A DNA stretch of 64,000 nt from Rhodoglobus sp. Its GTDB lineage: Bacteria; Actinomycetota; Actinomycetes; Actinomycetales; Microbacteriaceae. Both the position numbers and the translations under genes were made by a program. The notes under the pieces were generated by a model, which saw nothing but the letters and a program-made list of their open reading frames with translations, had not been told where the DNA came from and searched no databases. How positions within the stretch are numbered: the first letter of the stretch is position 1; every line of letters starts with the position of its first letter. The stretch covers positions 1 to 64,000 of the forward strand of contig JAODLY010000016.1 of NCBI GenBank assembly GCA_025464445.1, given 5' to 3'. This document shows, one piece after another, positions 1 through 64,000 of the stretch.

Positions 1-2
1 CA

Positions 3-716
3 GGCGACGCCGGCCCGGCACGTGTGCAGTTTCCGCCCGCCTACCGCGCCGCCCTGATCCAGTCCACGGGCCTCGCCGTGTGGAGTGGCGTGAACTGCCG
101 AGACCGCAACCGCGTCGCGATGGAAGGTGAGCTCGCGGCCCTCGCGCATGTCGGCGTGGCCGGCGTGCACTGCGTGACGGGCGATCACACGAACACCGGC
201 TCGCGCCCGGACGCCACACCGGTGTTCGACCTGGACTCGACGGAGCTCGCCTCGCTCGCTAGAGCCGAGGGGCACCTCGTCTCCGTTGCCGAGGCACCCG
301 CCACACCACCCGTGGACCGGCGGCCGGACAGGCTGCTCGAGAAGTTCCGCGCGGGCGCGGAAATCTGTTTCGTCAACCACGCCGGGGGAGCCGCACCGGT
401 CGCGAGCTTCATCGCGAGGGCGCAGGACCTCGGGGCGACCATGGGGTTCATCCCGTGCATCCCGATCGTGGTCGACAGGGAGAGTGCCGAACTGCTGCGC
501 ACGTTCACGACCCTCGTGCTGCCGGTCGGTTACCTCGACCGCATCCTCGGCGCGGATGACGTCTTCGCGGTGGGCGTCGCCGCGGCCGTCGAACTGGGAC
601 GGGAATTTCTCGAAATCGACGGTGTCGTTGGCGTGAACCTTTCCGGCGGCGCCGGGCCGGGCCGCGAGGCGTGGTTCGCTGAGGCGCTCGCGACGATAGG
701 ACGGGCACTTCGATGA
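3..716 (+). CDS. Methylenetetrahydrofolate reductase family protein (5' end outside window)
   Basis: The reading frame is open from the first bases, so the N-terminus lies upstream of the window; a GTG at 24 is unlikely to be the true start. The visible part resembles the C-terminal half of MetF-type TIM barrels: a CRDRN segment followed by a G-V-x-x-V-H-C-V-T-G-D motif and then a V-F-D-L-D-S segment, which in MetF proteins line the folate and FAD sites. Such enzymes reduce 5,10-methylene-THF to 5-methyl-THF. The stop codon overlaps the start of the next gene (ATGA), so the two are probably co-transcribed. A specialised one-carbon role linked to the adjacent catabolic cluster is possible but is inference only. 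Confidence 0.7.
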   Translation, partial: GDAGPARVQFPPAYRAALIQSTGLAVWSGVNCRDRNRVAMEGELAALAHVGVAGVHCVTGDHTNTGSRPDATPVFDLDSTELASLARAEGHLVSVAEAPATPPVDRRPDRLLEKFRAGAEICFVNHAGGAAPVASFIARAQDLGATMGFIPCIPIVVDRESAELLRTFTTLVLPVGYLDRILGADDVFAVGVAAAVELGREFLEIDGVVGVNLSGGAGPGREAWFAEALATIGRALR

Positions 717-1312
717 CCATGGGACCCACGGGATGGGACGACCGTTACGCCGAGGCCGCGGCGGGGAAGTCGTCGGTGTGGTCGCTCGAGTCCAACGCGT
801 GGGTTGCGGCGACGGTCGGCGGCCTCGATCCCGGGTCGGCGGTGGACCTCGGCGCGGGTGAGGGGCGCAACGCGCTGTGGCTCGCGTCGCTGGGCTGGGA
901 GGTCACCGCTGTCGACTTCTCGGCGGTGGGGCTCGAGACGGGGGCATCCCGGGCAGAATCGCTCGGACTCGACATCGAGTGGATCACCGCGGATGCCACG
1001 GACTGGGTCTCGCCCACAGAGGTCGACCTCGTGGTCGTCGCCTACCTGCAACTGCCCGCTGACGACCTCGCGCTCGCCCTCGGCAACGCCGTCGGGTACC
1101 TCGCACCTGGCGGGACCCTCGCGGTCATCGGCCACGACCTCGACAACCTCACCCGCGGAGTCGGCGGGCCGCAGGATGCCGCTGTGCTCTACACGGTCGA
1201 TGCCCTGCTCGAGATCGCGCGCGACCTCGACGTCATCGAGTGCCGCCAGTTCGAGAGGCTGACGCCGAAGGGTACTGCCATCGACGCCATCCTCGTCGCT
1301 AGAAACGACTAG
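713..1312 (+). CDS. Class I SAM-dependent methyltransferase
   Basis: A 199-residue cytosolic protein with a TehB/UbiE-like Rossmann methyltransferase fold. Motif I is V-D-L-G-A-G-E-G-R-N near residue 43, followed by an acidic residue at the end of strand 2 (V-T-A-V-D-F-S) and an A-D-A-T-D motif, as expected for binding S-adenosylmethionine. The substrate cannot be told from sequence. Its ATG overlaps the stop of the MetF-like gene by four bases, which indicates translational coupling. A second in-frame ATG lies two codons downstream and could be used instead. Confidence 0.8.
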   Translation: MTMGPTGWDDRYAEAAAGKSSVWSLESNAWVAATVGGLDPGSAVDLGAGEGRNALWLASLGWEVTAVDFSAVGLETGASRAESLGLDIEWITADATDWVSPTEVDLVVVAYLQLPADDLALALGNAVGYLAPGGTLAVIGHDLDNLTRGVGGPQDAAVLYTVDALLEIARDLDVIECRQFERLTPKGTAIDAILVARND

Positions 1313-1369
1313 GGGTGGTCGGGATACCCGGGGTCGTCAACTGCGCGGACCCGGGCCACTTGTTCCGGC

Positions 1370-1394
1370 AACGTATGGCACCGCGCCATACGTT
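1370..1394. repeat. 25-bp palindrome, copy 1
   Basis: Perfect inverted repeat AACGTATGGC-N5-GCCATACGTT in the spacer between the methyltransferase and the convergent PNPOx gene. The same 10-bp arms with the same 5-bp spacing occur again at 31682-31706. The rest of this 180-bp spacer shows nothing recognisable. The element could serve as a bidirectional terminator stem here, but sequence conservation between the two copies argues for a dispersed palindromic repeat or a protein-binding site. Confidence 0.75.
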
Positions 1395-1492
1395 CTCCAA
1401 CAGGAGTGCCCCACCCCGCTAGCACCGCCGCGGCAAACTGTCTTGGCTCCGCCGACGGCACCCGGACCTCCTCGGCGTGGCCTGCGGAGGGA

Positions 1493-2044
1493 TCAACCGG
1501 CCAGGTAGCTGACGGACCAGGCGCCGTCGACGAGCCGGTGCTCTTCGCGGCGCGACGCGGCGTCAGGGTTGCTCTCCCAGAACGTGAGCCGAGTCGGCCG
1601 CACGATGAACCCAATCCAGGTCGACGGCGGGTCGGGGTGCTCGGCCATCGGGAACGCCGCCCACTGGGCGACTCGCTCGCCAAGCGGCAACTGCGCGAAC
1701 TCCGCGGAGTTCAGCCAGGCCAGCTGTTTCAGGTAGGGGGAGCGCGCCTCGAACGCCGCGAGTTGCTCGAAAGCCGGCGCGATCGAGGCGACGCCCTGCA
1801 CGACCAGCTGGCGGGTGAAGTTCGGCCAGAGGAACGTCATGGCGACGGCGGGGTTCGCCGCGATGTCCCGGACCTTACGTGACCGTGAGTCGGTGTGGAA
1901 GTAGAGCCCGTCGTCGTCGAACTCGGTGAGCAGCACCGTCCGCGCATCCGCACCACCATCGGCGGAGACCGTCGAGAGGATCACCTGCGGGCGGTCTGGG
2001 TCGCTGTTCGGCGGCAGCCATTCGGTGAGCAGCGGCAGGGTCAT
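1493..2044 (-). CDS. Pyridoxamine 5'-phosphate oxidase family protein
   Basis: A 183-residue PNPOx-like split-barrel flavoprotein. It shows the family pattern of an N-terminal P-Q-V-I-L-S-T-V strand, a D-x-R-T-V-L-L segment, an R-S-R-K-V-R-D-I-x-x-N-P motif that contacts FMN phosphate, and a C-terminal F-W-E-S-N-P-D-A-x-S-R-R-E-E motif related to the PdxH signature. True PdxH usually ends in R-x-x-x-x-R-L-x-P, absent here, so the substrate may not be a B6 vitamer. It is the last gene of the leftward operon and its ATG overlaps the creatininase stop codon by four bases, consistent with a flavin-dependent step in the same pathway. Confidence 0.7.
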   Translation of the reverse strand: MTLPLLTEWLPPNSDPDRPQVILSTVSADGGADARTVLLTEFDDDGLYFHTDSRSRKVRDIAANPAVAMTFLWPNFTRQLVVQGVASIAPAFEQLAAFEARSPYLKQLAWLNSAEFAQLPLGERVAQWAAFPMAEHPDPPSTWIGFIVRPTRLTFWESNPDAASRREEHRLVDGAWSVSYLAG

Positions 2045-2811
2045 CGGTTGAACCGAGAGATCTCGGTGAGCGCCGCGACGCCGTGGGTGACGGCGTTCTC
2101 GACGAATACCGCCCCGGCCGCGGCGGACGCGCCCGTCGGGTCGCCGATCACCCCTGACGGCCCGAAGTCGTTCGACTGCCAGCCGAAACTCACAGCACCG
2201 CCGTTGAACTTCACCAGCTCGAAGTCGGCGAGGTGGTCGGGCACGGCCCGAGAAGCGAGGGACAGGTCGACGAGGTCGGGGCGCAGGTGCATGATCACCG
2301 AGGTCTCACTGTGGCCGCCGTGGATGCCGAACCCGAGCTCGTCGGGGCCGTTCACCCCGTCGCCGGCCGGCATCGGCGCGCCCATCAGGAATGTGCGCAG
2401 CCCGAACTCCACGTGAAGCTCCCGCAGCGCGACCTGCAGCAGCGCGATGTTGCCGCCGTGGCCGTTGTAGAAGACGAGGGTCTTCGCCGGGGTGTTCGCG
2501 ACGGAGCGGCCGATGTCCATGACCGTGCGCATGAGCGTTTCCCAGCCGAGCCACACGGTCCCCGGTGCCCAATGGTGTTCGTTGGACTTGGTGAAGGCGA
2601 GCGGGGGGAGGATCCACACGTCGAGGCCGGCGGCGACCGCGGCATCCACCACCAGGTGCCCGACGAGGTCTGCTGTCAGCAGGTCGGTCTTCAGGGGCAG
2701 GTGCGGGCCGTGGTGCTCGATGGCGCCCGTCGGCAGCACGATTATCGAGTCCTCGGTGAGGGTCGAGGCGAGGGCCGGGCCGGAGAGTTCGGCCCACTCC
2801 CGGGACGTCAT
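2041..2811 (-). CDS. Creatininase family amidohydrolase
   Basis: A 256-residue member of the creatininase/MftE family, which are Zn or Mn enzymes opening cyclic amides or cleaving peptides. Typical motifs are present: L-P-T-G-A-I-E-H-H-G-P-H-L-P-L near residue 26, with Glu and His ligands, a K-T-D metal site, Y-N-G-H-G-G-N at about residue 118 and H-G-G-H-S-E-T-S at about residue 165. The chosen ATG overlaps the stop of the upstream flavoprotein by four bases; a longer open frame exists upstream but lies inside that gene. In this operon a ring-opening step on a lactam or cyclic imide is a reasonable inference. Mycofactocin genes are not seen nearby. Confidence 0.85.
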   Translation of the reverse strand: MTSREWAELSGPALASTLTEDSIIVLPTGAIEHHGPHLPLKTDLLTADLVGHLVVDAAVAAGLDVWILPPLAFTKSNEHHWAPGTVWLGWETLMRTVMDIGRSVANTPAKTLVFYNGHGGNIALLQVALRELHVEFGLRTFLMGAPMPAGDGVNGPDELGFGIHGGHSETSVIMHLRPDLVDLSLASRAVPDHLADFELVKFNGGAVSFGWQSNDFGPSGVIGDPTGASAAAGAVFVENAVTHGVAALTEISRFNR

Positions 2812-4118
2812 ACCTGGCTCCCGGTCGCCACTGCGGGCTTCGCCGCCAGTTTGCCCGGGTTGAGCAGGTGATGGGGATCCGTGGTTTTCGCGGTCTCGAA
2901 TGTGCGTTCCGGCTCGTAGTCCACGAACCACTGGTGCGGGTTGTGGTAGCCGACGCCCAGGGCTGCGAGGCGGTCGAAGCCGGCGAAGACCTCGTCGGCG
3001 GATTCGTATTCGCCGACCAGCATCCCGATCGGCCTGCCCTTCTGGGCTTCGATGTGCAGCATGCCCCCACGGTAGACCGCGTGCACCTCGTCGATACGGT
3101 CGACGAGGGCATCCCCGGAAACCTCGACGTGGAAGTACTTGTTCGGCTCCGACTTCTGCAGCCACTCCACGGGGTGGTTGTAGCTCATCATGCTGATCTT
3201 CATCGACGTCTGCGGCCCCTCTCGGATGTCGTCCACCCGGCCGCCGGCAGCGAGAACGAGTGCGGTCGCTGCCTCGATCGACGCGACATCGAGGATCGCG
3301 CGCAGCGAGGCCCGATCGGCCGGGATGCCGGGGTCGGCGGGAAGCGCATTGGCAAGCGTCGCGAGGTCGGCAGACACCAGCCGCGGGGTGGGCTCGAGGT
3401 CGGCGAACGGCCGGATCACGCTCAGCGCCTGCTCGAACGTGTCGAAGCTCGCGAAGAATCCGTGCCACTCCTGCAGCGGCTCGAGGGCTACGGTTGCCCG
3501 CGCGATGATGCCCGCGGTGCCGTAGTTGTGGATGAAAGGGTCCGCGGCCTCGCCCTCGACGTGAACCAGCCGCGCGTCGGGCAGCGCATGCACGACGTCG
3601 AGTGCAAGCACGAAACCGTGGTGCAGCATCCCGTGCTTTATCGAGCCGGTGCCACCGGACCCGCCCGAGATGAAACCGCCGATCGACGACTGCGCCGTCG
3701 ACGGGTACATCAGCACCTGCTGGCCTGTCTTGTTGGCAGCCTGCTCGATCGAGACGAGCGTCGCACCGGCCTCCGCCGTGAGGAACCCGTCGCCGACCTC
3801 GGTGATCGCCCGGGCGCGCGACATGTCGAGCACGAGCCCGCCGGCCATCGGGATGGCCTGGCCGTAGTTGCCGGTGCCCTTGCCGCGCGGAGTGATCGGG
3901 ACGCCGTGGCGCACCGCAGCGCCGATGGCGGCCGCGATCTGCTCGGCGTCGGCCGGGTACGCGACAAGGTCGGCGAAGCCCAGGGGCAGCTGCTCGCTGA
4001 TCACCGGGGAGAGTCGCGCGCCGTCGATGGACGCCTTCTCGCGGGCGGCGAACTCGACGCTCACGCCCTTGTCGCCCAGCAGGTCGCGGAGCTCGGTTTC
4101 GAGTGCTTCAACTGTCAT
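2808..4118 (-). CDS. FAD-binding oxidase/dehydrogenase (GlcD/vanillyl-alcohol-oxidase type)
   Basis: A 436-residue soluble flavoprotein. The N-terminal PCMH-type FAD domain covers about residues 45-225 and contains the P-R-G-K-G-T-G-N-Y-G-Q loop and an S-S-I-G-G-F-I-S-G-G-S-G-G-T-G segment that bind the FAD pyrophosphate. The C-terminal part is the FAD-linked oxidase domain ending in N-P-G-K, a hallmark of the family. These enzymes oxidise alpha-hydroxy acids or alcohols; the substrate here is unknown. It lies between the SDR and the creatininase in a tight operon (1-bp gap upstream, 4-bp overlap downstream), suggesting consecutive oxidation steps before or after ring cleavage. Confidence 0.8.
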   Translation of the reverse strand: MTVEALETELRDLLGDKGVSVEFAAREKASIDGARLSPVISEQLPLGFADLVAYPADAEQIAAAIGAAVRHGVPITPRGKGTGNYGQAIPMAGGLVLDMSRARAITEVGDGFLTAEAGATLVSIEQAANKTGQQVLMYPSTAQSSIGGFISGGSGGTGSIKHGMLHHGFVLALDVVHALPDARLVHVEGEAADPFIHNYGTAGIIARATVALEPLQEWHGFFASFDTFEQALSVIRPFADLEPTPRLVSADLATLANALPADPGIPADRASLRAILDVASIEAATALVLAAGGRVDDIREGPQTSMKISMMSYNHPVEWLQKSEPNKYFHVEVSGDALVDRIDEVHAVYRGGMLHIEAQKGRPIGMLVGEYESADEVFAGFDRLAALGVGYHNPHQWFVDYEPERTFETAKTTDPHHLLNPGKLAAKPAVATGSQV

Positions 4119-4119
4119 C

Positions 4120-4878
4120 TCAGTGCATCACCATTCCGCCGGTGACGTTTATCGCCTGGCCGGTGAGGTAGTCGGAGTCGGGACTTGCGAGGAAGAGTGC
4201 GACGGCCGCGACATCCGCGGCTTCGCCGAGGCGGCCGAGCGGGGAGTAGCTCGCCCAGGTCGCGATGTCATGTTCGGTGCGGGTGTCTGCGCCCATTTCG
4301 GTGAGGATGTAGCCGGGGCACAGCGAGTTCGCGGTGATGCCGTGGCATCCCCACTCGAGTGCCGCCTGCCGGGTCAACGCCACGACGGCGGCCTTCGATG
4401 CCGGGTATGCGCCCTCGCCTGCGCCACCCTTCTTTGCCGCCATGCTCGCGATGTTCACGATCTTGCCGCCCGCTTCTGCGGCGATCATCGCCCGCACGCA
4501 CACCTGCATGGTGGTGAGCATCGCGCGGGTGTTTATCGAGAACGTTTCGTTCCAGTCCTGCACTGTGAGGTCGAGGAGTGGCGTGAACCGCAGGATGCCC
4601 GCGCTGTTGACGAGAACATCCACCCCACCCAGCTCGTCGATAGCCGCCTGTGTCGTGGTCGCTGTCGCCAGCGGGTCGAGCAGGTCGACCTCGTGGAAGC
4701 GGCCCCCGATCGCTTCGGCAAGGGCAGCTCCACGGTCTGCCAGGCGGTCGAGGACGCCCACGTGGGCGCCCTCGGCCGCGAAGCGGGTGGCGATCTCGCC
4801 GCCGATGCCGCGTGCCCCGCCAGTGACGATGACGCGTTTCCCGGCGAGCCGGGAGCCTGTCACTGGCGGGGTTGTCAT
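4120..4878 (-). CDS. SDR family NAD(P)-dependent oxidoreductase
   Basis: A 252-residue classical short-chain dehydrogenase/reductase. It has the T-G-G-A-R-G-I-G cofactor loop near residue 19, N-S-A-G in place of N-N-A-G, a catalytic Ser in N-I-A-S-M, and Y-P-A-S-K with the catalytic Tyr and Lys at about residues 157-161. The C-terminus ends in a typical G-Q-x-I-N-V-T-G-G-M strand. It probably interconverts an alcohol and a ketone in the catabolic operon. It follows the ABC binding protein gene with a 10-bp gap and precedes the FAD oxidase with a single base between them. Confidence 0.88.
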   Translation of the reverse strand: MTTPPVTGSRLAGKRVIVTGGARGIGGEIATRFAAEGAHVGVLDRLADRGAALAEAIGGRFHEVDLLDPLATATTTQAAIDELGGVDVLVNSAGILRFTPLLDLTVQDWNETFSINTRAMLTTMQVCVRAMIAAEAGGKIVNIASMAAKKGGAGEGAYPASKAAVVALTRQAALEWGCHGITANSLCPGYILTEMGADTRTEHDIATWASYSPLGRLGEAADVAAVALFLASPDSDYLTGQAINVTGGMVMH

Positions 4879-4888
4879 GCGTGGTTGC

Positions 4889-6049
4889 CTAGAAGCCGAG
4901 CGAGGTGTCGATGAACTGGTTGGTGTAGATGTCCTCCGGCGTCAGCCCAGGCGTGACCGGCAGGCCGCCGGCCGTGTAGATCGGCTGGACGATGTCGAAC
5001 AGCGCCTTGACCCGCGCGGGGTCGAGGTTGCCCAGCGTGCTGTCTCCGCCGTTGCCGACGAGCTGGTCCTTGAGGGTCTGCACGGAGTAGTCGGCAACGC
5101 CCTGGCTGTAGACCCAGCCCGTGTCGTACTTGTTGACGAGGTCGAGGATGAGCTTGTTCGTCGCGTCCGGGCTGGCGAAGTAGTCGAGCTCCGCCTGCTG
5201 CAGCACGGGCACGAGGGCCGTCAGGCAGTCCTTGTACTTGTCGATGTTCGCCGGGATGACCGACATCACGGCTGCGTACTTGGGGTAGCCGGCATCGTTG
5301 ATGAGCTGGTACTTGACAGGCTTGCCCCACTCCGGCACTTCGTGCTCGTAGATGTACGGCTCTGCCGAAGCGAAGCCCTGCTGGGCGATCTTGCCCGCCT
5401 CGCTCACGAACACCGCGGGAAGGCCGTCGTATGTCGCGTCGACCTGGCTTGCCGAGAGAATGCCGGCACCGACGAAGTAGTCGATGTAGGTTCCGCCGCC
5501 GAACACGCGAATCGTCACGCCGGCTTTACCGAGGTCCGCGATGGATTTCACGTCGGGGTAGGTTGCCGGGTCCCACATGATCATCTGCGGGTCCTTCTCC
5601 AGGGGAGCGAACACGCCGACTGTCGGCAGGTCGCCGGAGTGGGCGATTGCCTCATCCGTACCCACGTAGGCCATGAAGATCGACGGGTCGGTGTACATCT
5701 GAGCGTTCGGCTGGGCGAACCCGACGGCGGGGCCGCCGGCGAGGATCGTCACGTCGACGCCGGTGTAGGCGCCGCTGGCCATCAGCGGACCGGTCACGCT
5801 CTTCACGTCGGTGTCGATCGTGTAGTCGGAACCGAGCAGCTGGTACAGGTGGCCATGCTCGGCCTCCGGGTTCCAGTCGGTCTGGATCTTGATGTTGGCG
5901 GGGCAGCCGGCCGCCGCGAGGTCGACGGCACCGATGGTAAGGGACGGTGCGGCGGTATCGGTAGCCGATGGGGTGCTACAGGCGGCGAGGGTCATCGAAC
6001 CGGCGACGAGGCCGGCGACGACGATCGCACGCGTACGGGTTGTGCGCAT
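4889..6049 (-). CDS. ABC transporter substrate-binding lipoprotein (NitT/TauT type)
   Basis: A 386-residue secreted lipoprotein. The signal peptide is followed by a lipobox L-A-A-C at about residues 21-24. The mature part resembles SsuA/THI5-like periplasmic-binding proteins of the nitrate/sulfonate/taurine/pyrimidine-precursor group. It would capture the substrate outside the membrane for the permease and ATPase encoded just upstream (6131-7716). The unusual order, with the binding protein last of the transport genes, and the adjacency to a cytosine-deaminase-like enzyme suggest a small nitrogen heterocycle as ligand rather than nitrate or taurine; that is inference. Confidence 0.85.
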   Translation of the reverse strand: MRTTRTRAIVVAGLVAGSMTLAACSTPSATDTAAPSLTIGAVDLAAAGCPANIKIQTDWNPEAEHGHLYQLLGSDYTIDTDVKSVTGPLMASGAYTGVDVTILAGGPAVGFAQPNAQMYTDPSIFMAYVGTDEAIAHSGDLPTVGVFAPLEKDPQMIMWDPATYPDVKSIADLGKAGVTIRVFGGGTYIDYFVGAGILSASQVDATYDGLPAVFVSEAGKIAQQGFASAEPYIYEHEVPEWGKPVKYQLINDAGYPKYAAVMSVIPANIDKYKDCLTALVPVLQQAELDYFASPDATNKLILDLVNKYDTGWVYSQGVADYSVQTLKDQLVGNGGDSTLGNLDPARVKALFDIVQPIYTAGGLPVTPGLTPEDIYTNQFIDTSLGF

Positions 6050-6130
6050 TGGATCTCCTTCTGTGAATGTGATTGGTGGTGCAGGGTCCGACGCGTCTTT
6101 GAGTCAGGTCTTGGGAGCCGGGTCCTGTGA

Positions 6131-6970
6131 TCAGCCGAAGTCGTACCACTTGCCGACAGCGCGTCGGCCCAACCATCCGAACAAGAGGAAGATGAGCACG
6201 CCGAACAGCGAGGCGACGAGTATCGAGGCGAACAGCTCAGGCGATTGCAGTCGTGCGCCGAACTTGGAGATCAGTGCGCCGATGCCGGGGGTGCCGCGCT
6301 GGAAGAAGAAGTCACCCACGATCGCGCCGACTACCGAGAGGCCGGCGGAGATGCGCGCGCCTGCGAAGATCGCCGGCAGTGCGGCCGGCAACTCGAGCTT
6401 GGTGAGGATCGTCCACCACGAGGCACCCTGCAGTTTGAACAACTCCCGGTGGCCGCGGTCGACCGACTGCAAACCGAACAGCGTGTTCGACACCATCGGG
6501 AAGAGCGCGATCAGCACGCACACGATGGTGCGCGCGGCGAAGTTGTAGCCGAACCAGAATCCGATGAGCGGCATGATCGCGAGGATCGGGATGCTCTGCA
6601 GGATGACCGCGTAGGGGAAAGTAGTGCGCTCCACCCACTTCGCGGAGTTCATCGCTATCGCCCAGAGCACGCCGATCGCGATCGCGATCGCGAGGCCGAC
6701 GAGCGCCACCTCCGCCGAGTGCAGCAGCGCTTCGAAGATCGCGGGGCCATTCTTCGGGTCGATGTAGACCTGCGCCACCACGTGCGGCTGCGGCAGCAGG
6801 AAGTTGCGGGTGCCGAGCAGGAAGTTCACGAGGTAGGTGCCGCCGACGATGATCAGCAGGAGGGCGATCGGCGGCAGCCAGAGGCCCAGCCGGCCGCGAC
6901 CCCTGGGTCGGCTCCGTCGCGGAGCGACTAGCGCGGGGGCAGTGCCCTCGGATATCTCGGCGCTCATCAC
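6131..6970 (-). CDS. ABC transporter permease (TauC/SsuC family)
   Basis: A 279-residue inner-membrane protein with about six predicted hydrophobic helices. After a charged, Arg-rich N-terminus a first helix begins near residue 30. The family EAA-type loop is seen as the stretch around K-L-Q-G-A-S near residue 175 followed by L-P-A-A-L-P-A-I-F-A-G-A-R. It is the membrane partner of the adjacent ATPase, whose stop codon overlaps its start by four bases, and of the downstream binding protein. Only one permease gene is present, so the channel is presumably a homodimer, as in other Ssu/Tau importers. Confidence 0.88.
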   Translation of the reverse strand: MMSAEISEGTAPALVAPRRSRPRGRGRLGLWLPPIALLLIIVGGTYLVNFLLGTRNFLLPQPHVVAQVYIDPKNGPAIFEALLHSAEVALVGLAIAIAIGVLWAIAMNSAKWVERTTFPYAVILQSIPILAIMPLIGFWFGYNFAARTIVCVLIALFPMVSNTLFGLQSVDRGHRELFKLQGASWWTILTKLELPAALPAIFAGARISAGLSVVGAIVGDFFFQRGTPGIGALISKFGARLQSPELFASILVASLFGVLIFLLFGWLGRRAVGKWYDFG

Positions 6971-7716
6971 GCACCCTCTCTCAAGGCGTGGGACACCTTG
7001 CCGACAAGCCTCGCGAACTCGCCGGTGAAGCGAATCTCCGGGTCTCGTGGCGTATCGAACGGCACATCGAAGGTGTCGACGATCCTGCCGGGTCGTCCTG
7101 ACATCACAATCACCCTCGTCGACAGGTACACGGCCTCCGAGACGGAGTGGGTAATGAACAGGCCGGCAAACTGCTTCGCGACGAACAGCTTCAGCAACTC
7201 GTCGTTGAGCCGCTCACGCGTGATCTCGTCGAGCGCGCCGAACGGTTCGTCGAACAGGAAGATCTCGGGGTCGAGGGTGAGGGAGCGAGCAAGCGAGGTC
7301 CGCATCCGCATTCCGCCGGAGAGCGCCCTCGGCAGGTGCTTCTCGAAGCCGGTGAGGCCGACGAGGTCGATCGCCTCCTTCGCTTTGGCGCGGCGATCTG
7401 CCCGCGGCGTGCCGTGCAGTTCGGCGAGCAGTTCGACGTTCGCCTGCACGTCGCGCCACGGCAGCAGCGTCGCATCCTGGAAGACGTATCCGATGCGGTC
7501 GGTGGCGAGGTCGACGGTACCGTGCGATGCCGTTTCGAGTCCTGACGCGATCCGCAGCAGCGTGGACTTGCCACATCCGGAGGGTCCGACGACGGTGACG
7601 AACTCGCCCCTTTTCACGGTGAGGTCGATGCCGGAAAGTGCGACAGTGCCATCCGGGAAGGTCATCTGCACATCGGAGAAGTCGAGAAGGGTATCTGTTG
7701 CTACGGCTGTGGGCAT
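6967..7716 (-). CDS. ABC transporter ATP-binding protein (SsuB/TauB family)
   Basis: A 249-residue nucleotide-binding subunit. Walker A is G-P-S-G-C-G-K-S-T at about residues 44-52, the Q-loop is Y-V-F-Q-D, the signature is L-S-G-G-M near residue 140, and Walker B is I-F-L-F-D-E-P-F-G-A-L-D, followed by a switch His in F-I-T-H-S. The P-F-G-A-L-D form is characteristic of the nitrate/taurine group. It powers the importer with the permease at 6131 and binding protein at 4889. It begins four bases after the stop of the amidohydrolase, so the transport genes share that gene's promoter. Confidence 0.92.
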   Translation of the reverse strand: MPTAVATDTLLDFSDVQMTFPDGTVALSGIDLTVKRGEFVTVVGPSGCGKSTLLRIASGLETASHGTVDLATDRIGYVFQDATLLPWRDVQANVELLAELHGTPRADRRAKAKEAIDLVGLTGFEKHLPRALSGGMRMRTSLARSLTLDPEIFLFDEPFGALDEITRERLNDELLKLFVAKQFAGLFITHSVSEAVYLSTRVIVMSGRPGRIVDTFDVPFDTPRDPEIRFTGEFARLVGKVSHALREGA

Positions 7717-7720
7717 GGGC

Positions 7721-8971
7721 TCACCTCAGTTCGAGGACGGACGAACGGGCTGGGGATGGGGTGGCCACCTCATAGCTGACCTCGCTCTGGGCGACGAGGC
7801 GGCCGGCATGGATCACGTAGCGGTCGGCGGGCGCGTTCGCGATCACGTCGGAGAGGTTGCGCCCGCGTACGGCGAGCAGTTCTGCACGCAACCCCACGGA
7901 CACACCTGCGACCGGCAGCGACATGACCGAGCGCGCCCCGTCGCTGACAGCCGTGTACGCCTCGGTGAGCGAAAGATGACCGGCGGTGACGAGCAGGGAT
8001 GCCGTCTCGAGCGCATCGCTGCGACCCACCGGATTGAAGGGGTCGCGCACGTTGTCCGCGCCGGCGGCCACGCGCACGCCGGCGTCGAGAAGTGGACGCA
8101 GGGCTGTGAGGCCACGGGGTGTGGACACCGGGTGCTCCCAGCCCTGCAGGTAGAGGTTGGTGATCGGCAGTGAGATGATCCCGATGTCGCTCGCGAGCAC
8201 CTCGGTGATGATCTCGTCGAGCTCTGCCGCGTCCAGTGTGCCGAGCCGCACGCAATGGCCTGCGGAGACGGGCTGGGTCCAGTCGCGCACGATGCGGGCG
8301 AACTCGAGAAGTGTCGGGTCGCCCGCGAGACCCTCGTCGGTGTGCAGGTCGACGCCGATGCCGCGGCGCTCGGCGATGGCCAGGAGCCGGCGCAGGTCCG
8401 CGCCGGGGTCGGGCGCGAGGTGGGGCGCGCCTCCCACGAGGTCGATACCCGCATCGAGGGCAGCTTCGATCGCGGCATCCGGGGCGTCAGGTCCCGCGAG
8501 GGCGACGAGTTCGATATCCATGAGGCCTGCGAGCTGCGCGCGCACCTGCAGCAGGGCGTGCACCCCGCGCAGTGGCTCATCACCGCTCAGGACGTCGACG
8601 TGGCAGCGGATCGCCGTCGTGCCGTTGCGCAGCATCGCGAGCGCCTGGGCGAGCCCGCGTTCGGCGATGCTCGCCACGGTCATCCCTGTCGAATATTCGC
8701 GCCACGACTGGATGGCGAGTTCGAGGTCGCCGCTCGGCGGGTTGATGAGATCCCAGGACATCGCCTTGTCGAGGTGCGCGTGCGGCTCCGCGGGGGCGGT
8801 GACCAGCAGGAACCCTGTGAGGTCGAGCACGGATCCGCTCGCGAGCACCGGCTCGCCCGTGGCGGGTTGCACCGAGCGAACGATGTCTTCGATGAGCTCG
8901 ACATCGACAATGGAGCCGTCCGCGAGCGTGGCGTTCCTCAGGGAGGTCAGCTTGCGCGGGAGGGGTGGCAC
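7721..8971 (-). CDS. Amidohydrolase related to cytosine deaminase (CodA type)
   Basis: About 416 residues from a GTG at 8971; the true start is uncertain because the frame remains open upstream into the divergent promoter. It is a TIM-barrel metal-dependent deaminase: P-H-A-H-L-D-K-A gives the HxH ligands, D-L-H-T-D-E-G carries the strand-5 His and Glu, S-A-G-H-C the strand-6 His, and G-A-D-N-V-R-D-P-F the strand-8 Asp. This whole set matches E. coli CodA, which deaminates cytosine and related amino-pyrimidinones, creatinine or isoguanine. It is the first gene of an eight-gene leftward operon with an importer and ring-opening enzymes, so deamination probably is an early step. A second, unrelated cytosine deaminase lies at 23663. 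Confidence 0.8.
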   Translation of the reverse strand: MPPLPRKLTSLRNATLADGSIVDVELIEDIVRSVQPATGEPVLASGSVLDLTGFLLVTAPAEPHAHLDKAMSWDLINPPSGDLELAIQSWREYSTGMTVASIAERGLAQALAMLRNGTTAIRCHVDVLSGDEPLRGVHALLQVRAQLAGLMDIELVALAGPDAPDAAIEAALDAGIDLVGGAPHLAPDPGADLRRLLAIAERRGIGVDLHTDEGLAGDPTLLEFARIVRDWTQPVSAGHCVRLGTLDAAELDEIITEVLASDIGIISLPITNLYLQGWEHPVSTPRGLTALRPLLDAGVRVAAGADNVRDPFNPVGRSDALETASLLVTAGHLSLTEAYTAVSDGARSVMSLPVAGVSVGLRAELLAVRGRNLSDVIANAPADRYVIHAGRLVAQSEVSYEVATPSPARSSVLELR

Positions 8972-8994
8972 ATTCCCGAATCTAGGCACCTTGC

Positions 8995-9031
8995 GTTTCT
9001 GGCACGTAACGCGATGTTCCCAACGTGTTAA
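8995..9031 (-). promoter_or_regulatory. GlnR-like four-box operator in divergent promoter
   Basis: Read on the minus strand the site is TTAAC-N6-GGAAC-N5-GTTAC-N6-GAAAC. The actinobacterial GlnR consensus is gTnAc-n6-GaAAc-n6-GtnAC-n6-GAAAc, so three of four boxes match well and only the central spacing is one base short. It lies about 25 bp upstream of the operon starting at 8971 and 40 bp from the divergent reductase gene at 9072, a suitable place for nitrogen control of both. No binding has been shown; the assignment is by sequence pattern. Confidence 0.55.
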
Positions 9032-9071
9032 TTGGCAGTCTCGATTTGCCTGCGCGTGATCAAATTGCGGG

Positions 9072-10019
9072 ATGACCGCGCTCGACGACACCGCATTCGA
9101 CATGACTATCGCCTCCAGGGTCGTCGCGGCGGACGGCGTCGACGTCTTCGAGCTGGCACCGATCGGCCGTTCGCTGCCGCGCTGGCAGCCGGGGGCGCAC
9201 ATCGATGTGATCCTGCCCGGCGGCGATGCCAGGCAGTATTCGCTGTGCGGGGCACCCGGTGCCGCCACCTGGCGGATCGGTGTGCTGCGCGAGGACGACG
9301 GCAGGGGCGGCTCGGTGTGGCTGCACTCGCTGTCGGTCGGCGACACCGTCCGCGTGGCCGGCCCGCGCAACCATTTCGAGTTCTCCGCGGAGCGCGGCAC
9401 CAGTTACCTGTTCATCGCGGGCGGCATCGGCATCACGCCGATCTCGGCGATGATGGCGGCCGCCGCATTGGCGGGCGTCGAGTACTCCCTCGAGTACGCG
9501 GGGCGCTCTCGGTCGACGATGGCGCTCCTCGACCCTCTCGAGGCCGCTCATCCGGGCCGGGTCTCCGCGCACCCGGCCGACGAGGGCGACCGCCTCGACC
9601 TCGCCGCGCTGTTCGCGGGGCTCAAGCCGTTCACCACCACGTACTGCTGCGGACCGGCGCGGCTCATCGAGGCTGTCGAGGCCGCCGCCCGCGGCCGGCA
9701 GCTGCGCGTGGAGCGGTTCACGCCGAAACAGCTCGGGGCTCCCGTGCTCGCGGAGCCCTTCGAGGTCGAGCTCGCCTATTCGGGGCTGGAGCTGACGGTG
9801 CCGCCGGAGCGCAGCATCCTCGATGTCGTCGAGGAGGCCGGGGTGCTCGTGCTCTCGAGCTGCCGCGAGGGCACCTGCGGCACCTGCGAGACGCGGGTCA
9901 TGGACGGAGCGATCGACCACCGCGACTCGATCCTGACCTCCGACGAGCAGGATGCGCAGGACGTCATGTACATCTGCGTGTCGCGCTCGGCGGGGCCGCG
10001 TCTCACGCTGGAACTCTGA
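9072..10019 (+). CDS. Phthalate-dioxygenase-reductase-type oxidoreductase (FMN, NADH, [2Fe-2S])
   Basis: A 315-residue electron-transfer protein with three domains in order: a flavin-binding beta-barrel (about 1-105; R-Q-Y-S-L-C-G), an NAD-binding domain (G-G-I-G-I-T-P near residue 118) and a C-terminal plant-type [2Fe-2S] ferredoxin domain (C-R-E-G-T-C-G-T-C, with a fourth Cys in Y-I-C-V-S). Such proteins feed electrons to Rieske oxygenases or other terminal enzymes. No oxygenase alpha subunit is encoded in the window, so its partner is unclear. It is transcribed divergently from the deaminase operon and overlaps the next gene tail-to-tail by 17 bases. Confidence 0.88.
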   Translation: MTALDDTAFDMTIASRVVAADGVDVFELAPIGRSLPRWQPGAHIDVILPGGDARQYSLCGAPGAATWRIGVLREDDGRGGSVWLHSLSVGDTVRVAGPRNHFEFSAERGTSYLFIAGGIGITPISAMMAAAALAGVEYSLEYAGRSRSTMALLDPLEAAHPGRVSAHPADEGDRLDLAALFAGLKPFTTTYCCGPARLIEAVEAAARGRQLRVERFTPKQLGAPVLAEPFEVELAYSGLELTVPPERSILDVVEEAGVLVLSSCREGTCGTCETRVMDGAIDHRDSILTSDEQDAQDVMYICVSRSAGPRLTLEL

Positions 10020-11253
10020 GCCTCAGCCGTTCGACAAGCTCCTGCTCGTCCGCGTTGACCAGGCGATAGTCGCGGACGACGACCTCCCCGTTGACGACGA
10101 CGTGTTTCGGACGCCGGCCGGGGTTCGCCCAGAGCAGTCCCGCTACGGGGTCCGCGACGCCGGCGTCCGCGACGCCTGACACGTCCCAGACGCAGAGGTC
10201 CGCGGCGGAGCCGGGCCGGAGGTGCCCGAGTTCCGGCCTGCCCAGCCCCCTGCTCGATCCTTCCGTGGCCATGCCGAGCACTTCGCGCGCCGCAAGAGGC
10301 TGGCCGACAAGAGGCGCCACCTGCATGGCGAGCCTGGCGTCCGCGAGGAGGTGGCCTGCGTCGTTGCTGCCGCCGCCGCTCGTGCCGAGACCGACGGTGA
10401 TGCCCGCTGCCTTCAGCGCGGAGACGGGGGCGATGCCCCAGCCCATCGGCAGGTCGCAGCCGGGGGCGTGGGTCGCCGTGATGCCGGCGCCTGCGAGCCT
10501 GACGATCTCGTCGGGGGTGACATCGCAGAGGTGGGCGAGTGTGACATCGGGGGCCAGCCAGCCCCATTCTTCGAGCAGGTCGATCGGCCGCTTGCCGTAC
10601 TTCTCGAGCGCGATTGCGACATCCACCTGCTCGTTGGACTGGGTCCGCCTGCGCAGGCCGTGCTTCGCCGCGACCTGGCCGAGCAGTTCGAAGGTCTCGC
10701 GCGAGTCGCTGTGCACGCCGGCCGGGCCGACGGCGAGCTGCAGCATCCCGTCGCTCGTATCGAGTGCGTTGACGATCGCCTCGGCCGACAGGGCGGCCTC
10801 CTGGGGATCGTCGTGTGCCGAGCCGCGCACGAATACGAGCCGCCCACCGAGCGCTCTCGCCGCGTCGGCGGTGGCGCGCGCGATCGACACGGTGTCCGAG
10901 CCGCTCGGCCAGGTCAGGTGGTGGTCGGCGATCGTCGTGACGCCGCTGAGCAGCCCCTCGGCTACGCCGACGGATGCCGCGGCAGACGCCAGTTCGGCAT
11001 CCACCCCTGCCCGCCCGTACGCGGCCGCCATCGCCGGCAGCCACTCGGACATCGGCACGCCCCGCGTGCCCGGCAGCGTGCGGAATGCCGACTGCAGCAG
11101 GTGGTGGTGCGCGTTCACGAGGCCGGGGGTGACGACGCAGCCGCTCGCGTCGAGCGTGCCGTCGCCCCCGCCGTCAACGTCGACGACCAGGTCGCCTGCG
11201 CGCTCGGTGAACTCGTCGACGAATATGGCTGTCGCACCCGTGATCGTGAGCAT
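10003..11253 (-). CDS. ATZ/TRZ-type amidohydrolase with altered metal ligands
   Basis: A 416-residue TIM-barrel amidohydrolase resembling 8-oxoguanine deaminase, SsnA and triazine hydrolases. Strand 1 keeps N-A-H-H-H near residue 48, and strand 6 keeps the His in L-A-H-L. The strand-5 motif, usually H-x-x-E, reads Q-S-N-E: the ligand His is Gln while the catalytic Glu stays. The strand-8 motif, usually T-D-G-x-x-S-N, reads T-S-G-G-G-S-N, so the catalytic Asp is Ser. TrzN is a known relative that works with a Thr at this last position, so the protein may still be active on an amino- or chloro-substituted ring. It is divergent from xdhC. The N- and C-terminal beta sandwich parts are intact. Confidence 0.75.
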   Translation of the reverse strand: MLTITGATAIFVDEFTERAGDLVVDVDGGGDGTLDASGCVVTPGLVNAHHHLLQSAFRTLPGTRGVPMSEWLPAMAAAYGRAGVDAELASAAASVGVAEGLLSGVTTIADHHLTWPSGSDTVSIARATADAARALGGRLVFVRGSAHDDPQEAALSAEAIVNALDTSDGMLQLAVGPAGVHSDSRETFELLGQVAAKHGLRRRTQSNEQVDVAIALEKYGKRPIDLLEEWGWLAPDVTLAHLCDVTPDEIVRLAGAGITATHAPGCDLPMGWGIAPVSALKAAGITVGLGTSGGGSNDAGHLLADARLAMQVAPLVGQPLAAREVLGMATEGSSRGLGRPELGHLRPGSAADLCVWDVSGVADAGVADPVAGLLWANPGRRPKHVVVNGEVVVRDYRLVNADEQELVERLRLRVPA

Positions 11254-11313
11254 GCTGTGTTTCTAGCACCCGCGTGTAACGGGCTTGTGTCGCGCCCTTC
11301 GACCTGCCCTTCT

Positions 11314-11369
11314 ATTCGCTCGCGATCTCAAGGAACCCGCGGGAACGTTCCTTGAGATCGCGAACGAAT
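11314..11369. repeat. Long intergenic palindrome with 23-bp arms
   Basis: Arms at 11314-11336 and 11347-11369 are reverse complements with a single mismatch; the 10-bp centre overlaps a perfect CCCGCGGG palindrome at 11336-11343. It sits in the 207-bp spacer between two divergent genes, where a terminator is not needed. It may be a strong operator, a cruciform-forming element or a remnant of a mobile palindromic repeat. GTAAC-N6-GTGTC at 11276-11291 lies beside it but is a poorer GlnR-like match. Confidence 0.8.
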
Positions 11370-11460
11370 CGGGACAGTCCGGCGGGGGTACGCGGCGCAC
11401 CGGTGACCCCCGGCGCACCGGCGTAACCATTCAGAAACCCGGCCGTGGCATCCTGAAGCC

Positions 11461-12393
11461 ATGCACGAGATCGCCGACCGCCTGCTCGCGGCCCACACCG
11501 CGGGCCGCAGGCTTGCGGTCGCCACGGCGATATCGGTCGAGGGCAGCGCGCCGCGCACCGTCGGCACGTCGATGGCTTTCGACGGCGAGGCCGTGATCGG
11601 CAGCATCGCCGGGGGATGTGTGGAGGGCGCGGTCGTCGAGACCTGCGAGCTGGTGCTGGCGGACGGCATCCCGCGCACTGTCGAGTATGGCGTGAGCGAT
11701 GAGACCGCATTCTCGGTGGGACTCACCTGCGGTGGGCAGCTGCGCATCCACGTGCAGCCGTTCACCGGCGAGCTCGCGGCCGCACTGCGTGAGGGCAGCG
11801 CGATCGAGGTCTGCGGATTCGTCGAGCGCGCGCCTGTCGCGCGGCGCATGATCATCTTCGGCGCGATGGAATTCTCCGCGGCCCTCTCGATGGCCGCGCA
11901 GGTCATCGGCTACCGCGTGACCGTCTGCGACCCCAGGCCGCTGTTCGCAACGGCGGCGCGCTTTCCCGGGGCGGAAATCGTCGTGCGGTGGCCCACCGAG
12001 TTCCTGGCGAGCACAGAAGTCGACGAGCACACTGTCATCTGCGTGCTGAGCCATGACGCCCGCTTCGATGCCGAACTCATCGCCCAGGCTCTCTCGCTGC
12101 CTGTCGCCTACGTGGGGGCGATGGGATCACGCAACACCCACGACCGCCGCGTGGCATCGCTGGCAGAGCGCGGTGCGCGCGATGTGTCGAGGCTGCACTC
12201 CCCAATCGGCCTCGACCTCGGCGGCAGCACACCCGAAGAGACCGCGATCGCTATTCTCGCCGAGGTGATCGCGGAGCGCACGAAGGCGAGCACGCTCGCG
12301 CTCACGGGGACGACGGGCGCGATCCACTCGGGTGGCGCGGGTCAGGCGACGTCCGGGACCCACATGAGTTTCGACAACTCTTCGGCGCCGTAG
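11461..12393 (+). CDS. xdhC: XdhC/CoxI family molybdenum-cofactor maturation protein
   Basis: A 310-residue protein with the two XdhC modules: an N-terminal XdhC_CoxI domain with the G-G-C-V-E-G motif at about residues 50-55, and a C-terminal Rossmann-like domain beginning at about residue 130 and ending near G-A-M-G-S-R-N, typical of the family. XdhC proteins bind Mo cofactor, help its sulfuration and insert it into xanthine-dehydrogenase-type enzymes. The client is almost certainly the molybdenum hydroxylase at 14146-16761. A CATCCT hexamer ends six bases before the ATG, suggesting leaderless expression. The 3' end overlaps the convergent gene by 52 bases. Confidence 0.87.
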   Translation: MHEIADRLLAAHTAGRRLAVATAISVEGSAPRTVGTSMAFDGEAVIGSIAGGCVEGAVVETCELVLADGIPRTVEYGVSDETAFSVGLTCGGQLRIHVQPFTGELAAALREGSAIEVCGFVERAPVARRMIIFGAMEFSAALSMAAQVIGYRVTVCDPRPLFATAARFPGAEIVVRWPTEFLASTEVDEHTVICVLSHDARFDAELIAQALSLPVAYVGAMGSRNTHDRRVASLAERGARDVSRLHSPIGLDLGGSTPEETAIAILAEVIAERTKASTLALTGTTGAIHSGGAGQATSGTHMSFDNSSAP

Positions 12394-12992
12394 CCGACGC
12401 CGAAGGCGGGCCCGTCAGGCCCGAGTGCCACGCCTGCCTCGAGAGCGCCGGCGTCGACGGGATCGAACCCGAGCCGATCGATGAGCTCGAGCACCCGGGA
12501 GAGTGCTTCGCGGTCGTCGCTCGCCGCCGCCATGCCCAGGCGATCGGCGGTGCCCCGCGGGCGCCGGCCCTCCTCGAACTCGTGGTAGCCGAGCTGGTTC
12601 AGGCTCTTGACCACGCGCGCCGAGGGGAAGCACCGCTGCACGACGACACTCGTACCGTCTGGCGCACTCGCGAGCTCGTCATCCGTGCCGTCGATCGGCT
12701 CCCAGTAGTTCATCGCATCGATGAGCACCTTCCCGGCGAACAGGTCGCGGGGTAGCGACCTGAACCTGTGAGTCGGCACGGCGAGCACGATGATGTCGGA
12801 ATGCTGCACGACCTCGGCCAGGGTCGCGGCGCGAGCTCCGGGTGCAAGCACGTCGATCGTCAGGGCTATCCGCTCCGCCGGCCCCGACCCGGAGATCGCG
12901 ACGTCGTATCCGGCGGCGACCGCGGCGCGAGCGATAGTGACGCCGATCTTTCCGGCACCGACGATGCCCAGGTTCAGTTCGGTGTTAGGCAT
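12342..12992 (-). CDS. NADPH-dependent F420 reductase-like (Fno/NADP-oxidoreductase) protein
   Basis: About 216 residues starting at the ATG at 12992, which overlaps the end of the luciferase-like gene. An N-terminal Rossmann domain has I-V-G-A-G-K-I-G near residue 9 and the following strand pattern of F420H2:NADP oxidoreductases and related imine-type reductases (I-I-V-L-A-V-P). The C-terminal region with L-N-Q-L-G-Y and V-D-A-G-A-L-E matches the Fno-like family. It may supply reduced flavin or F420 to the luciferase-like monooxygenase encoded just upstream in the same operon, or reduce a pathway intermediate. Which cofactor it uses cannot be decided from the sequence. Confidence 0.7.
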   Translation of the reverse strand: MPNTELNLGIVGAGKIGVTIARAAVAAGYDVAISGSGPAERIALTIDVLAPGARAATLAEVVQHSDIIVLAVPTHRFRSLPRDLFAGKVLIDAMNYWEPIDGTDDELASAPDGTSVVVQRCFPSARVVKSLNQLGYHEFEEGRRPRGTADRLGMAAASDDREALSRVLELIDRLGFDPVDAGALEAGVALGPDGPAFGVGYGAEELSKLMWVPDVA

Positions 12993-14055
12993 GGGACACC
13001 GCCGCCACCGGCTCTTCAGCCAGCAGTTCACGCACCCGCGGGATGACCTCGCGACCGAAGAGCTCGATCGACGAGGCCCTGTGGTCGCGCGAGAGGTGCC
13101 CGATGTCGTACTTCAGGTCGAACCTGCCGAGGCTGAGGTCGCGGATCGACTCCACGATCTTCGCAGCGACGGTCTCCGGGGACCCGATGAAGAGCGCCCC
13201 GTGGGCGATCTCGGACTCGAACCGTTCGGGCGAGGGTGTGGGGAAACCACGCTCCAGCGAGGCTTGCGTCATGACCCTCTCGAATTCCGGCCAGTAGGCG
13301 GCCCTGGCCTCCTCGTCGGTGCGAGCGATGAAACCCAGCGAGTGCTGCCCGACAGGCAGCCGCGGGTGGCCGAACTGCTCGAGAGCGCGGTGGTACAGGT
13401 CCACGTATGGCGCGAACCGGCTGGGATGCCCGCCAATAATGGCCAGCATCAGGGGGTGGCCATAGCGGGCCGCCCTCACCACCGACTGCGGGCTCCCGCC
13501 CACGCCGACCCAGGTCGGGATGCTGCCGGGTGCGATAGCGGGCGAGACCCGCTGGTCGACGAGCGGGGTGCGCACGGTGCCGGACCACGTGACTGGCTGG
13601 TCGCGCAGCAGCCGGGTGAACAGGTCGAGCTTCTCCTCGAAGAGGGTCTCGTAGTCGGCGAGGTCGAAACCGTACAGGGGAAACGAGTCTGTAGAGGATG
13701 CCCGCCCGACGATGAGCTGGGCGCGGCCGTTCGACGCCGCGTCGAGCGTGGCGAACTCGGTGTACAGCCGCACCGGGTCCCTCGTGCTCAGCACCGTCAC
13801 CGAGGTGCCCAGCCGGATGCGCTCGGTGCGGCCGGCGATCGTCGCGAGGATCATGTGTCCCGCAGTGTCGACGTGGCCATCGCGGTAGTGCTCGCCGATG
13901 TTGAACGAGTCGATGCCGACAGACTCCGCGAGCACGGCTTCATCGATCATCAGGCGGACGGTTTCCGCCTCGCTCAGCACCCGGCCGGACGAGTCGCTGC
14001 TCACCTCTCCGAAGGTGTTCAGCCCGAACTCGAATTCGCGATCAGTCATCGCCAA
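12985..14055 (-). CDS. LLM-class flavin-dependent oxidoreductase
   Basis: A 356-residue bacterial-luciferase-like monooxygenase. It has the N-terminal G-L-N-T-F-G-E-V strand, a G-E-H-Y-R-D motif near residue 55, R-I-R-L-G-T-S-V-T-V-L-S at about residue 83 and a C-terminal G-S-P-E-T-V-A-A-K-I segment that contacts the flavin phosphate. A good ribosome site (AAAGGAG) precedes the ATG. It is the first gene of a two-gene operon with the reductase-like protein at 12342 (8-bp overlap). The 90 bp upstream are crowded with GTNAC boxes and a 27-bp palindrome, so it is likely tightly regulated. The substrate is unknown, presumably an intermediate of the heterocycle pathway. Confidence 0.85.
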   Translation of the reverse strand: MAMTDREFEFGLNTFGEVSSDSSGRVLSEAETVRLMIDEAVLAESVGIDSFNIGEHYRDGHVDTAGHMILATIAGRTERIRLGTSVTVLSTRDPVRLYTEFATLDAASNGRAQLIVGRASSTDSFPLYGFDLADYETLFEEKLDLFTRLLRDQPVTWSGTVRTPLVDQRVSPAIAPGSIPTWVGVGGSPQSVVRAARYGHPLMLAIIGGHPSRFAPYVDLYHRALEQFGHPRLPVGQHSLGFIARTDEEARAAYWPEFERVMTQASLERGFPTPSPERFESEIAHGALFIGSPETVAAKIVESIRDLSLGRFDLKYDIGHLSRDHRASSIELFGREVIPRVRELLAEEPVAAVSHA

Positions 14056-14082
14056 CTCCTTTCTGCGGCTCCCAAGGAGTCG

Positions 14083-14109
14083 ACATCAGTAACTACTAGT
14101 TACTGATGT
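14083..14109. promoter_or_regulatory. Perfect 27-bp palindrome, candidate operator
   Basis: ACATCAGTAACT-ACT-AGTTACTGATGT, 12-bp arms around a 3-bp centre, 28 bp upstream of the luciferase-like gene. It contains GTAAC-N5-GTTAC and also the half-sites ATCAGTA and TACTGAT found in the TetR-gene promoter at 35904-35923. It is a strong candidate binding site for a dimeric repressor or for a GTNAC-recognising regulator. Confidence 0.65.
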
Positions 14110-14124
14110 ACCAGACAGGAACCG

Positions 14125-14160
14125 GTCACTTCAAGGTGACGCGGGTTACCTCGAAGTAAC
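14125..14160. promoter_or_regulatory. Two tandem GTNAC-N6-GTNAC palindromes
   Basis: GTCAC-N6-GTGAC (14125-14140) and GTTAC-N6-GTAAC (14145-14160) lie four bases apart between the molybdenum hydroxylase stop and the luciferase-like promoter; the second overlaps the last codons of the hydroxylase gene. Both fit the GNNAC-n6-GNNAC form of GlnR sites. Transcribed leftward they could also fold as two weak hairpins, so a terminator role is the alternative. Confidence 0.5.
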
Positions 14161-16761
14161 CATCGGCGATTGCCGCGCCAACCTCCACAGCCGATCCCGC
14201 GACATCGGGAGCTCGTACGACCGCACCCCCATGGCGTCGCGGATCGCGTTCGCGAGGGCGGGTGCCACCGGGTTGTATGGCGCCTCACTCATCGATTTCG
14301 CGCCAAGCGGTCCGAGTGGGTCATGCGTGTCCGCGAAATACACCTCGGTCGCCGGGATGTCCGCGAACTGTGGGACGTGATAGTTGCGGAAGGCTGTCGT
14401 GAGAACCCGTCCCTCGCCGTCCATGCGCACCTCCTCGTACAGCGCCGTGCCGATCGCCTGGGCGGTGCCGCCCTCGACCTGCCCGCGCAACTGCTCGGGG
14501 TTGAGCACCGTGCCCGCGTCGGCAGCCTGGATCGACTGCAGGATGCGTACCTCCCCGGTTCCGGGGTTCACCGCGACCCGGAACGCGTGCACGTTGAACG
14601 AGACCGAGCGGGGTGTTCCGTCGTTGCTGCCTGAGCCGGTGAGGCCGGGGACGGTTCCCCGCGCCTCGACCTGCGCGCGCAGGTCCTGTGCAGCGGCTAG
14701 CAGCGCCTTGCCGGCGACGACGACCCCGGCCGACCCGAACGCTCCCGTGTCGTAGGCCGCGGCATCCGTGTCCGACTGTCGGATGCGGATGTGATCGACG
14801 GTCGTGCCGAGCGCCGTGGCGACGAGTTGGGCGTGCACAGTCGTGGTGCCGTTGCCGAACTCGGCAGTGCCGACAGCGATCTCGTACTCGCCTTCCGACA
14901 GCAGTGTCACCGTCGCGGACGCGTAGTGTCCGCGCGGCGGGAGGGTCGCGATCATGGCGATCGCCATCCCCGTGCCGACCGGCCATCCCTCCGGCCCGGC
15001 CAGCGAAGGGTCGAGCGCTTTCTCGGCGAGGTCGATGCACTGGTCGAGCCCGTAGCTCTCGATGCCGAGGTCGCTCTCCTCGTCGGGATTCGTCACGACC
15101 ATCGTGTCGCCAGGAACGATGACGTTTCGCCGGCGCAACTCGAATGCGTCGATGCCGAGCTCGCGGGCGAGGTCATCCATGGCCGACTCGATGGCGTAGA
15201 TCACCTGTCCGAGGCCGTAGCCGCGGAAGGCGCCCGACGGCAGGTTGTTCGTGTAAACCGATTGGGCATCCACGCGCTTGTTCGCGCACCGGTAGACGCT
15301 TATCGACTCGTGGATCGAGTGGTACATGACGCCGATGCCGTGGTTGCCGTACGCGCCGGTGTCGGCCAGGGTGTCCACCGCCATGGCCGTCAGTGTGCCG
15401 TCGGATGCCGCGGCAAGCGTCACCCCGACCCGCATCGGGTGGCGGGGGGACGCACGCGTGAACTCGTCTTCGCGCGTGAACTCGTACTGCACGGCCCGCC
15501 CCGTGCGGAGCACGGCAAGCGCGACCACGTCCTCCGTCACGAGCTCCTGTTTGCCGCCGAAACCCCCGCCCACGCGTGCGGTGAAGACGCGCACTTTCTC
15601 CTGGGACAACCCGAAGATGTGGCACAGCTCGTCGCGCACGAGGTACGGCACCTGGCTTGACGTGCGCAGCACGAGTCGGCCGTCCGCGTCGAGCCAGCCG
15701 CGCGTTGCATGCGTTTCGAGGGCTGCATGGTTCACGCGCTGGGTCTGCCAGGTTCCCGTGACCACGGCCGCCGCCTCCGAAATGGCGGCGTCGACGTCAC
15801 CGGTCTCGCCGTGGAACTCCGCGACCGTGTTGCGCTCCGGCGCCGCGATACGCGACTCCGGCCCCTTGTCCCCGTGCAGCAGGGGTGCGCCGGGCTGCCG
15901 CGCGAGCGACGGGTCGAACACCGCCGGGAGCAGTTCGTATTCGACGGTTATCGCCGCCAGCGCCAGCTCGGCGATCGCGACCGAGTCGGCGACGACAGTC
16001 GCGACCCGCTGGTTCACGAACCGCATCACCCGGTCGAAGACGAGGGTGTCGTCGGGGTCGTCGGTGCGCAGCTCATGCCTGCCCGTGGAGAACAGCGTCG
16101 CGGGGGAGTCGCGGTAGTCGAGCACGGCGTGGACTCCGGGAAGCGCCGCGGCCACCGAGGTGTCGATGGCGGTGATGCGGGCGTGCGGATGCGGGCTCCC
16201 GAGCACCGCGATGTGCGCGAGCGCCGTGGTGGCGAGGTCGAGCGTGTACGGCTCGCGCCCGGTGACCACGCGCACGGCGGCGGGTGCCGCGACCGAGCGG
16301 CCCGCGGCATCCCCCGATGGTGCCGTCTCGGTGTTCGACACCCCGCGGATCGCGTCGTGGATCGAGCGGTAGCCCGTGCAGCGGCACAGGTTGCCTTTGA
16401 GCAGGCGCGGCAGGTCGTCGTGGTCGGCCTCCGTGAATGTCGACGCGGTGACGATCATGCCGGCGGTGCAGAACCCGCACTGGAATCCGCCCGCGGCGAC
16501 AAAAGCCTCCTGCAGCGGATGCGGCGCCTCCGCGGTCCCCAGCCCGGACACCGTCGTGACGCTCGCGCCGTCGAGCCGATGGGCGGGGTAGATACAGGAG
16601 TGCACGGGGGAGCCGTCGAGCAGCACAGAGCAGGCACCACAGTCCCCGGCGTCGCAGCCCTTCTTCACCTCGAAGTGCTCGAGGTCGCGCAGCAGCGTGC
16701 GCAGCACCTGGCCGGGCCGGGATTCGACCTCGACCGGTTCACCGTTGATCTCGAGCCTCAC
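14146..16761 (-). CDS. Molybdenum hydroxylase with fused [2Fe-2S] domains (XdhD-like)
   Basis: An 871-residue single-chain fusion of the small and large subunits of xanthine-dehydrogenase-type enzymes. Residues 1-75 form a plant-type ferredoxin domain (C-D-A-G-D-C-G-A-C); residues about 78-150 form the helical [2Fe-2S] domain (C-G-F-C-T-A-G and C-R-C-T-G-Y). From about residue 165 comes the molybdopterin part with G-G-G-F-G-G-K-Q-E, F-R-G-Y-G-L-G-Q, Q-V-E-G-G-T-A-Q-A-I-G and the catalytic Glu in G-A-K-S-M-S-E. Such enzymes hydroxylate electron-poor C-H bonds of purines, pyrimidines or nicotinate-like rings with water. The FAD subunit gene overlaps its start (4 bp), and XdhC is nearby. The fusion resembles E. 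coli XdhD; the substrate is not predictable. Confidence 0.9.
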   Translation of the reverse strand: MRLEINGEPVEVESRPGQVLRTLLRDLEHFEVKKGCDAGDCGACSVLLDGSPVHSCIYPAHRLDGASVTTVSGLGTAEAPHPLQEAFVAAGGFQCGFCTAGMIVTASTFTEADHDDLPRLLKGNLCRCTGYRSIHDAIRGVSNTETAPSGDAAGRSVAAPAAVRVVTGREPYTLDLATTALAHIAVLGSPHPHARITAIDTSVAAALPGVHAVLDYRDSPATLFSTGRHELRTDDPDDTLVFDRVMRFVNQRVATVVADSVAIAELALAAITVEYELLPAVFDPSLARQPGAPLLHGDKGPESRIAAPERNTVAEFHGETGDVDAAISEAAAVVTGTWQTQRVNHAALETHATRGWLDADGRLVLRTSSQVPYLVRDELCHIFGLSQEKVRVFTARVGGGFGGKQELVTEDVVALAVLRTGRAVQYEFTREDEFTRASPRHPMRVGVTLAAASDGTLTAMAVDTLADTGAYGNHGIGVMYHSIHESISVYRCANKRVDAQSVYTNNLPSGAFRGYGLGQVIYAIESAMDDLARELGIDAFELRRRNVIVPGDTMVVTNPDEESDLGIESYGLDQCIDLAEKALDPSLAGPEGWPVGTGMAIAMIATLPPRGHYASATVTLLSEGEYEIAVGTAEFGNGTTTVHAQLVATALGTTVDHIRIRQSDTDAAAYDTGAFGSAGVVVAGKALLAAAQDLRAQVEARGTVPGLTGSGSNDGTPRSVSFNVHAFRVAVNPGTGEVRILQSIQAADAGTVLNPEQLRGQVEGGTAQAIGTALYEEVRMDGEGRVLTTAFRNYHVPQFADIPATEVYFADTHDPLGPLGAKSMSEAPYNPVAPALANAIRDAMGVRSYELPMSRDRLWRLARQSPMVTSR

Positions 16762-17507
16762 CGCAGCTCCTCGAGCAGCTCGAGCGCGAACCGCAGGCTC
16801 ATCGCGCGGCGCCAGTCTGGCGCGCCGTGTGCATCGTCATACCAGTCGTCGAGCGCGTCGATGCCGCGGATGAGCTCCTCGGCGGTGTCGAAGTGCACTT
16901 GATGTGGGCGCTCGGTTCCGCCCGAGACTGTTACGACCCCGGGCCGGGCGATTACCAGCGTGCCGGTGCGGCCGAGGGGCGACAGGGAGATGCGGCGGAA
17001 CCCGGTGCGCTCGAGCGACGCGAGGGGGATCTCGATCGAGCGGATCACCTCGCCGGGCCCGAGCAGGTTGCGCTGCACACCGGTGACGAAGTCCACGGCC
17101 GGCACGCTCCGCTCAGAAGTCGCCGTCCAGAGCACGAGTGTCGCGTCGAGGGCCACCGCGAGGGATGTCATGGGCCCGGCGGGCAGGGACAGCGCGATGT
17201 TGCCGCCGACGGTCGCGACGCCCTGCACCTTCCACGACGCGAGCAGGGAATCCGCGCACTGGCGGAACAGCGGGGAATCCGGCAGCTCGCGCAGTGACGC
17301 GATCGTGCAGGTGGCGGCGATGGAGAGGAACTCGTCGATGCGCGTGACGGGGGCCCACGGCATCCCGAGCAGATCGACGACACCGGTGGCCTGCTGTGGC
17401 TCCGAATACAACCACGTGCCACCGCCGATGACGACCTCGCCGGGCGCGAGAGCGAGGTCGCCCCGTGTGCGGGCGACGCGGGCGGACTGCACGGTGATCA
17501 GGTCCAT
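16758..17507 (-). CDS. FAD-binding subunit of molybdenum hydroxylase (CoxM/XdhB-like)
   Basis: About 249 residues from the ATG at 17507. Two further ATGs at 17525 and 17528 would add six or seven residues, so the start is uncertain. The N-terminal FAD motif is G-G-G-T-W-L near residue 28 and the second is V-G-G-N-I-A-L near residue 100, in place of the usual G-G-N-L/I; a CO_deh_flav_C-like region follows. It is shorter than typical subunits (about 280 residues). It would accept electrons from the [2Fe-2S] clusters of the adjacent 871-residue protein and pass them to NAD or another acceptor. It is the first gene of this leftward pair. Confidence 0.82.
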   Translation of the reverse strand: MDLITVQSARVARTRGDLALAPGEVVIGGGTWLYSEPQQATGVVDLLGMPWAPVTRIDEFLSIAATCTIASLRELPDSPLFRQCADSLLASWKVQGVATVGGNIALSLPAGPMTSLAVALDATLVLWTATSERSVPAVDFVTGVQRNLLGPGEVIRSIEIPLASLERTGFRRISLSPLGRTGTLVIARPGVVTVSGGTERPHQVHFDTAEELIRGIDALDDWYDDAHGAPDWRRAMSLRFALELLEELR

Positions 17508-17532
17508 TGTGGGTCGAGTCAACATCATGGAT

Positions 17533-17548
17533 GTGACGCGCGTGTAAC
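17533..17548. promoter_or_regulatory. GTNAC-N6-GTNAC box upstream of the molybdenum hydroxylase operon
   Basis: GTGAC-N6-GTAAC on the plus strand (GTTAC-N6-GTCAC on the minus strand), 26 bp before the preferred ATG at 17507. It fits the GlnR-type half-site pattern seen at 8995 and 14125. If translation starts at 17528 the box would be only five bases away, which favours the shorter start. Confidence 0.5.
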
Positions 17549-17610
17549 GGTGTCGGCGGCGGGTCGCCGAAACCCTCGCGACGCCGGGGGCCCGCCCGTA
17601 GGATCGGGTC

Positions 17611-18738
17611 ATGGCGAAGACGGCGGTCCACTTCGGTGCTGGCAACATCGGGCGCGGCTTCGTCGCACAGTTTCTGCACGAGAGCGGGTACGAGGTCGTC
17701 TTCGCCGACGTGAGCGATGAGCTCATCGGCGCCCTGCAGGCGCAGTCGAGCTACCACGTCATCGAGGTCGGCGAGGGGGCGCAGACGCGCGTGGTCGACA
17801 ACTACCGCGCGCTGAACTCGCGCACCCACGAGGCCGAGGTGATCGCGGCCATCGCGACCGCCGATATCGTCACGACGGCGGTGGGCGCCCGCATCCTGCA
17901 GTTCGTCGCCCCCGTGATCGCGAAGGGGCTCAACGAGCGCACCGATCCGCAACCGCTCGCGATCATCGCCTGCGAGAACGCGATCGGAGGCACCGACATC
18001 CTCGCCGCCGAGGTGCGCAAGCACGCGCCGGCGCATAACGCGATCTTCGCGAACTGCGCGATCGACAGGATCGTGCCCGAACAGTCGGGCGGGCTGGATG
18101 TCACCATCGAGTCGTTCTTCGAGTGGGTTGTCGACAGCACACCCTTCCACGGCGCGACGCCCGACATCTATGGCGTGACCTGGGTGGACGACCTCGAGCC
18201 GTTCATCGAGCGCAAGCTCTTCACTGTGAACACGGCTCACGCCGCCGCCGCGTACCACGGCATCGACCGCGGTTTCGTGTCGATCCGCGAGGCGCTCGCC
18301 ACCCCAGAGTTGCAGGCCGAGATCCGCGCGGTGCTGGCGGAGACCAAGGAGCTGCTCGTGGCCAAGCACGGCTTCGACCCCGACGAGCAGCAGGCCTACA
18401 TCGAGAAGACGCTCAAGCGCATCTCGAACCCCGACCTGCCGGACACCTGCGAGCGCGTCGGCCGCAATCCGCTGCGCAAGCTCTCCCGGCACGAGCGCTT
18501 CATCGGCCCCGCCGCCGAACTGGCCGAGCGCGGTCTCGAGACCTGGAACCTGCTCAACGCGGTGGGGGCCGCACTGCGCTTCGACGTGGAGGGCGACGCC
18601 GAGAGCATCGAACTGCAGGCGATGCTGTCGAGTGGAACGGCGGTGGACGCTCTTGCCCAGACCATCACGGGGCTCGAGCCGTCGCATCCCCTGTTCGCAG
18701 GCGTGGTCGAGGTCATCGAACTGCGCCTGGCCCGCTAG
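17611..18738 (+). CDS. mtlD: Mannitol-1-phosphate 5-dehydrogenase
   Basis: A 375-residue polyol dehydrogenase that oxidises D-mannitol 1-phosphate to fructose 6-phosphate with NAD. The N-terminal H-F-G-A-G-N-I-G-R-G-F motif, A-C-E-N at about residue 125, N-C-A-I-D-R-I-V-P and the later K-L-F-T-V-N-T-A-H-A motif are diagnostic of MtlD. No mannitol PTS genes flank it. A TAGGAT hexamer at 17599-17604 ends six bases before the ATG, so the mRNA is probably leaderless. It runs divergently from the molybdenum hydroxylase genes and marks the end of the catabolic cluster. Confidence 0.9.
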   Translation: MAKTAVHFGAGNIGRGFVAQFLHESGYEVVFADVSDELIGALQAQSSYHVIEVGEGAQTRVVDNYRALNSRTHEAEVIAAIATADIVTTAVGARILQFVAPVIAKGLNERTDPQPLAIIACENAIGGTDILAAEVRKHAPAHNAIFANCAIDRIVPEQSGGLDVTIESFFEWVVDSTPFHGATPDIYGVTWVDDLEPFIERKLFTVNTAHAAAAYHGIDRGFVSIREALATPELQAEIRAVLAETKELLVAKHGFDPDEQQAYIEKTLKRISNPDLPDTCERVGRNPLRKLSRHERFIGPAAELAERGLETWNLLNAVGAALRFDVEGDAESIELQAMLSSGTAVDALAQTITGLEPSHPLFAGVVEVIELRLAR

Positions 18739-18772
18739 CCGACAGGACACCCCCGCGCGATAGGGTGTGCGC

Positions 18773-19207
18773 ATGATCGCTGATCCCGACGAGGACGACG
18801 CCCTGTCCTGGGCGGGCGAGACCGACCCGAGTCACGTTGCGGGTCCGCCCGCGGCCGAAAAGCCCAAGCCGAAGACCGAGGTCATCGTCGACGCACCGGC
18901 GAAGCCGGCCACGAGCGCCATCGTGCTCGTCAGCTACGGCATTCTTGCCGGCGCTTACCTGATCTACACGATCGGCTGGGTGGTGTCGGTGCAGCGGCTG
19001 AACGCCGCGCAGGCCACTTCGAGCGAAGTGCTCAACGCCATAATGTTCGGCCTCGGCGAGATCCTCGCGATGGCAAGCCCCGCGATCTGGTTCGGCGCGA
19101 CCTTCCTGCTCACCCGCGGCCGCAAGCCTGTCGCGCGGCTCCTCTGGATTCTCGTCGGGCTCATCGCCGTGCTGCCCTGGCCGTTCGTACTGGGAGCGTG
19201 GATCTGA
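18773..19207 (+). CDS. Uncharacterised membrane protein
   Basis: A 144-residue protein of unknown function. An acidic, Pro/Lys-rich cytoplasmic stretch (about residues 1-42) is followed by three hydrophobic helices near residues 46-70, 82-105 and 118-140. A TAGGGT hexamer at 18761-18766 lies six bases before the ATG at 18773; this leaderless arrangement is the reason for preferring that ATG over an in-frame GTG two codons upstream. Its stop codon overlaps the next gene's start (TGATG), and both encode small membrane proteins, so they may form a complex. Confidence 0.75.
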   Translation: MIADPDEDDALSWAGETDPSHVAGPPAAEKPKPKTEVIVDAPAKPATSAIVLVSYGILAGAYLIYTIGWVVSVQRLNAAQATSSEVLNAIMFGLGEILAMASPAIWFGATFLLTRGRKPVARLLWILVGLIAVLPWPFVLGAWI

Positions 19208-19614
19208 TGGCCTCTGTTTCCGATGCCGAGAACCCGATCGAGGAGGCGGTCGCAGACGACGCCCGTGAGGCGAAACGCGGCCGGTACGGCTGGCTGAGCC
19301 TCATCGTCGCGGCTGTGCTCGGCCTGTTCTACGCCTACGACGTGTGGGAGGCGGTCGGCAACATGATCAACCTTCCCGCCTTCTACGACTCGATCGGCGT
19401 CGGCTCGAAGCACGTGCCGTGGTGGCTGCTCTGGATCGGCGTACTCATCCCCGTGGTCGTCTTCCTGCTTGCCTTCGTCATCGGCCGCAGGCGAAACATC
19501 GGCGAGAAGGCAGTCGTTTTCATCGTGGGGCTCGCGCTCGCGGCGGGCCTGGGCATCGGCGTGCTCGCCCTCGAAGACGTGCTGCGGCCCGTGGTCGTCG
19601 TTGTGCAGAACTAG
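19207..19614 (+). CDS. Uncharacterised membrane protein
   Basis: A 135-residue protein with an acidic N-terminal 25 residues and then about three transmembrane helices (about residues 32-55, 74-95 and 103-130). No catalytic motif is recognisable. Translation is coupled to the preceding gene through a one-base overlap of stop and start. The two products share a design of a charged cytosolic tail plus a helical membrane domain. Function unknown. Confidence 0.72.
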   Translation: MASVSDAENPIEEAVADDAREAKRGRYGWLSLIVAAVLGLFYAYDVWEAVGNMINLPAFYDSIGVGSKHVPWWLLWIGVLIPVVVFLLAFVIGRRRNIGEKAVVFIVGLALAAGLGIGVLALEDVLRPVVVVVQN

Positions 19615-19665
19615 ATCGCGGCGAGCAGGGGCATTTTCACAATCTCGCCCCGGTACCCTGTGCGG

Positions 19666-20286
19666 ATGCGCACCCTGCCCCTCATCGCGTCCGGCGCGGC
19701 AATCGCCCTCCTGCTTGCCGGCTGTGCCACGGCAACCCCGACACCCGTGCCCTCGCCGACGGAGACCGTCGCCCCATACCTCGAACGGGACCTGACCTTC
19801 GACACCGGGGCGGATTACCCCATCGATGTCCCCGTCGGCTTCGCGATCGGGCTGCCGTCCGCCGGCTTCGCGTACCAGTCGACGCTCTCCTACGGCGTCG
19901 TCTACAAAGACGCGACGAGCGGCTGCCTCGCCTTGGTGACAAGCGGTTTCGCGCCCGCCGACGAGGCAGCGAAGATCACGGATGACGCGGCCGGCAGCCT
20001 CTGGGTGGTCGACAACTGGTTCCCCGGCATCGACAATGCGACAGTCACTGACGCGAACCTCATCTGGGTCGGCGGCAACAAGGCCCAGTTCAAGTTCGCG
20101 GATTACATCCGGCCAGACAACGGCAACGAGCAGCTCTACTGGGCGCGTTACGTGAAGTCTGCAAACATCGTGCTTGCCCTCATGGTCGACTGCGGGCCCA
20201 CGAATCCGACGCGCCCGAAGGATGTGGCTGATACGGTGCTCGCCTCCGTCGGCGTCGTTCCCCAGGTCACGACCTTCCCCAAGTAA
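19666..20286 (+). CDS. Secreted lipoprotein of unknown function
   Basis: A 206-residue protein with a clear lipoprotein signal: a hydrophobic stretch ending in the lipobox L-L-A-G-C at about residues 17-21, then a Thr/Pro-rich linker. The mature part has two Cys (G-C-L-A and D-C-G-P) that could form a disulfide, and no known motif. The start at the ATG 19666 is supported by a TACCCT hexamer ending six bases upstream (leaderless); a GTG in frame two codons earlier is rejected for that reason. It stands alone between the membrane-protein pair and serA. Confidence 0.75.
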   Translation: MRTLPLIASGAAIALLLAGCATATPTPVPSPTETVAPYLERDLTFDTGADYPIDVPVGFAIGLPSAGFAYQSTLSYGVVYKDATSGCLALVTSGFAPADEAAKITDDAAGSLWVVDNWFPGIDNATVTDANLIWVGGNKAQFKFADYIRPDNGNEQLYWARYVKSANIVLALMVDCGPTNPTRPKDVADTVLASVGVVPQVTTFPK

Positions 20287-20351
20287 CGCGACGTAGCCTC
20301 CCGAGACTTTCGGTAAAGTTGCGGGGTTCCCCTAACTTAAGGACTCGCCCC

Positions 20352-21944
20352 GTGGCCAAGCCGATCGTGCTGATCGCCGAAGAACTCTCGCCAGCCACCG
20401 TCGAGGCCCTGGGTCCCGACTTCGACGTCGTGAACGTCGATGGCACCGACCGGTCGGCCTTGCTGGCCGCGCTCGCCACCGCGAGTGCAGTGCTCATCCG
20501 CTCCGCGACCAAGATGGATGCCGAAGCGATCGCCGCGAGCCCCGTGCTCAAGGTCATCGCGCGTGCCGGGGTCGGCCTCGACAACGTCGACATCAAGGCG
20601 GCCACCACGGCGGGTGTCATGGTCGTGAACGCGCCGACGTCGAACATCATCTCTGCGGCCGAGCTCACCGTCGGCCACATCCTCTCCCTCGCCCGCCACA
20701 TTCCGGCGGCCCACGGCGCACTCGCCCAGGGCCAATGGAAGCGCTCGAAGTACACCGGCGTCGAGCTCTACGAGAAGACCATCGGCATCATCGGCCTCGG
20801 CCGCATCGGCGCACTCATCACCGCGCGCATGCAGGCGTTCGGCACCCAGATCGTCGCCTACGACCCCTACGTGACGCCCGCCCGGGCCCAGCAACTCGGC
20901 GTTACCCTGCTCTCCCTCGAGGAGCTCCTCGCGCAGTCCGACTTCATCACCATCCACATGCCGAAGACGCCCGAGACGACCGGCATGATCTCGACCGACC
21001 AACTCGCGCTCATGAAACCGACAGCGTTCATCGTGAACGTTGCTCGCGGCGGGCTCATCGACGAGGCGGCGCTGTTCACGGCGCTCAAGTCGGGGCGCAT
21101 CGCCGGCGCCGGCCTCGACGTCTTCGTCGACGAGCCGCCGACCGACTCGCCGTTGCTGGGGCTCGAGAACATCGTGCTTACCCCGCACCTCGGCGCATCC
21201 ACCGATGAGGCGCAGGAGAAGGCGGGGGTGTCGGTTGCGAAATCCGTCCGCCTCGCCCTCGATGGGGAGCTCGTACCCGACGCCGTCAACGTCGCGGGCG
21301 GCGTCATCGACCCGAGCGTGCGGCCGGGCATCCCGCTCATGGAGAAGCTCGGGCAGGTGCTCGCCGGTCTCGCCGACGGGCCGCTTACCAGCATCGAGAT
21401 CGAGGTGCGCGGCGAGATCGTCGAGTTCGACGTGAGCGTGCTCAAGCTCGCGGCGCTCAAGGGAATTTTCTCGAACATCGTTAGCGAATCGGTCAGCTAC
21501 GTGAACGCGCCGCTGCTCGCCGAGCAGCGCGGCATCGCCGTGCGGCTGGCGACGGATGCCGTGAGCGAGGAATACCGCAACCTGCTGACTGTGCGTGGCG
21601 CACTCGGCGACGGCAGCCAGGTGTCGGTGTCTGGAACTCTCACGGGCACCAAGCAGACCGAGAAGATCGTCGAGATCAACGGCTACGACGTCGAGGTGCC
21701 GATCGCCGAGCACCTCATCGTGATGATCTACAAAGACCGCCCCGGCATCGTGGCGATCTACGGCAAGGAGTTCGGCGAAGCCAGCATCAACATCGCCGGC
21801 ATGCAGATCGCCCGGCAGGGCAAGGGCGGCCAGGCACTGTCGGTGCTCACAGTCGACTCGCCGGTGCCGGAGGAGTTGCTCGAGAAGGTGCGCAAGGCGA
21901 TCAAGGCAGACCTGCTGCGGGAGATCGACATCACGGAGTCCTGA
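20352..21944 (+). CDS. serA: D-3-phosphoglycerate dehydrogenase
   Basis: First enzyme of serine synthesis, oxidising 3-phosphoglycerate to 3-phosphohydroxypyruvate with NAD. The 530-residue length is that of the long actinobacterial form: substrate and NAD domains (about 1-315; G-L-G-R-I-G near residue 145, catalytic Arg in N-V-A-R-G-G, Glu in D-E-P, and H-L-G-A-S-T), an allosteric intervening domain (about 320-450) and a C-terminal ACT domain (about 455-530; R-P-G-I-V near its start) that senses serine. The GTG start at 20352 follows a TAAGGA ribosome site. Regulation is expected to be by serine feedback at the protein level. Confidence 0.95.
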   Translation: MAKPIVLIAEELSPATVEALGPDFDVVNVDGTDRSALLAALATASAVLIRSATKMDAEAIAASPVLKVIARAGVGLDNVDIKAATTAGVMVVNAPTSNIISAAELTVGHILSLARHIPAAHGALAQGQWKRSKYTGVELYEKTIGIIGLGRIGALITARMQAFGTQIVAYDPYVTPARAQQLGVTLLSLEELLAQSDFITIHMPKTPETTGMISTDQLALMKPTAFIVNVARGGLIDEAALFTALKSGRIAGAGLDVFVDEPPTDSPLLGLENIVLTPHLGASTDEAQEKAGVSVAKSVRLALDGELVPDAVNVAGGVIDPSVRPGIPLMEKLGQVLAGLADGPLTSIEIEVRGEIVEFDVSVLKLAALKGIFSNIVSESVSYVNAPLLAEQRGIAVRLATDAVSEEYRNLLTVRGALGDGSQVSVSGTLTGTKQTEKIVEINGYDVEVPIAEHLIVMIYKDRPGIVAIYGKEFGEASINIAGMQIARQGKGGQALSVLTVDSPVPEELLEKVRKAIKADLLREIDITES

Positions 21945-21966
21945 AGCAGATTTCTTTCCGCGCCGA

Positions 21967-21993
21967 TGTCAAAAAGCGCGAGTACCGTTCGTC
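21967..21993 (+). promoter_or_regulatory. Candidate ECF42-type promoter
   Basis: TGTCAA (21967-21972) and CGTC (21990-21993) are separated by 17 bases and lie about 50 bp upstream of the YCII/DGPF gene. ECF42 sigma factors are reported to use a TGTCGA-like -35 element with a short C-G-rich -10 element, so this may be the self-controlled promoter of the DGPF-sigma pair. One mismatch in the -35 element keeps the confidence modest. Confidence 0.45.
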
Positions 21994-22043
21994 GCATAGG
22001 CACAGCGCCGCGACTTTCGCGGCACGAACAGGAAGAGAAACCG

Positions 22044-22406
22044 ATGGCCGAAGAGTTCATTGTCATGATCGTCGAGCCCGACTGGGAACCCGCGAACGTC
22101 ACCGAAGAGCAGTGGGCGGAGTCGATGAAGAGCCACGGGGCGTTCGCGCAGGCCGTGGCCGCCGCTGGCGCCCAGATCCTCGGCGGCGACGCGCTGCAGC
22201 CGTCGAGAACCGCAGTGCGCATCACGCCGGGCAAAGACGGCAAGCCGGTGTTCACCGACGGGCCGTTCAGCGAGACCAAAGAGGTCGTGAGCGGCTATTA
22301 CAAGCTCGGGGTGCGCGACGCAGCGCAGGCCAGGGAGCTCGCGGCGCTGTGCCCGACCTCCGGCTGGGTGGAGCTCTACCCGGTGCTGCAGATCGAAGGA
22401 ATGTGA
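22044..22406 (+). CDS. YCII-related / DGPF-domain protein
   Basis: A 120-residue small protein. It contains D-G-P-F at about residues 73-76, the name-giving motif of the DGPF family, inside a ferredoxin-like YCII fold, and begins with E-E-F-I-V-M-I, as family members do. A ribosome site (AGGAAGAG) precedes the ATG at 22044. In many bacteria DGPF genes lie directly next to ECF42 sigma genes, as here, and are their targets; their biochemical function is not known. Confidence 0.85.
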   Translation: MAEEFIVMIVEPDWEPANVTEEQWAESMKSHGAFAQAVAAAGAQILGGDALQPSRTAVRITPGKDGKPVFTDGPFSETKEVVSGYYKLGVRDAAQARELAALCPTSGWVELYPVLQIEGM

Positions 22407-22444
22407 ACTGTAGCCGACGACCGCGTCATGCGGTTGGATGAGAC

Positions 22445-23659
22445 GTGGTCGTCGGCACCCTCGAGCAGGCGTTCAGGCGCGAATGGCCGCGCATGCTCGC
22501 CACCCTCATCAAGTACACCGGCAGCATCGAGCTCGCCGAGGACTCACTGCAGGAGGCGCTCCTGCGGGCCTCGGACGCGCGTGACCGCGCCCTGCTCATC
22601 AACCCGGCGGCCTGGATCACGACTGTCGCCAAGCGCATCGCGATCGACACCGTGCGACGGGATGCCGCGCTGCGCCGCAAACTGCCGCTCCTGGCCGAAG
22701 ACCCGCAGCCGGCCCTGCCCGACGAATCACCGGGCGGGGACGACAGGCTCGGCCTGCTGTTCGTGGCGTGCAATCCCGAGCTAAGCACCGAAACCCGCCT
22801 CGCCCTTGCCCTGCGCTTCGTGTGCGGGGTGCCGACGATCGAGATCGCCGACGCCATGCTGTCGTCCCCGTCGGCTATGGGTGCGCGCCTGAGTCGGGCG
22901 AAGCGCCAGATCGAGCGCGAGGGCATCCGCTTCTCACCGCCGGACGAGCTCGACGGCGGCACACGCACCGAAGACGTGCTGGCGACCGTGCACCTGCTCT
23001 ACACCGTCGGCCACACGGCGTTCGAGGGCGAGCAACTGGGATCCCGGTCGGTCGCGGCGACAGCGATCGAGCTTGCTCGGGCGCTGCATTCCCTGCGGCC
23101 CGACGACCGCGAGGCTTCCGGCCTGCTCGCGCTGCTGCTGTTCACCGACGCGCGGGCATCCACGCGGACCGACGCCGCGGGCGCGATAGTCACCCTCGAG
23201 GATGCCCCACGCGCATCCTGGGACCTGGCGCTCATCGAGGAGGGGCTTTCGCTCGCGGCCGAGGCACTCGGCGGTGGCGGGCGTTTCGCGCTCGAAGCGG
23301 GCATCTCTGGGCTGCACTCGACAGCGCGGGACTGGGCATCAACCGACTGGTCAGCCATCTGCCTGCTCTACGACCGCCTCGTGGAGAGCTGGCCCTCCCC
23401 ATCCGCGATTCTCGCCAGGCTGGTCGCGCGCAGCTTCGTGAACCTCGGCCCGCGAGCAGCCCTCGACGAGCTCGATGAGCTCGAGCCGACCCTGACCGGC
23501 GCCACTGCACGACAGGCTGTCGCGGTCCGCGCCGACCTGCTGCGCCGGCTCGGGCGCATCCAGGAAGCCCGCGACGCGTACATCAGCGCGCGGTCGCACG
23601 AACGCAACGGGCCGGTTCGCGATTACTTCGGACGAAGGGTCGACGAGCTGGGCGGGTAG
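22445..23659 (+). CDS. ECF42-group RNA polymerase sigma factor with C-terminal TPR-like extension
   Basis: A 404-residue sigma factor. Region 2 covers about residues 5-75 (A-E-D-S-L-Q-E-A and R-I-A-I-D-T-V-R-R), region 4 about residues 105-160 (T-R-L-A-L-A-L-R-F-V-C-G and M-G-A-R-L-S-R-A-K). The remaining 240 residues form a helical, TPR-like extension typical of group ECF42, which needs this part for activity. No anti-sigma factor gene is nearby, in line with the group. It follows the DGPF gene with a 38-bp gap and starts with GTG; the weak ribosome site makes the exact start less certain. Confidence 0.88.
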   Translation: MVVGTLEQAFRREWPRMLATLIKYTGSIELAEDSLQEALLRASDARDRALLINPAAWITTVAKRIAIDTVRRDAALRRKLPLLAEDPQPALPDESPGGDDRLGLLFVACNPELSTETRLALALRFVCGVPTIEIADAMLSSPSAMGARLSRAKRQIEREGIRFSPPDELDGGTRTEDVLATVHLLYTVGHTAFEGEQLGSRSVAATAIELARALHSLRPDDREASGLLALLLFTDARASTRTDAAGAIVTLEDAPRASWDLALIEEGLSLAAEALGGGGRFALEAGISGLHSTARDWASTDWSAICLLYDRLVESWPSPSAILARLVARSFVNLGPRAALDELDELEPTLTGATARQAVAVRADLLRRLGRIQEARDAYISARSHERNGPVRDYFGRRVDELGG

Positions 23660-23662
23660 CGC

Positions 23663-24124
23663 TCAGTCTTCGCCGATGTCCTCGTTCCAGAGCGCCGGGT
23701 TCTCGGCGATGAACCTGCCCATGACCTCGATGAGTTCGGGGTCGTTCACGACCGTCAACTGGGCGCCATGCTCAGCCACCCAGTCCTGGCCGCCCATGAA
23801 GTTCTTGTCGTCGCCCACGACGACGCGCCCGATGCCGAACTGCCGCACGAGCCCGGAGCAGTACCAGCACGGCGACAGGGTCGTCACCATCACCGTGTCC
23901 CGGTAGCTGCGCTGCCTGCCCGCGTTGTGGAACGCGTTCGTTTCGGCATGCATCGCGGCGTCGCCATCCTGCACCCTGCGGTTGTGCCCGCTGCCGAGCA
24001 GCCGCCCGTCGGTGCTGAACAGGGCTGCGCCGATCGGGATGCCGCCCTCAGCGAGCCCCTTCATGGCCTCGGCCTTCGCGACTGCGAGTTTCTCCGCGTC
24101 GCTGGCATAGATGGTCTCAGCCAT
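23663..24124 (-). CDS. Cytosine deaminase, CDA-fold (yeast FCY1 type)
   Basis: A 153-residue zinc nucleoside/base deaminase. The zinc site is H-A-E (about residues 59-61, Glu being the proton shuttle) with S-P-C-W-Y-C further on. The C-terminal half resembles the yeast cytosine deaminase branch (V-V-V-G-D-D-K-N-F, D-W-L/V), which converts cytosine to uracil. It is encoded two bases downstream of an NCS1 cytosine/purine permease, so uptake and deamination of cytosine or a similar base are coupled. It is unrelated in fold to the CodA-like amidohydrolase at 7721. Confidence 0.85.
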   Translation of the reverse strand: MAETIYASDAEKLAVAKAEAMKGLAEGGIPIGAALFSTDGRLLGSGHNRRVQDGDAAMHAETNAFHNAGRQRSYRDTVMVTTLSPCWYCSGLVRQFGIGRVVVGDDKNFMGGQDWVAEHGAQLTVVNDPELIEVMGRFIAENPALWNEDIGED

Positions 24125-24126
24125 GC

Positions 24127-25533
24127 TCAGAGCTTCGCGCCGATTACCGGCTTCGCGATCTTGAAGAACACGTAGTACAGGACGCCCGCGAGCACGAAGC
24201 CCACGAGCGGGGTGAGGTCGCCGATCTCCGGTACCGCCTTGGTGACCAGGCCGACGTAGACGACCTGGTTGGCGAACAGGACGATCGACAACACCGTCGC
24301 GATGACGAAGGCAACCGGGCCAGCCCAGTTCTTGTACTTGTGCACCTCGTCCACGACGAGCGGGCCGACGGCCGTCCCGCGGCGCAGCAGGCGGTCCGCG
24401 AGCACGACCCCGAGCCAGGGCGCGATCCAGTAGGCGATCACGAGGAGGAAACCCTCGTATGTCGAGCCGGCATCCGGAAGCGCGATGAGGGCGACGATGA
24501 AGCCGAGAACACCGAAGGCGAGCGCGACGATCGCGCGGCGCAGCCGGAACGGGATCTTGATGCCGAGGGTGAGGAACGACATCGCGCCCGAGTAGATGTT
24601 CAGGGCGTTCGCCGAGACCGCGCCGACGGCGATCGCCAGCAGGGTCAGGCCCGCGATCCAGCTGGGCAGGTCCGCCGTGAACGTGTCCGTCGGGCTCGCC
24701 GTGTCGGCGAGGCCGGCGTGCAGGATCGTGGCCGACGCCGCGCCGACGATCATGAGAAAGCTTGTCGAAACGAAATTGCCGAGCCCCGCCGCGAGGAAGA
24801 TTTTCGTCTTGCTCGTCGTCGGCGGAAGGTAACGCGTGTAGTCGGAGGCGTACGGGTTCCAGCCGGCCGTGTATCCGAACGCCGCACCGGCGGCGAGCAT
24901 GAAGCCCCCGAAGCCCCCGAATCCTCCCGTGCCGTCGCCGCCCGCAGCCGCCCCGAAGTCGGCGTGGGAGAGGATGAAGAACCCAGCGATGAGGAAAATT
25001 ATCGCGAGCACGACGCCGGCGTAGCGCTCGAACAGTTGCACGATGTCATGGCCGACGAAGGCGACTGTGACCTCGACGACGACCACGATCAGCAGCGTGA
25101 GCCAGACCGGCAGTCCGGTCAGTGTGGCCAGGGCGAAGGCCCCGCTTATCGAGTTGACGGCAAACCAGCCGAGCCCGGCCATGGCCGTGTTGAGAGCCGC
25201 CGGGATGAGGTTGCCCCAGAACCCGAAGGCCGTGCGGCCGAGCAGCATCTGCGCCAGGCCCTCGCGCGGACCCCAGGTGGAGAGGTAACCCTGCGTCAGG
25301 CCGCCAAGGAAGTTGCCGAGCAGCAGCGCCGCGACTGCCTGCCACGGGCTCAGACCGAAATAGGCGACGGCGATGAAGCCGACGAAGATGGTCGCGAACT
25401 CGAGGTTGGGCGATGACCAGGTGGCGATGAGTTGCCATGGTGAACCGTGACGGCGGTCGAGGGGAATCGGCTCGATTCCGCCGGGTTCTACGATCGTGGT
25501 CCTGGACGCGGGGGCAGTCGCCGTGGATGTCAT
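24127..25533 (-). CDS. NCS1 family cytosine/purine permease
   Basis: A 468-residue inner-membrane protein with about twelve helices. After a hydrophilic N-terminus with R-R-H-G-S-P-W-Q-L the sequence follows the cytosine-permease branch of the NCS1 family, including a Gly-rich stretch near residue 205 and Y-A-S-D-Y-T-R-Y-L-P near residue 228, a motif conserved in cytosine/purine transporters. It probably imports cytosine by proton or sodium symport and is the first gene of the operon with the deaminase at 23663. A possible GlnR-like half-site lies about 45 bp upstream of the start. Confidence 0.9.
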   Translation of the reverse strand: MTSTATAPASRTTIVEPGGIEPIPLDRRHGSPWQLIATWSSPNLEFATIFVGFIAVAYFGLSPWQAVAALLLGNFLGGLTQGYLSTWGPREGLAQMLLGRTAFGFWGNLIPAALNTAMAGLGWFAVNSISGAFALATLTGLPVWLTLLIVVVVEVTVAFVGHDIVQLFERYAGVVLAIIFLIAGFFILSHADFGAAAGGDGTGGFGGFGGFMLAAGAAFGYTAGWNPYASDYTRYLPPTTSKTKIFLAAGLGNFVSTSFLMIVGAASATILHAGLADTASPTDTFTADLPSWIAGLTLLAIAVGAVSANALNIYSGAMSFLTLGIKIPFRLRRAIVALAFGVLGFIVALIALPDAGSTYEGFLLVIAYWIAPWLGVVLADRLLRRGTAVGPLVVDEVHKYKNWAGPVAFVIATVLSIVLFANQVVYVGLVTKAVPEIGDLTPLVGFVLAGVLYYVFFKIAKPVIGAKL

Positions 25534-25573
25534 GCCCGGAGCTTAGGGCTCACGGGGCGCCAGTGGTGAAGTT

Positions 25574-25589
25574 TTTACATGCGCGAAAC
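25574..25589 (+). promoter_or_regulatory. Weak GlnR-like half-site (TTTAC-N6-GAAAC)
   Basis: TTTAC-N6-GAAAC, differing from GTNAC-n6-GAAAC at the first position, in the promoter region of the cytosine permease operon. The four-box form is not complete. It is listed because permease and deaminase serve nitrogen supply and because better boxes occur at 8995, 14125 and 17533. Confidence 0.3.
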
Positions 25590-25620
25590 GCGGCGCGCGA
25601 CACAGGGTGCCGCGCGCCGC
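25590..25620 (-). terminator. GC-rich hairpin after the DUF6458 gene
   Basis: Ten-base perfect stem GCGGCGCGCG / CGCGCGCCGC around an 11-base loop, 20 bp downstream of the DUF6458 stop on the minus strand. No clear U-tract follows, which is common for actinobacterial terminators. It separates that gene from the cytosine permease promoter. Confidence 0.55.
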
Positions 25621-25639
25621 CTGAAGGACTGCCTGTTAC

Positions 25640-25897
25640 TCAGAGGTTGTCGTCGTTTGTCGTGGCGGTGCGTCGCTGGGCGACGGTCTCGCCGCTGGCA
25701 TCGACACCCGAACGCACCGTCGTCACCGACTGGCGCTTGCGCAGCATGAACACGAGTCCGATGACGAAGACCACGAGGCCCGCGCCCATGAGCAGCCCCC
25801 CGACGAGGTCGAGATTTATCCAGTCGAGCTGGACATTGACCGCGAAGGTAAGCACCGCGCCGATCACGAACAAGACGATTCCAGTTCCTATACTCAT
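25640..25897 (-). CDS. DUF6458 family small membrane protein
   Basis: An 85-residue protein with two hydrophobic helices (about residues 4-22 and 32-52), a short loop between them ([11 protein letters not shown]) and a polar, basic C-terminal tail beginning R-K-R-Q. This architecture and the loop match the actinobacterial DUF6458 family; function unknown. On the minus strand a TAACGT hexamer ends six bases before the ATG, pointing to a leaderless mRNA. Confidence 0.8.
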
Positions 25898-26007
25898 GCT
25901 TCCACGTTAGCCCGCAGCCTCGAAGGTGGGACTCAGCCAACTCCCAGTTGACAGGGATTCGAAATCCGAGGAACATCCGCCTCCGCCCACCGCAGTACTG
26001 TGAATCC

Positions 26008-27054
26008 ATGGCACAATCCGTCTCCCTCGCAGTCATCCCCGGCGACGGGATCGGCCCTGAAGTCATCGCGGAGGCGCTCAAAGTGCTCGCGGCGACAGGG
26101 GTGGATGCCGCGACCACCGAGTACCCCTTCGGAGCCGGCCACTACCTCGCCACCGGCGACATCCTCGGGCAGGCGGACCTTGACGCGCTCGCGAAACACG
26201 ACGCCATCCTGCTCGGCGCGATCGGCGGCGACCCGCGTGACCCGAAGCTTGCCGGCGGCATCATCGAGCGCGGCCTGCTGCTGAAACTGCGGTTCGCGTT
26301 CGACCACTACGTGAACCTGCGTCCGACGGCGATCTTCCCCGGCGTGGTGTCCCCCCTCTCCGCCCCCGGGACCGTCGACTTCGTGGTCGTGCGGGAGGGG
26401 ACCGAGGGGCCGTACGTGGGCAACGGCGGGGGCATCCGGGTCGGCACTCCGCAAGAGATCGCGACCGAGGTCTCGATAAACACGGCGTTCGGTGCGCGGA
26501 GGGTCGTGCGGTTCGCCTTCGAGCTCGCGTCGCAGCGCAGGGGCAAGCTCACGCTCGTGCACAAGACGAACGTGCTGACGCACGCGGGCGCGCTGTGGCA
26601 GCGCACCGTGCAGGCGGAGGCGGCCAATCATCCGTCGGTGGACTGGGATTACCTCCATGTCGACGCCGCGACTATCTTCCTCGTGACCAATCCGAGTAGA
26701 TTCGACGTGATCGTCACGGACAACCTCTTCGGCGACATCCTCACCGATCTCGCTGCCGCAATCAGCGGCGGCATCGGACTGGCGGCCTCGGGCAACATCA
26801 ATCCGGACGGCGCCTTCCCCTCGATGTTCGAGCCGGTGCACGGCTCCGCCCCGGACATCGCGGGACAGCAGCTTGCCGACCCCACGGCCGCGATCCTGTC
26901 CGTCGCACTGCTGCTCGCCCACCTGGGCCGAGCGGATGCCGCGGCGCGGGTCACCGCGGCCGTCAAGGCCGACCTTGCCGCGCGAGGGACGGCGAAACGC
27001 AGCACCTCCGAAATCGGGGACGCGATCGCCGCAGCGGTTGCGTCCGCCGATTGA
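26008..27054 (+). CDS. leuB: 3-isopropylmalate dehydrogenase
   Basis: Third enzyme of leucine synthesis; oxidative decarboxylation of 3-isopropylmalate with NAD. The 348-residue protein starts with [10 protein letters not shown], has [13 protein letters not shown] substrate Arg residues, Lys in V-H-K-T-N, the Asp cluster in [15 protein letters not shown] and [13 protein letters not shown] near the C-terminus. A TACTGT hexamer at 25996-26001 ends six bases before the ATG (leaderless). It is next to ilvE in the same direction. Its stop codon is embedded in the first unit of a 21-bp tandem repeat. Confidence 0.95.
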
Positions 27055-27120
27055 GCTGTAGTACCAGCGGATTGAGCAGTAGTGCCCGCGGATTGAGCAG
27101 TAGTGCCCGCGGATTGAGCT
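27046..27120 (+). repeat. 21-bp tandem repeat, three units plus a partial
   Basis: Units at 27046-27066 (diverged), 27067-27087 and 27088-27108 (identical, consensus GCGGATTGAGCAGTAGTGCCC), and a 12-bp partial unit that merges into TTGAGCTTGTCGAAA (27114-27128). The repeat overlaps the leuB stop codon and fills most of the leuB-ilvE spacer. Confidence 0.9.
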
Positions 27121-27171
27121 TGTCGAAATCCAGCGGCGTAACCTTGTAGACATCTCGACTAAGGACCACCC

Positions 27172-28278
27172 ATGAAGAACCTCCTCGCTCCAAGGACCCT
27201 CGAGTTCGCCGTCCAGACGAACGAAGCCGCCCGTTCGGCGGCCGAGCACGCCGACATCATCGCCGAGCCGGGTTTCGGCAAGCACTTCACCGACCACATG
27301 GTCGACATCTGCTGGAGTGAGATGGGCGGTTGGCACCGCCCGCGCGTGCAGCCGTACGGCCCGATCGCCATGGACCCGGCCGCCGCTGTGCTGCACTACG
27401 CGCAGGAGGTTTTCGAGGGGCTGAAGGCCTACCGGCACGAGGACGGCTCGATCTGGACGTTCCGCCCGGAGATGAACGCGGAGCGCATGAAGCGTTCCGC
27501 GATCCGCCTGGCGCTGCCCGAGTTGCCCACCGAGTACTTCATCGAATCGCTACGCCAGCTCATCGCGGTCGACGCCAGGTGGGTGCCGTCGACACCGGAC
27601 ACGAGCCTCTACCTGCGCCCGTTCATGTTCGCCAAGGAGGCGTTCCTCGGTGTGCGGCCAGCGGCGAAGGTCAACTACTACGTGATCGCGAGCCCGGCCG
27701 GCGCCTACTTCACGGGCGGCGTCGAGCCCGTGTCGATCTGGATCTCCACGGACTACGCCCGCGCGGGTCGGGGTGGCACGGGTGCGGCCAAGACGGGCGG
27801 CAACTACGCCTCATCCCTCGTCGCCCAGCAGGAGGCGTACGACCACGGTTGCGCGCAGGTGCTTTTCCTCGACTCGGAGAAGAGCGAATACCTCGAGGAA
27901 CTCGGCGGCATGAACGTCGTCTTCGTCTACAAGGATGGCCGCGTCGTCACTCCGGAGTCCTCGAGCATCCTCGAGGGCATCACCCTCGACTCGCTGCTGC
28001 AGTTGGCCAAGGACCGCGGGCTGAAGACCGAGCAGCGCAGGATGACGATCTCCGAGGTTCGGGAGGGCGTGGCATCCGGGGACATCGTCGAGATGTTCGC
28101 GTGCGGCACCGCTGCGGTGCTCGTTCCCATCGCCCAATTCAAGGCCGAGGGTTACACGATCGGTGACGCGGATGCACCTGCGGGCGAGCTGACCATGTCG
28201 CTGCGGCAGGAGCTCACCGACATCCAGTACGGCCGTGTGCAGGACAGGCACGGCTGGATGACGCGGCTCGACGCCTAG
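27172..28278 (+). CDS. ilvE: Branched-chain-amino-acid aminotransferase
   Basis: A 368-residue fold-type IV PLP enzyme that makes leucine, isoleucine and valine from their keto acids. Typical features are H-Y-A-Q-E-V-F-E-G-L-K-A-Y-R near residue 65, the R-M in N-A-E-R-M-K-R-S, the PLP Lys in T-G-A-A-K-T-G-G-N-Y-A at about residue 207 and E-L-G-G-M-N-V-V-F near residue 245. The ATG follows an AAGGACC ribosome site. Together with leuB it forms a branched-chain amino acid locus. Its 3' end overlaps the convergent hydrolase by four bases. Confidence 0.95.
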   Translation: MKNLLAPRTLEFAVQTNEAARSAAEHADIIAEPGFGKHFTDHMVDICWSEMGGWHRPRVQPYGPIAMDPAAAVLHYAQEVFEGLKAYRHEDGSIWTFRPEMNAERMKRSAIRLALPELPTEYFIESLRQLIAVDARWVPSTPDTSLYLRPFMFAKEAFLGVRPAAKVNYYVIASPAGAYFTGGVEPVSIWISTDYARAGRGGTGAAKTGGNYASSLVAQQEAYDHGCAQVLFLDSEKSEYLEELGGMNVVFVYKDGRVVTPESSSILEGITLDSLLQLAKDRGLKTEQRRMTISEVREGVASGDIVEMFACGTAAVLVPIAQFKAEGYTIGDADAPAGELTMSLRQELTDIQYGRVQDRHGWMTRLDA

Positions 28279-28907
28279 GCGGTCACGCGCTCCACGAACG
28301 ACAGGGTCGCCGCGGCGGCGCTTTCGAGATGCTGCCGGTAGGTGAAGCCGGAGATCGCATTGCGCGGGCGCAGGGAGTGATCGCCATCCTCCAGCCAGAC
28401 CAGTTCGATCGCGGGTGAAAGCGCGTACCCGGCGACCTCGTCGCGCGTGCCGAACTCATCCCGCGTGCCCTGGCAGATCAGCGTGGGCGTCTCGAGTGCG
28501 GCGAGGTGAGCGGTTCGCAGCTGCTCCGGCTTGCCCGGAGGGTGGAACGGATACCCGAAGCACACGACGCCCCTGGCCCGCCCCGCTGCGTGCAGCCGAT
28601 CGGCGACGAGGGTCGCGACGCGGCCACCCATCGACCTGCCGCCGATGAAGATGTCGCCCCCGCCGATCTGGTCCACAGCGGCCAGATACTCGACCACGAG
28701 TGTCTCGGCCTTGGGCGGCGGCCTGCGCGTTCCGAGCCGCCTCGCAGCCATGTAGCCGAACTCGAAACGTGCGGTGCGGATGCCGCGTGCCGCCAGCACC
28801 TCGGCGATGTCGTTCATCCCCGGGCTGTCCATCGCCGTACCCGCGCCGTGGGCCAGCACGAGGATCGAGGGCGCTCCCGCCGGCCCCGCCCACAGCATCT
28901 CGACCAC
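28275..28907 (-). CDS. Alpha/beta hydrolase (dienelactone-hydrolase-like / Tex30 type)
   Basis: A 210-residue cytosolic hydrolase. The nucleophile elbow is G-G-R-S-M-G-G-R at about residues 97-104; a likely acid is in Q-G-T-R-D-E-F and the catalytic His in D-G-D-H-S-L near residue 178. An oxyanion motif L-A-H-G-A-G lies near residue 20. This arrangement is typical of the KANL3/Tex30 branch, whose substrates are unknown. The GTG start at 28907 is supported by TAATAT six bases upstream on the minus strand (leaderless). Confidence 0.8.
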   Translation of the reverse strand: MVEMLWAGPAGAPSILVLAHGAGTAMDSPGMNDIAEVLAARGIRTARFEFGYMAARRLGTRRPPPKAETLVVEYLAAVDQIGGGDIFIGGRSMGGRVATLVADRLHAAGRARGVVCFGYPFHPPGKPEQLRTAHLAALETPTLICQGTRDEFGTRDEVAGYALSPAIELVWLEDGDHSLRPRNAISGFTYRQHLESAAAATLSFVERVTA

Positions 28908-28934
28908 GCCCCGATATTAGCCGCGCTGGTGTGA

Positions 28935-28985
28935 GTGAACGGGGTTCACCTCTGCTAGGTTTGGAGCCGCCGGGAGTTTCGGCGG
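28935..28985 (+). promoter_or_regulatory. Promoter region of the beta-helix gene
   Basis: A perfect palindrome GTGAAC-GGG-GTTCAC (28935-28949) is followed by a TAGGTT -10 hexamer (28956-28961) and a leader hairpin CCGCCG-N7-CGGCGG (28967-28985). The palindrome is where a regulator could control the surface-protein gene at 29029. The spacing of its half-sites (3 bp) does not fit a LexA box. Confidence 0.45.
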
Positions 28986-29028
28986 TTCACTTTTCCCATG
29001 CACGACCGTAGCCCCGAGGACCTGACCT

Positions 29029-30729
29029 GTGAGTACTCTTCACCCGCGAGCCTTTCGCCGCACTTTCACCGCTGGTCTCCTGGCTCTCGGCCTGGCCGCT
29101 GCCGGTGCCGTCGCATTTCCACTTTCGGCGTCGGCCTCCACATTGACTGTGACCTCCAACGCCGACACTGGCGTGGGAACTCTTCGCGACCTGGTCGCAA
29201 CTTCGGTAGCTGGCGACACGATCGTGATTCCGGCGTCGATCACGTCGATCCAGCTCGAGACCGAAATTGACATCAATCACTCCCTGTCAATCGAGGGTCC
29301 CGGAGCGAGCCTGGTCATCGATCGTGGCGCAGCATCGGGCATCAACCTTTTCGAGATCGGTCCAGGTACCGACGTCACGATCTCGGGAATGACGATCACT
29401 GCCTCTGGCAGTGACTTCGGGGTGGCCATCGGATCATCGGTTGCACATAATGTCACGATCGACAATGTCACGGTGGAGAACCAGAGCTATTCAGGTGGCA
29501 GCGCGGTGTACCTGTACCAGACGACCGGCGATGTAACGATTTCCGATTCCACGTTTGCGAACAACGTAGGCACTGCGACCCAGGATGGCGGTGCTATTCG
29601 CATCGAGAACGCGGCAAACCTGACCATTACAGGCAGCACGTTCTCGGGCAACCACGCCGGAGGGGCGGGTGCAATCTATGTAGTGAATCTCGCTGGTGCC
29701 CTCACGATCGACTCGTCGACTTTCGAAGATAACCACGCGCTCGGCCCGGCAAACGCGCCGGGTGCGGTGGCGGACGGTGGAGCGCTCTATATAGACGGCA
29801 TCTTCCTCGACAGCACCATCTCGAACTCGACATTCACCCTTAACAGCTCAGCCGCATTTGGGGGCGGGGTCTCCATCGGCGCGGTCCACAACGCGCGTCT
29901 CACGATCAGCGCTTCGACCTTCGGGGACAATAGCGGCCTCAACGGTGGTGGGCTGGCCGTCGGCCAGCTCGACGGTGCGGCAAGCAACGGCCTCCTCGTG
30001 GAAGATTCGACGTTCTACGATAACTCGAGTGTTGACAACGGCAGCAGCATTTATCTCGGGACAGTCGATGCCCCGCTGACACTGCAAAACACGACTGTCA
30101 ACGACAGTGCTATCGGCCTCGGTGCTCTCTATGTGGATGACCTTGCTTCGTCGCTGCTCACCGATGCGCTTTCGGTCCTCAGCTCCACGATCTACGGTCC
30201 AGGCGGAGTCGTCGTCGGAACGTTCTCCTCGGGCCTCGCGCTCGTCGACCACAGCATCCTTTTCTCTACGAATGGTGCACCCGCGCTCGACATCGTGAAT
30301 CCGGGCCAGCTTCTTGTTGACCTGAACCGGGACCTGCTGTCGACTGCGAGTGACCCGGCTGTTTCGAACAATGCCGCGGGCACCTCGCAGTTCGGAATCG
30401 CCGACATGAAGCTTGGGGCCCTCACGAACAATGGCGGCTCGACTCTCACGCGGCTCCCCGCGGACAACAGCCCCGCCCACAACGGTGGCGACCCGACATA
30501 CGCGGGTCCGTCGCCGTTCGACCAGCGCGGCAGCGGGTTTGCGCGCAAGATCCAGGCGATCGACATCGGCGCAGTGGAGCTGCAGACGCTGTCGCTCACA
30601 CCCTCGCTCGCGGCCACGGGATTCGTCCTCAACCCCTGGGTGCCGGTAAGCGGCGTGGTGCTGCTCCTGCTGGGCGTGGGTGCGGTGTTGTACACGCGCA
30701 AGCGCCGTGAGAGTTCGCACCGCGCCTGA
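29029..30729 (+). CDS. Sortase-anchored surface protein with parallel beta-helix repeats
   Basis: A 566-residue exported protein. A signal peptide (about residues 1-36, ending in A-S-A-S) is followed by a stretch T-L-R-D-L-V typical of secreted right-handed beta-helix proteins, then many repeats of the type S-T-F-x-x-N rich in Asn, Ser and Gly (about residues 80-480). The C-terminus has L-A-A-T-G at residues 527-531, a hydrophobic helix and R-K-R-R-E: a sorting signal of the LAXTG type used by actinobacterial class E sortases. No sortase gene is in the window. The GTG start follows a GAGGACC ribosome site. A role in surface attachment or polysaccharide binding is possible. Confidence 0.85.
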   Translation: MSTLHPRAFRRTFTAGLLALGLAAAGAVAFPLSASASTLTVTSNADTGVGTLRDLVATSVAGDTIVIPASITSIQLETEIDINHSLSIEGPGASLVIDRGAASGINLFEIGPGTDVTISGMTITASGSDFGVAIGSSVAHNVTIDNVTVENQSYSGGSAVYLYQTTGDVTISDSTFANNVGTATQDGGAIRIENAANLTITGSTFSGNHAGGAGAIYVVNLAGALTIDSSTFEDNHALGPANAPGAVADGGALYIDGIFLDSTISNSTFTLNSSAAFGGGVSIGAVHNARLTISASTFGDNSGLNGGGLAVGQLDGAASNGLLVEDSTFYDNSSVDNGSSIYLGTVDAPLTLQNTTVNDSAIGLGALYVDDLASSLLTDALSVLSSTIYGPGGVVVGTFSSGLALVDHSILFSTNGAPALDIVNPGQLLVDLNRDLLSTASDPAVSNNAAGTSQFGIADMKLGALTNNGGSTLTRLPADNSPAHNGGDPTYAGPSPFDQRGSGFARKIQAIDIGAVELQTLSLTPSLAATGFVLNPWVPVSGVVLLLLGVGAVLYTRKRRESSHRA

Positions 30730-30769
30730 TCGGCGTAGAGCGCGATCCTGGGCCAACTAGGCTCGAAGC

Positions 30770-31537
30770 ATGAAGATCGCGCGCTTCTCCACCGGCGGTG
30801 ACCCCCGTTATGGCATCCTCGACGGCGACGAATTCGTTGTGCTGTCCGGTGATCCGATGTTCAGTGGTTTCGGTACGACGGGGGAGCGGGTTCCGCTCGC
30901 CGACGCGAAGCTGCTCGCCCCGGTCATCCCGCGCTCGAAGGTCGTTGCCGTGGGGCGTAACTACCGCGACCATGCCGCAGAACTCGGCAACGAGGTTCCG
31001 GCGGAGCCGATGCTGTTTTTCAAGCCCAACACGTCGGTGATCGGCCCCGGCGACGCGATAATCCTGCCCCCGCAAAGCGATCACGTCGACTTCGAGGGCG
31101 AGCTGGCAGTCGTGATAGGCAGCATCGCGAAGAACGTGAAGGAGGCGGATGCCGCCGACGTCATCTTCGGCTTCACTCTCGCCAACGACGTCTCGGCCCG
31201 CGACCTGCAGAAGAGGGATGGGCAGTGGGCGCGGGCGAAGGGCTTCGACTCGTTCTGCCCGCTCGGACCGATCATCGAGACGGACTTCGACATCGCGGCA
31301 GGGAACATCGAGACCGTGCTCAACGGCGAGGTCCGCCAGTCGGCGCCTTTCACGGACATGGTGCATTCGGTGGCCGCGGTGATCGCCTTCGCGTCGGCGG
31401 CGTTCACGCTGCTGCCTGGCGATGTCATCCTGACCGGCACACCTGCGGGCGTCGGGCAGCTCGCCGATGGTGACATCGTCGAAGTAAGGGTGCCCGGCAT
31501 CGGCACCCTCCGGAACCTGGTGCGCACCGCTTCTTAG
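30770..31537 (+). CDS. Fumarylacetoacetate hydrolase family protein
   Basis: A 255-residue metal-dependent FAH-fold enzyme. Motifs include G-R-N-Y-R-D-H-A-A-E-L-G-N near residue 63, E-G-E-L-A-V-V-I-G with the metal-binding Glu residues, N-D-V-S-A-R-D-L-Q and L-T-G-T-P-A-G-V-G near the C-terminus. The family includes 2-hydroxyhepta-diene-dioate isomerases and acylpyruvate or oxaloacetate hydrolases; the substrate is open. A TAGGCT hexamer ends six bases before the ATG (leaderless). Its location just upstream of gltX is a common actinobacterial arrangement. Confidence 0.88.
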   Translation: MKIARFSTGGDPRYGILDGDEFVVLSGDPMFSGFGTTGERVPLADAKLLAPVIPRSKVVAVGRNYRDHAAELGNEVPAEPMLFFKPNTSVIGPGDAIILPPQSDHVDFEGELAVVIGSIAKNVKEADAADVIFGFTLANDVSARDLQKRDGQWARAKGFDSFCPLGPIIETDFDIAAGNIETVLNGEVRQSAPFTDMVHSVAAVIAFASAAFTLLPGDVILTGTPAGVGQLADGDIVEVRVPGIGTLRNLVRTAS

Positions 31538-31563
31538 GCCGTCGCCCCGGCCTCGGCTCAGCC

Positions 31564-31645
31564 CGTCGCCCCGGCGGGCGTCCTCTCCCTCCCAGTTTCT
31601 TGTCCGTCGCCCCGGCGGGCGTCCTCTCCCTCCCAGTTTCCTGTC
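31564..31645 (+). repeat. 41-bp tandem repeat, two units
   Basis: Two 41-bp units (31564-31604 and 31605-31645) differing at one position, preceded by a partial unit at about 31539 and followed by a degenerate one. They lie between the FAH gene and the antitoxin gene, immediately before the palindrome at 31682. Confidence 0.9.
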
Positions 31646-31681
31646 CGTCGTTCGTCCCCTCGACGGCCTCCTTTCCCCAGC

Positions 31682-31706
31682 AACGTATGGCGTGGCGCCA
31701 TACGTT
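31682..31706. repeat. 25-bp palindrome, copy 2
   Basis: AACGTATGGC-N5-GCCATACGTT, identical in arms and spacing to the element at 1370-1394; here the arms extend by one more base pair outward and one inward. It ends six bases before the ATG of the RHH antitoxin gene, where an autoregulatory operator would be expected, but copy 1 has no such neighbour. Confidence 0.75.
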
Positions 31707-31712
31707 GCTCAG

Positions 31713-31913
31713 ATGAACACCTCGTATCCCGATCGAATGTTTCGCACGACCCTCTATCTGCCTCCTCAATTGATGGATCGAACCCGCCTCGTCGCGCGGG
31801 CGCGCGGGATGACTGCGGCCGCCGTGATCAGGTCGGCACTGGAATCGTCGATCGGCGATCATCGCCCCACCCCCACTGGCGGGTTTCTGGCACGGGACGA
31901 GCAGACGCGGTGA
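31713..31913 (+). CDS. Ribbon-helix-helix antitoxin (VapB-like)
   Basis: A 66-residue protein whose middle part is an RHH fold: a strand F-R-T-T-L-Y-L-P, helix 1 (P-P-Q-L-M-D-R-T-R-L-V-A-R-A-R) and helix 2 (T-A-A-A-V-I-R-S-A-L-E). A second ATG nine codons in would still leave the fold intact. It overlaps the PIN-domain gene by four bases (GTGA), the normal layout of vapBC operons. RHH antitoxins bind palindromes in their own promoter; a 25-bp palindrome is placed just upstream. Confidence 0.72.
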   Translation: MNTSYPDRMFRTTLYLPPQLMDRTRLVARARGMTAAAVIRSALESSIGDHRPTPTGGFLARDEQTR

Positions 31914-32233
31914 TCGTGGACTCGGCCACGCTGATCAGCTTCTTCGATCGCGACGACGTGAACCACTGGGCCGCGAGGGGCCGGATCGAGCTAGCAGCCG
32001 ACACGGAACAGTTGGTTGTCTCGCCGTTCGTGGTCGCTGAGCTCGAGTTGCTTGTGCGCGACCGATACGGCCTCGACGGTTGGCTCGCAACGCTCGATGA
32101 CCTCGCGCGGTCGGCCTGGACCATCGCACCGGTTGATGCCGCGCACCTGGTGGCCATGCACGAGCGCGTCGCGGCTGGGTCGAGCCTCGCAGCGGCGTCC
32201 GTTCAGGCTCTGGTCGCAGGGGAGCTCTCGTAG
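31910..32233 (+). CDS. PIN-domain toxin, probably degenerate (VapC-like)
   Basis: A 107-residue PIN-domain protein. VapC toxins are Mg-dependent RNases with four conserved acidic residues. The first Asp (D4) and the Glu in V-V-A-E-L (E44) are present. The third, expected in a S-L-x-D-A motif, is Ala (S-L-A-A-A, near residue 94), and the protein then ends at residue 107, before the strand that carries the fourth Asp in normal family members of about 130 residues. It is therefore likely inactive or altered. The gene starts with GTG inside the antitoxin stop and ends 11 bp before gltX. Confidence 0.7.
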
Positions 32234-32244
32234 ACTTGGGTCTC

Positions 32245-33717
32245 GTGCCAGCCCCCTTCTCCACAGCCACCGGAACCGATATTCGGGTTCGCTTCTGCCC
32301 CTCGCCGACCGGAACGCCCCACGTCGGGCTTATCCGCACCGCCCTGTTCAACTGGGCATACGCGCGGCACACCGGCGGCAAGCTCATCTTCCGCATCGAA
32401 GACACGGATGCGGAGCGCGACAGCGAGGTGAGCTACCTGCAGCTCATCGACGCGATGCGCTGGCTCAACCTGGACTGGGACGAAGGCGTCGAGCTCGGCG
32501 GCCCGCACGCGCCATACCGTCAGTCCCAGCGCACGGACATCTACCTCGGCGTCATCCAGCAGCTCAAGGCCGCCGGCCACCTCTACGAGTCCTTCGCGAC
32601 GGCTGAGGAGATCGAGGCACGCAACGTCGCCAACGGCCGCGACCCGAAACAGGGCTACGACAACTTCGAGCGCGACCTGACCGAGGTCGAGCGCGGAGCC
32701 TATCGAGCGGAGGGCCGCCAGCCCGCACTCCGGCTGAGAGTGCCAGACACCGACCTGGGCTTCGATGACCTGGTGCGGGGCGAGATCACCTTCCCGGCCG
32801 GATCGTTCAGCGACTTCGTTGTCGTACGCCCGAATGGCGCCCCACTCTACACATTCGTCAACCCGGTGGATGACGCGCTCATGGGCATCACGCATGTGCT
32901 CCGCGGCGAGGATCTCCTGTCGTCCACCCCCCGCCAGATCGCCCTGTACACCGCGCTCATCGAGATCGGCGTCGCCGACTTCGTGCCGCGCTTCGGTCAC
33001 CTGCCGTACGTGTTGGGGGAGGGCAACAAGAAGCTCTCCAAGCGCGACCCCGAGTCGAACCTGTTCCACCACCGCGACCGCGGGTTCATCCCCGAGGGTC
33101 TCGTCAACTACCTCTCCCTGCTCGGCTGGTCGCGCACCCACGACCGCGACGTGTTCTCCATCGTGGAACTCGTGAAGGCATTCGACGTTGTCGATGTGAA
33201 CCCCAACCCCGCTCGCTTCGACGTGAAGAAGGCCGAGTCGATAAACGGCGACCACATCCGGTTGCTGCCGGTCAACGAGTTCGCTCGCCGGCTCGTGCCC
33301 TACCTCGGCGGGCTCATCAAGGATGACGCGGACACCCTGTTGCTGCTGAAGGCTGCGCCCCTCGTGCAGGAGCGCATGCAGCTGCTCGGTGAGGCGCAGG
33401 CGCTGCTCAGTTTCCTGTTCACGGCGGACGATGCCCTCGAGTTCGACGCCGACGCACTTCCGGGCGCAGAGGGCGCTGAAGTGCTCGACGCTGCCCTGAC
33501 GGTGCTGCCGGGCGTCGAGTGGACCACCGAGGCCATTGAGGCTGCCCTTCGCGCCGAGCTCATCGAGGCGAGGGGCATCAAGCCGCGCCTGGCGTTCGGG
33601 CCGTTGCGCACCGCGATTTCGGGCAAGCGCATCAGCCCGCCGCTCTTCGAGTCCATGGAACTGCTGGGACGCGAGTCGACCCTTGCCCGCCTGGCGAAGC
33701 TCCGCGCGGCACTCTGA
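32245..33717 (+). CDS. gltX: Glutamyl-tRNA synthetase
   Basis: A 490-residue class I aminoacyl-tRNA synthetase that charges tRNA-Glu; in actinobacteria it usually also misacylates tRNA-Gln as the substrate of GatCAB. The HIGH-type motif is [10 protein letters not shown] near residue 17 and the KMSKS-type motif is K-L-S-K-R near residue 263. The Rossmann, stem-contact and anticodon-binding helical domains are all present. The GTG at 32245 is chosen because it lies eight bases after a TAGACT hexamer and gives the family N-terminus; a TTG nine bases upstream is the alternative. tRNA-Gln follows 0.8 kb downstream. Confidence 0.95.
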
Positions 33718-33781
33718 GCCCGAACGCCGAGCACGGACGCCGAGCATCGACAGTGCGGCAGCCCTGACCTACGGTTGATGC

Positions 33782-34468
33782 ATGTCACCGGACATGAAGC
33801 GAAAACGGCCGTGGTGGCTCGGCTGGCTGCCCGCCACGATTCTCTCCGTGATCATCGTTGCGGTCATCGTCACGACATCGCTCCTCGTCTCGAGTGGGCT
33901 CGGCGCCCCGCTGTCCGATCCCACAAACGGACAAGTCACCGACAAGAACTGGTCGATCTTCACTCCCGAAGGTCTCGCCTACATCGACTCGTCCCGCCAG
34001 GTGCGTATCGATTTCTCCCGCGGACCCGTGGATGCCTCGGCTCTCGGCCTCGATGCCGACGGCTCGATCACCATCGGGCCCAAGGACAACGGTGACGTCA
34101 CCCTCGATTATTACCTCATCGTCAACGGTGGTGCGCCGGGCCAGGGCGGCGATAAGTTCACGGTTAGCCAACTGACAATCGAGACCGCCGGCGGTGTGAT
34201 CACCAGGGTGAGCGCACCACTGAGTGAGGTGCTGAACTTCCGCAAGACGCTCGACAAGCTCACAAAGAAGGCAGAACTCTTCGGGTGGGATGTCTCCGGC
34301 ATCGACGCGATCTTCACGCAGGTCGAGCAGGCGACGAGAGACAACGTGCCCTACTCATTCACCTTCGGTCCCGCCGATGCTGTCGGCGTGCCCGTTGCCG
34401 CGACCGCGAGCTGCGAGACAACGGGATACTGCGTTGTCGAATATGACGTGACCCCGGCCGTACGCTAA
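33782..34468 (+). CDS. Membrane-anchored protein of unknown function
   Basis: A 228-residue protein with a basic, Trp-rich N-terminus (K-R-K-R-P-W-W), one transmembrane helix at about residues 18-40 and an extracellular domain of about 185 residues with beta-rich character and two Cys near the C-terminus (S-C-E-T-T-G-Y-C), which may be disulfide-linked. No known family is recognised. TACGGT at 33770-33775 ends six bases before the ATG (leaderless). The gene ends 34 bp before tRNA-Gln. Confidence 0.72.
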   Translation: MSPDMKRKRPWWLGWLPATILSVIIVAVIVTTSLLVSSGLGAPLSDPTNGQVTDKNWSIFTPEGLAYIDSSRQVRIDFSRGPVDASALGLDADGSITIGPKDNGDVTLDYYLIVNGGAPGQGGDKFTVSQLTIETAGGVITRVSAPLSEVLNFRKTLDKLTKKAELFGWDVSGIDAIFTQVEQATRDNVPYSFTFGPADAVGVPVAATASCETTGYCVVEYDVTPAVR

Positions 34469-34479
34469 AGTAGACAGTC

Positions 34480-34500
34480 GGCCCAACCCCGGTTGGGGCC
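34480..34500 (+). terminator. Hairpin between 33782 gene and tRNA-Gln
   Basis: GGCCCAACC (34480-34488) pairs with GGTTGGGGCC (34491-34500) with one bulged base. It lies 12 bp after the stop codon and directly before tRNA-Gln. It may end the upstream gene or fold in the tRNA precursor leader, because a TAAAGT hexamer at 34466-34471 could start the tRNA transcript just before it. Confidence 0.4.
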
Positions 34501-34502
34501 GT

Positions 34503-34574
34503 TGGGGTATGGTGTAATTGGCAACACGGAAGATTCTGATTCTTTTGTTCTTGGTTCGAGTCCAGGTACCCCAG
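34503..34574 (+). tRNA. tRNA-Gln (anticodon CTG)
   Basis: A complete 72-nt cloverleaf. The acceptor stem TGGGGTA pairs with TACCCCA, the D arm is GTGT/ACAC, the anticodon stem GAAGA/TCTTT encloses the loop TTCTGAT with anticodon CTG, and the T arm has CTTGG-TTCGAGT-CCAGG. The discriminator base is G and CCA is not encoded. It reads CAG glutamine codons. Confidence 0.93.
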
Positions 34575-34593
34575 CACATGTCGGCCAGGTGGT

Positions 34594-35253
34594 TTAGACC
34601 GTGACTGGCTGGCTTTCCTCAACCGGCGCCGCGCCAATCCGGCCAGGGTTCTTCTTCGCCCACCACAGCAGCCCGATGTAGATCAGGTCGAAGACGCTGC
34701 AGAGGATGCCCAGCCCGATGATGAAGGGCAGGTTGCCCAGCACACCGATCAGGATCGTCGGGGCCAGGGTGCCAATCCACTTGGCGACAGCGATCACCAT
34801 CGACTGGCCGCGCGTGCCACGGCGGGCGACAAGCATGGCGATGAACAGGCCGGACATGAGCACGTTCTGCAGGAACGCGGAATAGCGTGCACCGTCGGAC
34901 CAGCCGAATTCTCCGATGAACAGCGCCTGCACCGCGAACGCGGCGCCGAACACGACGACACCCCAGCCGATGAAGAGCGGGCGGGTGACGAATTTCGGCA
35001 GCTCTGCGCGTCCAAACCGGAAGAACGTATAGACGATCACCACGTCAGCCAGGGCCCACGCGATGTTGATGATCGTCTGCGCCGAGACGTCCGTCGCGAG
35101 TCCGTGCACGGAGTAGATCGACTCCCAGCCGATGTTGAGTGCGAGCGCGGCAACCGGCATCGCGTAGGTCTTGTACTTGAAACCGAGTCGAATCGACTCG
35201 ATGTAGACGATCGTCCAGGCGAGACCGCTGAGGACGGTGAGAAAGAGTGACAT
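34594..35253 (-). CDS. Seven-helix membrane protein resembling transmembrane terpene cyclases (Pyr4/PaxB type)
   Basis: A 219-residue, very hydrophobic protein with about seven helices. The segment L-N-I-G-W-E-S-I-Y (Glu at residue 44) matches the N-x-x-W-E motif of the membrane-bound cyclases of fungal meroterpenoid and indole-diterpene pathways, where this Glu is essential; a second acidic residue sits in the last helix (F-D-L-I-Y, Asp 189), again as in that family. Bacterial homologues exist but few are characterised. No prenyltransferase is adjacent; the neighbour is a TetR regulator 16 bp upstream in the same direction. Other polytopic families cannot be fully excluded. Confidence 0.55.
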   Translation of the reverse strand: MSLFLTVLSGLAWTIVYIESIRLGFKYKTYAMPVAALALNIGWESIYSVHGLATDVSAQTIINIAWALADVVIVYTFFRFGRAELPKFVTRPLFIGWGVVVFGAAFAVQALFIGEFGWSDGARYSAFLQNVLMSGLFIAMLVARRGTRGQSMVIAVAKWIGTLAPTILIGVLGNLPFIIGLGILCSVFDLIYIGLLWWAKKNPGRIGAAPVEESQPVTV

Positions 35254-35269
35254 AGGAGACCTCCGGTTG

Positions 35270-35890
35270 CTAGTTGTGATGCAGGTCGGGACGATCCCGG
35301 CCGGCCATGGCGGGCTCTGCGGCCCGGTATCGGCGGATGAGATCCGCGACGGTCTCGCCCAGCCGTGACGGCTCGACGGGGGACGAACTCGCGAGGTGCA
35401 CGAGCAGCAGGCCTTGCACGGCCGCGCCGACGGCCAGGGCGCGCATCCGGTCGCCCTCGTAGGGCGTGAGCAGGTCGGCGAGATGCCCGTTGAAGGCCGC
35501 GACGACTGGCCGCAAGGCTTCGTCGTGTCCGGCGGCGACGATCATTTCGAACACAGCGGCCGTCTGGATCCGGCGTTCGGTGACCAGCCGGGCGGCGAAT
35601 GCCGCACAGATCCCCGGTGTGTCCTCGATGCTCGCCGACGCGGCCAGGACGAGGCCGGCGAGTTCCATGCCGATGCTCGACCCGGCGTGCTGGAACGTCT
35701 CTCGTCGCAGTTCGCCAATCGACGGAAAGTGGTAGCTGACCGACGCGATCGAGACGTGCGCCTCTGAGGCGACAGCGCGATGGGTGAGGGCGCCCGAACC
35801 GCTGCCGGCCACCACGCGTATCGCAGCGTCGAGTAGCAGGCTGCGCCGTGCCGCGCCACGCGCGAGGCGTCCATCATCCGCAATCGGCAT
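35270..35890 (-). CDS. TetR family transcriptional regulator
   Basis: About 206 residues from the ATG at 35890; an upstream in-frame ATG would add 40 residues that read through the promoter. The N-terminal HTH spans about residues 12-60 with L-L-D-A-A-I-R-V-V and T-H-R-A-V-A-S-E-A-H-V-S-I-A-S-V-S-Y-H-F, the classical TetR helix-turn-helix. The rest is an all-helical ligand domain. It is co-transcribed with the membrane terpene-cyclase-like gene and likely represses the pair by binding the palindrome at 35904-35923 in response to an unknown ligand. Confidence 0.88.
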   Translation of the reverse strand: MPIADDGRLARGAARRSLLLDAAIRVVAGSGSGALTHRAVASEAHVSIASVSYHFPSIGELRRETFQHAGSSIGMELAGLVLAASASIEDTPGICAAFAARLVTERRIQTAAVFEMIVAAGHDEALRPVVAAFNGHLADLLTPYEGDRMRALAVGAAVQGLLLVHLASSSPVEPSRLGETVADLIRRYRAAEPAMAGRDRPDLHHN

Positions 35891-35903
35891 TGCGCTCCTA
35901 ACA

Positions 35904-35923
35904 ATCAGTATAAATGTACTGAT
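35904..35923. promoter_or_regulatory. Candidate TetR operator
   Basis: ATCAGTA-N6-TACTGAT, 14 bp upstream of the tetR start, in an AT-rich stretch overlapping the expected promoter. The same half-sites with 9-bp spacing occur inside the palindrome at 14083-14109. Confidence 0.6.
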
Positions 35924-36076
35924 AGTTGTCGAATCGTGCAAATGTTTTTCCGCGAGCGCACCTGTCGGGCAAAGGAACAATGCGTCATCTGCCGTTATAG
36001 GACGCAACACTCGCCGTCGTCAGGCACAGGCGGATGAGAATGAATGAGCCATGCGAAACCTCCCAGGAGCAGCACC

Positions 36077-36460
36077 GTGCTGAGCGCAGACGACATCGTC
36101 GAGATCGAAAAGGTCATTGCGGAGTACGGGCACGTCGTCGACAACAACCGGTGGGAGCGGGCACACCTGGTCTTCGCCCGGGACTTCGTCTACGACTTCA
36201 GCAGATTCGGCCGACCGAATATCCAAGGCGTGGCCGAGTTGAGGAAGGCGTTGAAGACCCGCAAGATCTACTCCCACCACTCCACGAACATCTCAGTTGC
36301 CGAAACCTCAGACGGTCATGCGAGGGCGCACAGCAAGTACATCGGGTTTCCGAGCGAAGGATTTCCGATCTCTGGCGATTACGAGGACGACTTCGTGCGC
36401 ACCGAGGCGGGGTGGCGGCTTCTGCGGAGGCGCAGTTCGGTCAGGGAACCCTCGTTCTAG
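36077..36460 (+). CDS. SnoaL/NTF2-like family protein
   Basis: About 127 residues from a GTG at 36077, chosen because AGGAG lies seven bases upstream; an ATG at 36044 lacks such a site. The cone-shaped SnoaL fold is suggested by an N-terminal helix pair (I-V-E-I-E-K-V-I-A-E-Y and N-N-R-W-E-R), F-V-Y-D-F, a T-H/H-H-S-T-N-I-S-V strand near residue 75 and a C-terminal G-W-R-L-L-R-R-R. Members act as hydratases, isomerases or ring hydroxylation helpers. It sits between the terpene-cyclase/TetR pair and the flavin monooxygenase; a functional link is not proven. Confidence 0.75.
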   Translation: MLSADDIVEIEKVIAEYGHVVDNNRWERAHLVFARDFVYDFSRFGRPNIQGVAELRKALKTRKIYSHHSTNISVAETSDGHARAHSKYIGFPSEGFPISGDYEDDFVRTEAGWRLLRRRSSVREPSF

Positions 36461-36496
36461 CGGCGGGGACGCCCGCGTCGTAGTCCGGCCCACCGA

Positions 36497-37768
36497 TCAG
36501 TCGGGATCCGGCAGGCCGAGAGTCGCGCGAAGTGTGTCCCCGGTGTAGTCGGTGTGGAAGATCCCACGCCGCTGGAGTTCGGGGATGAGCAGGCGAGTAA
36601 TGCCGTGGAGGCTCCCCGGGAACTTGTTGTAGGCGTCGATGAAGATGAATCCGTCCGCCGCGCCGTTCTCGAAACGCTCCTGGAGCTGGTCCGCGACGGT
36701 CTGCGGGGAGCCGATGAGCAGCCAGTGCCCGGCGGCCGCTGAGTGGAAGCGGACAAGGTCGCGGAGCGTGCGGCGTTGTCCGGGCGCCTCAAGATATTGC
36801 TTGAGAACCGCGTACCGGGAGCGACGGCCGTCGATGAGAGCCTCGTCAGGAAGCGCCTCAGGAGGGAGGGGTTTATCGAGGTCGTATCCGCTCAGGTCGA
36901 TCCCCCCGAACATCGGCGCCATCCCGCGAATCGCCGCCGGATAGTCGAGGTCCGCGAGGGAGTCCTCGAGGATCCGGTGGGCGGCCTCGTCCGTCTCGGC
37001 GACGATCGGGAAGGCTCCGGGGAGTATCTTGACCTGCCCGGCGTCCCGGCCCGTCTGCGCCACCTGGCGTTGGATCTGCGCGTAGATCTGCTGAGAGGCC
37101 TCGAGGCCGTCCAGCCCGGCGATGAAGATGATGTCGGCGTGGCGTGCTCCGAACGCCACGCCGGCCTCAGAGGTGCCCGCCTGCGCGATGATCGGCCGCC
37201 CCTGTGGCGTGCGGCTGATGTTCAGCGGCCCCTTGACCTGGAAGTACTTCCCGGCGAAGTCGATCGAGTGCACCTTCGAGGCATCGACCGAAAAGCCGGT
37301 GTGCCCCGATGAGGTTGCCCCCTTCCCCCAGCTCGCCCACAGTTCCTTGACGACGGTGATGAACTCCTCGGCGACGGCGTAACGCTCGTCATGCTCCGGA
37401 AGTGCCTTCGGGCCGAAGTTCTCCTGGCCGAACGCCGACGTGACGGTGTTCCAACCCGCCCGTCCATGCGAAATGTGGTCAAGGCTTGCGACCTGGCGGG
37501 CGAGCGTGAAGGGATCGCTGAAAGTTGACGAGATCGTGGAGATGAGTCCCGGTCGCTCGGTGAGCACCGCGAGGGCGCTGAATAGCGTGATCGGCTCGAG
37601 GTTGCCGCGCGGCGCCTTGACGTCGGTCGACAGGCCGTCGGCGACGAACAGCGTGTGGAACTTCGCGGCTTCCGCCTCCCGGGCGGTGATCGCGTAATCC
37701 TCGATCTCGAATCCCTCGCGGATGATCAGGCCAAGGATCAACTCTCGCTCGGTTGCCTCTGTCGTCAC
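36497..37768 (-). CDS. NtaA/SnaA/DszA-type FMNH2-dependent monooxygenase
   Basis: A 423-residue LLM-class enzyme of the large NtaA/SoxA/DszA branch, which oxidises organosulfur compounds, aminopolycarboxylates or similar substrates with FMNH2 and oxygen. Features are H-T-L-F-V-A-D-G near residue 36, S-T-F-S-D-P-F-T-L-A-R near residue 82, S-H-G-R-A-G-W-N-x-V-T at about residue 102 and Q-A-G-T-S-E-A-G near residue 185. It is divergent from a dipeptide-type ABC importer operon that ends with a rhodanese, so a role in sulfur scavenging is plausible. No flavin reductase gene is adjacent. Confidence 0.87.
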   Translation of the reverse strand: MTTEATERELILGLIIREGFEIEDYAITAREAEAAKFHTLFVADGLSTDVKAPRGNLEPITLFSALAVLTERPGLISTISSTFSDPFTLARQVASLDHISHGRAGWNTVTSAFGQENFGPKALPEHDERYAVAEEFITVVKELWASWGKGATSSGHTGFSVDASKVHSIDFAGKYFQVKGPLNISRTPQGRPIIAQAGTSEAGVAFGARHADIIFIAGLDGLEASQQIYAQIQRQVAQTGRDAGQVKILPGAFPIVAETDEAAHRILEDSLADLDYPAAIRGMAPMFGGIDLSGYDLDKPLPPEALPDEALIDGRRSRYAVLKQYLEAPGQRRTLRDLVRFHSAAAGHWLLIGSPQTVADQLQERFENGAADGFIFIDAYNKFPGSLHGITRLLIPELQRRGIFHTDYTGDTLRATLGLPDPD

Positions 37769-37849
37769 GCTCGTCCCTCCTGTAGAACGCCGACTTGCTG
37801 CAGGCGCCCTCCGGACTTTACGGTCCGGGCCGCGATCGTGCGGCCCCGG

Positions 37850-37904
37850 GTCACGTTTCGTTACGTCCGGTGAACGCGTGTGACATGGGGCAACGCCGTG
37901 TTAC
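37850..37904. promoter_or_regulatory. Array of six GTNAC-like pentamers at 10-bp period
   Basis: GTCAC (37850), GTTAC (37860), GTGAA (37870), GTGAC (37880), GCAAC (37890) and GTTAC (37900) follow each other with exactly 5-bp spacers in the 232-bp divergent promoter between the flavin monooxygenase and the ABC importer. All boxes face the same side of the helix. This would suit cooperative binding of a regulator; the 10-bp rather than 11-bp period differs from normal GlnR sites. Another GTCAC occurs at 37924, out of phase. Confidence 0.5.
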
Positions 37905-37930
37905 CGGGGCCGCTTGCCTCGAGGTCACGT

Positions 37931-37986
37931 TCGGTCAGGATGGGACCTCTTCACCTGCACCGGACATCGGTGCGGGACAGGACCGA
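37931..37986 (+). promoter_or_regulatory. Structured 5' leader of the ABC importer operon
   Basis: TCGGTC (37931-37936) can pair with GACCGA (37981-37986), enclosing a hairpin GCACCG-N5-CGGTGC (37957-37973), directly before the ribosome site GAGAGGAAG of the binding-protein gene. It could be an attenuator or small riboswitch. It matches no riboswitch class that I can recognise, and no Cys-rich leader peptide is seen. Confidence 0.35.
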
Positions 37987-38000
37987 GAGGAAGAACCACA

Positions 38001-39632
38001 GTGTTTTCGCAACGACGTATAACCGGACTCGCCGCCGCTGGGCTCGCTATTGTGCTGCTCGCGGGCTGCGCGTCGCCCGACCTGTCGTCGTCGCTGACTT
38101 CGAGCCAGGGCACGCCCGTCAGCGGTGGAACGCTCATCTACCTCGAGCAGGGCGCTCCTGCGAGCCTCTACGCAACGCAGTCCGGCGCGTACACCAGCGG
38201 TGGTATCAACAACAACATCCTCGACCGGCTCACCTGGCAGGATCCCAAGACGCTCGAGATCACTCCCTGGATCGCAAGCTCATGGAAGGTCAACAACGAC
38301 GCGACCGAATACACGTTCCATCTGCGCGATGGCGTGACCTTCTCCAACGGCACCCCGCTCGACGCGGAAGCGGTCAAGAAGGACTATGACACCTATGGAC
38401 TCGGCAATCCCGACCTCAAGCTGCCCAAGTCTGAGGTCATCAACAACTACGACCACGCGGAAGTCGTCGATCCCCTGACGATCACGTTCTTCTTCAAGGC
38501 GCCTTCGCCAGGCTTCCTGCAGGCCACCTCGACGATCAACTCGGGACTGGTCGCGCCGGAGGTGCTCGACCACAACCTCGACTATTTCGCGGTCGCTACG
38601 AACGTCATCGGCTCAGGACCGTTCACCGTCGCGAGCCAGGTCGTCGGCAAAGAGATCGACCTCGTCGCCCGCAAGGATTACGCCTGGGCACCTGAGCGCG
38701 CGGCAAACCAGGGTCGCGCCTATCTCGACGAGGTCAAGTACATCGTCGAGCCCGAAGACAGCGTGCGCATCGGGTCGCTGCTCTCCGGTCAGGCTGATGT
38801 CATCCGCACCGTGCAGGCCTACGACGAGGGGCAGGTGACTGCAGCCGGTTATGTACTGCTCGCGCCGCAGACCAAGGGCGTGAACGATGCCGTCAACTTC
38901 CGCCCGTCCAACCCGCTCGTCAGTGATGTGCACGTGCGTCAGGCGATCGTGAAAGCTATCGACCTGCAGGAGATCCACGACACGCTGTTCTCCGACACCT
39001 ACCCGATCGCGACATCCATCCTGAGCGACCTGGCAGCCGGCTATGTCGACACCTCCAAGTACTCCAAGTTCGACCTGGCCGCATCGAAGAAGCTGCTCGA
39101 TGACGCTGGTTGGGCGCCCGGTGCCGACGGGATCCGGGAGAAGGACGGCCAGAAGCTGGTGCTCAAGGTCTACTACCAGAACCCGGGCGGCCAGCCTCAG
39201 ACCCAGCAGACGCTCGAGCTCATCCAGCAGCAACTCAAGGCGGTCGGCGTCGGACTGGACATCCTGAGCCCCGCATCGTCGGACTACGCCACGTTGCTCA
39301 ACGACCCCCTGTCCACACCGCTCTACATAGGTGATGCGGGCCGCGCAGACCTCGATGTCATCGGCACCTACTTCGGGTTCAAGAACCGCAATGTGCTCAA
39401 GAATGAGGACCCGGAACTAGAGCGGCTGCTCGCGGTCGCCAATTCGCAGCCGGACCAGGACAAGCGGGCGAAGGCCGTGCAGGACGTGCAGGTCTACATC
39501 GCCAAGCAGGCGTATGCGATCCCGATCCTGCAGGAGCCCCAGGTCTTCGGTGCCGCACCGTACGTGAATGGCTTCACGTTCGAATCCGTCGGGCGACCGC
39601 TGTTCCAGGGAACCTGGCTGGCCAAGCACTGA
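38001..39632 (+). CDS. ABC transporter substrate-binding lipoprotein (dipeptide/oligopeptide family 5)
   Basis: A 543-residue exported lipoprotein. The signal peptide ends in the lipobox L-L-A-G-C at about residues 19-23. The mature part is an SBP_bac_5 protein: G-G-T-L-I-Y-L near its start, L-T-W-Q-D-P-K-T-L-E-I-T-P-W-I-A-S-S-W, then Y-T-F-H-L-R-D-G-V-T-F-S-N-G-T-P at about residue 100. Relatives bind peptides, glutathione, nickel or opines. The GTG at 38001 follows GAGAGGAAG. It is the first gene of an operon with two permeases, a fused ATPase and a rhodanese. Confidence 0.9.
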   Translation: MFSQRRITGLAAAGLAIVLLAGCASPDLSSSLTSSQGTPVSGGTLIYLEQGAPASLYATQSGAYTSGGINNNILDRLTWQDPKTLEITPWIASSWKVNNDATEYTFHLRDGVTFSNGTPLDAEAVKKDYDTYGLGNPDLKLPKSEVINNYDHAEVVDPLTITFFFKAPSPGFLQATSTINSGLVAPEVLDHNLDYFAVATNVIGSGPFTVASQVVGKEIDLVARKDYAWAPERAANQGRAYLDEVKYIVEPEDSVRIGSLLSGQADVIRTVQAYDEGQVTAAGYVLLAPQTKGVNDAVNFRPSNPLVSDVHVRQAIVKAIDLQEIHDTLFSDTYPIATSILSDLAAGYVDTSKYSKFDLAASKKLLDDAGWAPGADGIREKDGQKLVLKVYYQNPGGQPQTQQTLELIQQQLKAVGVGLDILSPASSDYATLLNDPLSTPLYIGDAGRADLDVIGTYFGFKNRNVLKNEDPELERLLAVANSQPDQDKRAKAVQDVQVYIAKQAYAIPILQEPQVFGAAPYVNGFTFESVGRPLFQGTWLAKH

Positions 39633-39702
39633 CAGCCTCTGGCGGCGGCGCCCTCACGGGCCCGCCGCCCGTGGTCATCGAACACGACGAAGGGGCGCCC
39701 GG

Positions 39703-40641
39703 ATGGGGTATCTACTGAAGAGGGCAGGGCAGGGCGCTATCGTCCTGTGGGCAGCTTTCACTGTCGCATTCATCCTGCTGCAGGCGCTGCCCGGCGATGC
39801 GATCATGAACCGGTTCCTCAACCCCGATCTCGGCCTCACCTCCGAGCAGATCAGTCAACTTCGCCAGTCGTACGGGGTGGGCGCTCCGTTGTGGCAGCAG
39901 TACTTCCACTCCGCGTGGGCGTTCCTCACAGGCGACCTGGGCAACTCGCTCGAGGACGGCACCCCGGTGCGGCTGCTCATCGAGGGCGCGCTCCCAAGCA
40001 CGGCAGTGCTCGCCGCGTTCGGCCTGCTCTTCGCAATCCTCCTCGCCCTCGCGGTTGCCTTCTTGTCCGCGCTCGCGCCCTTCGCCTGGTTGCGCAACCT
40101 GCTTCAGTCGCTGCCGTCGTTGTTCATCGCGGTGCCGGTGTTCTGGCTCGGGATCATGCTCATCCAGATCTTGTCCTTTAAGCTGCGCCTCGTCTCGATC
40201 ATCAACCCGGGGCCCGTGGAGGGGCTTGTGCTACCGGTCGCGACCCTGGCGATTCCACTCTCCGCCCCTCTCGCGCAGGTGCTGGTGCGCAGCATCGATG
40301 AGACGCTCCTGTCGCCATTCATCACAGTCGCCGCGGCGAAGGGCGCAAGTCGCGTGCGGCTGCTCGTGCACGAAGTCGCCCGCAACGCGGTGCTGCCCGC
40401 AGTCACGGTGGCAGGGCTGCTGTTCGGGGAACTCATCGGGTCGGCCATCGTCACCGAGACGGTCTACGGACGGGTGGGCCTGGGGCGCATCACGGAAGCG
40501 GCGGTCAAGGCACAGGACGCGCCGGTGGTCGAGGCTGTGGTGCTCATCTCGGCGATCGTATTCGTCGTCGTGAACCTTATCGTCGACCTGCTCTATCCGC
40601 TGCTGGATGCCCGGCTGCGCACGAGGGCGGCCGCGATATGA
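39703..40641 (+). CDS. ABC transporter permease (DppB family)
   Basis: A 312-residue inner-membrane protein with about six helices, starting at the ATG 39703 after a GAAGGGGC ribosome site. The N-terminus M-G-Y-L-L-K-R-A, L-P-G-D near residue 29, the periplasmic loop L-T-G-D-L-G-N-S near residue 81 and the cytoplasmic E-A-A-like loop around A-A-K-G-A-S are typical of DppB/OppB. It pairs with the DppC-type permease encoded with a four-base overlap downstream. Confidence 0.9.
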   Translation: MGYLLKRAGQGAIVLWAAFTVAFILLQALPGDAIMNRFLNPDLGLTSEQISQLRQSYGVGAPLWQQYFHSAWAFLTGDLGNSLEDGTPVRLLIEGALPSTAVLAAFGLLFAILLALAVAFLSALAPFAWLRNLLQSLPSLFIAVPVFWLGIMLIQILSFKLRLVSIINPGPVEGLVLPVATLAIPLSAPLAQVLVRSIDETLLSPFITVAAAKGASRVRLLVHEVARNAVLPAVTVAGLLFGELIGSAIVTETVYGRVGLGRITEAAVKAQDAPVVEAVVLISAIVFVVVNLIVDLLYPLLDARLRTRAAAI

Positions 40642-41501
40642 CCGCCCAAGCGGTGACGGTGGGCGATGAGATCAGGAGGCCCACCGCGATCGTGCGGCGG
40701 TTGCGGCGAGTGAGCCCGGCTCTCGTACTCGCCTGGCTCGCCGTGGCTGTCGTCGTGGCGTGGGCACTCGTGCCCTGGCTCTTCAGCGCCGCGGACCCCA
40801 CCATTGGCGTGTCCGGCCAGCGCCTGCAGGCGCCGAGCATCCAGCACCTGTTCGGCACCGACCAGCTCGGGCGGGACGTGCTCGACCGCGTCATCTATGG
40901 ATCGCGCTTCTCGCTCGTGGGTGCGCTCGTCGCCGTCGGTGTCGGCCTGGTTGCTGGCACCGCGCTCGGAGTCCTCGCCGGGACCCTCAGCCGTGCCGTC
41001 GACGATGTAATCATGCGCATCGTCGACGTACTTCTCGCGATCCCGAGTCTCCTGTTGTCGCTCAGCATCATCACCCTGCTCGGCTTCGGCACGGTCAATG
41101 TCTCGATCGCCGTCGGGATCACAAGCATCGCCATGTTCGCCCGGCTCACGCGATCCCAGGTCGTCAAGGTGCGGCACACCGACTATGTCGAGGCGGCGGT
41201 CGGCAGCGGCGGGCACTTCCTGGGAGTCCTGTGGCGGCACGTCCTGCCGAACTCGATGGGACCGGTGGTCGCGCTATCGGCGCTGCAGTTCGGCTCCGCG
41301 ATTCTCCAGATCGCAACCCTCGGATTCCTGGGGTTCGGGGCGCCGCCACCCACGCCGGAGTGGGGGCTCATGGTGTCGGAGGGCAGGAACTACATCGCAA
41401 CGTCCTGGTGGCTCACGACCCTGCCCGGTGCGATCGTTGTCGTGGTCGTGCTCTCTACCCATCGTGTAAGTCGCTCACTCGGACGGGAGAAACGAGGATG
41501 A
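40638..41501 (+). CDS. ABC transporter permease (DppC family)
   Basis: A 287-residue partner permease. Conserved points are F-G-T-D-Q-L-G-R-D-V-L-D-R near residue 72, a characteristic DppC motif, and the loop with Y-V-E-A-A-V-G-S-G-G-H-F-L-G near residue 185, followed by H-V-L-P-N. The C-terminal tail (S-R-S-L-G-R-E) is short but collinear with the family. Start and stop overlap both neighbours by four bases, so translation is coupled along the operon. Confidence 0.9.
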   Translation: MTAQAVTVGDEIRRPTAIVRRLRRVSPALVLAWLAVAVVVAWALVPWLFSAADPTIGVSGQRLQAPSIQHLFGTDQLGRDVLDRVIYGSRFSLVGALVAVGVGLVAGTALGVLAGTLSRAVDDVIMRIVDVLLAIPSLLLSLSIITLLGFGTVNVSIAVGITSIAMFARLTRSQVVKVRHTDYVEAAVGSGGHFLGVLWRHVLPNSMGPVVALSALQFGSAILQIATLGFLGFGAPPPTPEWGLMVSEGRNYIATSWWLTTLPGAIVVVVVLSTHRVSRSLGREKRG

Positions 41502-43120
41502 CCGGGAAGACGAGATCACCCGTGCTGCAGGTAAAGGGCCTCTCCGTCTCATACCTGCGTGACCACGAGGCCACGCAGGCGGTTGACGACATCTCGTTCA
41601 GCATCGACCAGGGCCAGCTGCTGGCCCTGGTGGGCGAATCGGGCTCTGGCAAGACCACCGTCGCGCAGTCGGTGATCGGTTTGCTTCCCGGGAATGGGCG
41701 CATCGACTCAGGCGAGATCCTCCTGAATGGCGTCGACATCTCGCGATGGAACTGGCGCCGGCTGCAGACGGTGCGCGGTCGCCGCATCGGGCTGGTTCCC
41801 CAGGACCCGGCCGCTTCGCTCAACCCTGTCCGGACGATCGGTGCGAATCTCGGTGAGGTGCTGCGAATTCACACGCGAGTGCGCGGCTCGGAGTTGCGAC
41901 GGCAGGTCGTCGAGCTGTTGGCGCGCGTAGGGATAGACGACCCCGAGCGCCGCGCCCGGCAGTACCCGCATGAGCTCTCCGGCGGCATGCGACAGCGGGT
42001 CCTCATCGCGAGCGCGATCGCCCTCCGACCGGACCTGATTATCGCTGACGAACCGACGAGCGCGCTCGACGTGACGGTTCAGAAGGTCATCCTCGACCTG
42101 CTCGACGACCTGCGGCGCGAGTACGGCACGGCCATCCTGTTCGTCACACACGACCTGGCCATCGCGGCAGAGCGCTCGACGGAGGTTGTGGTGCTCCGCG
42201 ACGGCAGAGTCCAGGAGCACGCATCGACAGCGGAGGTGCTGAGCAATCCACGCACCGAATACGCGCGGACATTGCTGCGTGACGCCCCCGCGCTTGCAGG
42301 GCGAGCGGCACCCCTGCCGCCGGCCGCGGATCTCGCCGCGATCGCCCTCCGGGCCGATTCGCTTGTTCAGACGTTCGCGCTTGGCCGGAAGCGCGATGAG
42401 TTCCGCGCGGTCGACGATGTCTCCTTCGCGGTGCCAGCGGGAACCACTCACGCCCTCGTCGGGGAATCCGGATCGGGTAAGACAACCAGCGCGCGGATCG
42501 TGGTGGGGTTCCGCCGACCGACATCGGGGAGGGTGGAGATCGACGGGATCGACCTGGCCTCGCTTCGGGGTGAGGCGCTACGCCAGGCGAGGCGGACCGT
42601 CCAGCTCGTCTACCAGAATCCCTACGGTTCCCTCGACCCGCGACGCAGTGTCGAGGAGATCGTCACGGAACCCCTGCGCAACTTCGGTCTCGGCGACCGG
42701 AGGTCCCGGCTTGCGAAGGCCGGCGACCTGATCGAGCGGGTCGCGCTGCCCGCCTCCGTTCTCGGCCGACGGCCGCACGAGCTGTCCGGCGGACAGCGCC
42801 AGCGCGTCGCCATTGCGAGGGCGCTCGTGCTGGAGCCCCGAGTGGTCGTGTTCGACGAGGCAGTCTCTGCGCTGGACGTGACGGTCCAGGCACAGGTCCT
42901 GAGGCTTCTCGAGGATCTCCAGCGGGATCTCGGCCTCACCTACCTGTTCGTCTCCCACGACCTCTCGGTGGTACGGCACATCGCGCACACGGTTTCGGTG
43001 ATGCGGCGGGGCCGTGTGGTTGAAGAAGGCCCAACCGAATCGGTCTTCGGCACGCCGGTTCACGAGTACACGCGGACCCTTATCGATGCGATTCCGCGGC
43101 CATCGGAGCGCGTCTCATGA
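41498..43120 (+). CDS. Fused double ATP-binding protein (DppD-DppF type)
   Basis: A 540-residue protein with two complete ABC ATPase domains. Domain 1 (about 1-255) has [17 protein letters not shown] and [14 protein letters not shown]; domain 2 (about 280-535) has [18 protein letters not shown] and [14 protein letters not shown], followed by V-S-H-D-L. In domain 2 the usual D-E-P is D-E-A, a conservative change. It energises the peptide-type importer of this operon. Fusion of the two subunits is frequent in actinobacteria. Confidence 0.92.
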
Positions 43121-43171
43121 TGGGATGGACAAGAAGGCGGCTACCAGGCGTCTCACCAATGTGGAGGGTTC

Positions 43172-43999
43172 ATGCACAACCTCATCACCGCTGACCAACT
43201 CGCAGAGGCACTCGTGACGGATCGGCCGCCAGTGGTCCTCGACGTGCGTTGGCGCCTCGACCGGCCCGACGGGACGAACGAATTCCTGGCCGGGCACATC
43301 CCCGGTGCGACGTACGTGGACCTCGACAACGAGCTCGCCGAGCACGGGGAGCCGACGGATGGTAGGCACCCGATTCCGAGCGTTGCCCGCCTTCAGGAGA
43401 GCGCTCGCCGCTGGGGGATATCCGAGGGCGACACGGTAGTTGTCTATGACGACCTGAAGAATCTCTCGGCTGCGCGGGCGTGGTGGTTGTTGCGTTATGC
43501 AGGTGTGAACGATGTCCGATTGCTCGACGGCTCGCTGCGCGCGTGGACCCAGTCGGGGCGTGCACTGGAAACCGGTACGACCGAGCCCCGGCACGGCAAT
43601 GTGGTTCTGTCCTACGGGCACCTGCGCACCGTCGAGATCGACGAGGTTGGGGCGAGCGGAACCCTGCTCGACGCGCGAGCGGGTGAGCGCTACCGAGGCG
43701 AAATCGAGCCAATCGACCCTCGCGCGGGGCACATTCCGGGTGCGGTGAGTGCTCCGACGACCGAGAACGTGGACTCAGACGGTCTCTTCCTGGGCGCCGA
43801 GGCGTTGCGTGCCCGCTTTGAGACGCTCGGGGTGTCGGCAGGAAAGGACATCGCCGTCTATTGCGGGTCGGGCGTCACCGCGGCCCACGAGATCTTCGCT
43901 CTCACCCTCGCGGGATTCGAGCCGGCGCTGTATCCCGGATCATTCAGCCAGTGGTCGAATCATCCGGATCGTCCGGTGGTGGTAGGCGCCGAGCCCTGA
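43172..43999 (+). CDS. Thiosulfate/3-mercaptopyruvate sulfurtransferase (two rhodanese domains)
   Basis: A 275-residue tandem rhodanese. The N-terminal domain (about 1-135) is non-catalytic; the C-terminal domain (about 145-275) has the active-site loop Y-C-G-S-G-V-T-A, with the persulfide-carrying Cys near residue 231. The C-G-S-G-V-T form is typical of mercaptopyruvate/thiosulfate sulfurtransferases of the SseA branch. A strong GGAGGG site precedes the ATG. As the last gene of the importer operon it suggests that the imported compound contains sulfur. Confidence 0.9.
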   Translation: MHNLITADQLAEALVTDRPPVVLDVRWRLDRPDGTNEFLAGHIPGATYVDLDNELAEHGEPTDGRHPIPSVARLQESARRWGISEGDTVVVYDDLKNLSAARAWWLLRYAGVNDVRLLDGSLRAWTQSGRALETGTTEPRHGNVVLSYGHLRTVEIDEVGASGTLLDARAGERYRGEIEPIDPRAGHIPGAVSAPTTENVDSDGLFLGAEALRARFETLGVSAGKDIAVYCGSGVTAAHEIFALTLAGFEPALYPGSFSQWSNHPDRPVVVGAEP

Positions 44000-44030
44000 C
44001 CGAGGCCGTTGCCTGTAATAAGCTCCCCGC

Positions 44031-45899
44031 ATGCTTCTACGCGGACGATTTCTCCGCGGCGTTGTCGTCACCGTCGCCGCCTTCCTATTCACTGCTGCGC
44101 CGGCCGCCGCCGGGGCTGTGACCGTGCAGGCCACCGGGCCAGCACCCGTGTCGGCGATCGGTGCCACTGGTGGGGTTGACGACTTCACCTTCTCCTCGTT
44201 CATCGCCGACTACACGCTCGGCCGCGACGGGAGCGGGCGCTCGACCCTCGCGACGACGGAGACGCTTGTCGCGGTGTTTCCGGACATTGACCAGAACCGG
44301 GGCATCATCCGTGCGATCCCCACCGAGTACGACGGCCACAACACCCGAATAGACGTGAAATCCGTAGTCGATGGCAACGGCAACGACCGGCAGTTCTCGA
44401 TGGGAACTGACAGCGCGTTCACCACCATCACGATCGCTGTGCCGCTGGGCCAGTTCGTTCACGGCACCCAGACCTACGTGATCGAGTACACGCAGGTCGA
44501 CGTCACGAAGTACTTCGCGGACACAGCCGACGACGAGTTCTACTGGGACACCAACGGCATCGGGTGGGACCAGCCTTTCGGCGAGATCACCGCGCGCGTC
44601 CACATCGCCCCCGCGCTTAGTAGCGCTCTCAACGGGAAGACTGCCTGCTACTTCGGGTATGAGGGTTCCACGGACCCGTGCCCGATCACACGCTCCGCCG
44701 ATGGATTCGATGCAAGCGTTTCCGACGCCAATCCCCGGCAGAACATGACACTCGCGATCGGCTTCACGAAGGGGACCTTCGCGGGGGCACCGTTCGACCT
44801 GTTGCACTACGTGCCGCTCAATGCCGTGCTCGGCATCGGCGCGCTGCTGCTCTCGACGATCGGGGCCATCGTGTTTCGGCTGACCGCGCTGCGTGACCAC
44901 CCGGGCCGTGGCACGGTTGTCGCCCAGTACGAGCCGAAGGCCGGGGTCAGTGCGTGGCTCGCCGCCAACATCGCGGGCAGGCCCAAGAAGGGGATGCCCG
45001 CGACGATCGTCGATCTGGCGGTGCGCCGCAAGCTGCGCATCCTCGAGCGACCCAAACCCTCGGGTTTCGGCAAGACCTACGGAGTGCAGGAGCTGGATGA
45101 CTCCGGCCTCGAGCAGGACGCGCAGCGGGCGATGTACGTGCTCTTTTCGACCGGGTTCTTCACCGCACCGAGCCAGCAGGAGCGCTGGTTCACCTCCCGC
45201 GATATCGTGCTCGGCGGCCAGGTGAACAGCCTCGCAGCGACGGTCAAGGCCGAGGAGATCGCGCTTGGGTTGCGTCGGAAAGGCCCCGGCTGGCCGGTTG
45301 CGGTCATGGTGCTGCTGGCGATCGCTGCCTTCCTCTTCTTCCTGTGGGGAGCGATCACCTCGAACGACAACGACGGACTGGGAATAGTCTTCGGCGTGCT
45401 CGGCGCCAACCTCGTTCCCTGGCTCACGATTTTCCTGATCAGCCGCGTCTCTGGCCGGCTCCCGCTCACCGAGGCCGGCGCGGAGATTCGGGATCACCTC
45501 AAGGGGCTCGAGCTGTACATCAGGCTCGCGGAGGCCGATCGCCTGCAGATGCTGCAGGGTGTCACGGGCGCCGAGCGGGTATCCGGCTCGGGCGGTGGCG
45601 GGGACGTCGTGAACATCTATGAGCGGCTGCTGCCGTACGCGGTGATCTTCGGGCTCGAGCACGAGTGGGCGAAGACGCTCGAGCAGTACTACAACACCAC
45701 TCCGCCTGACTGGTACAGCGGCAGCGATCTCGCGGGATTCCAGGCCGGGGCCTTCGCGGCGAGCATCGGCAGTTTCAGCTCAAGCGTGTCATCCGCGACG
45801 TCGTATTCAAGTTCCGCCGGATCGAGCGGTGGCGGCGGGTCGGGCGGCGGTGGCGGATCGGGCGGCGGCGGTGGTGGCGGTGGCGGCGGCGGGATCTAG
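44031..45899 (+). CDS. DUF2207 domain membrane protein with Gly-rich tail
   Basis: A 622-residue protein. A signal peptide (about 1-28, ending A-P-A-A-A-G) precedes an extracellular DUF2207 domain (about 40-235), a transmembrane helix near residue 265, a cytoplasmic stretch with P-x-x-G-x-S-A-W-L-A-A-N, and two further helices around residues 420-475. The last 30 residues are almost pure Gly and Ser. Function of the family is unknown. TAAGCT at 44019-44024 ends six bases before the ATG (leaderless). It abuts the convergent gene tail-to-tail without spacer. Confidence 0.85.
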   Translation: MLLRGRFLRGVVVTVAAFLFTAAPAAAGAVTVQATGPAPVSAIGATGGVDDFTFSSFIADYTLGRDGSGRSTLATTETLVAVFPDIDQNRGIIRAIPTEYDGHNTRIDVKSVVDGNGNDRQFSMGTDSAFTTITIAVPLGQFVHGTQTYVIEYTQVDVTKYFADTADDEFYWDTNGIGWDQPFGEITARVHIAPALSSALNGKTACYFGYEGSTDPCPITRSADGFDASVSDANPRQNMTLAIGFTKGTFAGAPFDLLHYVPLNAVLGIGALLLSTIGAIVFRLTALRDHPGRGTVVAQYEPKAGVSAWLAANIAGRPKKGMPATIVDLAVRRKLRILERPKPSGFGKTYGVQELDDSGLEQDAQRAMYVLFSTGFFTAPSQQERWFTSRDIVLGGQVNSLAATVKAEEIALGLRRKGPGWPVAVMVLLAIAAFLFFLWGAITSNDNDGLGIVFGVLGANLVPWLTIFLISRVSGRLPLTEAGAEIRDHLKGLELYIRLAEADRLQMLQGVTGAERVSGSGGGGDVVNIYERLLPYAVIFGLEHEWAKTLEQYYNTTPPDWYSGSDLAGFQAGAFAASIGSFSSSVSSATSYSSSAGSSGGGGSGGGGGSGGGGGGGGGGGI

Positions 45900-46535
45900 C
45901 TACATGTCGAGCGATTCCTGCGCCTCGAGTGGGAAGAACTCACCACCATTGCGCACGGTCGCGGCCTCGACCCTGCCATTTGCCATGTTCTTGCCGATTG
46001 CCGAGAGCACCGCCTCGTGCACGGGAAATGACCGCCGGGGCTTGATGGCCTCGACGTAGTCGATGACCTCGCCGATCTTGAGCCACGGTGCCCCGATCGG
46101 CACGGCGAGGGTGCCGACCTCGACGCCGGGGAGCGTGAACGAGTCGCCGGCGTAGTAGAACTCGTCGTCGACGAGAACCGCGACGTTATCGACAACGGGT
46201 ATCGACGAGTGGATGACGGCGTGCTTCTCCCCGAAGAACTTCAGCGAGAACGGCTCGACCTCGACCGCGTCGCCGCCCGCGACGGTCTCCATCGTGAAGT
46301 CGGCAGCGGCAGCCACGACGCCCGCCGGTGCGAAGATCCTGGCCTCCTTGTTGCGGTCCAGGATGCGGGTGAGCTGCTCGGCCGTCCAGTGGTCGGCGTG
46401 CTCGTGGGTGATCACGATCGCGACGACACCGTCGAGGTCGGTGAGCGGGGTCGTATAGGCGCCAGGATCGATGACGAGCGAGGAATCGCCCTTCGAGATG
46501 ACCATGCAGGAGTGCTCGTACTTCGTCAGCTTCAT
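45900..46535 (-). CDS. Metallo-beta-lactamase fold hydrolase (UPF0173-like)
   Basis: A 211-residue cytosolic hydrolase. The metal motif T-H-E-H-A-D-H-W is near residue 55, preceded by the D-P-G strand motif near residue 24; a second ligand lies in G-D-S-F near residue 138 and V-H-E-A near the C-terminus. The start at 46535 is supported by TACGCT six bases upstream on the minus strand (leaderless). It is divergent from csoR, and the CsoR operator at 46558 lies within its probable promoter, so it may be co-regulated by metal. Confidence 0.82.
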   Translation of the reverse strand: MKLTKYEHSCMVISKGDSSLVIDPGAYTTPLTDLDGVVAIVITHEHADHWTAEQLTRILDRNKEARIFAPAGVVAAAADFTMETVAGGDAVEVEPFSLKFFGEKHAVIHSSIPVVDNVAVLVDDEFYYAGDSFTLPGVEVGTLAVPIGAPWLKIGEVIDYVEAIKPRRSFPVHEAVLSAIGKNMANGRVEAATVRNGGEFFPLEAQESLDM

Positions 46536-46557
46536 TCCGCCAGCGTATTCCTTTGAG

Positions 46558-46577
46558 ATACCCCCCGGGGGTATACT
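46558..46577 (+). promoter_or_regulatory. CsoR-type operator overlapping the -10 of csoR
   Basis: ATACCCCC-C-GGGGGTAT (46558-46574) is a perfect palindrome of the G-tract type bound by CsoR-family repressors. It overlaps TATACT (46572-46577), which ends six bases before the csoR ATG, so the regulator would block its own leaderless promoter. The divergent hydrolase promoter is within 30 bp. Confidence 0.85.
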
Positions 46578-46583
46578 CAATCC

Positions 46584-46865
46584 ATGATCGCAGACCTGAA
46601 GAAACGGGCCATGCACCGCACGAAGATCCTCGAAGGACAACTGCGCGGGCTCGGGAAAATGATCGAAGACGAGGAGTATTGCGTCGACATCATCACGCAG
46701 TCGCTCGCCATCCAGAAGTCGCTGCGCAGTCTCAACAAACTGCTCGTCGAGAACCACCTGCGCACCCATGTGACCGACATGTTCGCCGCGGGAGGCGACC
46801 AGCAGCAACAGGCCGTCGAGGAGTTGCTCAGGGTGTACGAACTCAACAACAACAGGTCGGAGTGA
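46584..46865 (+). CDS. CsoR/RcnR-family metal-sensing repressor
   Basis: A 93-residue all-helical repressor of the CsoR/RcnR family, which releases DNA on metal binding. Ligand positions can be aligned: Cys33 (E-E-Y-C-V-D), His58 and His62 (N-H-L-R-T-H). Copper CsoR proteins have Cys-His-Cys, so the third ligand is His here, as in RcnR-type sensors, although the RcnR N-terminal His3 is missing (Ala3). The operator directly upstream and the CopB-type ATPase two bases downstream still indicate copper or a similar metal. The Gln-rich C-terminus is usual. Confidence 0.87.
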   Translation: MIADLKKRAMHRTKILEGQLRGLGKMIEDEEYCVDIITQSLAIQKSLRSLNKLLVENHLRTHVTDMFAAGGDQQQQAVEELLRVYELNNNRSE

Positions 46866-46867
46866 CG

Positions 46868-48910
46868 ATGGACCACGACACGCATACGATGCACGATCCC
46901 GCCGAGGTTTCGACAGGCTCGACCCACGATCACCACGACGGTGACCACTCGGCGCACGATCCGGCGATCTTCCGTCGAAAATTCTGGTTGAGCCTGGCCC
47001 TCACCGTGCCGACGCTCGTGTTCTCGACCGGCCTGCAGGACATCCTGGGGTTGTCCGGCCCGCGCTTCCCGGGCAGCCAGTTCATCCCTGCGGCCTTCGG
47101 CATCGCGATCTTCGTCTATGGAGGGCTCGTCTTCCTGCGCGGCGCGATGTCCGAGCTCCGCGGGCGCCAGCCCGGGATGATGACGCTGATCTCCCTTGCG
47201 ATAGTCGTCGCTCTCGGCTACAGCCTGGCCGTCACCGTCGGATTGCCGGGTATGGACTTCTGGTGGGAACTCGCGACGCTCATCACGATCATGCTGCTCG
47301 GGCATTGGATCGAGATGTCCGCCGTCATGGGGGCGCAGGATGCCCTCGGCGAGCTCGCCAAACTGCTGCCAGACCAGGCCGACATGGTGCACGGTGACCA
47401 TGTGATGACCGTCGCTGTCTCCCGCCTTGCCGTCGGTGACGTGGTGCTCGTGCGTCCCGGCGCCTCCGTGCCGGTGGATGGCGAGGTGATCGACGGGGAG
47501 TCCGACGTCGACGAGGCACTGCTCACGGGCGAGTCGGCTGCCGTGCGCAAGACCGTCGGATCTGCGGTGATCGCCGGCTCGTCGAACGGGTCCGGGGCGC
47601 TGCGGGTTCGAGTGACGAAGACGGGGGATGCGACGGCGCTCGCGGGCATCATGAAGCTCGTCGCCGACGCACAGTCGAGCAAGTCCGGTGCGCAGCTGCT
47701 TGCCGACCGCGCGGCGGCCTGGCTGTTCTACGTCGCCCTCGGTGCCGCAGTGCTCACCCTCGTTGCGTGGCTGCTCATTCGGCCCGGCGACCCCGCCTTC
47801 GTGCTCGAGCGGGTCGTGAGCGTGCTCGTGATCGCCTGCCCGCACGCCCTCGGGCTGGCGATACCGCTCGTCTCGCAGATCTCGACGGCGATCGGGGCCC
47901 GCAACGGCATCCTCGTCAAGAACCGCATCGCCCTCGAGGATGCCCGTCGCATCGACATGGTCGTCTTCGACAAGACCGGCACCCTCACCACGGGTTCGCA
48001 AGGCGTCGCAGCGGTTATCGGTGCCGGCGGGACGTCCGATGACGACGTGCTCGCCCTTGCGGCAGCGGTCGAGTCGAGCTCGGAGCACCCGATCGGGCGC
48101 GCGATCGTGGGGGAGGCGGCATCCCGCGGCCTGAAGGTTTCGAAGGCGACACGGTTCGCATCGCTCGCCGGCCGCGGGGTGAAGGCAACCGTCGGCAAGC
48201 GCCAGCTCACCATCGCGAGCGAGCGGGTGCTCACCGAGCAGGCGCTCGTGCTGACGCCGGAACTTGTGCACGCGTCCCGGGAATTTGGTGCAGGCGGGGC
48301 GACGATCGTGTACCTCATCGAGGGCGACGAAGTGCTCGGGATGCTCGCGCTCGCCGACACCGTGCGTGCTGAGTCATCCGAGGCCGTCGCCGCCCTGCTC
48401 AAGCGTGGCGTGCGCGTGGCCATGCTCACCGGCGATACGCACCAGGTGGGGGACTGGATCGCATCCCAGGTCGGCATCACCGAGGTGTTCGCCGAGGTGC
48501 TGCCCGCGCAGAAAGCCGACGTCATCGCGAAACTGCAGGCCAAAGGGCTGCGGGTGGCGATGGTCGGAGACGGCGTGAACGACGCGCCCGCCCTCGCCCG
48601 CGCAGATGTGGGTATCGCGATCGGCGCCGGCACGGATGTCGCCATCGAGTCGGCGGGCATCGTGCTGGCTTCGAGCAATCCGCGGGCTGTCGCCGCGCTC
48701 CTCACGCTCAGTCGCGCGACCTGGCGCAAGGAGCTGCAGAACCTGTTCTGGGCTACCGGTTACAACGCGATCGGCATCCCGCTGGCCGCCGGGGTCGCGT
48801 TCGGGGCGGGCATCCTGCTGCCGCCGGCGCTCGCCGCGGTGTTCATGTCCGCCTCGACGATCATCGTCGCCGCCAACGCCCAGCTGCTGAGGCTGCTCAA
48901 GTTGCGCTGA
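46868..48910 (+). CDS. copB: Heavy-metal P1B-ATPase, CopB type
   Basis: A 680-residue metal efflux pump. A His-rich cytosolic N-terminus (about residues 1-37, many H-D and H-H pairs) replaces Cys-type metal domains. Then come eight helices with G-H-W-I-E-M, the actuator motif L-L-T-G-E-S, the membrane metal site C-P-H-A-L-G, the phosphorylation motif D-K-T-G-T-L-T, S-E-H-P-I-G in the nucleotide domain and G-D-G-V-N-D-A-P. The C-P-H form defines P1B-3 pumps, associated with Cu(II)/Cu(I) or Ag export. It is under CsoR-type control. Its stop is followed at once by a run of 12 C residues. Confidence 0.9.
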   Translation: MDHDTHTMHDPAEVSTGSTHDHHDGDHSAHDPAIFRRKFWLSLALTVPTLVFSTGLQDILGLSGPRFPGSQFIPAAFGIAIFVYGGLVFLRGAMSELRGRQPGMMTLISLAIVVALGYSLAVTVGLPGMDFWWELATLITIMLLGHWIEMSAVMGAQDALGELAKLLPDQADMVHGDHVMTVAVSRLAVGDVVLVRPGASVPVDGEVIDGESDVDEALLTGESAAVRKTVGSAVIAGSSNGSGALRVRVTKTGDATALAGIMKLVADAQSSKSGAQLLADRAAAWLFYVALGAAVLTLVAWLLIRPGDPAFVLERVVSVLVIACPHALGLAIPLVSQISTAIGARNGILVKNRIALEDARRIDMVVFDKTGTLTTGSQGVAAVIGAGGTSDDDVLALAAAVESSSEHPIGRAIVGEAASRGLKVSKATRFASLAGRGVKATVGKRQLTIASERVLTEQALVLTPELVHASREFGAGGATIVYLIEGDEVLGMLALADTVRAESSEAVAALLKRGVRVAMLTGDTHQVGDWIASQVGITEVFAEVLPAQKADVIAKLQAKGLRVAMVGDGVNDAPALARADVGIAIGAGTDVAIESAGIVLASSNPRAVAALLTLSRATWRKELQNLFWATGYNAIGIPLAAGVAFGAGILLPPALAAVFMSASTIIVAANAQLLRLLKLR

Positions 48911-48936
48911 GCCCCCCCCCCCCGAAGTACTGCCTC

Positions 48937-49117
48937 CTTCCGAACTTCCGAACTTCCGAAATGACGGAGATTCCGGGCATCCGCCGACAAAACCGCAGGT
49001 CAGCTAAGCGCCCGTGTCCAAATCTCCGTCATTTCGGAAGGGCAGTGCCGGCATTTCGGAAGGGCAGCGCCGTCATTTCGGAAGGGCAGCGCCGGCATTT
49101 CGGAAGGGCGGTGCGGG
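48937..49117. repeat. Repeat-rich spacer: 8-bp, 22-bp and inverted repeats
   Basis: The 239-bp spacer between copB and the lipid kinase contains C12 (48912-48923), three tandem copies of CTTCCGAA (48937-48960), a 20-bp perfect inverted repeat (48953-48972 with 49021-49040) and four tandem 22-bp units starting at 49030, 49052, 49074 and 49096. All share the core ATTTCGGAAGG, so the array seems built by duplication of one palindromic core. No gene is visible in it. Confidence 0.9.
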
Positions 49118-49149
49118 AGCGCCGGCCTCCGGCACGGCATACTTAGCGC

Positions 49150-50106
49150 GTGACGACGACGAAGCCGCTGCGCCTGGTGGTGGCGATCAACCCGACAGCA
49201 TCGTTCGGCAAGGGCAAGGATGTCGGTCCCGCCGTCGTGCAGACCCTCCGCGCGATCGGCCACGAGGTCACGAGCCTGCAGGAGCCGGACTTCGACGAAC
49301 TCATGGCCAGCGGGCGCAAAGCCGTCGCGACGAAACCCGACGCGCTCGTGGTCGTGGGTGGGGACGGCATGGTCAACCTGGGCGCCAACCTGGTCGCGGG
49401 CACGAAGGTGCCGCTGGGCATCGTGCCCTCGGGCACGGGCAATGACATGGCCAGGGGCCTGGGCATCCCGTGGGACAACACGGAGGCGGCGATCGCGACG
49501 CTCATCGAGGCGCTCGGCCGGCCGCCACTCGTTGCCGACGCGGGTCTCATCCGCTACCTCGACGAGGAGACCGGGCTGCTCGCGAGCCGCTGGTTCGCGT
49601 GCGTGCTCTCGGCGGGGTTCGACGCGATAGTCAACGAGCGGGCGAATAATATGCGGCATCCGAAGGGGCCCAGCCGCTACCTGATCGCGCTGGGGCTCGA
49701 ACTGGTGAAGCTCAAGCCCATCCCGTATCGACTCGTGCTCGATGGTGTCGAGCTCGTGACGACGGGCGCGCTCATCAGCGTCGGCAACAACATCTCGCTC
49801 GGCGGCGGAATGAAGGTCACGCCAGACGCGAAAGTCGACGACGGCCTGCTCGATGTGCTGGTCGTGCAGGCGCTCTCGCGCATCTCCTTCCTGCGTATTT
49901 TTCCGAAGGTCTTCACCGGGGACCACGTGACCGACCGGCGGGTGAGCATCCACCGCGCGAAGAACGTGCGGATCGAGTCGGATGGCGTCGTCGCCTACGC
50001 GGACGGCGAGCGCATCGCCCGCCTGCCGATCGACATCGAGGTGGTGCCGGGCGCGCTCAGGCTACTGGTGCCGGGGACCGGTCCCGCGTTCGGGCAGCCT
50101 GCCTGA
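49150..50106 (+). CDS. Diacylglycerol kinase family lipid kinase
   Basis: A 318-residue DagK/YegS-type lipid kinase. The ATP site is I-N-P-T-A-S-F-G-K-G-K near residue 14, V-V-G-G-D-G-M-V-N near residue 70 and P-S-G-T-G-N-D-M-A-R near residue 97; the C-terminal domain with D-G-L-L-D-V-L closes the active site. It phosphorylates diacylglycerol or a related lipid at the membrane. A CATACT hexamer ends six bases before the GTG start (leaderless). Confidence 0.9.
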   Translation: MTTTKPLRLVVAINPTASFGKGKDVGPAVVQTLRAIGHEVTSLQEPDFDELMASGRKAVATKPDALVVVGGDGMVNLGANLVAGTKVPLGIVPSGTGNDMARGLGIPWDNTEAAIATLIEALGRPPLVADAGLIRYLDEETGLLASRWFACVLSAGFDAIVNERANNMRHPKGPSRYLIALGLELVKLKPIPYRLVLDGVELVTTGALISVGNNISLGGGMKVTPDAKVDDGLLDVLVVQALSRISFLRIFPKVFTGDHVTDRRVSIHRAKNVRIESDGVVAYADGERIARLPIDIEVVPGALRLLVPGTGPAFGQPA

Positions 50107-50112
50107 CACGTC

Positions 50113-50565
50113 CTACCCCGCGATGGGTGTGTCTGTCGCCACGCACAGGTACAGCGTTACCTGCTTGCCGTCCTTGTCCGCAGTGGAAACGACGAATTGC
50201 TGCTCGGGCTTGCTTCCGGTGGGAGCTTCCGCCTTGAAAGCGTCGAAGTCGGTAGAGCACGCCGTTGACACCGCATTCTGCACCCCGCCGTCTTTGTCGA
50301 TTTCGCTCGTGCCGAGCGTGCCGCTTCCGATCACGAGGTAGGCGTGATCCTTGGCGCACGGTGTCACCGTTGCGCGCGCGTTGTTCGTGCCGTCAACGAA
50401 GGTGAAGCAGTCCCCGACAAGCAGCGTCGGCGAGTCGACCTCGCTCGTGGCTGTCACGCGACCATTCGAGTCGCGGGATGGCCCGAGGAGCGAGCACGCC
50501 GAAAGGGCGACAGTCGTAGTGATGAGCGCGACGAGCGCGAGTGCTGTGCGGGTAGGCGTGCGCAT
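50113..50565 (-). CDS. Secreted lipoprotein with septum-formation-like domain
   Basis: A 150-residue lipoprotein starting at the ATG 50565 after GAAGGGGAA. The lipobox L-S-A-C lies at about residues 22-25. The mature part has V-G-D-C-F-T-F and V-T-P-C-A-K-D-H-A-Y, the two-Cys pattern of the actinobacterial Septum_form family, and a third and fourth Cys later, suggesting two disulfides. The family name comes from a proposed division role that is poorly tested. It is convergent with the lipid kinase. Confidence 0.75.
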   Translation of the reverse strand: MRTPTRTALALVALITTTVALSACSLLGPSRDSNGRVTATSEVDSPTLLVGDCFTFVDGTNNARATVTPCAKDHAYLVIGSGTLGTSEIDKDGGVQNAVSTACSTDFDAFKAEAPTGSKPEQQFVVSTADKDGKQVTLYLCVATDTPIAG

Positions 50566-50614
50566 GGTTCCCCTTCGATGCGTACAAGCCCCGCGATCGT
50601 CGCCCCTCGGCTGT

Positions 50615-50643
50615 TTGGACGGCGCTTGCGGGTATGGCATACT
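50615..50643 (+). promoter_or_regulatory. Promoter of tRNA-Glu
   Basis: TTGGAC (50615-50620), a 17-bp spacer and CATACT (50638-50643) form a good housekeeping promoter ending 17 bp before the tRNA-Glu gene. Confidence 0.6.
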
Positions 50644-50660
50644 CGTGTAGTTGTCGTGAC

Positions 50661-50736
50661 GGCCCCATCGTATAGTGGCCTAGTACGCCGCCCTCTCACG
50701 GCGGTAACACGGGTTCGAATCCCGTTGGGGTCACCA
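50661..50736 (+). tRNA. tRNA-Glu (anticodon CTC)
   Basis: A complete cloverleaf of 73 nt plus encoded CCA (50734-50736). The acceptor stem GGCCCCA pairs with TGGGGTC, the anticodon stem CCGCC/GGCGG encloses CTCTCAC with anticodon CTC, and the T arm is ACGGG-TTCGAAT-CCCGT. It reads GAG glutamate codons and is a substrate of the GluRS encoded at 32245. Confidence 0.95.
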
Positions 50737-50842
50737 ACTGATTTTTGCAGCGTGCTGTCACAGCCGAGAGGCGTTGTGGCAACGCATCGGACTCCTGGTG
50801 CAACGGCAGCGCGAAGGCTCGTGAAATAGCTATTGTCGTGGG

Positions 50843-51169
50843 ATGTCGATCCAGGTTATCGAGCAGTCTGAGCTGAATGGGGAGTTCGAGGGGTATCTCT
50901 TCGGCTCCGAAGTGACGGTCATCCTCGAGTACGAGGAGCGCGTAGGTGCGGGCCCCCGATTGCATCAGCACCCGTACTCGGAGACGTTCGTGCTTCGCAC
51001 CGGCGCTGCCCTGTTCACCGTCGGCGACGAGCGGCTCGAGGCAGCCGGCGGACAGATCCTCGTGGTCCCGGCATTCACTCCGCACAAGTTCGAGAAGATC
51101 GGCGACGGGGTACTGGAAAGCGTGCACATCCACGCCAACGACCGGTTCATCACCGAGTGGCTCGAGTGA
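50843..51169 (+). CDS. Cupin domain protein
   Basis: A 108-residue single-domain cupin. Motif 1 is L-H-Q-H-P-Y-S-E-T-F near residues 40-49 (His, His and Glu ligands) and motif 2 has P-A-F-T-P-H-K-F near residue 80. It probably binds a divalent metal and a small carboxylate or sugar, or stabilises some compound; the substrate is unknown. TATTGT at 50831-50836 ends six bases before the ATG (leaderless). Confidence 0.85.
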   Translation: MSIQVIEQSELNGEFEGYLFGSEVTVILEYEERVGAGPRLHQHPYSETFVLRTGAALFTVGDERLEAAGGQILVVPAFTPHKFEKIGDGVLESVHIHANDRFITEWLE

Positions 51170-51237
51170 TTACCCCCGGTCGAGTTCGTTCGCAGGTGTT
51201 CGACTCGGCCCGAGCGGCGATCCGATAAGCTGGCGGG

Positions 51238-51357
51238 GCGAAGGGGAGTATCCCACCTCGTTGTCCCCGTCAGTACGAGCCCCAGCGTTGCGGCTCCGGG
51301 GCAGCGGCATCCATTGATTCCACCGATGCGGGAGAGACTTTCGGGCCCAATGCTGCC
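51238..51357 (+). ncRNA. yybP-ykoY manganese riboswitch upstream of terC
   Basis: The leader of the TerC gene has the class landmarks: AAGGGGAGTA at the 5' side (51241-51250), a C-C-G-T-C-A-G-T-A-C-G-A segment matching the L1 metal-binding loop, and GGAGAGACTTTCGG (51331-51344) matching the conserved L3 side with the G-A-C-C/T-T-T element. A TAAGCT hexamer at 51226-51231 places the RNA start near 51238. The class senses Mn(II) and is found before terC/alx-type exporters, exactly as here. The 3' part up to 51377 probably forms the expression platform. Confidence 0.82.
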
Positions 51358-51377
51358 CTGAACCCCGAAGGAATCCC

Positions 51378-52373
51378 ATGGAAACCGCCCTCTCCCCACT
51401 CTTCGAGGTCATCTCGCTCGCCGTGCTGGTGTTGGTGCTGGTCGCCGACCTCGTGCTCGCTTACCGCCGACCGCATGTGCCGTCGACGCGGGAATCCGCC
51501 ATCTGGGTGAGCTTCTATGTGGCGCTCGCGCTCGTCTTCGCCCTGCTCATGCTCCTGGTTGGTGGAACTGAGCATGCCGCCCAGTTCATCGCCGGCTGGG
51601 TGACCGAGTACAGCCTGTCGATCGACAACCTTTTCGTCTTCGTCATCATCATGGCCAGGTTCTCCGTGCCCAGGAAGTACCAGCAGGAGGTGCTCATGGT
51701 CGGCGTCGTGATCGCGCTCGTTCTGCGCGGCATCTTCATCGTGCTCGGGGCGCAGCTCATCGAGAACTTCTCCTGGATCTTCTACATCTTCGGCGCCTTC
51801 CTGCTGTTCACAGCGGTGCAGCAGGCAACAGAGAACAGCTCCGAGATGGAGGAGCGGGAGAGCGGCGTCATCCGGTTCCTGCGCAGGCGCATAGCGATCT
51901 CGAAGCATTTCGACGGCGCGAAGCTGCGCACGACCATCGATGGCAAACGGATGTTCACGCCCATCCTCATCGTCTTCATCGCGATCGGCACGACCGACCT
52001 CATATTCGCCCTCGACTCGATCCCCGCCATCTTCGGGATCACGAGCGACCCATTCATCGTGCTCACGGCGAACATCTTCGCGCTCATGGGCCTGCGCCAG
52101 CTCTACTTCCTGTTGGGCGGGCTCATCGACAAGCTCGAGTACCTGCGCTTCGGCATCGCGTTCATCCTCGCCTTTATCGGCGTCAAACTCGTCTTCCACG
52201 CGCTTCACGAGAACGAACTCCCGTTCCTCAACGGAGGTCACGGCTTCGAATGGGCGCCGGAGATCTCGACATGGACTTCCCTCGCAGTGATCATCGGCGC
52301 GATGGCGGTCGCCACTATCGCGAGCCTCGTCAAACTGCGCGTGGATAGGCGGAAAGCACTCAACTCTGAGTAA
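51378..52373 (+). CDS. TerC family membrane protein, probable Mn exporter
   Basis: A 331-residue protein with about eight to nine helices. TerC motifs are T-E-Y-S-L-S-I-D-N-L-F-V-F near residue 77 and D-L-I-F-A-L-D-S-I-P-A-I-F-G near residue 208, with acidic residues inside helices that bind metal. Homologues Alx and MeeF export manganese. The yybP-ykoY riboswitch in the leader supports this function over tellurite resistance. Confidence 0.9.
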   Translation: METALSPLFEVISLAVLVLVLVADLVLAYRRPHVPSTRESAIWVSFYVALALVFALLMLLVGGTEHAAQFIAGWVTEYSLSIDNLFVFVIIMARFSVPRKYQQEVLMVGVVIALVLRGIFIVLGAQLIENFSWIFYIFGAFLLFTAVQQATENSSEMEERESGVIRFLRRRIAISKHFDGAKLRTTIDGKRMFTPILIVFIAIGTTDLIFALDSIPAIFGITSDPFIVLTANIFALMGLRQLYFLLGGLIDKLEYLRFGIAFILAFIGVKLVFHALHENELPFLNGGHGFEWAPEISTWTSLAVIIGAMAVATIASLVKLRVDRRKALNSE

Positions 52374-52418
52374 CTGCTAGCCTCTGCCCAGCGTCGACTG
52401 CGCAGCGAGGAGCGTTCC

Positions 52419-53069
52419 GTGAGGTCAGTGCGGATAGGCCTCGTCGAGGACCACGAGGTGGTCGGCGTCGGCCTCGGCGAGGTGATCAGGCACCAGCAGG
52501 GCTGGGAGCTCGTGAGCGTCGTCAAATCGGTCGCCGACCTCGATCTCGATTCACGGTTCGATGTGGTGCTTCTGGACCTGCGATTGGATGACGGCAGCTC
52601 CCCCGGCGACAACGTGCGGCTCCTTCACGCCGCCGGCGTACCCGTGCTCGCGTATACAGCGGGCGAGGATCCCGCGTTGCTGCGCGCCGCGGCGAAGGCG
52701 GGCATCCTCGGCATCGTTCGCAAGTCCGACCACGTCGAGGTGCTGCTCGAGGCGATCACGCGCGCCGCGGAGGGGGTGGCCGTCGCGACGACCGACTGGG
52801 CCGCGGCGATCGACGGCGACGCCCAGATCGCCGATGCCCGGCTCAGCCCGCGGGAGCGGCAGGTGCTCGGGCTCTACGCGTCCGGGGAGACTGCCGCGGG
52901 GGTGGCGGAACTCATGGGTCTCTCGAAGGACACGATTTCGGACTATGTGGGCCGCATCCGCAACAAGTACGCGCTCGCCGGCCGGCCCGCCACGACAAAA
53001 GTCGACCTCCACGTCAGGGCGCGTGAGGACGGGCTCCTTCCGCGGCTCCGCGGAGGAGCCGAAGAGTGA
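52419..53069 (+). CDS. NarL/FixJ-type response regulator
   Basis: A 216-residue two-component regulator. The receiver domain (about 1-120) has E10-D11, the phospho-acceptor Asp53 (L-L-D-L-R) and the switch residues Thr in A-Y-T-A and Lys in R-K-S-D. The C-terminal LuxR-type HTH (about 140-200) begins L-S-P-R-E-R-Q-V-L. AGGAG precedes the GTG start. The stop overlaps the histidine kinase start by four bases, so the two form one signalling unit. Confidence 0.9.
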   Translation: MRSVRIGLVEDHEVVGVGLGEVIRHQQGWELVSVVKSVADLDLDSRFDVVLLDLRLDDGSSPGDNVRLLHAAGVPVLAYTAGEDPALLRAAAKAGILGIVRKSDHVEVLLEAITRAAEGVAVATTDWAAAIDGDAQIADARLSPRERQVLGLYASGETAAGVAELMGLSKDTISDYVGRIRNKYALAGRPATTKVDLHVRAREDGLLPRLRGGAEE

Positions 53070-54265
53070 GGGGAGACACGGCATACGAACGGAACCTGCG
53101 CATCCTTGCCGAGGCCACCGGTCTCGGCACGATAATCTTCACCCTGCTGTCGCTCAGCGCGATCATCGAGCAGGCGCCGTACGTCAATCCCTTCGTCTAC
53201 CTGCCGCTGACCATCCTGTTCTGCGGGCTCCCCGTGATTCTCGCGCCGCTCGGCGCGTGGGGGAGCGTGCGCGCCATCCGCAACCTGGCGAGGGTGCACA
53301 CCGTGCTCGCCGCCCTTCTGCTGGCCCTCTGGGCGCCCGCAACGATCGCACCGCATCTCCCTGACGACCGCGGCCCGTGGCTGCTGGGCACGCTCGCCGT
53401 GGCCGCGGCGACGGCCGTCATCGGCTGGCCATCGTGGGTAGTCGTGGCGTATGTTGTCGCCCTGTCGGCGGGGGCCGCAGTACTCAGGCACATCACCCTG
53501 GAGACGCAGGACATCGTGCTGCCCCTCCAGGACGCGGTGTCAGCACTCAGCTTCTGCCTGTTCATCGCGGCTCTGCTCATGGTGACGCTGGGGGCGGGTC
53601 GAGCACAGGATGCCGCGCTCGCCATCGCGCTAGCCGATGCTCGAAGCGCCGCAGAAGTGGAGTCGCGTGCGCGGCAGCGCGCGAGGTTCGGATCTTTCGT
53701 GCACGACGACGTGATCACCACCCTGCTCGCGGCAGCCAGGGCGACGGTGCGCAGCCCGGCGATCGGCACGAGCGCCACGCGGGCGCTGGCCCGCCTCAAC
53801 CAGTTCGTGGGGGCGGGAACAAGGGACGGCAGGCTGAGTACTGCGACCTTCGAGGTGGAGTTGAGATCGGCGGCGAGTGAGATCGCAGACGGCGTGCTGT
53901 TCAGCGGGTCCCTCGACGCGTTCGCGGCGACCATCCCCGCTCCTGTGGCGCTGGCAATGACTGGCGCGCTCGGTGAGGCCATCCGCAACAGCGTGCGGCA
54001 CGCAGGGCCGGCCGGGATCGCATCCGATTCGGGGTTCGTCATGCGCCGGGTGGAGATCGGGGCGACCGAGCGCGTGATAGTCATCGAGGCGAGCGACGAT
54101 GGGCAAGGCTTCGATTCGCGAAGGGTGGCCCCGGAGCGCCTGGGCATCCGCACGAGCATCCTCGGCAGGATGTCCGCCGTCGCCGGCGGCACATCCCACG
54201 TCTCCAGCGCCCCCGGCAGCGGCACCCGCGTGGTACTGAGCTGGGACGCGAGCGGCGCATCGTGA
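53066..54265 (+). CDS. Sensor histidine kinase (HisKA_3-like)
   Basis: A 399-residue membrane kinase. The first half has about six helices without a large extracellular domain (about residues 15-185). The dimerisation/phosphorylation helix contains F-V-H-D-D-V-I-T-T-L-L near residue 212, with the phospho-His. The ATP-binding domain has an N-box G-E-A-I-R-N-S-V-R-H and a G1-type D-D-G-Q-G-F near residue 350. Its partner is the regulator at 52419. The stimulus is unknown; a membrane-intrinsic signal is likely given the lack of a sensor domain. Confidence 0.85.
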   Translation: MRGDTAYERNLRILAEATGLGTIIFTLLSLSAIIEQAPYVNPFVYLPLTILFCGLPVILAPLGAWGSVRAIRNLARVHTVLAALLLALWAPATIAPHLPDDRGPWLLGTLAVAAATAVIGWPSWVVVAYVVALSAGAAVLRHITLETQDIVLPLQDAVSALSFCLFIAALLMVTLGAGRAQDAALAIALADARSAAEVESRARQRARFGSFVHDDVITTLLAAARATVRSPAIGTSATRALARLNQFVGAGTRDGRLSTATFEVELRSAASEIADGVLFSGSLDAFAATIPAPVALAMTGALGEAIRNSVRHAGPAGIASDSGFVMRRVEIGATERVIVIEASDDGQGFDSRRVAPERLGIRTSILGRMSAVAGGTSHVSSAPGSGTRVVLSWDASGAS

Positions 54266-55263
54266 AGACCGACCCCAGTTCCCTGCTGCGGCTCGGCCAC
54301 GCACCCGCACGGTTGTTCGTGGCGATGATCATCGCGTCCGTGCTCGTCTTCGCGCTGCCCACACTCGGCACTGTCAAAAGCACCTGGCCCGTGATCGTGG
54401 CGCTCGTTCTGTTCATCGTGGGCGCCCTCATCATGGCGCAGCGGCATCCCGACCCCTTCCCGCTGGGTAGGGCGTACATCGTGCTCGGCATCGCTGGCGC
54501 CATTACCGTGCTGGTCGACTGGAACCTGCCAGACACGGGCTGGGCCGGCTACGCCACCTGGAACTTCGGCGCGGTCAACTGGTTCCTGTTCTTCCTCTGC
54601 TTTCGGGGGCGCATCCCGCTCGGGTGGCTCGGCTTCTTCATGGAGTCGGCCATCACGGTGTTCTGGGCCGTCTCGGTCGGGCGCCCCTACCTCGACGGGG
54701 TGGACCTCGTTGTGCGCCATGCAGGAACCCTGCTCATGGGAACCCTGTTCAGCATCCTGCTGCGCCGTGCCGCGGCCAGGATCACCGCCCTGCAGGACGA
54801 ACGGGTCGCCCAGGTGGCGAGCGAGTCGGCCGCGCTGACCGAGCTCCGCGAGCGCGAGGTGCAGGCAGCACAGCTCAATCGCGAAGCGCGGAATGAGCTC
54901 GAGGAGATCGCCGCGGGCCGCTACCTCGGGTCGCAGGAACAGCGAGGCTTCGAACTCGTCGAAGCATCATTGCGCGACACCCTGCGCGGCGGAGCCCTGA
55001 AATCCCCGGATGTCGCGGCCGCAGCCCGAGCGGCCCGGCTCAGGGGAGCAGCAGTCGTGCTCCTCGACGACCGCAACGACCCGCTCGACGCCGAAAACAC
55101 CTCGTCGGTGGAAGCCGCGGTGCTCGCCGAGCTCGGCACCCTCGTGGAGGGCAGCCTGACGGTGCGGCTGCTGCCGGCAGGCCGGGACGTCGTCGCGACC
55201 ATCGTGCGCAACGACGAAGCACGGCGGCGGATCGATATTCCGCTGGTTGGTGGCGCTTCCTAG
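54262..55263 (+). CDS. Membrane protein accessory to the two-component system
   Basis: A 333-residue protein with about five to six N-terminal helices (about 20-165), a long helical linker rich in Ala, Glu and Arg (about 165-215) that may form a coiled coil, and a soluble C-terminal domain of about 115 residues. It resembles the histidine kinase in layout but lacks H-box and ATP motifs. The GTG start overlaps the kinase stop by four bases, so it is probably a sensor or modulator of that kinase. No family is recognised. Confidence 0.7.
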   Translation: MKTDPSSLLRLGHAPARLFVAMIIASVLVFALPTLGTVKSTWPVIVALVLFIVGALIMAQRHPDPFPLGRAYIVLGIAGAITVLVDWNLPDTGWAGYATWNFGAVNWFLFFLCFRGRIPLGWLGFFMESAITVFWAVSVGRPYLDGVDLVVRHAGTLLMGTLFSILLRRAAARITALQDERVAQVASESAALTELREREVQAAQLNREARNELEEIAAGRYLGSQEQRGFELVEASLRDTLRGGALKSPDVAAAARAARLRGAAVVLLDDRNDPLDAENTSSVEAAVLAELGTLVEGSLTVRLLPAGRDVVATIVRNDEARRRIDIPLVGGAS

Positions 55264-55278
55264 CCAAAGGCGCTGACA

Positions 55279-55294
55279 GGGGAGTTGTCCCCAT
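55279..55294. promoter_or_regulatory. GGGGAGTNNTCCCCAT palindrome, copy 1
   Basis: GGGGAGTTGTCCCCAT, 104 bp upstream of the PP2C gene that opens the phospho-signalling cluster. It is identical at 14 of 16 positions to the element at 59787-59802 upstream of the giant repeat protein. Confidence 0.55.
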
Positions 55295-55397
55295 GCCCGA
55301 TGCGCACGCCGGTACTCGAACATTGCTACGTTATGACGGAGCCTGTGCACTTGAGCAACTCTCCGAACCTTATCCTTCGGCATCAACAGGGAGTCCC

Positions 55398-56234
55398 ATG
55401 GGAGCGATCCGCGACTACGCGTGGGATCTTCCCTATGCCCGCGTCACATTCGAGGTAAGTTCTGCCAGCGACAAGGGGCTTGTTCGCCGAGTAAACGAGG
55501 ACAGCCTTGTCGCAGTGCCACCCCTCTTCCTTGTGGCAGATGGCATGGGCGGTCATGCCTTCGGTGACCGTGCCAGCCAGGAGACCGCCCGGGTACTCGG
55601 CTCTCTGCTCCCCGGAGATGAGCCGGCCAGGGCAAGCGCCATCCTCGATGCGGTAGCAGAGGCCAACCGCGCGGTGAAAGCAATCTCGGAGGATGAGTTT
55701 GCTGGGACGACTCTCGCGGGTGTGGCACTCGTCCAGGCCGACGCGGGTCAGGCGTGTCATTGGATGGCTTTCAACATCGGGGATTCGCGGATCTACAGCT
55801 GGGACGGTGTGGTTCTTCGACAGGTAAGCGTCGACCATTCCGCCGTTCAGGAGCTTGTCGACGAGGGAGTCATCACTGCGGCGGAAGCTGCTGTGCATCC
55901 AGATCGGAACGTCATCACGAGAGCAATCGGAATCGACGGCGAGCTCGAGCCCGACGTCTGGCTCCTGCCCGCGGGAGGCACCCAGACGTTTGTTATTTGT
56001 TCGGATGGGCTCACCAAGGAGCTTGACGATCGAGCGATCGAGGCGGTGCTCTCGTCGGTGGCAGCGGACTTGTCGCCGGCGGATCGGCTTGTCGCTGCCG
56101 CCCTCGCATCCGGAGGCGCCGACAACGTCACGGTGGTAGTCGTCGAATCGACAGTCTCACTCTCCGGCTCGGCCGAAGGATCTTCGGCGGACAAGCTACC
56201 CGCGCATCTTGAAGAAACACTTCCTCGACCCTAG
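55398..56234 (+). CDS. PP2C-type Ser/Thr protein phosphatase
   Basis: A 278-residue Mg/Mn-dependent phosphatase, starting at the ATG 55398 after AGGGAG. All PP2C motifs are visible: R-R-V-N-E-D-S near residue 28, V-A-D-G-M-G-G-H near residue 46, G-T-T-L, N-I-G-D-S-R-I-Y near residue 127, C-S-D-G-L-T near residue 197 and G-G-A-D-N-V-T-V-V near residue 236. It has no membrane helix. It likely reverses phosphorylation by the kinase at 57475 and acts on FHA-binding sites of the neighbours. Confidence 0.93.
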   Translation: MGAIRDYAWDLPYARVTFEVSSASDKGLVRRVNEDSLVAVPPLFLVADGMGGHAFGDRASQETARVLGSLLPGDEPARASAILDAVAEANRAVKAISEDEFAGTTLAGVALVQADAGQACHWMAFNIGDSRIYSWDGVVLRQVSVDHSAVQELVDEGVITAAEAAVHPDRNVITRAIGIDGELEPDVWLLPAGGTQTFVICSDGLTKELDDRAIEAVLSSVAADLSPADRLVAAALASGGADNVTVVVVESTVSLSGSAEGSSADKLPAHLEETLPRP

Positions 56235-56242
56235 GAGCTACC

Positions 56243-57478
56243 CTGTCTGAAATCTCCTACGCCCCAGCGCCCGACGGCTGGGTGGTGCTGTGTCACGTCT
56301 CAACGGTGCTTGCGATCGACCTTCCGAAGGGGTCCGATCGGGTCGATGCGCTCTGGAAGCTGGTGCGCTCCGAAGCAGCGCCTGGCGTCCTTCTCGATGA
56401 AGTTATCCGATCCGGGTTGTCTTCCGCCCCGAATTTCGTGTTGGTCGGCGGGGGTGCGGGGTCACAGACCAGGGTGTTGGTGAGGGGTAGCGCGCTGCTG
56501 CGCGTCTCTAGCCCGACCGGTGAGCGCGAGATTAGTGGCGAAGGGGTGTCGAGTTGGATCGAACAGGTACTCGACGGGATCAGCGGCTATGAACTTCAGC
56601 TGAAGTCGATGCCGGCAGCAACGACCTTCCTTCCCCTCGAGAGTGGTGTGGTCAGGGCCGTGGCTCTCCGAGCGGGCAGCTATTCAACCTCCGCTTCAGT
56701 TGGCCCGGCAATACAGGCGCCCGCGAAGCCAGCTGCCGCGCCCAAAGCCCAGCCCGTTGACATCTCGAAAAAGATGCCGGTCTCCGATCTCGAGGCCACG
56801 CTGGCCGGACAGACTACGACGATCTCGGCCGAATCGCTGGCCGAACCCGTCGCGCCGAGTCCAGCAGTGGGGGCTTCCGATAGCTCGGGCTACGACCACC
56901 TTTTCGGCGAGACGGTAGTCCGGAAGGTCGAGGATGCGGCTGTGCGCGAATCCGACTCGATTGAGTCGGGCATGCTCGTCGGACCACCCCCGCCCGCATC
57001 CGGTTCACCCGCTCCTGCCCCCCAGGACCTCGAGGGCGATCACGACGGTCACACGGTGATGGTGTCGGATATCGCGGCGCTGCGGGCCAGGCGGAAAGCG
57101 GCCCGCGCGGCGGCTCCCGCTCCGGAACCTCCGGTACCCACGCTGTACCTCGAGTTGTCGACCGGCGGTCGGGAGCAACTCGATCAGCCGCTTATCATCG
57201 GCCGGGCACCCAGTGCCTCCCGAGTGCCGGGCGGCAGGGTGCCTCGGCTGGTGAGCATGAACACGCCCAACCAGGACATCTCCCGCACTCACGCCCAGAT
57301 CACTGCGGAAGGAGGGACGGTGGTCGTCACCGACCTGCATTCCAGCAACGGGACGATGGTGACTCTTCCGGGGAAGCCAGCCCAGAAACTCCGCCCGGGT
57401 GAGCCATCCGCTGTCATCGTCGGCACCATCATCGACCTCGGTGACGGGGCTACGCTCACCGTCTGCGAGTCGGTATGA
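56243..57478 (+). CDS. FHA domain protein, probable CTG start
   Basis: About 411 residues. AGGAG at 56233-56237 is followed after five bases by CTG-TCT-GAA, in frame with the gene; the first ATG/GTG codon is the GTG at 56282, without a ribosome site and inside a conserved-looking stretch. The N-terminal part (about 1-150) is a globular domain of unknown type, the middle (about 150-290) is Pro/Ala-rich and disordered, and the C-terminal FHA domain (about 310-405) has I-G-R-A-P, S-R-T-H-A and S-S-N-G-T-M, the phospho-Thr binding residues. It probably docks on the Ser/Thr kinase encoded next, whose start overlaps by four bases. Confidence 0.8.
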   Translation: MSEISYAPAPDGWVVLCHVSTVLAIDLPKGSDRVDALWKLVRSEAAPGVLLDEVIRSGLSSAPNFVLVGGGAGSQTRVLVRGSALLRVSSPTGEREISGEGVSSWIEQVLDGISGYELQLKSMPAATTFLPLESGVVRAVALRAGSYSTSASVGPAIQAPAKPAAAPKAQPVDISKKMPVSDLEATLAGQTTTISAESLAEPVAPSPAVGASDSSGYDHLFGETVVRKVEDAAVRESDSIESGMLVGPPPPASGSPAPAPQDLEGDHDGHTVMVSDIAALRARRKAARAAAPAPEPPVPTLYLELSTGGREQLDQPLIIGRAPSASRVPGGRVPRLVSMNTPNQDISRTHAQITAEGGTVVVTDLHSSNGTMVTLPGKPAQKLRPGEPSAVIVGTIIDLGDGATLTVCESV

Positions 57479-59088
57479 ACAGGCGCACGAGCGACCCTCC
57501 ACAGCTGAAGGGATTCACGTTCTCCCAGGTGCTTGGCTCTGGTGGATTCTCCGACGTGTTCCTCTACGACCAGCAGCTTCCCAAGCGGCGGGTGGCAGTA
57601 AAGGTCCTCCTGAGTGACGGTCTGACCGCTGCCAGCCAGGAGGCGTTCATCACCGAAGCGAACGTGATGGCGCAGCTTTCGCATCCCTACATCGTCAAGA
57701 TCTACCACGCTGACGTATCGGATGATGGCCGACCGTACCTCATCATGGAGTACTGCTCGGGTCAGAACCTCGCCGACCAGTACAAGCGACAGCCGCTGAG
57801 CGTGGTTGAAGCACTGCGTACGGGCATCCGGCTGTCCAGCGCGATAGCGACGGCGCACGCAGCAGGCATCCTGCATCGGGATATCAAGCCTGCAAATGTG
57901 CTGACGAACGACTACGGCTGGCCGGCACTCACTGACTTCGGCATCTCCTCGGCGTTGGAGGAGGACCTTCCGAGCCTGACCACGACCCGAGCCGCGTTGG
58001 CCGAGTCCGGCTCTACTACCGGGAGCGAGTCCGTGGGAATGTCGATCCCCTGGTCGCCGCCCGAAATGTTTGAGGACGATCCAAAACCCGACGTTCGCTC
58101 GGACGTGTTCTCGCTTGCCGCAACCATCTACACGCTTCTCGCCGGCCGAACACCGTTCGAAGTCGGCGGCCGCTCGAACCAGTCCCTCGACCTCATCAGT
58201 CGAATTGAGCGCGGGGCCATCACCCCGATGGAACGCCAGGATGTCCCATCCTCGCTGCTCGCGGTGCTTCGGAAGGGGATGGCGACCAACCGCGAACAGC
58301 GCTTCGCGACCGCAGTCGACTTTGCCAGGGCACTGCAGCGTGTGGAACTCGAGCTGTCATACTCACCAACACCGATCGATGTTCCGAACCTCGTGGTTCC
58401 ACAGCCCGAGGCGCGCATCGACGACAATCACGCCGACGCGACGAGGGCGAGGTCGGTCACCTCCATCGCGGCGCAGGCACCCCAGGTGATCAGCGCGCCG
58501 TCGCAGAACGTGGCGCCGCCCGCGGCATCCGGAACTGCCTCTACCCTCGTCGCAGAAGCGACGGTCATTCGCGGCAAACCGTCGGCACCAGCCGAGGCAA
58601 CCCTACTGAGGGCAAAGCCCGCCGTCGCGGATACGGAGTCCGTGCAGCCCGCCAGGCGACGTCGTGGGCTGGCCGTCGGTGTGGTGGTCGGAGTCGTACT
58701 CCTTGTCGTGGCGGGGATCGTTGCGGCGTCCACCCTGGTGAGGCCGACCGGCAAAGCAGCAGAAACAACCACTTCTGAGGTGGCGACCGACCCAAATGCG
58801 TCGGGCCCTGTCGTCTCCGACGTCATCCCGACTCCAACCCTGGTGTCGGCCGCCGAAGGCGCCGATGGAAGTTCCGTGGTGTTCACCTGGTCGAACCCGG
58901 ACGGGGTCCCGAGCGACACATACGTCTGGCAACGCACCGACGGTGCAGGAGATCCGGAGAAGGTCCCAACCGACCAGTCGACGACTCAGATCGCCGGAGT
59001 CTCGCCTGGCACGAAGGTCTGCATCAGTGTTTATGTGCGCCGGGATGGCCAACTCTCCGCCGATCCGCTCGCAGCCTGCTTCCCATGA
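57475..59088 (+). CDS. Membrane Ser/Thr protein kinase with extracellular FN3-like domain
   Basis: A 537-residue Hanks-type kinase. The catalytic domain (about 12-285) has the P-loop G-S-G-G-F-S-D-V, Lys43 in V-A-V-K, H-R-D-I-K-P-A-N with Asp136, and D-F-G at 154-156. A disordered Ala/Thr-rich linker (about 300-400) may carry phosphorylation sites. One transmembrane helix (about 400-422) leads to an extracellular domain of about 95 residues with a fibronectin-III-like pattern. PASTA repeats are absent, so it is not a PknB homologue. It is flanked by FHA and PP2C partners. Confidence 0.92.
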   Translation: MNRRTSDPPQLKGFTFSQVLGSGGFSDVFLYDQQLPKRRVAVKVLLSDGLTAASQEAFITEANVMAQLSHPYIVKIYHADVSDDGRPYLIMEYCSGQNLADQYKRQPLSVVEALRTGIRLSSAIATAHAAGILHRDIKPANVLTNDYGWPALTDFGISSALEEDLPSLTTTRAALAESGSTTGSESVGMSIPWSPPEMFEDDPKPDVRSDVFSLAATIYTLLAGRTPFEVGGRSNQSLDLISRIERGAITPMERQDVPSSLLAVLRKGMATNREQRFATAVDFARALQRVELELSYSPTPIDVPNLVVPQPEARIDDNHADATRARSVTSIAAQAPQVISAPSQNVAPPAASGTASTLVAEATVIRGKPSAPAEATLLRAKPAVADTESVQPARRRRGLAVGVVVGVVLLVVAGIVAASTLVRPTGKAAETTTSEVATDPNASGPVVSDVIPTPTLVSAAEGADGSSVVFTWSNPDGVPSDTYVWQRTDGAGDPEKVPTDQSTTQIAGVSPGTKVCISVYVRRDGQLSADPLAACFP

Positions 59089-59780
59089 AACCGCTGCGTT
59101 TGGAGTTCTGCGGTGAGTGGTACGACATCACCGAGCCGGAGGGTTTCTCGATCGGCCGCGAGTCCGACCTCGTGATCGATGACAACCCCTACCTTCATCG
59201 TCGGTTCCTGCAGATCTATCCGGACTTCGGAATGTGGTGGCTCGGCAATGTGGGTAACCTTCTCTCCGCAACGGTCACCGACGCGACGGGGCACGTGCAG
59301 GCCTGGCTGTCGCCGGGAGCGCGGCTTCCCATCGTCTTCGAACAACTGCATGTGCTGTTCAGCGCCGGAGCCACGACGTACGACCTCACGATCTACTCTG
59401 ACGACGACTTCTACAGCTCATCTTCGGCGCTCGCTGGAATCACGGGCGCGACAACCATTGACCCGATTCCCCTCACGTCCAGCCAGCGACTTCTCATTGT
59501 CGCGCTGTCCGAAGACGTCCTGCGTCAGCGGGTGCCGGGGCGAGGGGAGATTCCGACATCGAACCAGGCCGCCGCGCGCCTCGGGTGGAACCTCACCACA
59601 TTCAACCGCAAACTCGATAACGTCTGCGACAAGCTCGACAAGACGGGGGTCGCGGGGCTACGCGGGGGGCGAGGAAACCTGGCGACAAACCGCCGCGCGC
59701 GCCTCGTGGAATATGCGGTGTCTACTCGGCTGGTTAGCGTTGACGACCTCGCACTCTTGGATGGGCCAGAGCCGAGCTAG
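59085..59780 (+). CDS. FHA-like domain fused to a C-terminal helix-turn-helix
   Basis: A 231-residue protein. Residues about 1-110 look like an FHA domain (F-S-I-G-R-E-S-D-L-V-I-D-D, then P-Y-L-H-R-R-F), although the usual S-x-x-H/N-G positions are only partly kept. Residues about 135-215 hold an HTH-like module: P-T-S-N-Q-A-A-A-R-L-G-W-N-L-T-T-F-N-R-K-L followed by a helix and basic stretch. EmbR of mycobacteria combines the same two modules in the opposite order. It may be a DNA-binding output of the kinase. Start overlaps the kinase stop by four bases. Confidence 0.75.
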   Translation: MKPLRLEFCGEWYDITEPEGFSIGRESDLVIDDNPYLHRRFLQIYPDFGMWWLGNVGNLLSATVTDATGHVQAWLSPGARLPIVFEQLHVLFSAGATTYDLTIYSDDDFYSSSSALAGITGATTIDPIPLTSSQRLLIVALSEDVLRQRVPGRGEIPTSNQAAARLGWNLTTFNRKLDNVCDKLDKTGVAGLRGGRGNLATNRRARLVEYAVSTRLVSVDDLALLDGPEPS

Positions 59781-59786
59781 ATACAT

Positions 59787-59802
59787 GGGGAGTGCTCCCC
59801 AT
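59787..59802. promoter_or_regulatory. GGGGAGTNNTCCCCAT palindrome, copy 2
   Basis: GGGGAGTGCTCCCCAT, extended to a perfect 8-bp-arm palindrome ATGGGGAG-TG-CTCCCCAT (59785-59802), seven bases after the FHA-HTH stop and about 190 bp upstream of the giant repeat protein gene. It matches the element at 55279. A hairpin CCCCC-T6-GGGGG (59866-59881) follows downstream and may be a terminator of the signalling operon. Confidence 0.55.
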
Positions 59803-59908
59803 CGCATTCCTGAGGTGACCTCGACAAGATAGCAACACCGTAGATGGCATTGCGGCTAGAAGCGCCCCCCTTTTTTGGGGGTCCGCTGAAGAGCAATAAG
59901 TCGCCGGC

Positions 59909-59927
59909 GATATTTGTGGGAAATATC
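59909..59927. promoter_or_regulatory. AT-rich palindrome upstream of the giant repeat protein
   Basis: GATATTT-GTGGG-AAATATC, 7-bp perfect arms, about 70 bp before the GTG start at 59995. It stands out in GC-rich surroundings and could be an operator or part of the promoter. Confidence 0.45.
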
Positions 59928-59994
59928 CAACTGCTAAGTTCATGCCGAACCCGTCAGCCCAGAGGCGTGGTTCAGAGTTGTAGGAAGAGGAACG

Positions 59995-62900
59995 GTGACG
60001 CTGCTGGCCTGGCTTCGCGGTCGCAAGAGGACCGCGTCGGCAACTGCACTCGCAGTCCTTATCGCTGCGCCCGTGACCGTTGCGGTACTCCATCAGGGTT
60101 TCCCAATTTCCGACGTGAACCTCGCCTCCAGAGATGTCTGGGTCACCAACGGCCATGACAATCTGACCGGTCGACTCAATATGCAGATCGGCGAGCTGAA
60201 CGCCAGCGCCTATCAGAAACTCGCCAGCAAGTCATTCGACGTGATGCAGGATGGCACCGATGTCTTCGTGTACAGCCAGGACCAGGGTCCCGACGGCAGC
60301 GGCTCGATAGAACGCGTGGACCCCGCCGATGTGACGCTGGGCCAGAAGATCACCGTTCCCCAGGGAGCCGCTGTGACCTTCGGCGGAAAAGTCATCACGA
60401 TTGTGCGGCCGTCAGACGGTGCCCTTTGGGTTGTCCCTGCCACGGGGAAGCTCGAATTCGACACGAGCACGGCCAAGCCGCTGATGAAACTCGGGGCGAA
60501 TGCGCAGGCGGTCGTCACGCTTGGCGGCGTTGTTTTCGCTGTTTCGGCGAAGAAGGGCGAGTTGTACCGCATCGAGGGTGTCGGAGCTGTCGCGGCTCAC
60601 AAGGCCTCGGTCGCCGTGAAGGACTACACCCTCAGTGCGGTGGGGGACCGTGCCGTGATCCTCGACACGACAAACAACCAAATCATCAAGGATGACGGCG
60701 GCACTATCCCCCTGGATTCGAAGGCGCTGCGCATTCAGCAGGTCGGCCCCGACAAGGATTTCGTTGTGGTCGCTTCCGGAGACTCCCTTCTGAAGGTTTC
60801 CTTCAACGGTCAGGTCGTCTCGCTGCCCGCGAACATCACCTCCCCAGCGACTGATCCGGTTGAGGTCGCAGCACCCGTCGTGGTGGGGGACTGCATCCAC
60901 GGGGCGTGGGCCGCTGCGAAGAGTCGCTACCTGGGCGCCTGCGACGGGAAGACTCCTTCGGAGCAGGACATCAATCAAGGGACAAAGGACTCGCGGCTGG
61001 AGTTCCGGGTCAACCGCGCTGTGGTCGCGCTCAACGATGTCGTAAGCGGAAACGTCTGGCTCGTGACCCAGAACATGACTCTGGTCAACAACTGGAAAGA
61101 GGTCGCCCCACCCCGGCCGGATCAAGGCCAGGAAACCGACCAAACGGTGGTGAAGCAGACCTTCGAGGACACCTTGGCGCAGCGGACGGAGGAGAACCAC
61201 CCACCGGTCGCCAGGGACGACAATCTCGGCGTGCGTCCGGGCAAGTCGACGATCCTGTCGGTGCTCGACAATGACACAGATCCCGACGGGGACGTGCTGA
61301 CGATCTCCAGCACGACTGACACAACTGGTGCACTCCAAATCATCGACGGTGGCCAAGCCCTGCAGTTCACCTCGGACCCAGCAGCATCAGGCACCGCGTC
61401 CTTCGGCTACACCGTTTCGGACGGTCGTCCGGGGGGAGTTGCCGAAGCCCAGGTCAACGTTGCCATCAGGCAGGCCACCGAAAACCTCGCTCCGACATCC
61501 GTGAGGCCGAGCGGTGTGGAGATCGAAGCCGGTCAGACCGTCACCTACAACGTGCTCACCGACTGGATCGACCCGGACGGCGATGTCCTCCAGGTAACTG
61601 CGGCCAGCCCGGCCACGGCTGACGTGGTCCGTTTCCGCCCCGATGGACAGATCACCTTCACGAACACGAGCACCGACCTCGGGCAGAAGGTCGTTAACGT
61701 CACGGTTTCCGACGGCACCCTTTCCACTGAGGGCCAGCTCATCGTTGACGTCAAGGCCACCGGTGAATTGAGCCCCGTCGGCACCCCCGACTTCGCATCG
61801 ACCTTCGTTGGCAAGTCGGTCGCCGTGTCGGCGCTCGACAACGATCGTTCTCCTTCCGGAGCGCCCCTGACGATGGTTTCGGTCAAGGCGCTCACCGAGG
61901 GTGTCACCACCTCACTGGATCTTGACCACGGCGTCGTCACGGCGACCGCAGGAGCCGTCGGCGCGTACTACCTGGAATACACGCTCGCGGCCGGCGTGAA
62001 GACGAGCATCGGGGTCATCAGGGTGGATGTGCTCGAGGAGCCTGCCAAGCCACTCCCGCCGACCGCAGTGAAAGACACGGCCTACGTACGCCCCAACGAG
62101 CCGACGACGCTTGCCGCTCTGGCTAACGACCAGTCACCGAGTGGCCGGGTCATCGGCATCCAGAGTGTCTCGCTCCCGCCCGAAGCTGAGCAGTTGTCCG
62201 TCGAGGTTCTCAACAGCGCTGTGCTGAGGATCACCGCACCGTCGGGTATGACCGCCGCAGTCACATTCACCTACACGATTTCCGACGGATTGAACTCCTC
62301 GACAGCGGGCGTCACGGTGGTGCCCGTTCCCGAGCTGACCAAGCACCAGGCACCGATCGCGAAGGATGACACGATCAAGGTTCGTGTCGGTGATATCGCC
62401 TCTGTTTCCGTGCTGGACAACGACTATCACCCTGACGGCGCCCGAATGCTGCTCGATCCCACGCTCGTGCAGACAAACGTGGGCGACGACGGGCTTGCGT
62501 TCGTGACCGGCAACACGGTGCGAATCCAGGCACCCACTGTCCCGGGCCAATACTCGGTTACCTACCGCATCTACGATGCCTTCAATGAATCGGCGGTCGC
62601 GAACGTGGTGTTCACGGTGCTCGCCGACGATGCCGCCAACAACGCTGCACCTATGCCGCGACCACTCACGGCGCGCGTCTTTCAGGGCGGATCGGTGACA
62701 ATCGAGGTACCCCTCAGCGGCATTGATCCTGACGGCGACTCGACAGTTTTGGTCAGCGCATCCGGGGCGGGCCACGGCGAGGTGATCGCTCAGTCGAGCA
62801 CCGCGTTCACGTATCAGGCCTACAACGATGCGGCCGCGCTGGGGACGGACTCCTTCACCTACGAAGTGCGCGACTCCTTCGGCAAGACGGCCACAGGGCA

Positions 62901-64000
62901 GATCCAGATCGGGGTGATCAAGCATCCCGCTACCGTCCCGTCGCCGACGGCGGTCAACGACGCCGTGAGCATTCGCCCCGGGCGTACCGCGTCGATACCG
63001 GTAATGGCAAACGATTCAGACCCCAGCGGCTACCCGATCTCGATCGAGCCGAAGCTTCTCGAGGTGCAGGACGGAATCACCGCCAAAGTTGACAACAAAG
63101 CGGTGGTCGTCACCGCCGGCGATGTCGAGGGTACCTTCGTTTTCCACTACGCCATCACGAACGGCAAGGGAGGTAAGGATGATGCCTTTGTCACGGTGAA
63201 GGTATCCAAGGATGCTCCCCTGCAGCCCCCGGTCGCGATCGATCACGTGGTCGAAGTGAAGGATATCGTCGGCAAGAAGACTGTCGACGTCAAGGTTCTC
63301 GACGGTGCGCAGAACCCGGGCGGTCTGATCAGCGACCTTGTCGTCACCGTCGAGGGGGCGAACGCGGGCTCAGCAGAGATCCTGGCCGGCGGCATTGTTC
63401 GCGTCACCCTCGGAGACAGCCGACAGGCCATCGCGTACCGCCTGACGAACAAGACCGATGACCTCAGTGCCATGGCATTCGTGGTCGTCCCCAAATACAC
63501 GAGCAATCTGCCACCCGTCCTCAAGCCCGCCCTGGTCAAGGATCCGCCCGTGATCGGGCAGAACCAGACCAAGCAGTGGAAGCTCACCGATCTGCTCGAT
63601 GTCCCCTCCGGCCGCGAAGTCCGGGTCATCAATGGGTCTACCGCTACTGCGGGACGCAGCAACGGCGACCCGGTCAGCCCGGACCAGTTCACGATCCAGT
63701 ACACGCCCGAGAAGGACTACCGCGGGCAGGCCCTGATCACCTTCCAGGTCACCGACGGCGACTCGGCCTCCGACACGAGCGGCAACCAGGCGACCATCCA
63801 GCTGCGTGTCGTTGTCGGCGACCCCAACTTCGAGGATGTGCCGCCGACGTTCTCTGACAGCACAGTGTCGATCCAGGCCGGCGAGGCAGCGACTTCGGTG
63901 GATCTGCGGGCGGCGAGCTCACACCCGAACCCGAGCATCCTGGCGCAACTCAGCTACTCGGATATGACCGGGCAGACGTCGGACATTCAGGGCAATATCA
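59995..64000 (+). CDS. Giant membrane-anchored protein with Ig/cadherin-like repeats (3' end outside window)
   Basis: At least 1335 residues, with the frame still open at the window end. A GTG start follows AGGAAGAGG. Residues about 13-33 form a signal anchor preceded by R-K-R. Residues about 40-390 look like a beta-propeller-type extracellular domain with short strand repeats. From about residue 400 there are at least eight repeats of roughly 90-100 residues carrying D-N-D-x-D-P-D-G-D-type Ca-binding motifs (for example near residues 424, 509 and 805) and Y-T-V-S-D-G-type strands, as in tandem-95/cadherin-like proteins. In actinobacteria such genes lie next to kinase/FHA/MoxR-DUF58 clusters. 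A role in the cell envelope is likely; its function is not known. Confidence 0.85.
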   Translation, partial: MTLLAWLRGRKRTASATALAVLIAAPVTVAVLHQGFPISDVNLASRDVWVTNGHDNLTGRLNMQIGELNASAYQKLASKSFDVMQDGTDVFVYSQDQGPDGSGSIERVDPADVTLGQKITVPQGAAVTFGGKVITIVRPSDGALWVVPATGKLEFDTSTAKPLMKLGANAQAVVTLGGVVFAVSAKKGELYRIEGVGAVAAHKASVAVKDYTLSAVGDRAVILDTTNNQIIKDDGGTIPLDSKALRIQQVGPDKDFVVVASGDSLLKVSFNGQVVSLPANITSPATDPVEVAAPVVVGDCIHGAWAAAKSRYLGACDGKTPSEQDINQGTKDSRLEFRVNRAVVALNDVVSGNVWLVTQNMTLVNNWKEVAPPRPDQGQETDQTVVKQTFEDTLAQRTEENHPPVARDDNLGVRPGKSTILSVLDNDTDPDGDVLTISSTTDTTGALQIIDGGQALQFTSDPAASGTASFGYTVSDGRPGGVAEAQVNVAIRQATENLAPTSVRPSGVEIEAGQTVTYNVLTDWIDPDGDVLQVTAASPATADVVRFRPDGQITFTNTSTDLGQKVVNVTVSDGTLSTEGQLIVDVKATGELSPVGTPDFASTFVGKSVAVSALDNDRSPSGAPLTMVSVKALTEGVTTSLDLDHGVVTATAGAVGAYYLEYTLAAGVKTSIGVIRVDVLEEPAKPLPPTAVKDTAYVRPNEPTTLAALANDQSPSGRVIGIQSVSLPPEAEQLSVEVLNSAVLRITAPSGMTAAVTFTYTISDGLNSSTAGVTVVPVPELTKHQAPIAKDDTIKVRVGDIASVSVLDNDYHPDGARMLLDPTLVQTNVGDDGLAFVTGNTVRIQAPTVPGQYSVTYRIYDAFNESAVANVVFTVLADDAANNAAPMPRPLTARVFQGGSVTIEVPLSGIDPDGDSTVLVSASGAGHGEVIAQSSTAFTYQAYNDAAALGTDSFTYEVRDSFGKTATGQIQIGVIKHPATVPSPTAVNDAVSIRPGRTASIPVMANDSDPSGYPISIEPKLLEVQDGITAKVDNKAVVVTAGDVEGTFVFHYAITNGKGGKDDAFVTVKVSKDAPLQPPVAIDHVVEVKDIVGKKTVDVKVLDGAQNPGGLISDLVVTVEGANAGSAEILAGGIVRVTLGDSRQAIAYRLTNKTDDLSAMAFVVVPKYTSNLPPVLKPALVKDPPVIGQNQTKQWKLTDLLDVPSGREVRVINGSTATAGRSNGDPVSPDQFTIQYTPEKDYRGQALITFQVTDGDSASDTSGNQATIQLRVVVGDPNFEDVPPTFSDSTVSIQAGEAATSVDLRAASSHPNPSILAQLSYSDMTGQTSDIQGNI

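Follow-up and report, generated by a model that had tools for sequence, protein, structure and literature searches.

The window (the whole stretch of 64,000 nucleotides analysed here, from Rhodoglobus sp.) carried an intact open reading frame on the minus strand at exactly 10003..11253, as delimited in the initial annotation. It starts with ATG and encodes 416 residues; the plus-strand reading of the same interval was interrupted by a stop codon. The product, called C0 together with its orthologues, belongs to the amidohydrolase superfamily (Pfam PF01979, 117.9 bits for a cut-off of 25). Its top match among solved proteins was TrzN (phmmer E 4.3e-66), and its best NCBIfam match was 8-oxoguanine deaminase, with a score of 265.5 bits that did not reach the 532-bit cut-off of equivalog NF006055. 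Promoter and terminator scans of positions 9000-11600 and an Rfam search of positions 1-20000 gave no match.

Most neighbouring genes were located on the same strand. They encode a cytosine-deaminase/AtzC-like amidohydrolase (C1, 7721..9046, identified by profiles), the ATPase (6967..7716) and permease (6131..6970) of an ABC transporter, both labelled by sequence reading, a probable substrate-binding lipoprotein of the ABC type (4889..6049), and three proteins recognized by profile, namely a short-chain dehydrogenase (4120..4878), a FAD_binding_4 oxidoreductase (C4, 2808..4118) and a pyridoxamine-5'-phosphate-oxidase (PNPOx)-like protein (1493..2044). The lipoprotein was labelled from its position and from sequence reading; it had no NCBIfam, Pfam or significant PDB match (best PDB E 0.084). 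On the plus strand, a 2Fe-2S flavin reductase of the phthalate-dioxygenase-reductase type (C2, 9072..10019, profiles) is convergent with C0 and overlaps its end by 17 bases, while an XdhC-like molybdenum-hydroxylase maturation factor (11461..12393, profile) is divergent from it. A fragment of the methylenetetrahydrofolate-reductase (MTHFR)-like family, assigned by cluster membership and by the Pfam matches of other members, was found at the contig end (24..716, plus strand). Further genes of the minus strand encode a xanthine-dehydrogenase-family Fe-S/Mo protein (14146..16761), which scored under the cut-off of every NCBIfam model listed, and the FAD subunit of a molybdenum hydroxylase (16758..17627, profile).

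Neighbourhoods were compared between the window and 80 further loci, with home-made ORF calling and clustering, flanks of at most 10 kb and names derived from single-member profiles or from reading. The resulting counts are lower bounds, since ORF calls were home-made, flanks were short and many loci were cut by contig ends. C1 was found near C0 in 68 of the 81 loci, window included, and the reductase in 61 of the 80 fetched loci as well as in the window, where an overlapping ORF hid its copy from the count. The substrate-binding protein (60/81), the FAD_binding_4 protein (58/81), the permease (45/81) and the ATPase (41/81) followed. Lower incidences were observed for an XRE-cupin regulator (34/81), XdhC (27/81), the molybdenum hydroxylase (26/81), the PNPOx-like protein (25/81), a creatininase-family protein (23/81), the short-chain dehydrogenase (19/81) and the MTHFR-like protein (15/81). 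One cluster, present in 17 loci (C13), was a mix of ten intact 8-oxoguanine-deaminase-like proteins and seven members of another family. FolD- and GlyA-like genes, both labels being read from sequence, were located near C0 in four loci. Some carriers, e.g. L104 and L095, displayed few of the usual neighbours within 10 kb of the C0 gene; in the first of these (Rhodococcus sp. HNM0569) a guanine deaminase-like gene adjoins. A crude motif scan for local partners of the reductase, applied to the home-made ORF calls of the 81 loci (flanks of at most 10 kb), gave no P450 match and a single, apparently spurious Rieske match. No description of this import-and-conversion module was found in the open-access literature, which also yielded no usable precedents for pseudoenzyme or metal-free members, active-site variants of TrzN or overview of metal-site subtypes.

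The family was represented by 111 rows, 102 of which were distinct over residues 40-400. These were gathered from the window, from the 80 loci (the best 80 of 550 confirmed stretches in a DNA-pattern scan of genome contigs) and from whole-protein searches for orthologues in 149 related genomes, 394 genomes of the class and 297 of the order (query TrzN). The 80 loci were partly pre-selected, because one of the two scan patterns contains Q205; loci from the whole-protein searches (22 further genomes of the 149, four of the 394 and three of the 297), which are devoid of this bias, agreed with them. Residues H49, H51, Q54, H111, R203, Q205, E208, H241 and S292 were identical in all 111 rows. None of the 82 other rows (79 distinct) displayed this set and no mixed row was encountered: 70 of the distinct ones had H-H-Q-H-H-H-E-H-D, seven had H-H-E-M-H-H-E-H-D and two were TrzN. 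The strand-5 His was present in each of these 79 sequences. No intermediate was found, since no match in 396 genomes of the phylum fell between 44 % and 70 % identity (E up to 1e-52), in a search that scores the first-look candidates of each genome only and can miss distant matches.

S292 was encoded by AGY in 69 genes and by TCN in 11, i.e. in 80 of the 81 genes read by codon pattern. The pattern for S292 missed one of the 81 and that for R203, Q205 and E208 missed four, the missed genes being rows of the alignment. Comparison of the window gene with ten orthologues (Nei-Gojobori type, own script) yielded dN/dS ratios of 0.11-0.20, and the gene is thus under purifying selection. A decayed copy was ruled out by these ratios, the invariant residue set and the use of both types of Ser codon. 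The lone decayed copy considered in the initial annotation is equally at odds with a residue set common to 102 out of 102 distinct family sequences.

Strand 5 of C0 reads L200-R-R-R-T-Q205-S-N-E208 and strand 8 reads G-L-G-T-S292-G-G-G-S-N. In a MAFFT alignment of 193 rows, Q205 (codon at 10639..10641, minus strand, as are all codons given here) shared its column with the His of canonical enzymes and of TrzN (His238), and S292 (10378..10380) with the canonical Asp and Thr325 of TrzN. Both replacements, His by Gln on strand 5 and Asp by Ser on strand 8, had been proposed from the window alone and were confirmed here; the strand-5 His and strand-8 Asp of subtype III deaminases were Gln and Ser, respectively, in 111/111 family rows. 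The first His of the canonical strand-5 H-T-H was replaced as well, by R203 (10645..10647), so that C0 displays R203-T-Q205. The HxH motif of strand 1 (H49 and H51; H49-H50-H51 at 11101..11109), Q54, E208 and H241 were kept. By analogy with the systems treated in PMC13054789 and PMC4356373, Q54 would correspond to the oxyanion Gln, H111 to the DHH His, E208 to the proton donor and H241 to the strand-6 His.

Family-specific residues that are invariant or nearly so include H181, R202, R203, N207 and C266, while D183 is common to TrzN. Five positions (R202, R203, Q205, H181 and S292) were invariant in 111/111 family rows, and the 71 canonical rows used for comparison had these residues seldom or never. 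H181 (10711..10713), in the loop after strand 4, occupies a position where TrzN has Pro and canonical enzymes have Phe; it is the sole candidate to take over as ligand or base. That other residues supply the missing His and Asp, an objection foreseen in the initial annotation, was not the case at the strand-5 and strand-8 positions themselves, but retains some ground in H181 as a possible ligand.

An AlphaFold2 model built on a 57-row alignment had a mean pLDDT of 94.2 and a pTM of 0.94. In this model, Q205 is the last residue of strand 201-205, and H241 and S292 directly follow strands 237-240 and 286-289, respectively. The model thus predicts all three where the barrel mouth is expected, each at the end of its strand (5, 6 and 8, respectively). 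Mis-alignment, or other residues filling the strand-5 and strand-8 places, was ruled out by alignment and model. The best structural match was TrzN 3ls9 (VIA-align Z 54.0, 1.9 A, 414 aligned residues) and TrzN entries also occupied the first Foldseek ranks. Other deaminases came close behind (Z 50-53), so that TrzN does not stand out by its fold alone. Vcz isocytosine deaminase (PDB 7ww2), which acts on a pyrimidine base, was among the closest solved folds (Z 51.9, 30 % identity), in a comparison that covered overall fold and sequence identity.

A tree of 54 rows grouped the family in one clade (support 100/100) with TrzN as its sister (99/99), both branches being long and flagged by a program warning. 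An AU test in which TrzN was held with the canonical deaminases gave a p value of 0.124 and this alternative was not rejected. In several family-specific columns TrzN displayed the family residue (e.g. G179, V180, D183, D267, M270, W272, T291, D305); in others it displayed the canonical one (H203, H205, C178, W238). A common origin of the family and TrzN is likely, although not proven. The clade support, the invariance of the variant residues, the dN/dS ratios and two operon partners with the same genome distribution lend good support to a separate subfamily rather than a dead gene, which is the view that the initial annotation had put forward. The unusual chemistry also suggested there is putative.

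TrzN from Paenarthrobacter aurescens TC1 had also been invoked there as a precedent with Thr at strand 8 and Glu as acid/base. The comparison proved apt: TrzN was the closest solved protein by sequence and structure, and the AtzA paper (PMC4356373) likewise places Thr325 at the Asp position and Glu241 in use. The same paper describes TrzN as unique for this Thr, assigns its metal site to a 'ninth subgroup' and has His274 hydrogen-bonded to the zinc water. C0 and TrzN have a common fold (37-38 % identity), both lack the strand-8 Asp, and both display the Glu proton donor and the motifs G-T-[ST]-G..SND and [PC]D-L-x-M-G-W-G. The strand-8 hydroxyl residue and the Glu are represented in C0 by S292, a Ser instead of Thr, and by E208. 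Unlike C0, TrzN kept the strand-5 H-T-H, and hence three His metal ligands (two of HxH and one of strand 5), the last of which is Gln in C0; it also has Glu where C0 has Gln in the HxHxxQ motif. The step taken by C0 beyond TrzN is thus the loss of the strand-5 His ligand. Substitution of Ser for Thr325 is reportedly tolerated by TrzN, at a reduced rate.

The group of 8-oxoguanine deaminase-like and AtzB/NdmH proteins (roughly 30-39 % identity to C0 in the alignment) resembles C0 in its HxHxxQ motif, Glu and strand-6 His, and is also found near urate oxidase: 14 of the 17 genomes with only an 8-oxoguanine deaminase-like homologue had a urate oxidase. It differs from C0 in the strand-5 His and strand-8 Asp, both present in 77/77 distinct rows outside the family and TrzN. 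According to PMC13054789, conservation of this Asp within the AtzB cluster reaches 99.2 %. In the AtzB/NdmH mechanism proposed there, the metal-bound water gives up its proton to the Asp and a His passes it on to the Glu; this Glu is the proton donor for both ring nitrogen and leaving group, and a Gln stabilizes the oxyanion.

The C0 gene was present in 23 out of 149 related genomes. Orthologues of C1 (at least 59 % identity) were found in the same 23, and further C1 homologues in G102 and G119 only (44-46 % identity, E up to 1e-70). These 23 genomes also possessed orthologues of C4 (at least 60 % identity); outside them, G119 alone had a C4 homologue, at 40 %. In G078 the C4 gene contains one in-frame TGA and this partner may therefore be broken in one carrier. 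G119 displayed homologues of C1, the ABC genes, C4, the XRE-cupin regulator and the PNPOx-like protein (32-63 % identity) with no match to C0, and a second locus in G033 combined C4-, XRE- and MTHFR-like genes with another amidohydrolase, again without C0. C0 is therefore dispensable for this type of module, other substrates presumably being involved.

Urate oxidase (TIGR03383) was detected in 44 of the 149 genomes, i.e. in 22 of the 23 C0 carriers versus 22 of the 126 non-carriers (Fisher p 3.6e-13, ignoring the kinship of genomes). In 20 of these 22 carriers it was located on the same contig, at most 34 kb from C0; it was ~400 kb away in G098 and on another contig in G055. The sole exception was the window's own assembly, which gave no urate oxidase match and whose contig starts at window base 1, where relatives run on into urate genes. 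The extended context was surveyed in 20 stretches of up to 20 kb from 13 relatives (profiles run on one member per cluster; not every stretch reaches or shows every purine gene). Clusters beyond the module comprised allantoinase (12 members), urate oxidase (12), hydroxyisourate hydrolase (10), a short CDA-fold deaminase (7), a glyoxylate-type aminotransferase (5) and allantoate amidohydrolase (4). The CDA-fold deaminase, present in the cluster of seven of the 13 genomes, had TadA as best NCBIfam match, below cut-off; our own reading is that it is a guanine deaminase. Guanine deaminase TIGR02967 was detected at 1e-60 in four of the 23 C0 carriers. Within the fetched stretches, genes of the urate-oxidase cluster were also found in Frondihabitans (L111), together with an allantoinase (allantoinase profile run on L111), and in Curtobacterium L070, L077, L081 and L082 (profile run on L081). 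Considering the distribution shared with C1 and C4 and the proximity of urate oxidase, C0 is part of a module for import and conversion that is itself joined to a purine-degradation cluster.

Genes of the locus encode an ABC importer, a reductase and a molybdenum hydroxylase, joined in relatives by urate oxidase, hydroxyisourate hydrolase, allantoinase and allantoate amidohydrolase.

The best explanation, held with about even confidence, is that C0 constitutes a distinct TrzN-like subfamily of mononuclear amidohydrolases working in an actinobacterial purine-degradation locus, with hydrolysis proposed at an altered site. By analogy, C0 would most likely hydrolyse a purine-like compound through a TrzN-type water site devoid of the usual base and of one ligand. 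Hydrolysis at such a site, with a weakened or rebuilt metal site, is favoured because Gln, Glu and His are kept as in AtzB/NdmH and because TrzN lacks the Asp as well. The module would import a purine-like heterocycle, and C0 would perform one hydrolysis, removing an amino, alkylamino or similar group, after which the product could enter the xanthine/urate route. E208 would act as proton donor, first to the ring nitrogen and then to the leaving group, Q54 would steady the oxyanion, and H241 would hold the water and relay its proton. A divalent metal, if present, would be held by H49 and H51, with Q205 (through its oxygen) and perhaps H181 as weaker ligands; S292 would only position the water, as Thr325 does in TrzN. 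Substrates whose leaving group is good or whose ring is activated would fit this kind of site. Creatinine, methylated purines and pterins are our guesses from the neighbours. Against hydrolysis at a metal site, the strand-5 His pair and the strand-8 Asp were lost together, a pattern also expected of a metal-free or a non-catalytic protein. Further points against the best explanation are the high conservation of the Asp in the AtzB cluster, the missing urate oxidase match in the window's own assembly, the carriers with few usual neighbours, the possibly broken C4 of G078 and the related modules devoid of C0.

LigI is a precedent for a metal-independent member of the amidohydrolase superfamily. 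In a metal-free C0, the cluster R201-R203/Q205/S292 would replace the metal, an arginine would act as electrophile, and E208 and H241 (or H181 and D183) would activate the water. The family-wide invariance of R202, R203, Q205, H181 and S292 agrees with this somewhat unlikely solution, as does the loss of all metal-site residues other than HxH and H241, with an Arg in place of one strand-5 His. HxH, H241 and E208 are nevertheless still invariant, and this is difficult to account for if neither a metal nor a closely similar water site was kept.

The joint loss of ligand and general base would also fit a pseudoenzyme, in which C0 binds a pathway compound or a partner protein and serves as sensor, scaffold or partner subunit. 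Its strict coupling to the operon partners is compatible with a helper role, and ten of the 81 loci also encode an intact 8-oxoguanine-deaminase-like protein in the fetched stretch. This remains unlikely: invariance of E208 as proton donor, Q54 as oxyanion residue and H241 is unexpected after loss of catalysis, and an XRE-cupin regulator is already encoded in 34/81 loci. With the intact paralogue in only 10/81 stretches, a fixed heteromer with it is unlikely too.

A plain 8-oxoguanine (or guanine) deaminase, to which the best NCBIfam match, the urate context and the scarcity of TIGR02967 among carriers (leaving room for another guanine deaminase) could point, is highly improbable, as the score of C0 is half of the cut-off while the intact paralogue of L058 reaches 614.2 bits, the Asp and His of the deaminase site are missing, and a CDA-fold deaminase already occurs in the same cluster of seven of the 13 genomes.

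For the TrzN-like hydrolase, a bolder formulation, in which we place slightly less than even confidence, is that of a new active-site class of the superfamily: a natural, widespread purine-module enzyme, nearest natural relative of TrzN, that would hydrolyse without strand-5 His and strand-8 Asp through either a His-His-Gln(-His) metal site or a metal-free Arg/Gln/Ser site. A large natural family lacking both residues with the rest of the machinery kept asks for the minimum required for catalysis in the amidohydrolase fold; either a stripped-down metal site is in use or another way was found to do the job. Since C0 is so closely tied to one importer and one hydrolase, a branch of purine catabolism not yet described is predicted for Microbacteriaceae and other actinobacteria. 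TrzN, a herbicide-degrading enzyme, gains a possible natural relative with genomic context, and its origin thereby becomes testable. The TrzN copies seen here were plasmid-borne, on pTC1 (1.5 kb flanks) and pAD51 (10 kb flanks). Within the flanks of the latter, other genes of the module were not annotated, and the TrzN gene was followed by a substrate-binding protein and a RidA gene.

Within the cluster surrounding C0, the TrzN-like amidohydrolase-fold gene, locus L103 displayed two MTHFR-like proteins in tandem (17747-19839), each carrying DUF5981, and two DUF5981 proteins were also encountered at L212, a second locus of genome G033. Because of these pairs, one-carbon or methyl transfer is suggested to take part in the pathway. 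The assembly contig itself opens within a methylenetetrahydrofolate-reductase-like gene (window 1 to 716). In relatives, the sequence past this gene runs on into allantoinase and urate oxidase; no match to urate oxidase was found in the window's own assembly.

Import and oxidation modules akin to that of C0 were also encountered without it, at L208 (7466-15789) and, accompanied by a different amidohydrolase, at L212 (592-10758). The probable substrate-binding lipoprotein of the window (4889-6049) belonged to a cluster present in 60 of the 81 loci; it displayed no match to NCBIfam or Pfam in profile searches and nothing significant against the PDB. The TrzN-type gene of Arthrobacter plasmid pAD51 was adjoined, according to annotation, by genes for a substrate-binding protein and a RidA-family protein (L152, 9848-13050), which faintly echo the importer beside C0.

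Between xdhC and the molybdenum hydroxylase gene, positions 12342-14055 held two further genes, one F420-oxidoreductase-like and the other for a luciferase-like monooxygenase of the Atu2307 type. Both were absent from the recurrent neighbours of C0 in the window and the 80 other loci.

An inverted repeat of 38 bases with perfect 14-base arms was observed at positions 11323-11360, in the 207-base gap separating C0 from xdhC. The exact form of its 14-base arm pattern occurred once in the whole genome. The repeat could be an operator or a hairpin common to both genes.

One copy of C0 lay on a contig of 4,559 bases (L092) filed under Stenotrophomonas maltophilia P13. Its called neighbours were those found in Microbacterium memoriense (L088), and this copy most likely represents a contamination of the P13 assembly.
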